Part shown: positions 1 to 39,209 of the stretch, piece by piece
Position numbering within the stretch: the first letter of the stretch is position 1
Layout of the letters: each line of letters opens with the position of its first letter
Assembly (NCBI GenBank): GCA_947631565.1
Contig: CANRLV010000017.1
Coordinates: 1-39,209 of the forward strand
From: an uncultured Gemmiger sp.
GTDB taxonomy: Bacteria; Bacillota; Clostridia; Oscillospirales; Ruminococcaceae
Direction: 5' to 3'
Length of the DNA: 39,209 nucleotides
Translations under genes and position numbers: made by a program
The notes under the pieces: model-generated
What the model was told of the DNA's origin: nothing
Databases searched by the model: none
The model's input: the letters and a program-made list of their open reading frames with translations, nothing else

Positions 1-422
1 TCACGCTGGGCACGCTGGACGGCGCCAACGTCGAGATCGCCGACGCCGCCGGCCACGACAACGAGATCATCTTCGGCATGCTCACGCCGGAGGTCAACGC
101 CCTGAAAGGGATGGGCTACCACCCGCATTCCTTCATCATGGACGACAACGTCGCCATGGCGGTGCTGGACCTGCTGGAGAAGGGATGGAAGGGCGAGAAC
201 TTCAGCGAGATCACGGCCAACCTGCGCAATGCCGACCCCTATATGGTCATGGCGGACTTCAAGGATTACCGCCGCGCCCAGGGGTATGTGCAGCAGCTCT
301 ACCGTGACCGCCCGACCTGGAACCGCATGAGCCTGATGAACATCGCCAACGCCGGCATCTTCTCGGCCGACCGCTCGGTCATGGATTATGCCCGCGACAT
401 CTGGGGCGCTACCCCGGTATAA
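1..422 (+). CDS. glgP: Glycogen/maltodextrin phosphorylase, C-terminal part (5' end outside window)
   Basis: The reading frame is already open at base 3 and runs to TAA at 420-422, giving about 139 residues. It begins with the motif GTLDGANVEI, a hallmark of glycogen phosphorylase next to the PLP/active-site region, and ends with the family-typical helix containing WNRMSLMNIANAGIFSADR. Enzymes of this family (GT35) release glucose-1-phosphate from alpha-1,4-glucans using phosphate and PLP. Only the last sixth or so of a roughly 800-residue protein is present, so start and promoter cannot be judged. The next gene, a GH13 glucan hydrolase, starts 64 bases downstream on the same strand, which fits a shared role in glycogen/maltodextrin turnover. 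Family assignment is very secure; exact substrate preference (glycogen or maltodextrin) is not readable here. Confidence 0.95.
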   Translation, partial: TLGTLDGANVEIADAAGHDNEIIFGMLTPEVNALKGMGYHPHSFIMDDNVAMAVLDLLEKGWKGENFSEITANLRNADPYMVMADFKDYRRAQGYVQQLYRDRPTWNRMSLMNIANAGIFSADRSVMDYARDIWGATPV

Positions 423-486
423 GCCCCGCGGACGCGGGTATGCCCGCCGACAGCGACAGATTTGTAATTGCCTGGAGCACGACCGT

Positions 487-2337
487 ATGCCCCATACCTT
501 TTTCAACAGCCTTGACCCTGCCTGCAAGGCGCCGTTCGGCGCCGTGCGGGCAGGGCAGAGCGTTGTCTGGAACCTGACGGTGCCGGAGGAATTGGGGTAT
601 GTGGACCCGCATCTGGTGCTCACCAAGGACCGTGAGCAGCCGGTGCATTACCGTATGCAGTTCACCGGGCAGACGCCGCACGTCAACCATTTCACCGTCA
701 GCGTTACGCCCACCACGCCGGGGCTGTACTTTTACCACTTTGACCTTTATACCGACTTCCGCAAGATTTATCGCGGCACGGACGGCGAGGGCGAGCTCTC
801 CTGGGTGGACGGCGAGCAGTGGCAGCTGACCGTGTATGAAAAGGACTTCACCACCCCGGGCTGGCTGCGCGCCGGCACCATGTACCAGATCTTCCCCGAC
901 CGTTTTTTTGACGGCAAGCCGGACAAAAACTGGCCATGGCCGGACCGCATCTACCGCCCCGACAAGGACGGCGAGCCCTACTTCTGGCCCAACGAGCAGG
1001 AGGACGGCTACCTCAACATGGATTATTTCGGCGGAGACTTCGCCGGCATCCAGCAAAAGCTGCCCTATCTGCGGGACCTGGGCGTGACCTGCCTCTATCT
1101 CAACCCCATCTTTGAGGCCCACGCCAACCACCGCTACAACACCGCCGACTACCTCAAGGCCGACCCGCTGCTGGGCACGAACGAGGAGTTCGCCGAGCTC
1201 TGCGCCGCCGCCAGAGAGCAGGGTATCCGCATCATTTTGGACGGCGTGTTCAGCCACACGGGGTCGGATTCCGTCTACTTCAACCGCGAGGGGCGCTACG
1301 GCCCCGGCGGCGCCTACCGTGACGTAAACTCCCCCTACCGTTCCTGGTACGATTTCGACTCCGGCTATCCCTGCGGCTACCGCAGCTGGTGGGGCTTCGA
1401 GACCCTGCCCGAGGTGCAGGAGGATTCGCCTAGCTACGTTGAATTTATCTGCGGCGAGGGCGGCGTCATCGACACCTGGCTGGGGCTGGGGGCGTCCGGT
1501 TTCCGGCTCGATGTGGCCGACGAGCTGCCCGACGGCTTCATCGAGCGCATCCGCGCCGCCGTCAAGGCCCACGGGGACGACAAGCTGCTGCTGGGCGAGG
1601 TCTGGGAGGACGCCACCACCAAGGAGGGCTGGGGCGCGCGCCGCACCTACCTGCGCGGCAAGGGGCTGGACAGCGTGATGAACTACCCCTTCCGCAACGC
1701 GGCCATCGACTGGCTGCGCGGCGCCGACACCGCCGAGGTGGCGCAGCGGCTGCTGGCCATCTGCGAGCATTACCCCAAGCCGGCGCTGGACTGCCTGATG
1801 AACTTTTTGTCCACCCATGACGTCGAGCGCGCCATCACCGCCATCGCCGACGAGCCGGCCAACGGCCGCGACCGCTACTGGCAGAGCGGGCGGCGCATCA
1901 GCCCCAACCACATCGGCGACGCGCTGCGCCGCCTGCTGCTGGGCTACGCGATGATCTTCACGCTGCCGGGCGTGCCCTGCATCTATTACGGCGACGAGAT
2001 CGGCATGCAGGGCTACCGCGACCCCTTCAACCGCGCCTATTTTGACTGGAACAGCACCGAGGAACGCGTGCGCACACCGCTGCGCACGCTGGCCGCGCTG
2101 CGCAGGGACTGCGACGCCTTCGACGGCGGCGGCTTCACGGTGCTGCGGGCCGAGGGCGACATCCTGCACTACCGCCGCACCGGCGAAACGCAGACGGCCG
2201 AGGTGGTGCTCAACCGCGGGCCGCACCTTGTCAGCGTGAGCGCTTTCGGCAAGAACGCCGAGGTCAACCCCGGCGGCTTCACGGTATTGGTCGAGGACAA
2301 CGTCAAGCTGAGACCGGGTTACTTTAAGATCTATTGA
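487..2337 (+). CDS. GH13 alpha-amylase / neopullulanase-like glycoside hydrolase
   Basis: A 616-residue cytoplasmic-looking protein with no signal peptide. Residues ~1-125 look like the N-terminal beta-sandwich found in neopullulanase/maltogenic-amylase enzymes; the (beta/alpha)8 barrel starts at GTMYQIFPDRF (~130). The GH13 signatures are all present: region I DGVFSH (252-257), catalytic nucleophile D342 in GFRLDV, acid/base E371 in GEVWED, and transition-state D445 in FLSTHD. It should hydrolyse alpha-1,4 (possibly alpha-1,6) linkages in maltodextrins, working with the upstream phosphorylase. The frame is open further upstream (to 388), but ATG 487 has GGAG at 474-477 with nine bases of spacing and is where family-like sequence begins; the longer form would overlap glgP. 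A strong terminator follows. The specific GH13 subfamily is not certain. Confidence 0.93.
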   Translation: MPHTFFNSLDPACKAPFGAVRAGQSVVWNLTVPEELGYVDPHLVLTKDREQPVHYRMQFTGQTPHVNHFTVSVTPTTPGLYFYHFDLYTDFRKIYRGTDGEGELSWVDGEQWQLTVYEKDFTTPGWLRAGTMYQIFPDRFFDGKPDKNWPWPDRIYRPDKDGEPYFWPNEQEDGYLNMDYFGGDFAGIQQKLPYLRDLGVTCLYLNPIFEAHANHRYNTADYLKADPLLGTNEEFAELCAAAREQGIRIILDGVFSHTGSDSVYFNREGRYGPGGAYRDVNSPYRSWYDFDSGYPCGYRSWWGFETLPEVQEDSPSYVEFICGEGGVIDTWLGLGASGFRLDVADELPDGFIERIRAAVKAHGDDKLLLGEVWEDATTKEGWGARRTYLRGKGLDSVMNYPFRNAAIDWLRGADTAEVAQRLLAICEHYPKPALDCLMNFLSTHDVERAITAIADEPANGRDRYWQSGRRISPNHIGDALRRLLLGYAMIFTLPGVPCIYYGDEIGMQGYRDPFNRAYFDWNSTEERVRTPLRTLAALRRDCDAFDGGGFTVLRAEGDILHYRRTGETQTAEVVLNRGPHLVSVSAFGKNAEVNPGGFTVLVEDNVKLRPGYFKIY

Positions 2338-2345
2338 GCATACGG

Positions 2346-2377
2346 CCGGCGCCCCGCAGCAGCGGGGCGCCGGTTTT
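2346..2377 (+). terminator. Intrinsic terminator after the GH13 gene
   Basis: A perfect 12-bp GC stem (2346-2357 with 2362-2373), loop AGCA, followed by TTTT at 2374-2377, nine bases after the stop codon. It ends the glucan-utilisation transcript before the NfeD promoter. Confidence 0.9.
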
Positions 2378-2410
2378 CCCATCTTTCACCATTTTTTACA
2401 AGGTTTATCA

Positions 2411-2439
2411 TTGACACCGCGCGGCGCTTTGGCTATAAT
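2411..2439 (+). promoter_or_regulatory. Consensus sigma-A promoter for nfeD-SPFH
   Basis: TTGACA at 2411-2416 and TATAAT at 2434-2439 with a 17-base spacer: both hexamers match consensus exactly. Transcription would start near 2446. The leader then folds into a GC hairpin (2455-2463 with 2467-2475, with an outer AAAG/CTTT at 2447-2450 and 2477-2480) just before the AAGGAGG ribosome site at 2485-2491. Confidence 0.88.
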
Positions 2440-2499
2440 GCAGATAAAAGCGCAGCCCCCGCCTGGGGCGGGGGCGCTTTGGGGAAGGAGGCACTTTGT

Positions 2500-2952
2500 A
2501 TGCAGCTGGACAGCATCCTCTGGCTCGTCGCCGTGGCGGTGTTCGCCGCGGTGGAGCTGAGCACGACGGCCCTCGTCTCGATCTGGTTCGCGGTCGGGGC
2601 GGTGGCGGCGCTGCTCGTCAGCTTTACGCCGGCCGGCTTCGGCTGGCAGCTGCTGGTCTTTGCCGTCGTCGCGGCGGTTGTGCTGGCCGTCATGGTGCCG
2701 CGCCTGGCCGCGCGCCGGGCCCAGCACCAGCCGCCGGTCACCAACGGCAGCCCGCTGACCATCGGCAAGCAGGGCACCGTGCTGCGCGCGCTGGAGCCGG
2801 GGGCTTTGGGCCGCGTGCACGTCGACGGGCTGGACTGGCAGGCCCGCAGCGAGACGCCGATGCCCGCCGGCAGCAAATGCCGCGTGACCGATGTGGACGG
2901 CTTCGTGCTCATCGTCGCCCCGGCCGACAGCACCGAGCCGGCCGCCGTGTAA
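2500..2952 (+). CDS. NfeD family membrane protein (short form)
   Basis: A 150-residue protein with two or three closely spaced hydrophobic segments (about residues 5-65) and a C-terminal small beta-barrel (OB-fold-like, about 85-145), the classical short NfeD arrangement without the N-terminal ClpP-like protease. ATG 2500 is chosen over 2479 because AAGGAGG (2485-2491) lies eight bases before it. NfeD proteins associate with SPFH/stomatin proteins in membrane microdomains, and the next gene, 22 bases downstream, is exactly such a partner. Function is inferred from family and pairing: a scaffold or accessory protein of lipid-domain organisation or membrane quality control. The pair is driven by a perfect consensus promoter, so steady expression is expected. 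Confidence 0.85.
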   Translation: MQLDSILWLVAVAVFAAVELSTTALVSIWFAVGAVAALLVSFTPAGFGWQLLVFAVVAAVVLAVMVPRLAARRAQHQPPVTNGSPLTIGKQGTVLRALEPGALGRVHVDGLDWQARSETPMPAGSKCRVTDVDGFVLIVAPADSTEPAAV

Positions 2953-2974
2953 CACAGACAGGGAGGGAAACACC

Positions 2975-3862
2975 ATGGGTCTTATCATCTTTGCATTGCT
3001 TTTGCTCATCGTCATCGTCGTGGCCGCCACCTGCGTGGTCATCGTGCCGCAGGCCAACGCCTACATCACCGAGTTTTTGGGCGTCTACCGTTCCACCTGG
3101 GGCGCCGGGCTGCACGTCCGCGTGCCCTTCGTCGAGCGCGTGGTGCGCAAGGTCAGCCTCAAGGAGGAGGTGGCGGATTTCCCGCCGCAGCCGGTCATCA
3201 CGCGCGACAACGTGACGATGATGATCGACACCGTCGTCTTTTTCCAGGTGTTTGACGCCAAGGCCTACACCTACGGCGTCAGCCGCCCCGTGCAGGCCAT
3301 CGAGAACCTGTCCGCCACCAGCCTGCGCGACATCATCGGCTCGATGACGCTGGACGAGACGCTGACCAGCCGCGACGTCATCAACGGGCGCATCACCGCC
3401 ACGCTGGACGAGGCCACCGACCGCTGGGGCATCAAGGTCAACCGCGTCGAGCTGAAAAACATCGAACCGCCGGCCGAGATCCGCCAGGCGATGGAGAAGC
3501 AGATGAAGGCCGACCGCGAGAAGCGCGCCAGCATCCTGTTGGCCGAGGGCGAAAAGCAGGCCGCCATCACCCGCGCCGAGGGCGAGAAGGAGTCTGCGAT
3601 CCTGCGCGCCGAGGCCGTCAAGCAGCAGCGCATCCGCGAGGCCGAGGGCGAGGCCCAGGCCCTGCTCATGGTGCAGAAGGCCCACGCCGACGCCATCCGC
3701 CTCATCAACGAGGCGCAGCCCGGCCCCGGTATGCTCGCCCTGCGCAGCATGGAGGCGCTGGAGAAGGTCGCCGACGGGCAGGCCACCAAGCTCATCGTGC
3801 CCAGCGATATGCAGGATATGGCCGCCACCGTGGCCGCCATCGCCGAGGCCGCGAAAAAATAA
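2975..3862 (+). CDS. SPFH/stomatin-prohibitin family protein (QmcA-like)
   Basis: A 295-residue protein with one N-terminal hydrophobic segment (~2-24) that anchors it in the membrane, then an SPFH/band-7 domain (~25-185; note TRDNVTMMIDTVVFFQV and the NRVELKNIEPP motif typical of stomatin/QmcA), then a long alanine/glutamate-rich coiled coil (~185-250) built of EGEKQAA-type repeats. The C-terminus is helical. The start at ATG 2975 is supported by GGGAGG just upstream; the frame extends further upstream but would overlap nfeD. Such proteins oligomerise into membrane-associated cages and partner with NfeD. They are linked to membrane microdomains and, in some bacteria, to regulation of membrane proteases. 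A terminator closes the unit. Confidence 0.92.
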   Translation: MGLIIFALLLLIVIVVAATCVVIVPQANAYITEFLGVYRSTWGAGLHVRVPFVERVVRKVSLKEEVADFPPQPVITRDNVTMMIDTVVFFQVFDAKAYTYGVSRPVQAIENLSATSLRDIIGSMTLDETLTSRDVINGRITATLDEATDRWGIKVNRVELKNIEPPAEIRQAMEKQMKADREKRASILLAEGEKQAAITRAEGEKESAILRAEAVKQQRIREAEGEAQALLMVQKAHADAIRLINEAQPGPGMLALRSMEALEKVADGQATKLIVPSDMQDMAATVAAIAEAAKK

Positions 3863-3877
3863 GAAGCTACAATAATA

Positions 3878-3910
3878 GGGCCCCCGCGCCGCGGCGCGGG
3901 GGCCCTTTTT
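3878..3910 (+). terminator. Intrinsic terminator between convergent SPFH and hflX genes
   Basis: A 12-bp perfect GC stem (3878-3889 with 3894-3905, loop CGCG) with TTTTT at 3906-3910. It sits between a plus-strand stop at 3862 and the minus-strand hflX stop at 3919-3921. The T-run serves the plus strand; the same hairpin may also slow polymerase from hflX. Confidence 0.88.
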
Positions 3911-3918
3911 CCGTCCTG

Positions 3919-5214
3919 TTAAACATCCACAAGGTAGGGCGCAAAGCGGTGCCAGTCCTCGGCCTTGACGGTGGCGCGGTAGTAAACGCCGTTTTCGCGG
4001 TATTCCTCGGCCGTCACATTGCCGCGGCTGCGCAGGATGTCGGCCAGCGCCAGCCTGTCATAGGGCAGCAGCACCTCCAGCGGGCGCACGCGCGCGGCCA
4101 GCACCGCGTCGAGCCGCTGCAAAAGCGCCGGCAGGCCGCGCCCGGTTTTGGCGCTGACCAGCAGCACCTGCGGGTCATAGGGGGCCAGGGCGCCGATGTC
4201 GCACTTGTTGTAGACGGTCAGCTGCGGGATGCTCCCGCAGCCCAGCTCCGTGAGCACCTGGTCGGTCACGGCCAGCTGGCTGGCGGCGGCGGTGTCGCTG
4301 GCGTCCGCCACCTTGACGATGACGTCGGCGCAGGCGGCCTCCTCCAGCGTGCTCTTGAACGCCTGTACGAGGTGGTGCGGCAGCCGGCTGACAAAGCCAA
4401 CGGTATCGACGAGCACCGCCGGCAGGCCGCTGGGCAGGGCCAGCTTGCGCGCCGTCGGGTCCAAGGTGGCGAACAGCATATCGGCTTCAAAGATATCGGC
4501 GCCGCACAAGGCGTTCATCAGGCTGGATTTGCCCACGTTGGTGTAGCCGACCAGCGCCACCACCGGCACGCCGTTTTTGACTCGCGCGCGCCGGGTCTCG
4601 CCGCGGCGCTTTTCCAGCTCCGCCAGCCGGCGCTCCAGCTGCCCGACGCGGCCGCGCAGATAGCGGCGGTCAAGCTCCAGCTGGCTCTCGCCGGCGCCGC
4701 GGCGCGCGCCGCCCCCGCCGGCCCCGCCGCCGCCCTGGCGGCTCAACGCCTCGCCCAGGCCCTGCAGCCGCGGCAGGCGGTAGCGCAATTCAGCCAGCTC
4801 GGTCTGCAGCTTGCCCTCGTTGGTCGCGGCGCGGGCCTTGAAGATCTCCAAAATCAGCATCGTGCGGTCCAGCACCTCGACCTGCAACGCCGCTGCCAGG
4901 TTGCGCAGCTGGCTGCCGGAAAGCTCGCCGTCAAAGATCGCGGCCTGGGCGCCGGTGTTCAGGCAGACGAGGCGCGCCTCGGCCACCTTGCCCTCGCCCA
5001 GCAGCGTGGCCGCCACCGGCGCGCCGCGCTTTTGCTGCACCACGGCCGCGACCTCCATGCCGTCGGCCTCGGCCAAGGCGGCCAGCTCCGCAAGGCTGCG
5101 GGCGGCGTCGAACTCGCCCAGGTCGAGCGAGAGCAGCACCGCCTTGACGGCAGGCCGCCCGCTGTCCAGCTCCTTTTGCGCCGTGGCGCCGAAATCCAGT
5201 TCGATGTTTTGCAT
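3919..5214 (-). CDS. hflX: HflX ribosome-associated GTPase
   Basis: A 431-residue protein with the standard HflX layout: N-terminal nucleotide-binding-like domain (~20-150), a glycine-rich linker with GESQLELDRR (~160-183), a helical coiled region (~185-210), then the G domain with G1 GYTNVGKSS (223-231), G3 DTVGF (270-274) and G4 NKCD (336-339), and a short C-terminal domain. HflX binds 50S/70S ribosomes and splits or rescues stalled ribosomes, especially under stress. The glycine run (GGGGAGGGGARRGAGES) is longer than the usual GGG-x-GPGE loop. It is the last gene of a minus-strand run, nine bases after the GNAT gene, with GAGGAA close before ATG 5214. Its presence behind surface-polysaccharide genes seems to be operon hitch-hiking rather than a shared function. 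Confidence 0.96.
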   Translation of the reverse strand: MQNIELDFGATAQKELDSGRPAVKAVLLSLDLGEFDAARSLAELAALAEADGMEVAAVVQQKRGAPVAATLLGEGKVAEARLVCLNTGAQAAIFDGELSGSQLRNLAAALQVEVLDRTMLILEIFKARAATNEGKLQTELAELRYRLPRLQGLGEALSRQGGGGAGGGGARRGAGESQLELDRRYLRGRVGQLERRLAELEKRRGETRRARVKNGVPVVALVGYTNVGKSSLMNALCGADIFEADMLFATLDPTARKLALPSGLPAVLVDTVGFVSRLPHHLVQAFKSTLEEAACADVIVKVADASDTAAASQLAVTDQVLTELGCGSIPQLTVYNKCDIGALAPYDPQVLLVSAKTGRGLPALLQRLDAVLAARVRPLEVLLPYDRLALADILRSRGNVTAEEYRENGVYYRATVKAEDWHRFAPYLVDV

Positions 5215-5223
5215 AATTCCTCG

Positions 5224-5790
5224 CTATCGCGCCAGAAAATAGACCTTGCAGGGGACCTCCGCGCCGGAAAAGCGGTGGTAGACGGCCTCGTGGTCATACG
5301 CAAAGCCCGCCTTTTGCATCACCCGGCCGCTGGCCGGGTTCTGTACGGCGTGGCAGCAGATGAGAAAGTCCCCGCCGACTTGGTCAAACCAAAAATCCCG
5401 CACGGCGCAGAGCGCCTCGGTGGCATAGCCGTGGCCCCAGTACGCGCGGCCGTAGCAGTAGCCGGGCTCCCAGTGCGGGGGCGGCGGGACCGGGCGCCGC
5501 CAGCCGTCGTCCGGCTCCCGGCCGGCCAGAATGCTGATGTTGCCGATGAGCGCGCCGCTTTCGCGCAGGCAGACCGCCCAGTTGTACCAGTCCGGCCGGG
5601 CATAGCTTTTGCCCCACTCGTACAAAAGCTCCGCCGTGGCGGTCCAGTCCGGGTGCGGGTCCCAGCGCATAAAGCGGGTCACGGCCGGGTCGCTGGCCCA
5701 GGCTTCGAACATGGGCTGCGCGTCGTCGAGGGTGAAGCGCCGCAAAAGCAGGCGCGAGGTGGTGATGTCTATCGTGCCCAGATGGATCAT
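5224..5790 (-). CDS. GNAT family N-acetyltransferase (RimJ/RimL-like)
   Basis: A 188-residue protein of the RimJ/RimL-type GNAT fold: N-terminal strand TSRLLLRRF (residues ~10-18), middle strand with the GNISI segment, the acetyl-CoA pyrophosphate-binding turn around YWGHGYATEAL, and the C-terminal N-P-A-S-x-R-V-M-x-K-A-G-F motif characteristic of this subfamily. It should transfer acetyl groups to an amine; the acceptor is unknown. The start ATG 5788-5790 overlaps the stop of the flippase gene (ATGA), indicating translational coupling, so the longer open frame upstream is not used. The context, inside a surface-glycan operon, leaves acetylation of an amino sugar possible, but this subfamily also acetylates protein N-termini and antibiotics, so the role is open. 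Confidence 0.88.
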   Translation of the reverse strand: MIHLGTIDITTSRLLLRRFTLDDAQPMFEAWASDPAVTRFMRWDPHPDWTATAELLYEWGKSYARPDWYNWAVCLRESGALIGNISILAGREPDDGWRRPVPPPPHWEPGYCYGRAYWGHGYATEALCAVRDFWFDQVGGDFLICCHAVQNPASGRVMQKAGFAYDHEAVYHRFSGAEVPCKVYFLAR

Positions 5791-7247
5791 TCGGTATCCC
5801 CCCGTTTGGTCAGCTTGCGCAGGATGGCCAAGCCCAGATTCCACAGCTTTTGCAGCTGGAAGCGGTAGAGCGTGCCATAGATAAACAGCACGGCCGCGGT
5901 CAGAGCGAATTTGAGCAGGAAATGCCCCGAAAACACACAGCCGATGGCCGTGACCGCGAAGGCCAGCAGAAAGCCCGACAGCGTTTTGGTGTAGCTGACG
6001 ATGGTGCGGTAAAAATACTGCCCGGTGACGGTGCGGTACAAAAACATCACGCCGTTGCCCGCCGCCAGCGCCAGCCCGGCGCCGAGAAGACCATGCCCCG
6101 GCACCAGCAGCGCGCAGAGCCCCAGGTTGACGAGCGCCCCGAGTGCGATGCCGACGGTATCGTGCCAGGGACGGCGGGCGATGGAGTTGCCGTAGACCGT
6201 GCCCTCGCACAGAATGTTGAACACGACGCCCAGCATCAAAAGCGGGAAGACGGGCATACAGCCGGCCTTGTCGGGGAAGATGAGGAAGATGATGTCCTCG
6301 AACATGACCAGGCAGCAGAAGAAGCCGAAGATCAGCAGGTCCAGCACGTCATGCACGCGGGCGATGCGCTCCTGCTGGTCGCGGTAGTTGGCAAAGACAT
6401 ACGGCCCCCAGTAGGTCGAAAAGCCGGCCTGCACGGCGGTGACCAGCTGCGCCAGGCTGAAGCCGAAGGCGAACAGCCCCTGCGCGGCGTCGCCCGCATA
6501 GTTGCCGATGAAGGACAGGCAGATGCCGCTGTTGAGTGTGAACAGGATCTGCGCCGGGGCCAGTGCGATGCCGTAGGGCAGTACGGCGCGGGCGATGCCG
6601 CCCAGCTGCGCCGGGGCGGGCAGTGCGGTGCCGGCCATGATTTTGTACCCAAAGGCGATGGCCACGACGCCGAAGCTCAAGATCGCCGCCAGCGCCAGCA
6701 CCGTCACCTTGGTGGTAAAAAAGCCCGGCAGCAGGTAGAACAGGTTGTAGCAGCCCTGCATCCACAGCGTCTCGGCCGTGTAGGCGCGGATGTTGCCCTC
6801 CAGCCGCAGCAGCACGTTCAGGTACCGCACCAGCATATAGAGCGCGGCGTTGACGAACAGCAGCGGGATGAGCGCCGGCCCCGCGCCGCCGGCGCCCAGG
6901 CCGAGCAGCGCCGCCAGCGGGCGGGCGAAGAACAGGCTGCACACGGCGCCCAGGAGCACCATAAAGCCGCCCGAGAAGACCAGACAGGCGCCGAACAGCC
7001 CGCGCCCGTCGGCGCCGGCCGGCGGCTCCTTGTAAAAGCGCAAAAGGCTTTGGTCCAGCCCCAAAATGCCAAGGTTCATCAGGCTGGCCGTGTAGGTCAT
7101 GAAGGTGACGGGCTCACCCAGCACCGCGGCCGGCAGAAAGCCCTTGACCAGCAGCGCCACGCCGGTGATGCCGAAGCCCAGCCAGGTGGCGACGGAATAT
7201 TTCATCACATTGCCGATAAAGCTTTCGCCGTTCTGCTTGTCCGCCAT
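5787..7247 (-). CDS. Polysaccharide flippase-like membrane protein (Wzx/MurJ/MATE-like superfamily)
   Basis: A 486-residue integral membrane protein with about 12-14 hydrophobic segments spread along its length, an N-terminal segment resembling polysaccharide-biosynthesis (oligosaccharide flippase) proteins, and few polar loops. Proteins of this superfamily (MOP) move undecaprenyl-linked oligosaccharides across the cytoplasmic membrane. The start is set at ATG 7245-7247 because AAAGGAGG lies seven bases upstream; an in-frame ATG at 7271 lacks a site. It follows the surface-carbohydrate gene by 27 bases and overlaps the GNAT gene by four bases. With MBOAT and SGNH genes upstream it forms a plausible export-and-acylation set for a cell-surface polysaccharide. 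The substrate cannot be read from sequence. Confidence 0.85.
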   Translation of the reverse strand: MADKQNGESFIGNVMKYSVATWLGFGITGVALLVKGFLPAAVLGEPVTFMTYTASLMNLGILGLDQSLLRFYKEPPAGADGRGLFGACLVFSGGFMVLLGAVCSLFFARPLAALLGLGAGGAGPALIPLLFVNAALYMLVRYLNVLLRLEGNIRAYTAETLWMQGCYNLFYLLPGFFTTKVTVLALAAILSFGVVAIAFGYKIMAGTALPAPAQLGGIARAVLPYGIALAPAQILFTLNSGICLSFIGNYAGDAAQGLFAFGFSLAQLVTAVQAGFSTYWGPYVFANYRDQQERIARVHDVLDLLIFGFFCCLVMFEDIIFLIFPDKAGCMPVFPLLMLGVVFNILCEGTVYGNSIARRPWHDTVGIALGALVNLGLCALLVPGHGLLGAGLALAAGNGVMFLYRTVTGQYFYRTIVSYTKTLSGFLLAFAVTAIGCVFSGHFLLKFALTAAVLFIYGTLYRFQLQKLWNLGLAILRKLTKRGDTE

Positions 7248-7274
7248 GGCAGGGCCTCCTTTCCAAGGCATCGT

Positions 7275-8612
7275 TTACTGTATAAAGGGGCGGATGCGCG
7301 CCTCCATGCGGGCGATCTCGTCCGGCTCCAAATGCGCCTTGTCCACATAGCCGTAGATGCGCTGGGCAAAGCTTGCCAGCGGCGGGCAGAGCGCGAACAC
7401 GCGCTTGGGCTCCCACTTGTGGCGGTAGAGCCAGTGCACGCCGGCCAGCGCCAGATACTTGAGCAGGTTGAAGTGCGGCGTAAAGCCGGGACCCATCGGC
7501 GTGTCGCGCGGGGGATTTTTGTAGACTTCCTCCAAAAGGTCGGCCATGCGCTGGTAGGCGGGCCGGGGGTCGGGGTCGAAGTAGCCGTCCAGCACCGCGC
7601 GCTCAATGGGGAAGGGCGGCGGGCTGCCGGCCGCCGCGCGCCCCAGCGCGGCTGCAAAGGCGGCGTAGTCGGTGATGTACGCGGCGTTCTTGTAGATGAC
7701 GGGGTCATACTCATGCTCGATGGGCTGCGGGCGCAGGATGAAGCAGGTCTTGCCGGCCATGTACACCTCGGCGATGGCGGTGCTCATCCAGATGGAGATG
7801 TCGTCGGCCGCCAAAATCCACTGCTTGACCGAGTCGGCAAAGATGACGTGGAAGTTGGGCCGCTTGGCGGCCAGTGCCTGCAGGGCGGGGCTGTTCCACT
7901 CGCTGGGGTGGCGGCGGTAGACGAGCTCCACCTCGGGGTGGGCGGCCAGATACTCGTCGAACCATTGCAGCGTTTTCTGCATCGATTCGCGGTTGGTCCT
8001 GGCAAAGCCGGTGAAATCGGTGCCCGCCATCTTGGAGAGCTCGGCGACCTCGTCGTCGTTCATGCTCGCGTAGCCAAAGCTTGAGATATACAGGTGCAGG
8101 CGCTTTTGCGGGTCCAGCCCGTGCTCGCGGCATAAGGCGGCCTTGTCTTTAAAATAGCCGGCAAATTCCGGGCGCAGGAAGTCCATCATCACGGCTCCGG
8201 TCACGGGGGTGTTTTTCGGCTCCATGCCGTGCGCCTGTAACCGGCGGGCCGTCGCCTGCCCCCAGCAGGTCTGCACGCAGCGCTTGGCGCTGCCGTTCAT
8301 GTTGAACCAGTCGCCCTCCTCCTGCGTGTCCGAGAGCATCTGCTCCCAGTGCAGGTTGACGACCTTGTCACAGCGGCCGACATTGTTGTAGACGTGGCTG
8401 TTGAGGGCGGCGTCGTCATACATACAGCTGGCCACCAGCACCTTGGGGCGCTTTGCCGCCGGGCCGAACACCCAAGCCAGGCGCTTGGGGTCCAGCAGCT
8501 GGCGGATCTCGGCCGTATAGCCGCGCCTCTCCAGCTCGAGCTTGAGCAGCAGGTCGCTCTCATACTCGCGCACGGTGTGCTCATACAAGATCAAAAAATC
8601 CGGTGCCTTCAT
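7275..8612 (-). CDS. Surface carbohydrate biosynthesis protein, GT-B / CDP-glycerol-transferase-like
   Basis: A 445-residue soluble protein. It starts with a Rossmann-like segment (residues 4-50) and has a second-half motif VYRRHPSEW followed by a conserved stretch ending SIWMSTAIAEVYMAGK, which matches the R-x-HP and ST-x-x-E-A nucleotide-sugar-binding pattern of surface carbohydrate biosynthesis proteins related to CDP-glycerol glycerophosphotransferases and GT-B enzymes. It is predicted to transfer a sugar or phospho-polyol to a surface glycan precursor on the cytoplasmic side. ATG 8610-8612 overlaps the end of the SGNH gene (ATGA), so the two are translationally coupled. Its donor and acceptor are unknown; that it is a glycan-assembly enzyme is likely, the exact reaction is not. 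Confidence 0.72.
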   Translation of the reverse strand: MKAPDFLILYEHTVREYESDLLLKLELERRGYTAEIRQLLDPKRLAWVFGPAAKRPKVLVASCMYDDAALNSHVYNNVGRCDKVVNLHWEQMLSDTQEEGDWFNMNGSAKRCVQTCWGQATARRLQAHGMEPKNTPVTGAVMMDFLRPEFAGYFKDKAALCREHGLDPQKRLHLYISSFGYASMNDDEVAELSKMAGTDFTGFARTNRESMQKTLQWFDEYLAAHPEVELVYRRHPSEWNSPALQALAAKRPNFHVIFADSVKQWILAADDISIWMSTAIAEVYMAGKTCFILRPQPIEHEYDPVIYKNAAYITDYAAFAAALGRAAAGSPPPFPIERAVLDGYFDPDPRPAYQRMADLLEEVYKNPPRDTPMGPGFTPHFNLLKYLALAGVHWLYRHKWEPKRVFALCPPLASFAQRIYGYVDKAHLEPDEIARMEARIRPFIQ

Positions 8613-9550
8613 GCCATGTCTCCAAACAGCTGCCGGGTCCAGTCCGGCAGGCCGTATTTTTCATCGAGATGGAAGCCGTCAAAGAACTGGCGGTCCTCGT
8701 CGGTCAGGCAGCTGCCGCCCCACTCGTAGTCCAGCAGCCGGAACCCGTATTCGGCGCTCCACGACGCCAGCTGCGGTAGGACCTCGTTCTCCATCACCGG
8801 CGTGATGCCGTAAGCGTCACAGATCTGTGTCCGCACGTTGTCGGCCATCGGCGGCAGCACCACGGTCAGGGCCACGCCGGCCTCGCGGCAGCGGGCGGCC
8901 AGCGCCGGCAGGCGGGCCAGCTGGGCTTCATTCACTGCCCAAGCCTCACAGCGGGGGGCGATGGCGGCCGGGTAGTCATACAGCCGGCGGTGCAGCGGCA
9001 GCGTATGGCCGGCGTCGTCGAGGTAGTCGGCCGGGCCCCAGTCGCCGCTTTCCACGGTATCGGGCGTGCCGCGCACGGTATCCAGGAACACCGTCAGCGT
9101 GTTTAAATTGTATTCAAGGTTCAGGCAGTAGGCGAGGGGGTTTTGCAGCGTCTCCTCCAGCGCCGAGAAGCGGTCGGTGTCATAGCCCGTGTTGAGGGTG
9201 TAGAACGAGAGCGCCAGCAGCATACGGTCGGTGCGGTGGCCGCTGGCCAGCACATAGTCGGCCAGGTCCAGTGTCTCCCGCAGCGAGGCGCCGCCGAAGG
9301 CGAGGTTCTGCCACGGCACGCCGCTGACCTGTTCGATAAGGTCCATGTCAAAGTGGGCCAGGCGGCTGTCGCCGAGAATGACGTTGCTGCCCGGGTCCTG
9401 CTCATAGGCACGCACGCGGGCCACCGGCTGGCTGGAGCCGGACCCCGCCTTGAGGCCAAAATAGTTGTTGGGCTCAAAGGCGACGAAGAACGCCAGCCAC
9501 AGCCACACCGGCACCGAGAGCAGCGCCAGCTTTTTGAGGATGAATCTCAC
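8609..9550 (-). CDS. SGNH/GDSL-type membrane-anchored partner of the MBOAT acyltransferase
   Basis: A 313-residue protein with one N-terminal membrane segment (~8-26) and an extracytoplasmic SGNH-hydrolase-like domain. The nucleophile block GDSR (60-63, Ser62) and the C-terminal catalytic pair in DGFHLDEKYG (Asp291, His294) are both visible. Such proteins (DltD, AlgJ/AlgX and their Firmicutes relatives) accept an acyl group delivered by an MBOAT protein and place it on an extracellular polymer. The start is GTG at 9548-9550, preceded by AAGGGGGTGG. It lies 12 bases after the MBOAT stop. The pairing strongly supports O-acetylation of a surface glycan; the target polymer is unknown. Confidence 0.82.
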   Translation of the reverse strand: MRFILKKLALLSVPVWLWLAFFVAFEPNNYFGLKAGSGSSQPVARVRAYEQDPGSNVILGDSRLAHFDMDLIEQVSGVPWQNLAFGGASLRETLDLADYVLASGHRTDRMLLALSFYTLNTGYDTDRFSALEETLQNPLAYCLNLEYNLNTLTVFLDTVRGTPDTVESGDWGPADYLDDAGHTLPLHRRLYDYPAAIAPRCEAWAVNEAQLARLPALAARCREAGVALTVVLPPMADNVRTQICDAYGITPVMENEVLPQLASWSAEYGFRLLDYEWGGSCLTDEDRQFFDGFHLDEKYGLPDWTRQLFGDMA

Positions 9551-9562
9551 AGCGCCACCCCC

Positions 9563-11041
9563 TTAAAATCCGGCGTACAGGCCAAAACCCGCCGCGCCGC
9601 CAAAGCCGCCGTTCTGCAAAATGTAGCCGACGAGCAAGAACACCACCAGCAGATAGTAGACGGCGGTGCGGTGCTTTTCGGCGCCAAGGCAGTCCTCGGC
9701 CGGGCGGTTTTGGTACACGAGCGCCCGGCGGGCATCCAGCCAAAAGGCCAGCGCCAGCGCCGCCGCCAGGAACGCATAGTAGCCGCCCACCATCAGCGGA
9801 TGGGCGTAAAAGTGGTCGAACACCACGCCGTACAGCTCGGCCCCCAGGCGCGCCGGGGCCCAGCCGCCGGCGCAGGCGGCCAGATACCGCCCGGCATCGG
9901 CCAGCGTACCGCCGCCGCTGCCGACGCGGAAGAACACCATGCCAAAGCACCACAGCGCGAACACGCCGGCCCGCTTGGCCCAAACGATATGCGCCGGGGC
10001 GTGCTTTTTCGGTTTGCCGAGACGGCAGTGCAAGGCCTCCTCGCCCAAACGGCAGGCGGCCTGCCACAGCCCCCAGACGACGAAGGGCCAGCTGTTGCCG
10101 TGCCACAGCCCGGAGACGAAAAACACGATAAAAATGCACAGCGGCGCCGGCAGGTGCCCGCCGAACAGCGCGCCGGTGTCGGCCCAGGCCAGCGGCGTGA
10201 ACAGATAGTCCTGCAGCCACGACGAGAGGCTGATGTGCCAGCGGCTCCAGAAGCCGGAGAAATTGGTGGCAAAAAACGGCGTTTTGAAGTTTTCCGGCAG
10301 TATAAGGCCGAGCAGCAGCCCGACGGCGCGCGCGACCTCGGAATAGCCGCAGAAGTTGAAATAGAGCTGCAGGGTGTAGAAGACCGCCGCCAGCACCCGC
10401 ACCGGTCCGCCGTAGGCGGCGCCGGCGCCGAAGACAGCGTCGACGAAAACGCCCAGCACATCGCTGACCGCGACCAGCTTGAACAGCCCCAGCGCCAGCA
10501 GACGTAAGGCGCGCACGGTGCGCGCGGCGTCAAAGCGGTGCTCGGCGCGCAGCTGCGGCAAAAGCTGCCCGGCCCGGCAGATGGGCCCCTGGGTGACGGT
10601 GGCGAACAGGCTCAAAAACAGCAGGTAATGCAGGGGGCTGCGCTCCGGTTGGCAGGCGCCGGCGGCGACGTCGAACAGGTAGCCCAGCGCCGCAAAGGTG
10701 TAAAAGCTGATGCCCAGCGGCATGGCCACGGCGCGCCAGCCGGAAAGATCTGCAAAGGCGCCGTTGTACTTACAAAACGCCAGCACGGCCACGCTGCCGA
10801 CGGCGCCCAGCGCCAAAAACGCCCGTTTGTGCGCCCCGTCTCCGGCAGCGATGCCCAGCCCGCAGGCCCAGGTCAGGGCAGCCACGCCCAGCAGCACCGG
10901 CAGCGCGCGCGGCATGGCGAGCGCGTAAAAGAACAGGCTGGCGGCGAGCAAAAACGGGCTCTGGACCTTATGCGGCAGGTGCAGGTACACGGCCGCGGTG
11001 ACGAGCAGAAAGGCAAAAAAGCCAAAGCTTTGCAGGCTCAC
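9563..11041 (-). CDS. MBOAT family membrane-bound O-acyltransferase (AlgI/DltB/PatA-like)
   Basis: A 492-residue multi-spanning protein with the MBOAT signature FWSRWHISLSSWL (264-276) and the catalytic histidine in SGLWHGNSW (His314), plus the family's QLYFNFCGYSE segment (~225-235). It moves an acyl (usually acetyl) group across the membrane to the SGNH partner encoded next. GTG 11041 is chosen: GGAGG (plus-strand complement 11051-11055) is nine bases upstream, whereas the first possible GTG at 11059 would lie before that site. It is the first gene of the minus-strand operon and has a good promoter of its own. The family is certain; the acyl group and acceptor are inferred only from family behaviour. 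Confidence 0.93.
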   Translation of the reverse strand: MSLQSFGFFAFLLVTAAVYLHLPHKVQSPFLLAASLFFYALAMPRALPVLLGVAALTWACGLGIAAGDGAHKRAFLALGAVGSVAVLAFCKYNGAFADLSGWRAVAMPLGISFYTFAALGYLFDVAAGACQPERSPLHYLLFLSLFATVTQGPICRAGQLLPQLRAEHRFDAARTVRALRLLALGLFKLVAVSDVLGVFVDAVFGAGAAYGGPVRVLAAVFYTLQLYFNFCGYSEVARAVGLLLGLILPENFKTPFFATNFSGFWSRWHISLSSWLQDYLFTPLAWADTGALFGGHLPAPLCIFIVFFVSGLWHGNSWPFVVWGLWQAACRLGEEALHCRLGKPKKHAPAHIVWAKRAGVFALWCFGMVFFRVGSGGGTLADAGRYLAACAGGWAPARLGAELYGVVFDHFYAHPLMVGGYYAFLAAALALAFWLDARRALVYQNRPAEDCLGAEKHRTAVYYLLVVFLLVGYILQNGGFGGAAGFGLYAGF

Positions 11042-11075
11042 GGCCACACACCTCCACACTATCAGGATATCTCAT

Positions 11076-11104
11076 ATTATACAGGGTTTTGGCGCGTCTG
11101 TAAA
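11076..11104 (-). promoter_or_regulatory. Promoter of the MBOAT-to-hflX operon
   Basis: Reading the minus strand: TTTACA (complement of 11099-11104), 17-base spacer, TATAAT (complement of 11076-11081). Transcription would start near 11069 and reach the GTG at 11041 after a short leader. It faces away from the kinase promoter at 11117-11145. Confidence 0.78.
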
Positions 11105-11116
11105 GGGCGGGGGCGG

Positions 11117-11145
11117 TTGCAAAAACCGCGCCCATGTGCTACAAT
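11117..11145 (+). promoter_or_regulatory. Promoter of the KdgK-like kinase gene
   Basis: TTGCAA at 11117-11122, 17-base spacer, extended minus-10 TGC-TACAAT at 11137-11145. A 12-base perfect palindrome (GCCGCGCGCGGC, starting at 11163) follows in the leader and could be an operator or a hairpin. Confidence 0.7.
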
Positions 11146-11218
11146 ACCAAATAACAAAGCCCGCCGCGCGCGGCACCTGACCACAAAAAACAAATCTTTG
11201 ATACAAAGGAGACGAGCC

Positions 11219-12307
11219 ATGGAACACCACAACCCCATCGCCGCGGACCCGACCAACGCCAAGCGCTTTATCACCATCGGCGAGGTCATGCTGCGCCTGA
11301 CCCCGCCCAACTACGAGAAGATCCGCATGGCCACCAGCTTTGAGGCCAGCTACGGCGGCAGCGAGGCCAACATCGCGCTGGCGCTGGCCAACCTCGGCGT
11401 CGACAGCACCTTCTTCAGCGTCGTGCCGAGCAACTCGCTGGGTAAGAGCGCCGTGCGCTGGCTGCGCTCCAACGATGTGCACTGCACGCCGGTCATCCTC
11501 TCGACTCACGCGCAGACGCCCACCCACCGCCTCGGCACCTATTACCTGGAGACCGGCTACGGCATCCGCGCCAGCAAGGTCACCTATGACCGCAAGCACA
11601 GCGCCTTTACCGAGTTCGATTACTCGACCGTCGACGTCGACGCCCTGCTCGACGGCTTTGACTGGCTGCACCTGTCCGGCATCACGCCGGCGCTGGGCAA
11701 GGGCTGCGCCGATTTCATCCTGCGCTGCCTCAAGACCGCCAAGGAGAAAGGCCTGACCGTCAGCTTTGACGGCAACTTCCGCAGCGCGCTGTGGACCTGG
11801 GAGGAAGCGCGGGACTACTGCACCCAGTGCCTGCCCTATGTCGACGTGTTGTTCGGCATCGAGCCCTACCACCTCTGGCGCGACGAGGACGACCACGCCA
11901 AGGGCGACTATAAGGACGGCGTGCCTCTGCAGCCCAGCTATGAGCAGCAGGACGAGATCTTCCAGGCCTTCATCGCCCGCTATCCCAACCTCAAATGCCT
12001 GGCCCGCCATGTGCGCTACGCGCATTCCGGCTCCGAGAACAGCCTCAAGGCCTTTATGTGGTACGAGGGCCACACCTTTGAGAGCAAGCTGTTCACCTTC
12101 AACATCCTGGACCGCGTGGGCGGCGGCGACGCCTTCGCCAGCGGGCTCATCTACGCCATGATGCACGATTACAAGGCGATGGACATGGTCAACTTCGCGG
12201 TGGCCAGCAGCGTCATCAAGCACACCATCCACGGCGACGCCAACATCACCGACGACGTCGACACCATCCGCAACCTGATGAACATGAACTACGACATCAA
12301 GCGCTGA
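11219..12307 (+). CDS. kdgK: PfkB-family sugar kinase, 2-keto-3-deoxygluconate kinase-like
   Basis: A 362-residue ribokinase-fold enzyme. The substrate-side N-terminus has TIGEVMLRLTPP and the GGSEAN loop (46-51). The middle holds DGNFRSALW (184-192), the D-x-N-x-R pattern of KDG kinases, and the ATP/anion-hole signature GGGDAFASG (301-309) contains catalytic Asp304. KDG kinase phosphorylates 2-keto-3-deoxygluconate on the way to KDPG, in uronic-acid and pectin breakdown. ATG 11219 is preceded by AAAGGAG at spacing about seven. It is transcribed alone from its own promoter and ended by a terminator; no KDPG aldolase or uronate genes lie nearby, so the physiological sugar is inferred from sequence only. 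A different PfkB substrate remains possible. Confidence 0.8.
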   Translation: MEHHNPIAADPTNAKRFITIGEVMLRLTPPNYEKIRMATSFEASYGGSEANIALALANLGVDSTFFSVVPSNSLGKSAVRWLRSNDVHCTPVILSTHAQTPTHRLGTYYLETGYGIRASKVTYDRKHSAFTEFDYSTVDVDALLDGFDWLHLSGITPALGKGCADFILRCLKTAKEKGLTVSFDGNFRSALWTWEEARDYCTQCLPYVDVLFGIEPYHLWRDEDDHAKGDYKDGVPLQPSYEQQDEIFQAFIARYPNLKCLARHVRYAHSGSENSLKAFMWYEGHTFESKLFTFNILDRVGGGDAFASGLIYAMMHDYKAMDMVNFAVASSVIKHTIHGDANITDDVDTIRNLMNMNYDIKR

Positions 12308-12319
12308 ATCGTTCGCTCT

Positions 12320-12350
12320 GCGCCCTTCCCACTCCGGGAGGGGCGCTTTT
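12320..12350 (+). terminator. Intrinsic terminator after the kinase gene
   Basis: An 11-bp stem (12320-12330 with 12336-12346, one G-T pair), five-base loop and TTTT at 12347-12350, placed 12 bases after the stop. Confidence 0.88.
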
Positions 12351-12362
12351 GCGTGTAAACGG

Positions 12363-12391
12363 TTGAAATTTGCCCCCGAATCAGGTATACT
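12363..12391 (+). promoter_or_regulatory. Promoter of the legB-like / GT-C operon
   Basis: TTGAAA at 12363-12368, 17-base spacer, TATACT at 12386-12391. Transcription from about 12398 gives a leader of roughly 60 bases with a small GC hairpin (12425-12430 with 12435-12440) directly before AAAGGAG at 12441-12447. All genes to 20510 could be read from here; no later terminator or promoter is seen inside. Confidence 0.75.
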
Positions 12392-12456
12392 GATTGTAAC
12401 TGTTTGTAACCGGAGACCTACCCCCGCGGCCCCGGCCGCGAAAGGAGCGTATACAA

Positions 12457-13440
12457 ATGTCCCATACCGTGGTCGTTACCGGCGCCGACGGCTTTATCGG
12501 CAGCCATCTGGCTGAGGAGCTGGTCAAAAAAGGCGAGAAGGTGCGCGCTTTCTGCCTGTACAATTCCTTCGGCTCCTGCGGCTGGATCGATACCCTGCCG
12601 CCCGAGATCAAGGGCGAGATGGAGATCTTTATGGGCGACGTGCGGGACCCCAACGGCGTGCGCACCGCCCTGCGCGGGCAGGAACGGGTCTACCACCTGG
12701 CCGCGCTCATCGCCATCCCCTTCAGCTACCACTCGCCCGACAGCTATGTCGACACCAACATCAAGGGCACCCTCAATATTCTGAACGCCGCGCGCGAGCT
12801 CGGCACGCAGCGCGTGCTCGTCACCTCGACCAGCGAGGTCTACGGCACGGCGCAGTATGTGCCCATCGACGAAAAGCACCCCTACCAGGGCCAGAGCCCC
12901 TACTCGGCCACCAAGATCGGCGCCGACCGCCTGGCCGAGAGCTTTTACCGCAGCTTCGACCTGCCGGTGAGCATCGTGCGGCCTTTCAATACCTACGGGC
13001 CGCGGCAGTCCGGCCGGGCCATCATCCCCACCATCATCACCCAGCTGCTGGCCGGGCAGAAGCAGATACGCCTCGGCAGCCTGACCCCGACGCGGGACTT
13101 CAACTACGTCAAGGATACCGTGGCCGGCTTCATGGCCATCGCCGACTGTGACGCCGCCATCGGGCAGGAGCTCAACATCGCCACCGGGCAGGAGCATTCC
13201 ATCGGCGACCTGGCGCGGGAGCTCATCGCCCAGATCGACCCCGCGGCCGAGATCGTCTGCGAGGCCGAGCGTCTGCGCCCCGCCAAGAGCGAGGTCAACC
13301 GCCTGCTGGGCGACGCCACCAAGCTGCGCACCATGACCGGCTGGGCCCCGCAGTACACCTTCGCCGAGGGCCTGGCCGCCACCATCGACTTTTTGCGCGG
13401 CAATCTCGATTCCTACAAGGTCGGGCAATACATTTTGTAA
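12457..13440 (+). CDS. legB: NAD-dependent sugar-nucleotide dehydratase/epimerase, LegB-like (extended SDR)
   Basis: A 327-residue extended short-chain dehydrogenase. The NAD-binding motif TGADGFIGSH is at residues 8-17; Ser/Thr of STSEVYG (124-130) and the YSATK pair (Tyr149, Lys153) are catalytic. The early YNSFGSCGW segment (35-43) is typical of the LegB-type branch, which acts as UDP-GlcNAc 4,6-dehydratase in legionaminic-acid pathways. The usual partner LegC aminotransferase and the sugar synthase are not in this window, so this enzyme may supply a keto-sugar nucleotide for another deoxyamino sugar. It opens a plus-strand operon of membrane glycosyltransferase-like genes. The family is sure; the LegB reaction itself is a similarity-based inference and should be tested. 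Confidence 0.75.
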   Translation: MSHTVVVTGADGFIGSHLAEELVKKGEKVRAFCLYNSFGSCGWIDTLPPEIKGEMEIFMGDVRDPNGVRTALRGQERVYHLAALIAIPFSYHSPDSYVDTNIKGTLNILNAARELGTQRVLVTSTSEVYGTAQYVPIDEKHPYQGQSPYSATKIGADRLAESFYRSFDLPVSIVRPFNTYGPRQSGRAIIPTIITQLLAGQKQIRLGSLTPTRDFNYVKDTVAGFMAIADCDAAIGQELNIATGQEHSIGDLARELIAQIDPAAEIVCEAERLRPAKSEVNRLLGDATKLRTMTGWAPQYTFAEGLAATIDFLRGNLDSYKVGQYIL

Positions 13441-13449
13441 TAATTTTAG

Positions 13450-15114
13450 ATGGATATACGCAACGTAAAAACCGCATCCAGACCGCGCGGCCCCGCCCTC
13501 CGGTGGGGCCTGGCCGTGCTGGGCGCGGTGTGCGCCGGCCTGGGGCTGAGCTATGTTTGGCGGGTGCTCTTTTATCTGGACGAGCGCCTTGCCCCGGCCT
13601 TCGTCACGCTGGGCTGCATCGGACTGGCGCTGCTTTTTGTGGGGGCGGCTGCGCTGGTACGCTTTGCGTGCAGGGGCTTTGCCGCCAAGGGCGCGGCGTG
13701 CATCTTTTTGTGCGGGCTGCTGTTCGTCTTCGCCAACGCGCCGCTGCAGACCCCCGATGAGACGGACCATTATCTGCGCACCTACGCGATCTCGCTGGGC
13801 CGGCTGGACTTTGATGCCGGGCGCGGTTACCCGCAGGACGTGTCGGCCCTGCTCACGGCCTTCCCCGGCGCGTGGGTCAACGCCCACACCTCGGTGGGCG
13901 TCGGCACCGACCCCGTGACCGGCGGTGAGCAGACCTATGACACGGCCGGCTACGCCCTCAAGCGCTGGGGTGACGGGCCGATCCAGAGCGTGGCCGACAG
14001 CTTTGCCGCCTATTTCGGCGGCGAGAGCACCGAGCCGGTGCGCGAACCCTTGAGCTTCCTTATCCTGCCTTTCGTGCCGGGCGCCGTCGGCATGGCGCTG
14101 GCCCGGCTGTTGGGGCTGGGGGCGCTGGGCTGCCTGTACGGCGGGCGCATCGGCAACCTGCTGGCCTACACGCTGCTGTGCCGGTTGGCGCTGCAAAAGG
14201 CGCACCGCGCCCGCCCGCTGCTGCTGGGCTTCATGCTGCTGCCGCTTTCCCTGTATATGGCGGCGAGCCTGAGCTATGATGCCACGCTGCTGGGCGGCTA
14301 CTACCTGATGCTGGCCCTGCTCACCCGTCGGCACTGGAACACCGCCGCGGCCGCGCAGTACGCCGCGGCCTGCGTGTGGGTGAACGTCGCCAAGCCCTAC
14401 CTGAACCTTTTGTGGGTGCTGCTGCCGCTGCTGGTGGCGGCGCCGGACTGGCAGGCAAAGGGCCGCCGCCGGCACTGGTGCCTGGGTATGCTGGCCGGCG
14501 CGCTGGCCGCCGCCGGGCTGGTGGAATGGTACGGCCGCGCGTTCCGGCACGGGTACCCGGCCGTCATTGAACGGCAGGGCGGCGCGGCCGTGGACGGCGC
14601 CGCCCAGCTCGGCTTTATTTTGCGCAACCCGCTGCGTTACCTGGCCGTGGTGCTGGGCACACTGTATGAGAACGACGGCTTTCTCGGCCAGCTGGGCCTG
14701 TTTGGCTGGAAGGACCTGCCGGTGCCGCTGCTCAGCCTGACCGGGCCGCTGGTGCTGGCCGCGGGCGTGCTGTTTTCGGCCGGGGCGGGGCAGAGCCTGG
14801 GCCGCCGGCGCAGCGCGGGGCTGGGCGTGTTTGCCGCCGTCTATGCGCTGGGCGCGATGACCGCCATGTACATCACCTACACCCCGGTGGGCATGGTGCG
14901 CATCGTCGGCTTGCAGGCGCGCTACTTTCTGCCGGTGTTCCTGGCCCTGGGCTTTGGCGCGGCGGCTGCCTTGCGCCGCGCCGCCTGGCCTGACCTTGCC
15001 GCCGAGCGCGCGCAGCGGCTGGCGCTGCCGATCTTCGGCGGGTACGCGGCGCTGGCGGCGGTGCTTTTGTTCCAGCATTATTTTATCGGGCCGTTTTATA
15101 CCGTGCCCGTGTGA
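13450..15114 (+). CDS. DUF2142 family multi-spanning membrane protein (GT-C-like)
   Basis: A 554-residue integral membrane protein with about 11-13 hydrophobic segments. After the first two or three helices comes PDETDHYLRTYAISLG (roughly residues 102-117), the acidic first-loop motif that marks DUF2142 proteins and recalls the catalytic loop of GT-C glycosyltransferases, which use polyprenyl-phosphate sugars outside the membrane. It begins nine bases after the dehydratase stop; no clear Shine-Dalgarno is present before ATG 13450 (AT-rich TAATAATTTTAG), so translation may depend on re-initiation. Function is not experimentally known for most of the family; polysaccharide-locus context supports a glycan polymerase or sugar-transferase role. 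Confidence 0.8.
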   Translation: MDIRNVKTASRPRGPALRWGLAVLGAVCAGLGLSYVWRVLFYLDERLAPAFVTLGCIGLALLFVGAAALVRFACRGFAAKGAACIFLCGLLFVFANAPLQTPDETDHYLRTYAISLGRLDFDAGRGYPQDVSALLTAFPGAWVNAHTSVGVGTDPVTGGEQTYDTAGYALKRWGDGPIQSVADSFAAYFGGESTEPVREPLSFLILPFVPGAVGMALARLLGLGALGCLYGGRIGNLLAYTLLCRLALQKAHRARPLLLGFMLLPLSLYMAASLSYDATLLGGYYLMLALLTRRHWNTAAAAQYAAACVWVNVAKPYLNLLWVLLPLLVAAPDWQAKGRRRHWCLGMLAGALAAAGLVEWYGRAFRHGYPAVIERQGGAAVDGAAQLGFILRNPLRYLAVVLGTLYENDGFLGQLGLFGWKDLPVPLLSLTGPLVLAAGVLFSAGAGQSLGRRRSAGLGVFAAVYALGAMTAMYITYTPVGMVRIVGLQARYFLPVFLALGFGAAAALRRAAWPDLAAERAQRLALPIFGGYAALAAVLLFQHYFIGPFYTVPV

Positions 15115-15141
15115 GTTTGACCCCGGAAGGAGGCGTGCGCC

Positions 15142-17130
15142 ATGGCGTTGCTCAGCGGTGTGCTGGTGCTGGCATTGGTGTGCGCCTTTGCGCTTTGTGC
15201 GGCGGCGCGCACCGGGCTGGATGCCGCCCTGCTGCCCCTGCCCACGCTGGCCGGGGCGGTAGTGGCGCTGCTGGTGTTTGCCTGCCTGGGCGTTTTGCGC
15301 CCCGGCCTGTGGGCGGTGCTGGCGGCGCTGGCGCTGGGGGCCGTCTGGTGCACCGTGCGCGCCGGCATCCCGGCCCTGAAAAAGGCAGCGGCCAGCCCTG
15401 GCTGGGTGCTGTTTGCGGCCGCCTCGCTGTTTTTTTGGGGCGTGCTCGCCGTGCGGCAGCCGATGTTCACCCAATGGGATGAGTTCACGGCCTGGGGCCT
15501 GGCCCCCAAGCTGGTCAAGCAGCTGGATGCCCTGTATGTGGCCGCGCCCGGCAACCTGACAGCCAGCCACACGCTGCCCGGCACCAGCCTGGTCTGCTAC
15601 CTGTTCCTGGCATTTTCGCCCCGGTTTGCCGAGTGGGCGTGCATGGCGGCGCTGGACACACTGGCCATGGCCTGTGCGGCGGCCGCCGCCGGCGGGGCAC
15701 GCGGCAAACGCTGGCCGGCCGGGGTGGTTCTGTTCGCCCTTGCGGCGCTGCTGCCGTTCTGGTTCAGCACAATGCCGGCCGGCACGCCCAACATCACCTA
15801 CGCGAGTGCCATGGCCGATACCCCGCTGGGGCTGGTCTTCGGCGGGGCGCTGTGCCTGTATTTCGCCGCCCCGCGCCGGCGCACCGGCCTGCTGCTGGCC
15901 CTGCTGCCGCTGGCGCTGCTGGCTCTGCTCAAGGATATCGCCTTTGCCTACGGGCTCATCGCCGCCTTTGTCATCGCGCTGGACCGGTTGTTCTGCGCGC
16001 CGGGCGGCGCGGGCCGGCGCATCGGGGCAGCGGGGGGCGCGGTGTGCGCCGCCGCCGCGCCGGTGGTGCTGGCCTTTGTGGGCTGGAACCGCTATACCGC
16101 CGCCGCCGACCCGGCGGTGGAGGCGGCCGGGACCGTGGGCAGCGCGGGTTTAAGCTACGGCGCCGTGCTTGTGGGCGGCGTCAGGCAGCTGCTCGGCATC
16201 GGGCGGGAGGAAAAGTTCGCCCAGCTGATGGATCTGATGGGCCGCGCCTTCTGGCAGCGGCGGGTGGCGCTGGCCGGCGGCAGCTGGCTGGTGCTGGTGC
16301 TGGCCGTGTGCATCGCCGCCGCGGCCGCGCTGACCGAACCTGGGGCCGGCCGGGCCGGGCGCCGCCGCCCGCTGGTGCTGTGCGCGGGGCTGGCTTTCTG
16401 TTTTGCGGCGCTCTACGCGTTCCACCTGATCTTATACCACTATAACTTTGCCGAGAGGGAAGCCCTCGTCCTCAAGGACTATGAGCGCTACCTGACCCCC
16501 TACTTTATCGGCTGGCTGATGCCGCTGCTGGGCTTTTTGGGCCGCGGCGGGCGCCGGGGCGGTCAGGTGCTGGCGCTGGGCGCGGCGGCGCTGGCTGCCG
16601 TCATCGCCTGGCGCGGGGTGCCGACGGCGGGCTTCTGGACGAATGCCGACAGCCTGTATACCCTGCGCGCCGACGTGCAGCGCCGGGCCGCCGCCGCCAA
16701 CGCGGTGCTGGACCAAAACGACCGGGTGCTGGTGCTCAGCCAGGGCGACGACGCCACCCGCTGGTACTATTACAAGTACGAGCTGGCGGGCAAGGTCGTC
16801 AACGGATACGGCGGTATGTGGTGGGGCGATGACGACCTTTCCAGCCGCTGGGACAGCGATTTTATGAACATGGTGGGCAGCTATCGCTTTGGACCCTATG
16901 ACTTTCAGGCCGTGGGCAACGCGAATTCCCTCATCGGCTGGATGACCGAAAAGAGATGCGATTACCTGCTCATCGACCGTGCCGACGCCTATCTGGAGGA
17001 GGATTTCAGCTACGCCTTCGCGGGCGGTCTGACCGCTGATATGCCGGCCACGCTCTACCGCTTTGAGGGCGCGGACAAGGACGTCTGCTTTACCCCGGTG
17101 GCGGTGGCGGAAAGCGGGGTGCAGCGATGA
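15142..17130 (+). CDS. Large GT-C-like membrane protein, module copy 1
   Basis: A 662-residue protein with about 11-13 hydrophobic segments and an extracytoplasmic C-terminal domain (~510-662). The first long loop carries VRQPMFTQWDEFTAWG (about residues 103-118), an acidic D-E pair placed like the catalytic Asp of GT-C enzymes. A second conserved block, YERYLTPYFIGW, precedes the C-terminal domain, which contains DRVLVLSQGDDATRWYYY. I do not recognise a named family. The gene two downstream (17791-19863) shares all these blocks and is clearly a paralogue. ATG 15142 follows GGAAGGAGG at good spacing. The stop overlaps the next start (ATGA). Likely a sugar transferase or polymerase acting on a surface glycan; that is inferred. 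Confidence 0.72.
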   Translation: MALLSGVLVLALVCAFALCAAARTGLDAALLPLPTLAGAVVALLVFACLGVLRPGLWAVLAALALGAVWCTVRAGIPALKKAAASPGWVLFAAASLFFWGVLAVRQPMFTQWDEFTAWGLAPKLVKQLDALYVAAPGNLTASHTLPGTSLVCYLFLAFSPRFAEWACMAALDTLAMACAAAAAGGARGKRWPAGVVLFALAALLPFWFSTMPAGTPNITYASAMADTPLGLVFGGALCLYFAAPRRRTGLLLALLPLALLALLKDIAFAYGLIAAFVIALDRLFCAPGGAGRRIGAAGGAVCAAAAPVVLAFVGWNRYTAAADPAVEAAGTVGSAGLSYGAVLVGGVRQLLGIGREEKFAQLMDLMGRAFWQRRVALAGGSWLVLVLAVCIAAAAALTEPGAGRAGRRRPLVLCAGLAFCFAALYAFHLILYHYNFAEREALVLKDYERYLTPYFIGWLMPLLGFLGRGGRRGGQVLALGAAALAAVIAWRGVPTAGFWTNADSLYTLRADVQRRAAAANAVLDQNDRVLVLSQGDDATRWYYYKYELAGKVVNGYGGMWWGDDDLSSRWDSDFMNMVGSYRFGPYDFQAVGNANSLIGWMTEKRCDYLLIDRADAYLEEDFSYAFAGGLTADMPATLYRFEGADKDVCFTPVAVAESGVQR

Positions 17131-17756
17131 AGCGTGCAAAGCTGACCGCTCGCCAGCTGCTGGCGCTGTGCTATGCGGCGGCGGCGGTGATATGGGTGCT
17201 GCGCTGCGTGCTTGGCTGCGGTGTCATGCTCAACTATAAGCTGCGCGGCGAGATGCCGAGCCTGGTCCTGGGCCCTGCGGACCTTACGGTGGAGAGCATG
17301 ATCGACTGCGCCGCCGACGAATGGACCGACGCCCCCGACGACCGCCCCGACTGGTACCTGACCAGCGACAACGATCCGCACATTTTCTGGCAGGGCGAGG
17401 GCTACATCGAGAGCGTGCGCCTGCACGCCGAGCAGCTTTCACCGCCCGGCGGCGCGGCGCTGTACTATCTGCGCCCCGGCCAGACCGATTATTCCGAGGC
17501 GCAGAAGGTGTTTGCCCGCCTGGGCGCGGCCAACGAACTGATTTTTGACGTGGGCGGCGTGTATGTGACCGGGCTGCGCATCGACCCCGACAGTGTCGGC
17601 GGCGTGTATACGCGCCTGCTGGACGTCACGCTCAACCCGGTCACGCCGTGGCCGCTGCGTTTTGTGCCGGGGGCGGGGGCGTTGCTGCTGCTGCTGTTCG
17701 CGCCGCCGCTGGCGGCGGCGGTGCTGGCGCTGCTGCTGTGCCGCGCCGAAACCTGA
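17127..17756 (+). CDS. Small TM-ectodomain-TM protein, module copy 1
   Basis: A 209-residue protein with one N-terminal membrane segment (~10-36), an extracytoplasmic domain (~40-178) that looks beta-rich, and a C-terminal membrane segment (~182-206). I recognise no named domain. The ectodomain segment LYYLRPGQTDYSEAQKVF followed by GLRIDPDS matches in position and spacing LYYTTRRGEAFSRDKRVF and ALRLDPCS of the protein at 19860-20510, so the two are paralogues. ATG overlaps the stop of the large membrane protein (ATGA at 17127-17130), implying coupled translation and probably a complex. The arrangement suggests an accessory subunit that presents a carbohydrate-binding or lipid-carrier-binding domain beside the GT-C-like protein. 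Function unknown. Confidence 0.7.
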   Translation: MKRAKLTARQLLALCYAAAAVIWVLRCVLGCGVMLNYKLRGEMPSLVLGPADLTVESMIDCAADEWTDAPDDRPDWYLTSDNDPHIFWQGEGYIESVRLHAEQLSPPGGAALYYLRPGQTDYSEAQKVFARLGAANELIFDVGGVYVTGLRIDPDSVGGVYTRLLDVTLNPVTPWPLRFVPGAGALLLLLFAPPLAAAVLALLLCRAET

Positions 17757-17790
17757 CGAGACCGCTGCCGGAAAGGAGGGGACCCCGGGC

Positions 17791-19863
17791 ATGGAGCTGC
17801 TGTGTGTGCTGCCGCCGCTGGCGGCGCTGTGGCTGCTGTGCGCGTTTTTGACCCTCCGCGGCCGGCTGGCCCCAGCGCTGGCGCCGCTGCCGGCACTGGC
17901 GCTGCTCATCACGGCGCTGACCGTGTTCGGCATGGCGGGGGTCCTGGCCCCCGGTATGTGGGCGCTGCTGCTTTTGTGTGCCGCGCTGGGCGCCTGGGCG
18001 CTGGTCCCGCACGGCGGCTGCCGCCCCGACCTGCGCCGGCTCTTTTCACCGGGGGCGGTGCTGTTCTGGGCCGGGGCGTTGGCCTTTGCGGTGTATTTCG
18101 CCGTGCGCCAGCCAATGGCCACCGGCTTTGACGAGCTCAACCTGTGGGCGACGGCGGTCAAGGTGACGGTCACCGACGATGCGCTGTATGCCACCGCGGA
18201 GCTCGGTGTGCCGTGGCCGGTCACACAGAACCCCGGCCTGCCGCTGCTGGGGTACTTTTTCAGCTTTTTCGGCGCCTATGCGGACTGGAAGATCTATTTT
18301 GCTTACGATGTTTTGTTCCTGGCCGTGGACGCCGCCGTGCTGGGCGCGCTGCCCTGGCGGCGCTACCGGCTGTGGGTGCCGCTGGCGGCCATCCTGTGGT
18401 GCGTGCCCTGGTTTTTTACCACCTACAACCACACGGTGTACCTGAACACCGTCTACATGAGCGCCTACGGCGATATCCCGGCCGGGCTGGTCACGGGCGG
18501 GGCCGTGGCGCTGTGGCTGGCCCTGCGCGCCGGCGGCACGCCGCGCACGGCCTGGGCCGTGCTGCCGGTGCTGGCGCTGGCCGCCAACCTCAAGGCCAAC
18601 ACCTTTGTGCTGGCCCTGGTGGCGGCGGGGCTGGTAGCGCTGGACGCGCTGCTGTTCCCGGTCGGGGAGGCCCCCTTTGCCAAAGGGCTGGGCCGCCGGG
18701 CCGGCTTTGCGGCCGCCTGCTTTGCGGCGCCGCTGGGCATATATTATTTGTGGAACGTCCGCTACGTCGGCTGGCTGGCGGCCCGCAATGCCGCCGCCGG
18801 CGGCATGGGCGAGACCTCGCTGCCCCTGTCCGGCGTGGTGGTCAATGGGCTGCGGCTGCTGCTGGGCGGCAGCGTCCCGCCGGAATACGCCGCGCGGGGA
18901 CCGCAGTTCCGCCGGGCCATGGCCGATATGGGCGCGCAGTTTTGGGGCGCCGGCGGCCGCCTGACGATGGTCGGCCAGGGCTGTGTGGTCACGGCGCTGA
19001 TTTTGGCCGTGTTTGCGGCCGCCTGCCTGCTGGCCGGGAAAGGCTGGCGGCGCCCGGCCGTGCTGGGGGCGGCCAGCCTGACCTGCTTCGGCGGCTACAA
19101 CCTGATGCTGGCGCTGAGCTACGGCTTTATCTTCAAGCCGTTCCAGGCCGAGGCCCTGGCCGACTACAACCGCTACATCTACAGCTACTACATCGCCTGG
19201 TTCCTGGTCGCGCTGGTCTGCCTGGTGCAGGCGCTGGCCGCCCTGGACCCGCAGCGGCACCGGGCGCTGGCCGGGCAGGCGCTGGTGCTGGTGTTGGCCG
19301 CCGGTATGCTGCTGCGCTGGCACCAGCTGGTGCTGCCGCAGCTGTCGGTGCTGGGCTTTTCCGACAGTGAGTTCATCGACCGCCGCCGTGACCGCGATGA
19401 GGCCGCGGCCGTCAGCCGCGCTTTGGACGAGACCGACCGTATCTTCTTTGTCAGCCAGGGCGACAACGGCCAGCGCTGGTTCTCGGCCGTGTTTGATTTC
19501 TATCCGCTGGCCGTCGACTATTCCGGGACCGTGGAACAGGGCGGGGGCGGCGGCACCTTCGGCCTGGCGGCGCTGGAGCCGGCGGACGAGGGCGTGAAAA
19601 AGTACTATTACCACCCCTACACGGCCGCCGAGCTGGACGCCGCCGTGCGCCAAAGCGGCTGCACCGTGCTGTACATACAGGCGCTCGACGATATCTTCGT
19701 GCAGAGCTATGCCGAGCTGTTCACCGACGGTCTGGCCGCCGCGCAAGACGGTACGACGCCGATCTACCGCGTGACGGATGCCGGCTTTGCCCCCGAGCCC
19801 TTGCCGGACCCGCTGCCGGCGGGCGCCGCGGCCATGGCGGCGTTGCGGGAGGTGGCGCCATGA
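17791..19863 (+). CDS. Large GT-C-like membrane protein, module copy 2
   Basis: A 690-residue multi-spanning protein, paralogue of the one at 15142-17130. Shared blocks in the same order: VRQPMATGFDELNLWA with the D-E pair in the first long loop, YNRYIYSYYIAWFL before the C-terminal domain, and DRIFFVSQGDNGQRWF within it. It has extra extracytoplasmic sequence after helix 5 (YNHTVYLNTVYMSAYGD) that is also partly kept in copy 1 as TPNITYASAMAD. ATG 17791 is chosen because GAAAGGAGG lies 11-19 bases upstream; the frame is open further upstream but lies within the preceding gene. Stop overlaps the next start. Inferred role: a second polyprenyl-phosphate-sugar transferase with a different donor or acceptor. 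Confidence 0.72.
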   Translation: MELLCVLPPLAALWLLCAFLTLRGRLAPALAPLPALALLITALTVFGMAGVLAPGMWALLLLCAALGAWALVPHGGCRPDLRRLFSPGAVLFWAGALAFAVYFAVRQPMATGFDELNLWATAVKVTVTDDALYATAELGVPWPVTQNPGLPLLGYFFSFFGAYADWKIYFAYDVLFLAVDAAVLGALPWRRYRLWVPLAAILWCVPWFFTTYNHTVYLNTVYMSAYGDIPAGLVTGGAVALWLALRAGGTPRTAWAVLPVLALAANLKANTFVLALVAAGLVALDALLFPVGEAPFAKGLGRRAGFAAACFAAPLGIYYLWNVRYVGWLAARNAAAGGMGETSLPLSGVVVNGLRLLLGGSVPPEYAARGPQFRRAMADMGAQFWGAGGRLTMVGQGCVVTALILAVFAAACLLAGKGWRRPAVLGAASLTCFGGYNLMLALSYGFIFKPFQAEALADYNRYIYSYYIAWFLVALVCLVQALAALDPQRHRALAGQALVLVLAAGMLLRWHQLVLPQLSVLGFSDSEFIDRRRDRDEAAAVSRALDETDRIFFVSQGDNGQRWFSAVFDFYPLAVDYSGTVEQGGGGGTFGLAALEPADEGVKKYYYHPYTAAELDAAVRQSGCTVLYIQALDDIFVQSYAELFTDGLAAAQDGTTPIYRVTDAGFAPEPLPDPLPAGAAAMAALREVAP

Positions 19864-20510
19864 AGCAGCGTTTGCGGGCTCTTTTGGGCCGCCGGGCCGG
19901 GCTGGCGCGCCTGTGCTATGCGCTGGCGGCGCTGGGCTGGCTGGCGTGGGGCGTGTACGCCCGCCTGGACGATGCCGGTCTGCGCGCCGCGCAGAGCAGC
20001 CTGCCGGTGTCGGCCTTCACGCTGACGGACCTTGCGCCGGACCCCGACGTGCAGGGCGGCTGCCGCGCGTTGAGCGGTGACCCGCAGATGCGGTGGGAGA
20101 ACACCGACGGCAAAAAGCTCCGCACCGTGAGCTATACGGCGGAATTTTTGGGCGGTGAACCGCGGGAAATGTGCCTCTACTACACCACCCGCCGCGGCGA
20201 GGCGTTCAGCCGCGACAAGCGGGTGTTCCCGACCCTGCTGCCGACGGGGCGGTATGTGTACACGCTGCCGCACGGCCCCATCGCCGCCCTGCGCCTGGAC
20301 CCCTGCAGCCCCGCGGAGACCGGCGACCCGGTGACGGTGGTGTTCGGGTCCGGCGGCATCGACCTCAACTACGGCCCGACGCTGCCGCAGGGCTGGCAGT
20401 ATTTCGTGCCGGATGTGTATACGGCCTTCTGCCTGCTGCTGTACCCGGCGCTGGCCGCCGCCCTGCTCGACTGGCTGCGGGCCGTGGTTCGGCAGCTGCG
20501 CGGGACATAA
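19860..20510 (+). CDS. Small TM-ectodomain-TM protein, module copy 2
   Basis: A 216-residue protein with an N-terminal membrane segment (~15-36), a beta-rich extracytoplasmic domain (~40-178) and a C-terminal membrane segment (~182-203). It is paralogous in layout and in several segments to the protein at 17127-17756: in both, a LYY strand, then a (V/L)F turn, an LR(I/L)DP strand and a terminal L-N strand occur with similar spacing. It overlaps the upstream large membrane protein by four bases (ATGA), just as copy 1 does. No named domain is recognised. It is the last gene of the plus-strand operon and is followed by the structured segment and terminator at 20540-20696. Confidence 0.68.
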   Translation: MKQRLRALLGRRAGLARLCYALAALGWLAWGVYARLDDAGLRAAQSSLPVSAFTLTDLAPDPDVQGGCRALSGDPQMRWENTDGKKLRTVSYTAEFLGGEPREMCLYYTTRRGEAFSRDKRVFPTLLPTGRYVYTLPHGPIAALRLDPCSPAETGDPVTVVFGSGGIDLNYGPTLPQGWQYFVPDVYTAFCLLLYPALAAALLDWLRAVVRQLRGT

Positions 20511-20539
20511 TGCTCCGCACCAGGGTGTATTTAAAAGCC

Positions 20540-20635
20540 ATCGGCCCTGACCGACATGTGCGGTTGCGCCCGCAGGCGCACGTCGTAGGCCAACCGCGCG
20601 AAGCGCGGCTCTTAGGCCGGAGACGCAGGGCCGAT
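20540..20635 (+). ncRNA. Candidate structured RNA element or palindromic repeat (three-way junction)
   Basis: A perfect 10-bp closing stem (20540-20549 with 20626-20635) encloses two further stem-loops: 20552-20585 (CGAC/GTCG then GTGCG/CGCAC) and 20588-20618 (GGCC/GGCC then CCGCGC/GCGCGG with a GAA loop). Nothing here encodes a protein. It begins 29 bases after the last stop of the GT-C operon and ends ten bases before a terminator, so it would be the 3' end of that mRNA or a separate short RNA. I cannot match it to a known class; a REP-like genomic repeat is the main alternative. The folding is read by eye, not computed. Confidence 0.45.
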
Positions 20636-20644
20636 ACCTCTAGA

Positions 20645-20696
20645 GCAAAAAATGCCGTTCAAGTCACCCTTTGGGTATGCGGACGGCATTTTTTGC
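20645..20696. terminator. Bidirectional terminator between convergent operons
   Basis: A perfect 14-bp inverted repeat (20645-20658 with 20683-20696) with six As in the left arm and six Ts in the right, so it works on both strands, and a small inner hairpin (ACCC-TTT-GGGT). It separates the plus-strand GT-C operon (ends 20510) from the minus-strand GT2 operon (ends 20792). Confidence 0.85.
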
Positions 20697-20764
20697 GATG
20701 GGGTGTGTCCAAGAGAGGGGTGCAGGCGGACCGGCGCAGCCAGTAACGCCGAACCCCTCTTTTG

Positions 20765-20794
20765 AAGCGTGTCGAGTTTCTCGACACGCTTTTA
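20765..20794. terminator. Hairpin at the 3' end of the GT2 operon
   Basis: A perfect 12-bp stem (20765-20776 with 20780-20791), loop TTT, overlapping the end of the minus-strand GT2 gene. A T-run (20790-20793) follows on the plus strand; on the minus strand none follows directly. A weaker repeat AGAGGGGT/ACCCCTCT (from 20714 to about 20760) lies between the two hairpins. Confidence 0.6.
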
Positions 20795-21781
20795 TGTGAT
20801 TTTGAACAGCCGCTGCAGGCGGTAGACGATGTAGCGGAACAGCCCTGCGATCAGGCTGCCCTCCACCCAAACGTAGTTGGGCAGGTCCCGCCAGCGGAAG
20901 GGGGGCTTTTGCAGCTTGGGCAAAGCGGCCCTGGCCTCGGCAAAGCCCTTGGCGTAATCGCTGCCGAAGCCGCGCAGGCGGAACATGACCACCTTGAGCG
21001 CGTAGCCCAGCGCCATCGGCACAAAATTGAGCGCCAGCATCAGCAGCGGCTGGTTTTTGTATGGCAGCAGGATGCTGTTGCGCCCGCTCTGGATGCTTTT
21101 GAAGGGGTTGTAGCGCACGGCGCCGGTGGTGGCGCCGCAGATGTGGCGGCAGCGCGCGGTGGGGCAGTAGACGTTCTTATAGCCGCGGTTGTTGGCGCGC
21201 CAGCTCAGGTCCACGTCCTCATAGTAGGCAAAGAACAGCTCGTCAAAAACGCCTATTTCGTCCAAAATGCTCTTGCGGTAAAGCGCCGCCCCGCCGCAGG
21301 CCGAGAACACCCGGCAGGGTGTTTGGTAGCGCGCCGCGCGCAGGCCGTCGCCGCGCTTGCAGGCAAAGCCGAGCAGCGTGACGTAGTCGCCGGCGTCATC
21401 GGCCAGTTCGGGTTCATAGTAGCGCAGCATCAGGCTGGAAACGGCGAAGATCCTGGGGTCCGCCTCGGCCGTGCGGATGAGCTCGGCCAGCCAGTCCGGC
21501 TCGGCGAAGGCGTCGTTGTTGAAGAGGGCGATGTACTCCCCCCTGGCGACGGCGATGCCCTGGTTGACGGCGTGGGAAAAGCCGGTGTTGGTATCGTTGC
21601 AGAGCAGCGTGTAGCCGGGCCGGCCCACATAGCTTTGGGCGATGGTCAGGCTCTCATCGGTGGAGCCGTTGTCGACGACGATGAGCTCAAAGTCCTGCTC
21701 GGTCTGGGCAAAAACCGATTCGATGGAATCGCGCAGCCAGCCGGCGCCGTTGAGGTTGGGGATGATGACGCTTGCTTTCAT
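20792..21781 (-). CDS. GT2 family glycosyltransferase (rhamnosyltransferase-like)
   Basis: A 329-residue protein. N-terminal GT-A domain: strand ASVIIPNLNG (~3-12), VVDNGSTD (~36-43), the donor-binding NTGFSHAVNQG and the metal-binding ALFNNDA (D-x-D-like NND). The acceptor region has ACGGAALYRK and FFAYYEDVDLSWR, the ED-x-D-x-x-R motif that is typical of dTDP-rhamnosyltransferase-like GT2 enzymes. The C-terminal ~100 residues are hydrophobic to amphipathic and probably sit on the membrane. ATG 21779-21781 is preferred (GAGGGGG seven bases upstream) over GTG 21787. It likely adds a sugar, possibly rhamnose, to a lipid-linked precursor in the cytoplasm, which fits the neighbouring glycan loci. 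Confidence 0.88.
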   Translation of the reverse strand: MKASVIIPNLNGAGWLRDSIESVFAQTEQDFELIVVDNGSTDESLTIAQSYVGRPGYTLLCNDTNTGFSHAVNQGIAVARGEYIALFNNDAFAEPDWLAELIRTAEADPRIFAVSSLMLRYYEPELADDAGDYVTLLGFACKRGDGLRAARYQTPCRVFSACGGAALYRKSILDEIGVFDELFFAYYEDVDLSWRANNRGYKNVYCPTARCRHICGATTGAVRYNPFKSIQSGRNSILLPYKNQPLLMLALNFVPMALGYALKVVMFRLRGFGSDYAKGFAEARAALPKLQKPPFRWRDLPNYVWVEGSLIAGLFRYIVYRLQRLFKIT

Positions 21782-21793
21782 CGGCACACCCCC

Positions 21794-22192
21794 TCATATC
21801 CAGGGCCCGGCGCGCAGCGGCTGCGCCGCCAAAAACGCGGCCACGCCGGCAATGACGTAGAGCACGGCCAGCACCCCGACAAGGAGCAGCATATACAGCA
21901 CCGCGGCGCGGGCCAGGCGCTTGCGGGCGCGGTTGCCGCCGCGCCGGAAGGCGAACACCAGCGCCAGGATGAACCCAACGACCGGGATGCCGAACAGGCA
22001 CAGGTACAAAAAGTACCCGCCGGTGGTCAGGGTGTTGGCGGCCGGGGGCTGCACGCCCCGGTAGCGCGGACCGGGGGCCGGGACCTCGGTCTCCGGAGCC
22101 CCGGCAAAGGGCGCCGGGGCCGGGGCACCGCAGCGCGGGCAGCGGTCGGCGCCGACGGGAAGCAGCAGGCCGCAGTGGTCACAAAAAGTCAT
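21794..22192 (-). CDS. Zinc-ribbon membrane protein
   Basis: A 132-residue protein. Residues 4-22 contain two C-x-x-C pairs (CDHC and CPRC) that form a small zinc ribbon, followed by a proline/alanine-rich linker (~23-50) and two membrane segments (~58-82 and ~95-122). Function is unknown; such short zinc-ribbon membrane proteins are common in Clostridia and often annotated only by the ribbon. It lies between an Lrp-type regulator (13 bases upstream) and the GT2 gene (12 bases downstream), so the three are probably one transcript. RBS AAAGGGA precedes ATG 22192. Confidence 0.72.
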   Translation of the reverse strand: MTFCDHCGLLLPVGADRCPRCGAPAPAPFAGAPETEVPAPGPRYRGVQPPAANTLTTGGYFLYLCLFGIPVVGFILALVFAFRRGGNRARKRLARAAVLYMLLLVGVLAVLYVIAGVAAFLAAQPLRAGPWI

Positions 22193-22205
22193 GGATACGT
22201 CCCTT

Positions 22206-22640
22206 TCAGTCGTCGGGGGTGGGGGATCGGTCCACCTGCGTGGTCAGGATGATCTGGGTGGTGGTGGTGCCCAGCCGCTGGATGCGGGTGAGCAGATGCT
22301 CCAGCGCGTCGATGCCGGGGCAGCTGACCTTGACGATAAAGTTGCAGCTGCCGGTCACCCGCCAGCACTGGCGGATCTGCTCCTCGCTCTCGGTCAGGCG
22401 CAAAAACTCCTCCCGTCCGGCCGGGCCGATGAGCACCGAGATGAGCGCCTGCACCTGCTGTGCCGCCTGCGGGTGGTGCACCAGCACCGTGTAGCCGCCG
22501 ATGACGCCGGTCTCCTCCAGGCGGCGGATACGGCTGGACACCGCCGGGCTGGACAGGTCCACCTGCCGGGCGATCTCCTTGACCGGCATACGGGCGTTGG
22601 ATCTGAGCAGCGTCAGTATCTTTGCATCGAGGTCATCCAT
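22206..22640 (-). CDS. Lrp/AsnC family transcriptional regulator
   Basis: A 144-residue protein with an N-terminal winged/helix-turn-helix (residues ~2-60, with LDAKILTLLRSNARMPVKEI and the recognition segment SPAVSSRIRRLEETGVI) and a C-terminal RAM/ligand-binding domain (~65-140, with a VTGSCNFIVKV strand). Family members bind amino acids or related ligands and often regulate their own promoter. The N-terminus starts almost directly with the HTH, as in small Lrp proteins. GGGAGGG lies eight bases before ATG 22640. Regulated genes are unknown; the divergently oriented candidate sRNA promoter at 22815-22842 and the adjacent GT2 operon are the nearest candidates. Confidence 0.93.
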   Translation of the reverse strand: MDDLDAKILTLLRSNARMPVKEIARQVDLSSPAVSSRIRRLEETGVIGGYTVLVHHPQAAQQVQALISVLIGPAGREEFLRLTESEEQIRQCWRVTGSCNFIVKVSCPGIDALEHLLTRIQRLGTTTTQIILTTQVDRSPTPDD

Positions 22641-22895
22641 GGGAACCCTCCCGCCGCTTTCGGCGAAACAAACAAAAAACGAAAATAAAGTAAAAAAGAA
22701 GTATGAGCTTTACCGGAAAAGGCCCGGCCGGCCAAGGCCAGACCGCCGATAAAATAAATAAAGTCCAAACGCCATCATTATAAACAAACGGAAAGCAAAA
22801 TGCAAGCCTTGGATTTGACAAACAAAGAAAACGCACTATAATGGGATACACAACAAAGCCATTTTCCCCTTTATATACTTTCCCACCCCTCTATG
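22641..22895. other. AT-rich divergent regulatory region between lrp and the candidate sRNA
   Basis: No gene is supported here. On the minus strand a TATAAT (complement of 22777-22782) with a weak TTGCAT 17 bases upstream may drive lrp, giving a leader of about 130 bases. On the plus strand a strong promoter (22815-22842) faces away from it. The composition is clearly richer in A and T than the flanking genes. Confidence 0.5.
22815..22842 (+). promoter_or_regulatory. Strong promoter of the candidate small RNA
   Basis: TTGACA at 22815-22820, 16-base spacer, TATAAT at 22837-22842: both hexamers match consensus exactly. No protein-coding frame follows before the terminator at 22896-22932. Confidence 0.78.
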
Positions 22896-22934
22896 CACGA
22901 GCGCCCGCCGGCAACGGCGGGCGCTCGTGTTTGT
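22849..22934 (+). ncRNA. Candidate small RNA of about 85 nt
   Basis: Inferred transcript from the consensus promoter at 22815-22842 to the strong terminator at 22896-22932. The 5' half is unstructured and pyrimidine-rich, with CCCCTTT and CCCACCCCTCT (22883-22892), sequences able to pair with G-rich Shine-Dalgarno sites; the 3' half is the terminator hairpin. The only start codon (22894) opens a 16-codon frame that lies inside the hairpin and lacks a ribosome site, so it is not a convincing peptide. The downstream gene is on the opposite strand and convergent, so this is not a leader of an mRNA. C-rich unpaired motifs are a known trait of trans-acting sRNAs in Firmicutes. Transcription is not shown. 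Confidence 0.6.
22896..22932 (+). terminator. Strong terminator of the candidate small RNA
   Basis: A perfect 15-bp stem (22896-22910 with 22915-22929) with a GCAA tetraloop and TTTG following at 22930. The GNRA loop makes it very stable. It also faces the end of the DUF2726 gene (stop 22976, minus strand) and may terminate that too. Confidence 0.85.
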
Positions 22935-22975
22935 ATCCGATGAAATGCAGCGTCGCATTGCCGGCAGCACGAGGT

Positions 22976-23518
22976 TCATGGATTTTGGTCCGTAGAAAGT
23001 AACTGCTGTTTTATATCGTCCGTAATATAAGGGACGTGAATGATTTTATAGCCAACACTTTCAACGACTTCATCGACAAACTGGTCGCGTAGCTGGCGGT
23101 CACGCCTTTGATGGCTTTCGTCATCTAATTCAATGATGTATCTGGCAACAAGTTTCCTGTCGCAAAGGACAAAATCCACATGCTTTGCCTGTATCTTGTA
23201 AAAATAAGTCTTGTATTTAGGGGTGCCTCTTACAGGTTCCAACAAATCCAGCAGGCGGACTTTTGCAAAGACGGTATATCCAAGTTCTTCTGCGATGGGT
23301 TTGAGCTTATTATAAGCGGTTTTTTCATTGTAAGTGAACATCCATTTCCGCTGATAGGCTCCCTTTATGGGCAAGCCGCCCTTTGGATCAGGCTCGGGGA
23401 CACTGATTCCCTCCGCAGCATCCAAAGTGTCTGACGTATCAGGACCTTTCGTCTTTAAAACCATGAAAAACAGCAAAACAATAATAACAATTAAAACAAG
23501 CAACAAGGTAAGTACCAT
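22976..23518 (-). CDS. Membrane-anchored DUF2726 domain protein (nuclease-like fold)
   Basis: A 180-residue protein: one N-terminal membrane segment (~2-19), a linker, and a DUF2726 domain (~60-175). The domain holds KHVDFVLCD (112-120) and IIELDDESHQRR (about 128-139), the D ... E-x-D ... H arrangement shared with DUF559/Vsr-like members of the restriction-endonuclease-like fold. Whether it cuts DNA is unknown; E-L-D replaces the E-x-K of classical enzymes. Codon use is visibly AT-richer than in the neighbours, suggesting acquisition by transfer. It follows the MATE gene by about 50 bases on the same strand, with AAAGGA before ATG 23518. Confidence 0.82.
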   Translation of the reverse strand: MVLTLLLVLIVIIVLLFFMVLKTKGPDTSDTLDAAEGISVPEPDPKGGLPIKGAYQRKWMFTYNEKTAYNKLKPIAEELGYTVFAKVRLLDLLEPVRGTPKYKTYFYKIQAKHVDFVLCDRKLVARYIIELDDESHQRRDRQLRDQFVDEVVESVGYKIIHVPYITDDIKQQLLSTDQNP

Positions 23519-23567
23519 AACAGGGCATCCTTTCTGAAAAAACAGGCTGTAATATGTTTACATTTTC

Positions 23568-24971
23568 TTACGCCACGATGTTTTTGACCCACACCCCTTT
23601 GCGGATGAGAACGAAGCCGAGCACGCACTTGATAAAGTCGAGCAAACTGACGGCCAGGAACACCGCCACCACCGGCAGCGCCGTGTACCGCGCCAGCAAA
23701 AAGGCGGCCGGCACGCTGACCAGCCACGAAAAGCAGCTGTCGAACAAAAAGGTGATGAGCGTTTTGCCGCCGCTGCGCAGCGTGAAGTAGGCGCTGTTGG
23801 CAAAGGCCTGCAGCGGCATACACAGCGCCACCACCCACAGGCAGCGGGTGGCCAGCGCGCGGATGGCGGGAGCCGTATTGTAGATGCGGGGGATGAACGG
23901 CGCGCAGGCGCTGAGCAGCACGCCCAGCCCCACACAGCTGAGAAAGCTCAGGGACAGCATACGCCAGGCCGTGCGCCGGGCGCGGTCCAGCTCGCCGGCG
24001 CCCAGCTCCTGCCCGACGAGGATGGCGGTGGCGTCGCCCAGCGCGAGAAACGCCGAGATGAACACGCCCGAGATGGTGTTCGTGATGTTCATGGCGGCCA
24101 CGACGTCGATGCCGCGCACGCTGTAGCATTGCAGCAGCGCCGCCTGGCCGAGGCTCCACAAAAACTCATTGACGAGCAGCGGCAGCGTCTTGACGAAGAT
24201 TTTGGCGGCCAGCGCCCGCGGCAGCGTGAAAGGGCGGTACAGCCCCTGCATATAGGGGTACTGCGCCCGGCCGCGGCGGCTGCCGATGACCACGACCGCC
24301 AACTCGACATAGCGCGAGAGGGCGGTGGCGATGCCGGCGCCCGCCACGCCCAGCCGCGGGAAGCCGAACAGCCCGAAGATGAGCAGCCCGTTGCCGACGA
24401 AATTGACCGCCATCGCGGTGATGCTGGCGCGCATGGGCAGCGCGGCGTGGCCGCACTGGCGCAGCGTGCCGGAATAGGCCTGGGTGATGAAGAAGGGCAC
24501 GAGCCCCGGCAGCATGACCCGCAGGTACTGCCGCGCGCAGTCCAGCGTGGCGGCGCGGTCGGCGGGGGCGGTGTCGGCTGCGATGTAAAGCCCCGTCAGC
24601 CTTGCGCCGGCGGCGGCAAACAGCACGAGCGCCGCGGCCGTGATGGCCCCGCCGATGAGCATTTTGAAGCGGAAGGTCTGCCGCACGCCCTCCAGATCGC
24701 CGTGGCCGTAGAACTGTGCGCCGTAGATGCCGGCCCCGGCCGTGGAGCCGAAGATGCACAGGCTGAACACGAACAGCAGCTGGTTGACGATGGCCACCGC
24801 CGACATCGGCAGCGTGCCCACCTGCCCGACCATGACGTTGTCGAGCAGGCTGACGAAGTTGGTCAGCGCGTTCTGGACGATGATGGGCAGCACCACCACG
24901 AGAACGCGGCGGTAGAAGGCGCGGTCGCCGAACAGGTTTTGCCGCAGCGCGGCGCGGGTATCCGTTTGCAT
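23568..24971 (-). CDS. MATE family efflux transporter
   Basis: A 467-residue protein with 12 hydrophobic segments in two pseudo-symmetric halves. The N-half starts with VLPIIVQNALTNFVSLLDNVMVG, a clear MATE (DinF/NorM branch) first helix, and TAGAGIYGAQFYG follows; the C-half repeats the pattern with NEFLWSLGQAALLQCYS. MATE proteins export cationic drugs or metabolites using Na+ or H+ gradients. ATG 24971 is used, preceded by AAAGGAC at short spacing; in-frame sequence up to 25025 lacks a site and overlaps the degV terminator. It appears to have its own transcript after that terminator. The substrate is unknown. Confidence 0.92.
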   Translation of the reverse strand: MQTDTRAALRQNLFGDRAFYRRVLVVVLPIIVQNALTNFVSLLDNVMVGQVGTLPMSAVAIVNQLLFVFSLCIFGSTAGAGIYGAQFYGHGDLEGVRQTFRFKMLIGGAITAAALVLFAAAGARLTGLYIAADTAPADRAATLDCARQYLRVMLPGLVPFFITQAYSGTLRQCGHAALPMRASITAMAVNFVGNGLLIFGLFGFPRLGVAGAGIATALSRYVELAVVVIGSRRGRAQYPYMQGLYRPFTLPRALAAKIFVKTLPLLVNEFLWSLGQAALLQCYSVRGIDVVAAMNITNTISGVFISAFLALGDATAILVGQELGAGELDRARRTAWRMLSLSFLSCVGLGVLLSACAPFIPRIYNTAPAIRALATRCLWVVALCMPLQAFANSAYFTLRSGGKTLITFLFDSCFSWLVSVPAAFLLARYTALPVVAVFLAVSLLDFIKCVLGFVLIRKGVWVKNIVA

Positions 24972-24990
24972 GGACGTCCTTTCATGGCAG

Positions 24991-25020
24991 AAAAAGACCG
25001 GGGCGGTGGCAGCGCCCCGG
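24991..25020 (-). terminator. Intrinsic terminator after degV
   Basis: On the minus strand: 8-bp stem (complement of 24998-25005 with 25013-25020), seven-base loop, then TCTTTTT (complement of 24991-24997). It ends the pdxK-trmL-degV transcript. Confidence 0.82.
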
Positions 25021-25041
25021 TGCATGGCAGGGGATGGGATT

Positions 25042-25944
25042 TTACGGCAGCGCCGGTGCGTAGTCGCACAGGCGCCGGGGCTTGCCCTCGAAGATGATGG
25101 CGATGCCGTCGGGACCGGTGTTGGCGCTGACTACGCCGCCCAGCTGGCCGACATAGTAGGGCGCGTGGCCGAACTCCTTTTTGCACAGCTTGAGCAGCTC
25201 GTCCCGCTTTTCGGCGCTGGAGGTGTACAGCACCTGGTAGGGCATGGCCTTGACGTTCGACACGCGGCTCTTGACCCACCTCACCATCGCCGGGGGCACG
25301 CTCGCGTCGCCGCGGACCTTGGCCTCGACCTTGGAGATGCCGTCGTTCAGGCTGATGATGGGCCGGATGCCGAGCAGGTCGCCCGCCACCGCGGCGGCGG
25401 CGCTGATGCGCCCGGATTTTTTCATCTGCTTGAGGCTGTAGGCGGCCAGGCAGATCTCGGTCTTGGCCAGCGTGCGCTCCAGCTCCAGCACGCTCTCGGC
25501 GATGTCGCCGCCGTTCTGGATGCGGCGCGCGCACTCACAGAACGGCCAGCCGAAAGCCATCGAGTAGTTGTGGCTGTCGACGATGCGCAGGTGCAGGCCG
25601 TGGCCGGGGCGCTCCTGCCCCAGCAGGTCGACGGCGGCCAGCGCGTTCTGGTAGGTGCTGGAGCCGCCGCTGTTGATGCACAGGTGCACGACGTCGGTGT
25701 AGCCCTCGTCGGCATAGCGGGCGTAGATCTCGCACCACTGCAGCGGAGTGATGGCGGCCGTGGTCGGGGTGCCGGCGGCGGCGCGCATCAGGGCGTAGAA
25801 CTCGTCATTACTGAGGTCGCGACCTTCGATGTATTCCCTGCCCTCGAGGTTGATGGGAAAGCCCACCACCTCGATGCCGTATTTTTGGGCCATCTCCTTG
25901 GGGATATCGGAGCTGGAATCGGTGATGAATCCGACTTTGCGCAT
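25042..25944 (-). CDS. DegV family fatty-acid-binding protein
   Basis: A 300-residue protein of the DegV/FakB fold: N-terminal VGFITDSSSDIP (4-15) with the conserved Asp-Ser-Ser, central strands with the HLCINSGGSSTYQNA segment (fatty-acid head-group site), DSHNYSMAFG and the later GIRPIISL/G-I-S-K region. FakB proteins bind fatty acids and present them to the FakA kinase for phosphorylation and phospholipid synthesis. No fakA is present here. The start is ATG 25944 with GGGAGGAAG upstream, partly within the trmL stop; the upstream open frame is not used. It is the last gene of the pdxK-trmL-degV operon. Confidence 0.9.
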   Translation of the reverse strand: MRKVGFITDSSSDIPKEMAQKYGIEVVGFPINLEGREYIEGRDLSNDEFYALMRAAAGTPTTAAITPLQWCEIYARYADEGYTDVVHLCINSGGSSTYQNALAAVDLLGQERPGHGLHLRIVDSHNYSMAFGWPFCECARRIQNGGDIAESVLELERTLAKTEICLAAYSLKQMKKSGRISAAAAVAGDLLGIRPIISLNDGISKVEAKVRGDASVPPAMVRWVKSRVSNVKAMPYQVLYTSSAEKRDELLKLCKKEFGHAPYYVGQLGGVVSANTGPDGIAIIFEGKPRRLCDYAPALP

Positions 25945-25946
25945 GG

Positions 25947-26453
25947 TTATACTTCCTCCCTCCAGGGCAGACCGGTCAGCTGGCCGCGGCTTTCCAGTCC
26001 GGCAAAATCCCACTGGCGCAGCGCCTCGTACACGCCCACCGCCACCGCGTTGGACAGGTTCAGGCAGCGCTCGCCGCGGCGCATGGGGATGCGCGCGCAC
26101 TGACCGGGGTGGGCGGCCAGCAGGTCCTCCGGCAGGCCGGCGGTCTCGCTGCCGAACAGCAGGTAGGCGCCGTCCGGGTAGGCAAGGTCGGTGTGGCGGT
26201 GCAGACCCTTGCTGGTAAAGTAGAAAAACGGCCCGGCGTTGGCGGCAAAAAAGGCCGCCCGGTCCTTATAATATGTTATATCAAGCCGGGGCCAATAGTC
26301 AAGCCCCGCGCGTTTGAGCTTGCGGTCGTCAACGGCGAAGCCCATGGGCCCGACCAGGTGCAGCCGGGCCCCGGTCACGGCGCAGGTGCGGGCCACGTTG
26401 CCGGTGTTCTGGGGGATCTGCGGCTCCACCAGCACGATGTTCAATACAGGCAT
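25947..26453 (-). CDS. trmL: tRNA (cytidine/uridine-34-2'-O)-methyltransferase
   Basis: A 168-residue SPOUT enzyme. It starts with LNIVLVEPQIPQNTGNVART (4-23), typical of TrmL/YibK, contains LLFGSETAGLP (~98-108) and ends its knot with MRRGERCLNLSNAVAV (~124-139), the SAM-binding trefoil knot. It methylates the wobble ribose of leucine tRNAs. Length matches the minimal SpoU-type TrmL. It lies between the pyridoxal/pyridoxamine kinase gene and degV with a 21-base gap upstream and two bases downstream, in one operon. ATG 26453 follows AAAGGACG. Confidence 0.95.
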   Translation of the reverse strand: MPVLNIVLVEPQIPQNTGNVARTCAVTGARLHLVGPMGFAVDDRKLKRAGLDYWPRLDITYYKDRAAFFAANAGPFFYFTSKGLHRHTDLAYPDGAYLLFGSETAGLPEDLLAAHPGQCARIPMRRGERCLNLSNAVAVGVYEALRQWDFAGLESRGQLTGLPWREEV

Positions 26454-26474
26454 GGTTCAACGTCCTTTTTTGGC

Positions 26475-27305
26475 TTACTGCGGCGGCAGCAGGGCGGGCA
26501 GGGCCCCCTCCAGCCAGACGCCGAGGCGTTCGTCGGCGCCGTCCGGGGTCTGGCGGATGCACTCGCCCACAAAGGCGGCTGCAGCCTGCGCGGCGGCCGC
26601 CGGCACGTTGCCCTGCAACAGCCGCCCGATGAGCGCCGCGGCAAAGATGTCGCCGGTGCCGTGGAACATACGCGGCTGCAGCGGCGTTTTGACCCAATAG
26701 GCGGCGCCGCTGCGGTCGGCGCCCGCGCAGCCGATGCTGCGCCCGTCCACCACGCCGGTCACCAGCACGCGCGGGCAGACCCGGCACAGCCGCCGGGCCT
26801 GGTTGGCCGCCCCCTCCGGCGTGAGTTGGCCGCCCGGCGGCAGCGGCATCCCCAGCAGCAGCGCCGCCTCGGTGGCGTTGGGCAAGATCAGATCGGCTTT
26901 GGCGCACAGGTCGTACATCGCCGGCACCAGGTCCGGCAGCAGGCCGCGGTACATATGCCCGCCGTCGCCCAGCACCGGGTCCACCACCTTGACGGCGGAC
27001 GGCCACAGGGCAAAGGCGGTCTCGACCAGGCGCACCTGGGCGGCGTCGGCCAGGTAGCCGGCGTAGACGGCGTCAAACTGCACGCCGAGCTGGCGGTAAT
27101 GCTCCAGCGCCGCCGGGCCGAAGCCAGCGTCCGCCATGCGGGCGGGCACGCCCAAGCCGCCGGTGTGGGTCGAGAGCACGGCCGTGGGCAGGGCCACGGC
27201 CTGCACGCCCATGGCGGACAGCACCGGCACGATGACGGCCAGCGCGCTGCGGCCGTAGCAGGGCAGGCTGTGGATGCACAGAACGGTTTTGGGGCAGGTC
27301 TGCAT
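26475..27305 (-). CDS. pdxY: Pyridoxamine/pyridoxal kinase (ribokinase family)
   Basis: A 276-residue PfkB/ribokinase-fold kinase: N-terminal LCIHSLPCYGRSALAVIVP (substrate-binding loop), YAGYLADAAQV, the VVDPVLGDGGHMYRG core (ATP and substrate), LPNATEAALLLG and the GTGDIFAAAL anion hole with the catalytic Asp near residue 220. It phosphorylates pyridoxal, pyridoxine or pyridoxamine to make PLP in vitamin B6 salvage. The name pdxY/pdxK is uncertain between closely related types. It is the first gene of the operon with trmL and degV. Only a weak ribosome site (AGAGAG) precedes ATG 27305. Confidence 0.88.
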   Translation of the reverse strand: MQTCPKTVLCIHSLPCYGRSALAVIVPVLSAMGVQAVALPTAVLSTHTGGLGVPARMADAGFGPAALEHYRQLGVQFDAVYAGYLADAAQVRLVETAFALWPSAVKVVDPVLGDGGHMYRGLLPDLVPAMYDLCAKADLILPNATEAALLLGMPLPPGGQLTPEGAANQARRLCRVCPRVLVTGVVDGRSIGCAGADRSGAAYWVKTPLQPRMFHGTGDIFAAALIGRLLQGNVPAAAAQAAAAFVGECIRQTPDGADERLGVWLEGALPALLPPQ

Positions 27306-27450
27306 GAAAAACTCTCTTTTCTGTCTTATCGGGCTGCAAAACGGGGAACTGACAGAATTTTACCACATCCGGCGTGCGAAAAAAAGACGTATAATGGCGA
27401 AGCAAACAGAGAAACTAACAACAAAATACCGGAAAGGGGGAAGACCGGGC

Positions 27451-27630
27451 ATGAAAAGCATGATGACCACCGCCGCCGCAGCCGCCGTGGGCATGGCCGT
27501 GGGCGCCGCCGCCGTGTGCATGGCGGGCTCCAGCCACCGCCAGATCCGCCGCAGCATCCGCGAGGTCGCCCGCGGCGCCGAGAAGGCGATGTGCGAGCTG
27601 GACCGCATGATCGAAAAGTACACGGCGTAA
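27451..27630 (+). CDS. Small YtxH-like hypothetical protein
   Basis: A 59-residue protein starting MKSMMTTAAAAAVGMAVG: a hydrophobic alanine-rich N-terminal segment (~5-25), then a basic/acidic helix (RRSIREVARGAEKAM) ending in IEKYTA. This shape is typical of small YtxH-like or phage-shock-like membrane-associated proteins; no named domain is certain. ATG 27451 has GGAAAGGGGG about ten bases upstream. A TATAAT lies at 27390-27395, though no good minus-35 is seen. An in-frame upstream ATG at 27394 would overlap that promoter and is not used. It converges on serA. Confidence 0.55.
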   Translation: MKSMMTTAAAAAVGMAVGAAAVCMAGSSHRQIRRSIREVARGAEKAMCELDRMIEKYTA

Positions 27631-27650
27631 CGGTCCCGCAAAATGGCAGC

Positions 27651-27678
27651 GGCCCCGGCGGCATCGTCCGCCGGGGCC
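27651..27678. terminator. GC hairpin between the convergent small gene and serA
   Basis: An 11-bp perfect stem (27651-27661 with 27668-27678) with a six-base loop between stops at 27630 and 27692. No clear T-run follows on the plus strand; on the minus strand an ATTTT is found some ten bases beyond. Confidence 0.45.
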
Positions 27679-27691
27679 GGCGCCTGCGCGC

Positions 27692-28855
27692 TTACAGGAT
27701 ACGCACGCGGATGGCCGCCGGCAGGGCGCGCAGCGCCTGGGCGACGGCGTCCTCGGCAAATTTGCCGGTCACGTCCAGCACGGTGTAGGCGACCTCCTTG
27801 CGGCTCTTGTTGACCATGTTCTCGATGTTGAGGTGCGCCTCGGTCAGCACGCCGGTGATGGCCGAGATGACGCCCGGCTCGTTCTTGTGGATGACGCAGA
27901 TGCGCTTGCCGCCCACGCGCGGCTGGCTGACGTCCGGCAGGTTGACGCTGTGGGTGATGTTGCCGTTCTTCAGGTAATCGCTGAGCTCGGCGGCGGCCAT
28001 CACGGCGCAGTTGGTCTCACTCTCGGGCGTCGAGGCGCCCAGGTGCGGCGTGCAGTACACGCCCGGCACGCCCAGCAGCTCCGGGGCCGGGAAATCACAG
28101 AAATACTCGGCCACCTTGCCGCTGTTCAGCGCCTCGAGCAGGGCGGCGTTGTCCACCAACTCGCCGCGGGCAAAATTGAGCACGCGCACGCCGTCCTTGC
28201 AGGCGGAGAGGCTGCGCTCGTTGATGGTGTGGCGCGTCGTGGGCAGGTAGGGCACATGGATGGTCAGGTAATCGCAGCGGGGCAGCATCTCGCCCAGGGT
28301 AACACAGTGCTGCACGCTGCGCGAAAGGCTCCACGCCGCGTCGACGCTGATGTAGGGGTCATAGCCCAGCACCTCCATGCCCAGCGCGATGGCGGCGTTG
28401 GCCACCCGCGCCCCGATGGCGCCCAGGCCGATGACGCCCAGCGTCTTGCCGCGCAGCTCGGGACCGACGAACTGCTTTTTGCCCTTCTCGACGTCCTTGG
28501 CCAGCGTTTCGCTGCCCTTGAGCGTCTGCACCCAGGTCATGCCCTCGGCCATGTGGCGGCTGCCCGCGACGAGCGCGCCCACCGTCAGCTCGGCCACGCC
28601 GTTGGCGTTGGCGCCCGGCGTGTTGAAGACGACGATGCCCCGGTCGGTGCAGTCCTCCAGCGGAATGTTGTTGGTGCCGGCGCCGGCGCGGGCGATGGCC
28701 AGCAGGCTGTCGGGCAGCGGCGCCTCGTGCATATCGGCGCTGCGCACGAGGATGCCGTGCGGGGCGGCGGCGTTGTTGTCGATCTCAAACTGGTTGGCGG
28801 GCAGCTTGGCCAGCCCCGCCGGCGAGATGGCGTTCAGGGTCTTGATCACATACAT
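27692..28855 (-). CDS. serA: D-3-phosphoglycerate dehydrogenase
   Basis: A 387-residue protein of the short SerA type: split substrate domain, NAD-binding domain with GLGAIG (143-148) and Asp of GYDPY, catalytic Arg230 (NFARGE), Glu259 and His271 (TPHLGAST), and a C-terminal ACT domain (~318-387), which in other SerA proteins senses serine. It oxidises 3-phosphoglycerate, the first step of serine biosynthesis. No intervening ASB domain is present. It lies 15 bases after serC on the same strand, forming a serC-serA operon; serB is not in the window. Confidence 0.95.
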   Translation of the reverse strand: MYVIKTLNAISPAGLAKLPANQFEIDNNAAAPHGILVRSADMHEAPLPDSLLAIARAGAGTNNIPLEDCTDRGIVVFNTPGANANGVAELTVGALVAGSRHMAEGMTWVQTLKGSETLAKDVEKGKKQFVGPELRGKTLGVIGLGAIGARVANAAIALGMEVLGYDPYISVDAAWSLSRSVQHCVTLGEMLPRCDYLTIHVPYLPTTRHTINERSLSACKDGVRVLNFARGELVDNAALLEALNSGKVAEYFCDFPAPELLGVPGVYCTPHLGASTPESETNCAVMAAAELSDYLKNGNITHSVNLPDVSQPRVGGKRICVIHKNEPGVISAITGVLTEAHLNIENMVNKSRKEVAYTVLDVTGKFAEDAVAQALRALPAAIRVRIL

Positions 28856-28870
28856 ACGAACTTTTCTCCT

Positions 28871-29968
28871 TTACGCGTGGGCCTTGCGGAACTGCTCCAT
28901 GAAGGCGACCAGCTTGTCGATGCCTTCGGCGGGCATGGCGTTGTAGATGGAGGCGCGCATACCGCCGACGAGGCGGTGCCCCTTGAGGTTGACGAAGCCC
29001 GCCGCCGCGGCCTCGGCACAGAAAGCCTTGTCGAGCTCGGGGTCGGGCGTCGTGAAGGTAACGTTCATCAGGCTGCGATAGCGCTTCTCGACCGGGTTAT
29101 GGTAAAAATCCTGCCCGTCGAGGTAGTCATACAGCACCTTGGCCTTGGCGGTGTTGACGGCCTGCATGGCCGCCAGCCCGCCGACGTCATGCTCCAGCCA
29201 GTCCAGCACCAGTCCGGTCATGTAGATGCACCAGCAGGGCGGGGTGTTGTACATACTGTCGCTGCCCAGCAGCGTGGTGTAGTTCATCATGGTGGGAATC
29301 CTGTCCGGCGTCAGGCCCTTGGCGGCCTTGCCGAGCAGGTCCTCGCGCACGATGGCCACCGCCATGCCGGCGGGGGCGATGTTCTTCTGCACGCCGAAGT
29401 AGATGCAGCCGTATTTGGTCACATCCACCGGCTCGGAGCAGATCATCGAGCTCATGTCCGCCACCAGCGGCACGCCCGCCACCTGCGGCACCTCGACGTA
29501 GCGGGTGCCGAAGATGGTGTTGTTCTGGCAGATGTGGATGTAGCTGGCGTCGGCGCTGTAGGGGATGGCGGCGACGTCGGGGATGCAGGTGAAGTTCTTG
29601 TCCTTGCTGGAGGCGACGACGCGCGCCTCACCGAATTTGGCGCCCTCCTCGGCGGCCTTTTTGCTGAAGTTGCCGGTCACGATGTAGTCGGCGGCGCCGG
29701 TGGTCATGAAGTTGAGTGGCACCATGGCGAACTGCTGCGTCGCCCCGCCCTGGAAAAAGCCGATCTTATAATTGTCCGGCACGTTCAGCACGCGGCGCAT
29801 GGCGGCCTCGGTGCTTTTGATGATGTCGTCGAACCATTTGCTGCGGTGGCTCATCTCCATCACGCTCTGGCCGGAGCCGCGGTAGTCGAGCAGCTCGGCC
29901 TGTGCGCGGCGCAGCACCGCCTCGGGCAGCATCGAGGGCCCGGCGCTGAAATTGTACACTCTTGCCAT
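28871..29968 (-). CDS. serC: Phosphoserine aminotransferase
   Basis: A 365-residue class V aminotransferase. It starts with RVYNFSAGPSMLPEAV (3-18) and carries SVMEMSHRS, GGATQQFAM (substrate/PLP phosphate loop) and the PLP Lys195 in YFGVQKNIAPAG. It converts 3-phosphohydroxypyruvate plus glutamate to phosphoserine, the step after SerA, encoded next. ATG 29968 has GGGAAAGGATG upstream at suitable spacing; the longer open frame reaching 30214 lies in non-coding leader. A TATAAT (complement of 30020-30025) lies about 50 bases upstream. Confidence 0.96.
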   Translation of the reverse strand: MARVYNFSAGPSMLPEAVLRRAQAELLDYRGSGQSVMEMSHRSKWFDDIIKSTEAAMRRVLNVPDNYKIGFFQGGATQQFAMVPLNFMTTGAADYIVTGNFSKKAAEEGAKFGEARVVASSKDKNFTCIPDVAAIPYSADASYIHICQNNTIFGTRYVEVPQVAGVPLVADMSSMICSEPVDVTKYGCIYFGVQKNIAPAGMAVAIVREDLLGKAAKGLTPDRIPTMMNYTTLLGSDSMYNTPPCWCIYMTGLVLDWLEHDVGGLAAMQAVNTAKAKVLYDYLDGQDFYHNPVEKRYRSLMNVTFTTPDPELDKAFCAEAAAAGFVNLKGHRLVGGMRASIYNAMPAEGIDKLVAFMEQFRKAHA

Positions 29969-30203
29969 CTGGCATTCATCCTTTCCCGTTTTGGCTGGGC
30001 CAATCTCCGGCCCGTCCCTATTATAAAGGAGCGCGGTGTAAAAACGCCACTGGGCAAAATCCCGAATCGGCGGGCCTATGCCGAAAAGAAACCGTCCAAA
30101 TGGCCCAACTGTTGACGGCAGACGCACAAAAATTTCCACAAACATAAAAGAAATGCAGCGATTTGGCTGTTTTGCGCGGTGAAAATTTGGAGGTTTTGCC
30201 CGC

Positions 30204-30233
30204 TTGCCAGCCATACTCCTACAAGTGTAAAAT
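30204..30233 (+). promoter_or_regulatory. Promoter of the BlaI/CopY-type regulator gene
   Basis: TTGCCA at 30204-30209, 18-base spacer, TAAAAT at 30228-30233. The operator at 30220-30229 overlaps the spacer and the first bases of the minus-10. Confidence 0.6.
30220..30229. promoter_or_regulatory. BlaI/CopY-type operator (TACANNTGTA)
   Basis: TACAAGTGTA exactly fits the TACANNTGTA core of CopY-type and related BlaI operators. It overlaps the promoter of the gene for a BlaI/CopY-family protein 45 bases downstream, so autorepression is likely. Confidence 0.65.
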
Positions 30234-30273
30234 AAAAGCAGAAAATCATAGACAAATGTGGGAGGAATGGCCT

Positions 30274-30681
30274 GTGGAACAGCTTTCCCGCCGTGAGGAG
30301 CAGGTGATGGCCGCGCTGTGGGCCGCCGGCAATGGGCAGGCGGCGACGCGGCGACAGATCGCCGCCGCCCTGCCCGCGCCGGCGAAGGATGCCGGCTGGG
30401 CGGACTCGACGCTGCTCAACTTCCTGCTGCGGCTGGAGCGCAAGGGCTTTGTGCGCCTGCAAAAGCAGGGCAACAAAAACCTGTACCTGCCGCTGGTGCG
30501 GCGCGATACCTACTGCGGCGCGGTGAGCGCGGCCCACCTGCAAACGCTGTACGGCGGCGATATGCGCGGCCTGCTGGCGGCGCTGGCCGCGACCGGGCGG
30601 CTGGACCGCGCGCAGGTGCACCGGCTGCTGCGCTGGCTGGACGGCTGGCTGGCCGAGAACGCCGAGTATGACTACGAGTAG
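30274..30681 (+). CDS. BlaI/MecI/CopY family transcriptional repressor
   Basis: A 135-residue winged-helix protein: EQLSRREEQVMAALWAAG at the N-terminus (helix 1), a segment around DSTLLNFLLRLERKGFV (recognition helix to wing) and KNLYLPLVRRD, all typical of BlaI/CopY, followed by a helical dimerisation domain. The GTG at 30274 is preferred: GGGAGG at 30260-30265 lies eight bases upstream. The in-frame ATG at 30256 sits before that site. Family members repress beta-lactamase or copper genes and release DNA on proteolysis or copper binding. No blaR-type sensor, beta-lactamase or copper ATPase is nearby, and no Cys-x-Cys copper motif is seen, so it is an orphan regulator. The next gene begins 13 bases after. 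Confidence 0.85.
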   Translation: MEQLSRREEQVMAALWAAGNGQAATRRQIAAALPAPAKDAGWADSTLLNFLLRLERKGFVRLQKQGNKNLYLPLVRRDTYCGAVSAAHLQTLYGGDMRGLLAALAATGRLDRAQVHRLLRWLDGWLAENAEYDYE

Positions 30682-30694
30682 GGAGAGGCGCGCC

Positions 30695-31096
30695 ATGGAC
30701 GGGCGGACACAAGGCGACATCTTGCAGTTTTTTGACCTGAACGGCCACCCCGGGGCGCTGCCCCTGTACGCGGCGGTGGAACGGGCGGCGCTGGCGCTGG
30801 ACGAGTTCGGCCCCGTGCGTGTCAAGGTGAGCAAGACCCAAATCAGCTTTTATAACCGGCGGCTGTTCGCCTGCGTGAGCTTTGCGCGGGTCAAAAGAGC
30901 AAAGGACCTGCCCGACCCGTGGCTGACCGTGACCTTCGGGCTGGATCACAGGGTGGAAAACCCGCGCATCGCCGTGGCCACCGAGCCTTACCCCCGCCGC
31001 TGGACGCACCATCTCGTCATCGGCAGCCCGGATGAGGTGGATGCCGAGCTCACCGGCTGGCTGCGCGCGGCCGCGGGATTTGCGGCCGGCAAGTAA
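30695..31096 (+). CDS. DUF5655 domain protein
   Basis: A 133-residue protein matching DUF5655: N-terminal helices followed by VRVKVSKTQISFYNRRLFA (about 47-65) and late WTHHLVIGSPDEVDAEL (about 105-121), elements typical of this small domain. Its function is unknown; the fold has been likened to nucleotide- or nucleic-acid-associated proteins, which I regard as speculative. It probably shares a transcript with the BlaI-type regulator 13 bases upstream. ATG 30695 follows GGGAGAGG. Confidence 0.7.
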   Translation: MDGRTQGDILQFFDLNGHPGALPLYAAVERAALALDEFGPVRVKVSKTQISFYNRRLFACVSFARVKRAKDLPDPWLTVTFGLDHRVENPRIAVATEPYPRRWTHHLVIGSPDEVDAELTGWLRAAAGFAAGK

Positions 31097-31134
31097 ACAG
31101 GAAAGGCGGACCCGCCCCACACATGAAGTGGTAT

Positions 31135-31174
31135 AAAGATAGTAGACACAGGAAACCGTGTCTACTATCTTTTT
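31135..31174 (+). terminator. Terminator-like hairpin after the DUF5655 gene
   Basis: A perfect 15-bp stem (31135-31149 with 31158-31172), eight-base loop and a T-run TTTTT at 31170-31174. It ends the regulator-DUF5655 transcript unless the alternative pairing with 31237-31248 forms. Confidence 0.8.
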
Positions 31175-31248
31175 AATTGGAGGAACAACGTTACCCATTT
31201 AAAATCGAACAGGGCTTCCGGGATTAATCTGTTTTTTGTCTACTATCT
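31137..31248. repeat. 112-bp element bounded by 12-bp inverted repeats (MITE-like or IS remnant)
   Basis: AGATAGTAGACA (31137-31148) is repeated in inverse at 31159-31170 and again at 31237-31248, so the segment starts and ends with inverted copies. It is AT-rich compared with its flanks and encodes nothing. It may be a miniature transposable element, an IS end or an RNA switch; no clear target duplication is seen. Confidence 0.45.
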
Positions 31249-31457
31249 ATGGACCTTTGTACGCGGCCGGGGGTTCTGACTGCGCACCGGCCGGGTGCAG
31301 AACCGGGAAAACAGCGCGGCGCATCCTGCCGGCAGGCATCAAACCGGCGCGCCATGAATAAAATGAAGGTGCCGGGGCTGTGAAAAACGCAGCCATGCGG
31401 CACGTTGATGCCCAGCCGGGCAACGAGCGCAACGACCGTTAAGGGGGTAACCAAAGG

Positions 31458-34400
31458 ATGACCAAAACGCACAAAAAACGGTACAGGGCGCCGGCGGCGC
31501 TGCTGTGCCTTTGTATGCTCCTTGCAACGCTGGGCAGCGCGTTCCCGCTGCCGGCCGCCGCCCAGGCGGCCACGCCGGAGACGGTGCAAACCGCGCCGGA
31601 AGCAGCACCCACGCCCGCGCCGGAGACAGAGCCGCAGCCGTCGCCGCCGGCCGCGTACGCCGCAGGGGTACAAGCCACACCGGAAACGGAGCCGCCGGCA
31701 CCCACGCCGGTACCCTCGACGGCGGAGACCGCACCGGCCACGCCGGAGACTTCGCAAGCCACGCCGGAAGCAGTGCCGGTCACGCCGGAGGTGTTTCCGA
31801 CTACGCCGGAGACGGCCGCGGGGGAGGAAAAAGAAGGCGCAGCCACGCCGGAAACGGCCCCTCTGACCGTACAAGCCCCCGTGCCGATACGCAGCGTTCC
31901 GCAAACGGAGATCTATGTGCCCGACGCCCCGGCGGACCGGGCGGATGCGCTTTCCGTTCCGACCGTCGCGGAAGCGGTGGAACAGCTGGCGGACGGCGGC
32001 ACCCTGTGGCTGACGGCCGATGCGCAGACGGATACCGTTGCCCTGACCGGCGGCAAGCCGGTGACCTTGCGCTCCTGGGGCGGGGGAGCCTACACCTTAA
32101 GCAAGACCGGCCGCGGCGCGAACCTGCTGGCACTGTCCGACGGCGCGGCGCTGACGCTGGAGAACGTGGTGCTGGACGCCGCCGGCGCCGCGGGCCGCAC
32201 CGTTACGGTCCAAAGCGGCGCCGCCCTGGCCCTGGGTGAGGGCGCGGTGCTGCGGAACAACAAGTCCGGCGGCGCTGTGTTCCTTGACGGCGCGGCGCTT
32301 ACCGTGGACGGCGGCAGCATCCAAAACAATACCGCCGCCGGCGCGGCCGGCACAAAGGAGTATCCGGCGGCCGGGAACTGGAAGACGGCCGGCACGCGCT
32401 ACATTTATAATGAGACCGACGGCGAGGGGCCGGGCCTTGGCGGCGCCGTGCTGATGGTGAACGGGTCGACGCTCACCGTGACCGGCGGTGACATCAGCGG
32501 CAACACCGCGCTGTGCGGCGGCGCCGTCTACGCCTGGGACGCGGGCGCCATCACGCTGGACGGCGGCACGTTCGCGGACAATCAGGCGCAGGCCGCGGGG
32601 GATATCCCCGCCGCCGGCGGTGCGCTCTGTGTGGACGGCGGCGGCCGCGCCCGTGTGACCGTGGACGGCGCCGTGTTTACCGGCAACAGCGCCGAACAGG
32701 GCGGTGCGATTTGCTTTGGCATCGAAGCGGGCAGCGTCGATTTCACCGTGACCGCGGGCACCTTCACCGGCAACGAATCGGCCGGCCACGGGTCGGTGCT
32801 CTATGCCGAGGCCGCGGACTGCGTGACCGATGTCAGCGGGGCGGACACGGTATTTTCCGGCAACCGGGCCGGCGGGTCGGGCGGGCTCTATCTGGACCGT
32901 TACCCGCAGGGCGAACGCTCCGCGCGCGCCGCCGTCAACATCCATGACGGCGTCCGGTTTGAAAACAACCGGGCCCAACGGGGCGCCTGCCTGTATATCA
33001 CCGAGAACGACGCCGTCAGCTCGTGCCGCATCAGCGGCGCCGGCTTTACCGGCAACGAGGCGTCCGCGTGGGGCGGCGCGCTGTATTGCCGCGTCTCCGG
33101 CGCGCAGATCACCCTCGAAAATTCGACCTTCCAACGCAATAAAGCAAATGAGGGCGCCGGCGGCGTTCTGTACCACACCGTCGGCACGGACGATGTGTAC
33201 ACGGTCAAAAACTGCACCTTTGAAGAGAATGCCAGCGACCGGCAGTACGGCGAGGGCGGCGGCTTTTGCATCAAGGGCAAAAACATCGACCTGACCGTCG
33301 CGGGCGGCCGCTTTGCACACAACACCGCCTGGGACAACGGCGGCGCGTTCTCGGTCTACCTGGACGGCGGCAGCGTGACGGTCGACGGGACCGAGTTCAC
33401 CGGCAATGCCTCCGGCAGCTCGGGCGGCGCGTTCATCGCCTTCATCGCGGACGCCGCCGTGACCGTGACCGGCGGCGCGCAGTTCGCGGAAAACACTGCC
33501 GATGTGAACGCCGGCGCTTTCTCGGTCCGGCGCTACGCCAGGGACCGCTGCGGCACGGTCGAGCTGCTGGAATGCGATGTGCACGACAACGTCTGCAACG
33601 CCAACTTTGCCAACTACACGCAGGCCGACCTTGAGCCCACAAAGCACTACAATACCGGCGGCATCTATATCGGCGAGAACATCACCTGCCATATGTACGA
33701 TGCCCTCGTCACCGGCAACTATGTCGCCGGCGGCTACCGCGGCAACACCGTGGGCAGCGGCATCGGCCTTTGCCCCAACGCGCAGGTGTATCTGCTGCCG
33801 GAGCACGGTGCCGCGGTCTACGGCAACGGTCTGCCGGGCACCGATACCATGGACATCCTCGCCGTCCCCTATGACTACCCGGTCATCACCCACGAGACGC
33901 CCGCCAGGCTCTATATCAGCGCCGTCACGCCGGACGGGCGAGCCTGCAACTGGACCGGCCTGGACAACGCCAAAGCGCGCGCCGGCGCCTATGACTGGAC
34001 CAACGCCCGCAATGGCGTGGCCGCGGCGTCGGCGGGCGGCTATGCGGGCGAGCAGGACCTTGACCCGGTCGGCTTCAAGGCCAACCTCGGCGGCGCGGGC
34101 GTGCGCACGGCAGCCGCTGCAAACGGGCCGCAGCAGTACAAGGTCCGCATCGTCAACAACCACACCAAAAGCGCCCTCTACGCCGGCGGCGGCGTGATGG
34201 TGAACGGCACGGTCATCGCCGGCGAATTCTCGGTCTCGGTGCACAAGATCGTCACCGTCAACGGCGCGACCGCGGCCAGGCAGAGTGCGCTCCAAACACA
34301 GCAGCCGTTCCGGTTCCGCTTCAGCATCGTCGATACCGGCGCCGGGGGCGGCGCGTCCGACCTCACCGCGCCGAGCGCCCCGGTCCAATATTCGACGGAC

Positions 34401-35726
34401 AAGGGCCAAAGCGGCAGTGTGACCTTTACCAGGGGCACGACGACGCTGGTCCAGGGGCAGGACGGCTACGAGGGCGCCGGCGGCATCTTCCCCAGCATCA
34501 GCGGCGAGTTCACCATCCAGGGCGAGGACACGCTGACCTTCGGCAAGATCACGGGCGGGGACATCGGCATTGACATCGACGACGACGTTGGGCGGTATTT
34601 CTTCCTGCTGGAGGAGATAGGGGACGGCGGCGCGACCAGGACCACCGTCACGCCGCCCGACAACGCCGGCAACGCGGACCCCGGCGACCGTGTGTTCGCC
34701 TTCACCTGCGAAAACGTCTTTGACTGCGGCACGCTGGAGTTAAGCAAGACCGTCACCGGCGCGATGGGCGAGACGGACCGCCTGTGGGATTTTACCGTCA
34801 CGCTGCAAACCAATTCGGGCGGCCCGGCTTTGTCCGGGACCTTCCCGGCCGAGCTGTGGGAGGACGGCGAAAAGAGCACCTACACAGGGCCGCTGGGCGG
34901 GCTGACCTTTACGAACGGCGCCGCGCAGGTCGCGTTCGACACGGAAGGGCAGACGACCGTTCAGCTGGCCGACGGCCAGACGCTGAAGATCCTGGATCTG
35001 CCGGCCGGAACGGTCTACACCGTGACCGAGCGGGAGGCCGACCAATACGGCTATACGACCACCCCGCAGGGCGCGGACGGCACGATACCGGCGGGCGGTG
35101 CTGCCCGGGCGGCCTTCACCAACGCGCGCCAGACGGCGCCGACCGGCAGCCTGACGGTGACCAAATCCGTGACCGGCGGCGGGGACCGGCAGCAGGACTT
35201 CCACTTTACCGTGACGTTCACGCCCAAATCCCGGCTGGGCGGGGCAAAAGTCTTCAAAAACGGACAGCCGGCACAGGGGCTGACGATCACGGACGGCAGG
35301 CTGGCGTTTACGTTAAAGGACGGCGAGAGCCTGACGGTCACGGATCTGCCCGTCGGCACCGGCTACACGGTCACCGAGGCCGAGGCCAACACCGGCGGCT
35401 ACACGACGACCGTTACCGACAATGACGGCGCCGCCGACGGCAGCGGTACCGTCGCCGAAAGCCCGGCCGGGCAGGTGCAGTTCGTCAACGCGCGGCCGAC
35501 GCCGCCGCCGGAGCCGACGCCCGCGCCAACGCCGGAGCCGGGTCCTGACCCGACGCCCACGCCCGCGCCGCGCCCAACCCCGGCGCCGACACCGGGCCCC
35601 GGCGGCCCGGGACATCTGCCGCCCACCGGCGACGACAGCCCCCTCCTGCTTTGGACCGCCCTGCTGGCGGCGGCGCTGGCGGGTCTGCTCGCCACCGGGC
35701 TGGCCTGGTGGAAGCAAAGGCACTGA
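31458..35726 (+). CDS. Sortase-anchored beta-helix adhesin with Cna-B/DUF7601-type pilin domains
   Basis: A 1422-residue surface protein. Signal peptide ~1-36 (basic start, hydrophobic core, AAAQA cleavage); TPE-rich repetitive linker (~38-145, ATPET motifs); a right-handed parallel beta-helix (~180-780) with many GNTA/GGA-type turns such as SGNTALCGGAVY and FTGNESA, resembling polymorphic-membrane-protein and pectate-lyase-like folds. Next come a divergent Cna-B-like domain (~920-1088) and two DUF7601/isopeptide pilin domains (~1090-1228, ~1230-1345), with LSKTV or VTKSV lysines and YTVTE glutamates for isopeptide bonds. A proline-rich wall spanner (~1347-1385), sortase signal LPPTG (1387-1391), membrane helix and basic tail (KQRH) complete it. 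Role: cell-wall-linked adhesion or glycan binding. No sortase gene lies in the window. AAGGGGG precedes ATG 31458. Confidence 0.9.
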   Translation: MTKTHKKRYRAPAALLCLCMLLATLGSAFPLPAAAQAATPETVQTAPEAAPTPAPETEPQPSPPAAYAAGVQATPETEPPAPTPVPSTAETAPATPETSQATPEAVPVTPEVFPTTPETAAGEEKEGAATPETAPLTVQAPVPIRSVPQTEIYVPDAPADRADALSVPTVAEAVEQLADGGTLWLTADAQTDTVALTGGKPVTLRSWGGGAYTLSKTGRGANLLALSDGAALTLENVVLDAAGAAGRTVTVQSGAALALGEGAVLRNNKSGGAVFLDGAALTVDGGSIQNNTAAGAAGTKEYPAAGNWKTAGTRYIYNETDGEGPGLGGAVLMVNGSTLTVTGGDISGNTALCGGAVYAWDAGAITLDGGTFADNQAQAAGDIPAAGGALCVDGGGRARVTVDGAVFTGNSAEQGGAICFGIEAGSVDFTVTAGTFTGNESAGHGSVLYAEAADCVTDVSGADTVFSGNRAGGSGGLYLDRYPQGERSARAAVNIHDGVRFENNRAQRGACLYITENDAVSSCRISGAGFTGNEASAWGGALYCRVSGAQITLENSTFQRNKANEGAGGVLYHTVGTDDVYTVKNCTFEENASDRQYGEGGGFCIKGKNIDLTVAGGRFAHNTAWDNGGAFSVYLDGGSVTVDGTEFTGNASGSSGGAFIAFIADAAVTVTGGAQFAENTADVNAGAFSVRRYARDRCGTVELLECDVHDNVCNANFANYTQADLEPTKHYNTGGIYIGENITCHMYDALVTGNYVAGGYRGNTVGSGIGLCPNAQVYLLPEHGAAVYGNGLPGTDTMDILAVPYDYPVITHETPARLYISAVTPDGRACNWTGLDNAKARAGAYDWTNARNGVAAASAGGYAGEQDLDPVGFKANLGGAGVRTAAAANGPQQYKVRIVNNHTKSALYAGGGVMVNGTVIAGEFSVSVHKIVTVNGATAARQSALQTQQPFRFRFSIVDTGAGGGASDLTAPSAPVQYSTDKGQSGSVTFTRGTTTLVQGQDGYEGAGGIFPSISGEFTIQGEDTLTFGKITGGDIGIDIDDDVGRYFFLLEEIGDGGATRTTVTPPDNAGNADPGDRVFAFTCENVFDCGTLELSKTVTGAMGETDRLWDFTVTLQTNSGGPALSGTFPAELWEDGEKSTYTGPLGGLTFTNGAAQVAFDTEGQTTVQLADGQTLKILDLPAGTVYTVTEREADQYGYTTTPQGADGTIPAGGAARAAFTNARQTAPTGSLTVTKSVTGGGDRQQDFHFTVTFTPKSRLGGAKVFKNGQPAQGLTITDGRLAFTLKDGESLTVTDLPVGTGYTVTEAEANTGGYTTTVTDNDGAADGSGTVAESPAGQVQFVNARPTPPPEPTPAPTPEPGPDPTPTPAPRPTPAPTPGPGGPGHLPPTGDDSPLLLWTALLAAALAGLLATGLAWWKQRH

Positions 35727-35737
35727 AAACCGAACGA

Positions 35738-35771
35738 CGGCGGGGCCGCCCCAAACGGGGCGGCCCCGCCG
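35738..35771. terminator. GC hairpin between convergent adhesin and CPBP genes
   Basis: A perfect 15-bp stem (35738-35752 with 35757-35771), loop AAAC. It lies between stops at 35726 and 35782. No T-run follows on the plus strand, but it is strong enough to separate convergent transcripts. Confidence 0.6.
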
Positions 35772-35781
35772 CTGCCCGGTC

Positions 35782-36780
35782 TTAGCCGACAAAGGTCAGC
35801 GCGATCAGCACCAGCGTCCCGGCGATAAACAGCAGCATACCGGGGTTGAGGAACACGGTCCTGGCCCCGGCGCCGCGCGGCAGCTGGAAGGGGGCGGGGT
35901 CGAAGTGCAGCTTTCGCAGCTGCACGCACAGCACCACCAGACCGGCCAGGCTCGCCGTGAATATGGCCAGTATGTAGAACGCAAGGGGCATGAGCTGCGG
36001 CAAAAGCGCCGCCACCGCCGCCGCATCGTTGGGGTCGAGCGTCTGCAGCGCCGTGGCGTCGGCAGCGTTCGCGATCGCCGGGGCGACCACGCCGCCAAGG
36101 GTGTTGACAAGGATGTGCAGCGCAGCGCTGTAGCGCAGCCGCCCCGTGCGCAGGTAGAGATACCCGAACACCAGCCCCAGCGCAAAGGCGTAGAAAAACT
36201 GCGACAGGTTGCCGTGTGACAGCCCGAACACCAGCGCCGAGACGACCATGGCGAGCTTTTCACCGTAGGGACGCATGCGGTCGATAAGCTGCCTGCGGAA
36301 GAAATATTCCTCGATGAGCGGGGCCAGAACGGCCATCATCAGCACCCGCAGGCCGACGGCATCGTCGAACACATAGTCCAGCAGCGGGTTGGCGGCGGTA
36401 TGCCCCAGCGCCGCCTGCAGCAGCATCAGCACAAGAACGCTCAGGTAATTGCCGGCGTTCATGGCAAAAATGCTGATGACCCCGGCCGCGGCGCATTGCG
36501 CGGGGCGCAGGGCGTGCTCGGGCGGCGGCGCGGCCGGCACCTTGCGCAGGATCAGCAGCCCGGCGGGCAGGGCAAACAGATAGAGCGGCGCAAAGGAGCA
36601 CGCCCACAGCAGCCAGCCGGGGCCGTCCCCCTGCGGCCAGAGGCGCCACGTCAGCTCGCTGGCGGCAAATTGCCCCGCGACGGTGACGGCGAGGACGGTG
36701 AACAGTGCCCAGCCAAGGACGGCGAACTGCCGTCTGGCGGCCTTGAGGTCAGGGGTGTTTGTTTCCATTCCATCCGGCAT
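35782..36780 (-). CDS. CPBP family intramembrane glutamic protease (CAAX/Abi)
   Basis: A 332-residue membrane protein with about eight hydrophobic segments and the four CPBP motifs: EExxxR in LIEEYFFRR (Glu157, Glu158, Arg162), the FxxxH-like VFGLSHGN (His189) and HILVN (His222, Asn226). Such proteases cleave membrane or prenylated substrates; in bacteria they often relate to bacteriocin immunity or control of membrane-linked regulators. The ribosome site AAAGGA lies nine bases before ATG 36780. It follows the ABC transporter genes by 27 bases, so it may be their accessory. Confidence 0.88.
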   Translation of the reverse strand: MPDGMETNTPDLKAARRQFAVLGWALFTVLAVTVAGQFAASELTWRLWPQGDGPGWLLWACSFAPLYLFALPAGLLILRKVPAAPPPEHALRPAQCAAAGVISIFAMNAGNYLSVLVLMLLQAALGHTAANPLLDYVFDDAVGLRVLMMAVLAPLIEEYFFRRQLIDRMRPYGEKLAMVVSALVFGLSHGNLSQFFYAFALGLVFGYLYLRTGRLRYSAALHILVNTLGGVVAPAIANAADATALQTLDPNDAAAVAALLPQLMPLAFYILAIFTASLAGLVVLCVQLRKLHFDPAPFQLPRGAGARTVFLNPGMLLFIAGTLVLIALTFVG

Positions 36781-36807
36781 GGGGATACATCCTTTCGTTT
36801 GCGTTTT

Positions 36808-37491
36808 TTACTGCACGGCCGCGCGCAGCAGCCAGCGCAGGCCTACCAATGGCAGCAGGACCACCGCCGCGGCGGCGGCCGCCAGCAGCGCCCGCAGCTG
36901 CGCAGGGGAAAGGGCCAACTGTTCGAACCAGTCGATGATGGGGCTGGCGAACCAGCAGGGGACAAGGAAGAAGAAGTATAAGAACCACCCGCCGCGGCGG
37001 CCAAACCGGGCGATGACGCCGCCGCAGAAGAGCGCCAGCAGCACCGCCGCCAGCGGCGGCAGCGGCCCCAAAAGCCAGCCCCACCACGGGACCCGGGCCA
37101 GCAGGCCGGGCAGGACGGACACCTGCCCGCACAACAGGAAGACGAACGGGCCAAAGACCGCGATGATCGCCTCGACGGCCAGCGCGTGCAGCACGACGGT
37201 GGCGCATTCGCCAGCCACCGCCGCCCGCCGCGTGACCGGGAACAGCAGCAGCATCGGGAACACGGCCGTCATGCGCAAAACGCCGATGACGAGGATGACG
37301 ACGCAGCCGATGCCGGCAAACACGCCCCACACGATGGACGGGACATTGGCGGCGGCCACGGGACCGCCGGCCAGCATGAGGGCGATGACCACCACCAGCG
37401 CCGTCAGCAGCGCGATGCCGCCGCCGATGCCAAGCTCGGTCCACAGATCGGCGGAATCGTTCTTGAGGATGGCGCGTACCGTGCGCAGCAT
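36808..37491 (-). CDS. Membrane subunit of ABC transporter, ABC-2-like (first)
   Basis: A 227-residue protein with five or six hydrophobic segments and no named motif. It starts MLRTVRAILKNDSADLW, a short cytoplasmic helix before the first membrane segment as in ABC-2-type permeases. AAGGAGG lies eight bases before ATG 37491; the frame is open further but without a site. It lies 20 bases after the other membrane subunit and is likely a partner of the ATPase encoded at 38149-39039. The substrate is unknown; in YtrA-type operons the export of antimicrobial compounds is common. Confidence 0.68.
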   Translation of the reverse strand: MLRTVRAILKNDSADLWTELGIGGGIALLTALVVVIALMLAGGPVAAANVPSIVWGVFAGIGCVVILVIGVLRMTAVFPMLLLFPVTRRAAVAGECATVVLHALAVEAIIAVFGPFVFLLCGQVSVLPGLLARVPWWGWLLGPLPPLAAVLLALFCGGVIARFGRRGGWFLYFFFLVPCWFASPIIDWFEQLALSPAQLRALLAAAAAAVVLLPLVGLRWLLRAAVQ

Positions 37492-37511
37492 ACAGGACCC
37501 CTCCTTACGCG

Positions 37512-38147
37512 TTACAACTCCAGCCGGCGCAGGCGGCGCACGACGGGCACGAGCCCCGCCGCGGTCAGCGCCAGCAGCCCGGCCGCCAGCAGCGCCTGCT
37601 CGGCGGCACCCAGCAGCGCGCAGAGCGCCGGCAGGCCCATGAGCAGGAACATGGCCAACATCATCAGCAGGACGCCGCCCGCGACCGCCCAGCCGCCCCT
37701 GGCGGCCAGCACGGCAAAGTCGGACATCAGCGCCCCGCAGAAGAGCGCCAGCTCCAGCGTGAGCCACCACGGCATATCGGCCAGCGCCGCCGACAGCGAG
37801 ACCAGCTCCCGCGGGACCAGCGCGGCGGCGATTTGGCCAAGGCCCTCGCCCAGCGCCGCGGTCAGCACGGCGCCGGCGCCATAGGCCAGCAGCCAGCCGC
37901 CGGTCAGGGCCTTGCGGGTCACGCCGCAGCCCAGCAGCAGGGCGGCAAAATTCATCCACTGCATCGTGGCGATGCCGAACATCAGCAAAAACAGAAAGTT
38001 GGCCATGCTCAGATAGATGCCGCCGAACCAGTCACTGCCCAAAACCAGGCAGAGCGCTACGTCAGCCGCAAAAATGGCCGCGATGGCCGCCAGAAACATA
38101 CCCAGCCAGCGCAGATAATACCGCGCGACCCTGCCCATGCCCGCCAT
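37512..38147 (-). CDS. Membrane subunit of ABC transporter, ABC-2-like (second)
   Basis: A 211-residue integral membrane protein with six hydrophobic segments, an arginine-rich start (MGRVARYYLRW) and a C-terminal basic end (VVRRLRRLEL). ATG 38147 is chosen because AGGAGG in the end of the ATPase gene lies nine bases upstream; the next gene's stop is one base before. Context as permease for the adjacent ATPase is strong, but its family cannot be named. It shows general resemblance in size and layout to the 227-residue protein downstream, and the two could form a heterodimer. Confidence 0.7.
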   Translation of the reverse strand: MAGMGRVARYYLRWLGMFLAAIAAIFAADVALCLVLGSDWFGGIYLSMANFLFLLMFGIATMQWMNFAALLLGCGVTRKALTGGWLLAYGAGAVLTAALGEGLGQIAAALVPRELVSLSAALADMPWWLTLELALFCGALMSDFAVLAARGGWAVAGGVLLMMLAMFLLMGLPALCALLGAAEQALLAAGLLALTAAGLVPVVRRLRRLEL

Positions 38148-38148
38148 C

Positions 38149-39039
38149 TTACCGCCCCTCCTGCTCATGCCCGCACAGCGCCACGAACACCTGCTGCAAC
38201 GTCAGCGGGCCGAGCTCCACGTTGGCGCCGGCGGCTTTGGCGGCCAGGTCCGCCGCCGGGGCGCGCACGACGACGCTCTTGTGGCTGCCCAGGGTTTGGG
38301 TGTGCAGGGCGGCATAGCCGCCACAGGCGGCGTCGACATCCGCCGCCGCGCCCGACACGGCGCAGAATTGGGCCAGCAGGGCGTCGGTGTCGGTGTTTTC
38401 GATGAGCTTGCCCTCTTTTAAAATGAGGACTTTCTCAAACACCGTCGCGGCTTCCTCCAAAATGTGGGTCGAGATGACGAAGGTGCGCCCGGTGGCGGCG
38501 TAGTCCTCGAGCAGCAGGCGGTAAAAATCCTCCCGCGCGACGACATCGAGCCCGGCCACCGGCTCGTCCAAAAAGGTGACGGGCGCGCGGCTGGCCAGCG
38601 CCAGCACGATGGTGACCATGCTCATCATGCCCTTGCTCAGCTTGTGGATGCGCTTTTTGGGGTCAAGGCCGAACTGTTTGACAAGGCTTTGGGCGTAGGC
38701 TTCGTCCCAATGCGGGTAGAACAGGCGGCCCATCAGCAGGTACTCCTTGATTTTCAGCCCGTTCTCGCCGCCGCCCAGCCGCGCGCCCAGCTCGCGGGCA
38801 AAGCACAGGTCGGCGAGGGCGTTTGCGTTCTCCCACACCGGCGCGCCGCCGTAGGTCACGGTGCCGGCCGTCAGCGGCAGCTGCGCGGTCAGCGCGCCCA
38901 GCAGCGTCGTTTTGCCGGCGCCGTTGCGGCCGATGAGCCCGTAGATGTGCCCGGGCTCGACGGTCAGGCTGACATCGTCCAGCGCCAGTGTGGCGCCGTA
39001 GCGCTTGCTCACGCCGGTCGCTTTCAATACCTTTTCCAT
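38149..39039 (-). CDS. ABC transporter ATP-binding protein (YtrB-like)
   Basis: A 296-residue ATPase: Walker A GRNGAGKTT (37-45), signature LSKGM (134-138), Walker B LDEP (157-160) and H-loop His192 in STHILEE. The signature departs from the usual LSGGQ, as in the YtrB/EcsA-like exporters. A C-terminal domain (~215-296) follows, as in many ABC-2 ATPases. It powers the two membrane subunits encoded next. ATG 39039 is used with AAAGGA at nine bases; GTG 39045 is too close to that site. It lies two bases after the GntR-type regulator stop, so regulator and transporter are one operon. Confidence 0.93.
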   Translation of the reverse strand: MEKVLKATGVSKRYGATLALDDVSLTVEPGHIYGLIGRNGAGKTTLLGALTAQLPLTAGTVTYGGAPVWENANALADLCFARELGARLGGGENGLKIKEYLLMGRLFYPHWDEAYAQSLVKQFGLDPKKRIHKLSKGMMSMVTIVLALASRAPVTFLDEPVAGLDVVAREDFYRLLLEDYAATGRTFVISTHILEEAATVFEKVLILKEGKLIENTDTDALLAQFCAVSGAAADVDAACGGYAALHTQTLGSHKSVVVRAPAADLAAKAAGANVELGPLTLQQVFVALCGHEQEGR

Positions 39040-39041
39040 GC

Positions 39042-39209
39042 TCACTTTTCCTTTCTTTCCGACAGGGCGCGGTCGAGCAGGGCATCCAGCTCGGCCCGGC
39101 CCAGCCCCAGGTGTGCGGCCTCGGCGGCCAGCGGCCTGACGTAGGCGGCATAGAACGCATCCCGCCGCTTTTGGGTGATGCGCCCGACAGCCCCCCCGGC
39201 CACGAACAT
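39042..39209 (-). CDS. GntR family (YtrA-type) transcriptional regulator, C-terminal part
   Basis: Only the last 55 residues lie in the window; the 5' part is beyond base 39209. The frame reads MFVAGGAVGRITQKRRDAFY, then PLAAEAAHLGLGRAELDALL and ends SERKEK before TGA at 39042-39044. This is the short C-terminal helix pair typical of YtrA-subfamily GntR regulators that follow a winged helix. Such genes commonly head operons for ABC exporters, as here, and repress them. The family is judged from this tail and from context. Confidence 0.78.
   Translation of the reverse strand: MFVAGGAVGRITQKRRDAFYAAYVRPLAAEAAHLGLGRAELDALLDRALSERKEK

Follow-up and report, generated by a model that had tools for sequence, protein, structure and literature searches.

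Overlapping pairs of membrane-protein genes in Gemmiger as candidate two-subunit extracytoplasmic glycosyltransferases

Background

The combination of a GT-C membrane enzyme with an extracytoplasmic domain that handles the acceptor has been described in several organisms. In EmbC, AftD and ORF12 of Citrobacter youngae (GT136), a CBM fused to the GT-C enzyme is described as binding the acceptor; in the parts of that account on which we draw, the CBM of ORF12 binds the unmodified polymer, yet is dispensable (PMC11127046). Multi-component transmembrane glycosylation systems (GtlB, YfhO, GacL and others) similarly employ a GT-C enzyme acting outside the membrane on a lipid-linked donor, and a 2021 review raises the speculation that, among GT-C enzymes, the smaller ones depend on a second protein for binding the acceptor polymer, no such protein being named in its section 8 (PMC8035078). 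The nearest described layout, compared here by description, is that of WpsI and WpsH from a lactococcal cell-wall polysaccharide cluster, in which WpsI is presented as a multi-TM protein of the DUF2142 family and WpsH as having a large outer loop flanked by membrane segments at both ends (PMC12599335, PMC10821137). In the sections of PMC10821137 considered here, the text and a legend disagree as to whether WpsI or WpsH is the polymerase, and PMC13390465, in the portion cited, gives both names to unrelated Actinoplanes proteins.

The locus described here lies in a stretch of 39,209 nucleotides from an uncultured Gemmiger sp. (contig CANRLV010000017.1), referred to as the window. It contains two large multi-spanning proteins (Big1 and Big2), each followed by a small membrane protein (Sm1 and Sm2). 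With EmbC, AftD and ORF12 as described it shares, by prediction, a GT-C membrane fold, and its putative CBM-like domain would correspond to their extracytoplasmic, beta-strand-rich CBM; the CBM resides in the same chain in those enzymes, whereas here the CBM-like domain belongs to a separate, membrane-anchored product for each enzyme copy. It resembles the WpsI/WpsH descriptions in joining a multi-TM protein to a partner with a large outer loop, but WpsI is a DUF2142 protein and the large proteins here are not, that family being represented by the neighbouring gene at 13450-15114. Unlike the multi-component systems, the Gemmiger gene run includes no GT-A partner, a GT2 gene being found downstream on the other strand. 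Among the matches listed from the open-licence PMC literature we found no described system in which the CBM of a GT-C enzyme is a subunit on its own, just the WpsI/WpsH idea and the speculation in the review.

Results

The gene run and its surroundings

Six plus-strand genes occupy positions 12457-20510 (Table 1). An earlier note, made from the sequence of the window alone, had singled out the last four as a tandemly duplicated two-gene module; its coordinates for all four ORFs are right, and the ATGA overlap that it reported is present at both large-small junctions (17127-17130 and 19860-19863), with the start codon of the small gene inside it. We place the start of Big2 at the ATG at 17791 rather than at the head of a longer GTG ORF at 17593, since a Shine-Dalgarno-like AAAGGAGG ends 11 nt 5' of that ATG.

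Table 1. Features of the Gemmiger locus, in window positions
Feature	Position	Strand	Evidence or remark
Surface carbohydrate biosynthesis protein	7275-8612	-	TIGR04396, 259 bits (cutoff 125)
MBOAT acyltransferase, DltB-like, divergent arm	9563-11059	-	PF03062; TIGR04091 147 bits, below cutoff 375
Promoter-like site 5' of LegB	12363-12391	+	Weak: 1 found, 0.9 expected by chance
LegB-type NAD-dependent 4,6-dehydratase, first gene of run	12457-13440	+	TIGR04180, 496.7 bits (cutoff 475)
DUF2142 membrane protein, 5' of Big1 within run	13450-15114	+	PF09913, 133.5 bits (cutoff 30.1)
Big1, large GT-C-type membrane protein, 662 aa	15142-17130	+	
Codons of the matching D-E pair of Big1	15478-15483	+	Sequence alignment
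Sm1, small membrane protein with ectodomain, 209 aa	17127-17756	+	ATGA overlap with Big1
Big2, large GT-C-type membrane protein, 690 aa	17791-19863	+	Structure modelled
Codons of Big2 D114-E115, best conserved acidic pair	18130-18135	+	D114 in 38/38 rows, E115 in at least 90%
Sm2, small membrane protein with ectodomain, 216 aa	19860-20510	+	ATGA overlap with Big2; structure modelled
Beta-sandwich of Sm2 (residues 46-170), CBM-like predicted fold	19995-20369	+	Structure model
Terminator-like hairpin 3' of Sm2	20764-20792	+	13 pairs

A divergent arm encodes the MBOAT acyltransferase, the TIGR04396 surface carbohydrate protein and two further proteins of 313 and 494 aa. A relative of the MBOAT protein lies nearby in 14 of 40 other stretches, and LegB directly faces MBOAT in several other genera. 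Among 18 Gemmiger loci with LegB, examined for 1.4-2.7 kb upstream, the MBOAT gene (with the kinase shadow described below) is found 5' of LegB only in L005, which implies that this arm varies or is swapped within the genus. A plus-strand sugar-kinase gene (PfkB; 10538-12307, conserved part approximately 11200-12307; NF041633, 314 bits, below cutoff) lies between LegB and the divergent MBOAT gene; a minus-strand ORF at 11072-12232 looks like a shadow of this gene. Further downstream (31458-35726, plus strand) is a 1422-aa adhesin-like protein with beta-helix, DUF7601 and DUF5979 domains. The whole looks like an acylated surface polysaccharide cluster, possibly with a LegB-derived sugar; among the matches listed from the open-licence PMC literature, the Gemmiger surface glycan is not named in titles or the openings of abstracts.

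The large proteins

Big1 and Big2 are homologous over nearly their full length (33% identity, BLASTP E 4e-49), and the relationship is far beyond chance when profiles are compared (hhalign probability 100, E 7e-56). The blocks by which they had originally been linked, VRQPM..DE, Y-x-RY..W and DR(V/I)...SQGD, are all present in both, although SQGD is not universal in distant relatives. In an alignment of 38 divergent large proteins, D114, D228, K268, Y444, R461 and Y462 (Big2 numbering) are invariant, and W119, like E115, is kept in at least 90%. The suspicion of a GT-C membrane fold is borne out by the predicted structure of Big2, for which ArnT and single-sugar transferases are the best structural matches and oligosaccharyltransferases are also among the matches. 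In this model the conserved D-E pair falls in an early loop, as anticipated, just past the helix spanning residues 87-106; we infer that this loop lies outside the membrane and that D114-E115 is catalytic.

The earlier note recognised no named family for either kind of protein, and this stands after Pfam and NCBIfam searches, in which Big1, Sm1, Big2 and Sm2 match no family at E up to 1 other than a sub-cutoff match of Big1 to a RelB transactivation domain (E 0.05) that we take as noise. Searching PDB sequences with the large and small profiles likewise produced no relative, the single match (E 2.2) being noise. A pair of the GacI/GacJ kind, consisting of a GT-A enzyme and a small activator, is ruled out for the large protein by its predicted GT-C fold.

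Big1 and Big2 have no match to PF09913 at E up to 1, and hhalign comparison of the large profile with DUF2142 is only suggestive (55.8%, E 1.1e-4), aligning the lysine and the RY pair. Fifteen DUF2142 proteins have D103E104, D277, K315 and R491Y492 (numbered by the protein in the window), that is, DE, D, K and RY in the same order as D114E115, D228, K268 and R461Y462 of Big2. DUF2142 and DUF6056 proteins are probably GT-C-like, in keeping with this residue pattern, and the large-protein family and the DUF2142 protein of this operon may, judging by sequence, be distant siblings.

The small proteins

Sm1 and Sm2 also prove to be related over nearly their full length, as had been suspected, weakly by BLASTP (E 5e-5) and decisively by profile (hhalign 99.4, E 1.2e-21), and both contain the LYY...VF...LRxDP motif. 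The proposed layout of an ectodomain between two membrane helices holds for Sm1 in a Kyte-Doolittle scan, but the same scan finds only the C-terminal helix in Sm2; both end helices are present in the structure model of Sm2. The ectodomain is predicted to be a CBM-like beta-sandwich and a putative glycan binder, although the small proteins belong to no CBM6/32/86-like family in Pfam or NCBIfam at E up to 1.

Pairing and the age of the duplication

Pairing was surveyed in 60 loci, comprising the window, 19 Gemmiger loci and 40 other stretches, some of them from one genome. These contain 98 large ORFs, 92 of them near-complete, and a small ORF lies directly 3' of the large one in 80 of the 92. 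The other twelve are L038, at a contig end, the first of two large ORFs in L092, and ten more (L097, L098, L099, L100, L101, L102, L103, L113, L110 from another family, and L003, a paralogue in the same genome as the window). The first start codon considered is at -4 in 61 of the 80 pairs (40 ATG, 20 GTG, 1 TTG); because any TGA stop preceded by A, G or T supplies an NTG at -4, part of this overlap is forced, and the evidence for coupling is the constant distance and not the codon alone. Loci carry one, two or three pairs, large and small genes mostly varying in step; L092 is an exception, with a single small gene to its two large ones.

The large-protein and small-protein trees, each of 80 sequences, are strongly correlated (r 0.918), and when partners are shuffled within the 33 loci that have at least two pairs the mean is 0.21 and the maximum 0.45, none of 2000 trials reaching the observed value. 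Without Gemmiger the correlation across 41 pairs is 0.824, against shuffles with a mean of 0.37 and a maximum of 0.66. In both trees, which were midpoint-rooted, pruned for display and read without support values, loci that have two or three pairs contribute their position-1 proteins to a clade of their own, which contains no position-2 or position-3 protein; the trees disagree over the pair of L092, which falls with position 1 among the large proteins and with position 2 among the small. Since loci of this kind are found in Gemmiger and 11 further genera, and the position-1 clade spans them, duplication of the two-gene unit predates these 12 genera. The module is thus duplicated, as the earlier note proposed, and its copies are homologous, but this is an old, long-kept unit, older than the genus; a recent tandem duplication is ruled out.

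Distribution in genomes

Relatives of Big2 in named genomes comprise 19 loci, labelled Gemmiger (17) or Subdoligranulum (2), with best-segment identities of 60-70%. The complete run from LegB to Sm2 is found in 18 of these 19; the remaining locus (L014) ends at a contig end. We also drew evenly 197 genomes of the same family, of which 36 match a large profile and 30 a small profile, both built from Gemmiger alone. A diverse small profile, whose alignment includes rows from four of the fused copies described below (L097, L102, L103, L109), matches 35 of the 197, fused copies counted. On this basis large and small proteins occur together in 34 genomes where 6.4 are expected (Fisher 1.3e-34, a value that overstates the case because the genomes are related); G095 and G123 have the large protein without the small, and G045 the small without the large. 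With the Gemmiger-only small profile, both proteins are found in 29 family genomes. That the small genes are random ORFs is ruled out, since both match in all 19 Gemmiger loci and the domain occurs in 35 of the 197 family genomes.

A draw of 245 genomes from the order, family members included, gave seven matches to the large profile, two of them strong and from the family and five weak and from other families (E 4.5e-11 to 4.1e-5), and the small profile matched those two family members only. Of 348 genomes drawn from the phylum, six match the diverse large profile and three the small profile, whose alignment again includes the four fusion rows; the genome of the window is counted in each. The claim of constant pairing therefore holds within the family, where the partnership is dedicated and co-evolving (34 of 36 genomes with the large protein also have the small domain), but not outside it, where large relatives occur without a recognisable small partner; moreover, the genome of the window itself has a lone third paralogue. 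This is a distant copy on another contig (C123; L003, 644-2641), and the ORF that follows it looks HD-domain-like by eye. In L164 (5391-9164), from outside the family, two relatives of the large protein stand in tandem without recognisable small partners.

Small-type domains fused to other proteins

Domains of the small type are also found attached to other proteins. In four loci (L097, L102, L103 and L109, the last truncated) the DUF2142 protein, recognised by Pfam in L097 and L102 and by BLAST to the DUF2142 protein of the window in L103 and L109, has an N-terminal small-type region; in this setting the large gene adjoins the DUF2142 gene and there is no separate small gene. L159 and L160 have the same fusion, making six genomes altogether in which no separate small gene is seen and the domain is instead joined to DUF2142, itself a multi-spanning family typical of glycan clusters. 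L104 (5804-7588) encodes an ABC-2 permease (PF01061) of the polysaccharide-export kind that has two small-type ectodomains at its N-terminal end; the permease scores 77 bits against the galactan permease model, below the cutoff of 380. L161 (7912-14851), from a genome of another family, encodes a DUF6056 membrane protein carrying two small-type domains at its C-terminus, a WbsX-type transferase with one at its N-terminus and another ORF that matches marginally; for L162 the evidence of a fusion is weak (E 1.2e-6).

Iteration of the small-domain profile drew on an ORF set that contained the fusions of L097, L102, L103 and L109, which were absent from the 45 round-0 hits and entered in rounds 1 and 2 (threshold 1e-4), so that their later E-values are inflated. 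Those of L159, L160, L161 and L162 were not in the training set of the profile that scored them, and it was the small profile built from Gemmiger alone that detected the two domains of L104. That the domain is an independent partner in some loci, and in others is joined to glycan enzymes or to an exporter-like permease, we regard as good evidence of a shared function in handling glycans, and it points to a general role of that kind. Two further DUF2142 proteins from the genome of the window (L170, 7066-9849, on C1; L171, 6717-9140, on C36) have a long N-terminal extension that resembles a membrane-anchored ectodomain and gives no match to the small-protein profile; other types of ectodomain may play the same part there.

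Discussion

Our essential contention is that each pair constitutes a two-subunit extracytoplasmic glycosyltransferase within a surface glycan cluster, consisting of a GT-C enzyme and a detached, CBM-like subunit that binds the acceptor, and we put the probability of this at about 0.6. We propose that sugar linked to a lipid arrives at the outer face of the membrane, where the large protein, GT-C by its predicted fold, would take a sugar or oligosaccharide from what is presumably a polyprenyl-linked donor. The beta-sandwich of the small protein, CBM-like by prediction, would be held at that face by its two helices and would grip the acceptor polymer beside the active site; genomics supports the partnership, the glycan binding and the contact being presumed. 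The two copies reflect an old duplication of the whole pair, and both would have been kept, most simply, because two different linkages are made.

The same architecture could instead belong to a polymerase and its co-polymerase, with the large protein polymerising lipid-linked repeat units and the small one setting chain length, in the manner of lactococcal WpsI and WpsH. The likeness to that pair as described (PMC12599335, PMC10821137) lends this some appeal, as do the six genomes in which the small domain is fused to DUF2142. However, Pfam does not place the large proteins in DUF2142, the predicted fold of the small domain is CBM-like (WpsH being known here by its description only), and the presence of two or three diverged pairs beside a DUF2142 gene suits the making of several linkages better than a single polymerisation step, so we consider this explanation unlikely. 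That the small protein is a partner of DUF2142 instead of the large protein is similarly disfavoured by gene counts and by its overlap with the large gene.

Somewhat less probable again is that the small protein has a structural or folding role, stabilising or positioning the large one without binding sugar. Coupled translation and close co-evolution would be expected of such a subunit, and jelly-roll folds serve protein-protein contacts too, but small-type domains on unrelated enzymes and on an exporter-like permease imply a shared ligand rather than one protein partner. We think it very improbable that the GT-C fold is put to another use altogether, for instance in a ligase that moves a whole polymer to its anchor; oligosaccharyltransferases have GT-C folds and are among the structural matches, yet the best matches are ArnT and single-sugar transferases, though fold cannot separate the two activities.

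To a wider proposal we give slightly less than even odds: that these proteins represent a two-subunit class of GT-C glycosyltransferase, in which the acceptor-binding CBM is a separate, doubly anchored subunit encoded in a coupled cassette, such cassettes duplicate and diverge into linkage-specific transferases, and the same module is used in cis in an exporter-like permease, a WbsX-type transferase and proteins of the DUF2142 and DUF6056 families. Neither part is of a new kind; what is new is that they are separated into a coupled cassette that duplicates.

The cassette is a concrete candidate for the acceptor-recognising second protein on which the review, in the section cited, speculates (PMC8035078). 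There is now a predicted fold and a dedicated partner to work from, together with fusions that occur in nature and two or three diverged copies per operon, so that the question of that second protein becomes testable. For the organism itself, the cassette would add an unannotated glycosyltransferase family in a gut genus and may provide a handle on the surface glycan of Gemmiger.
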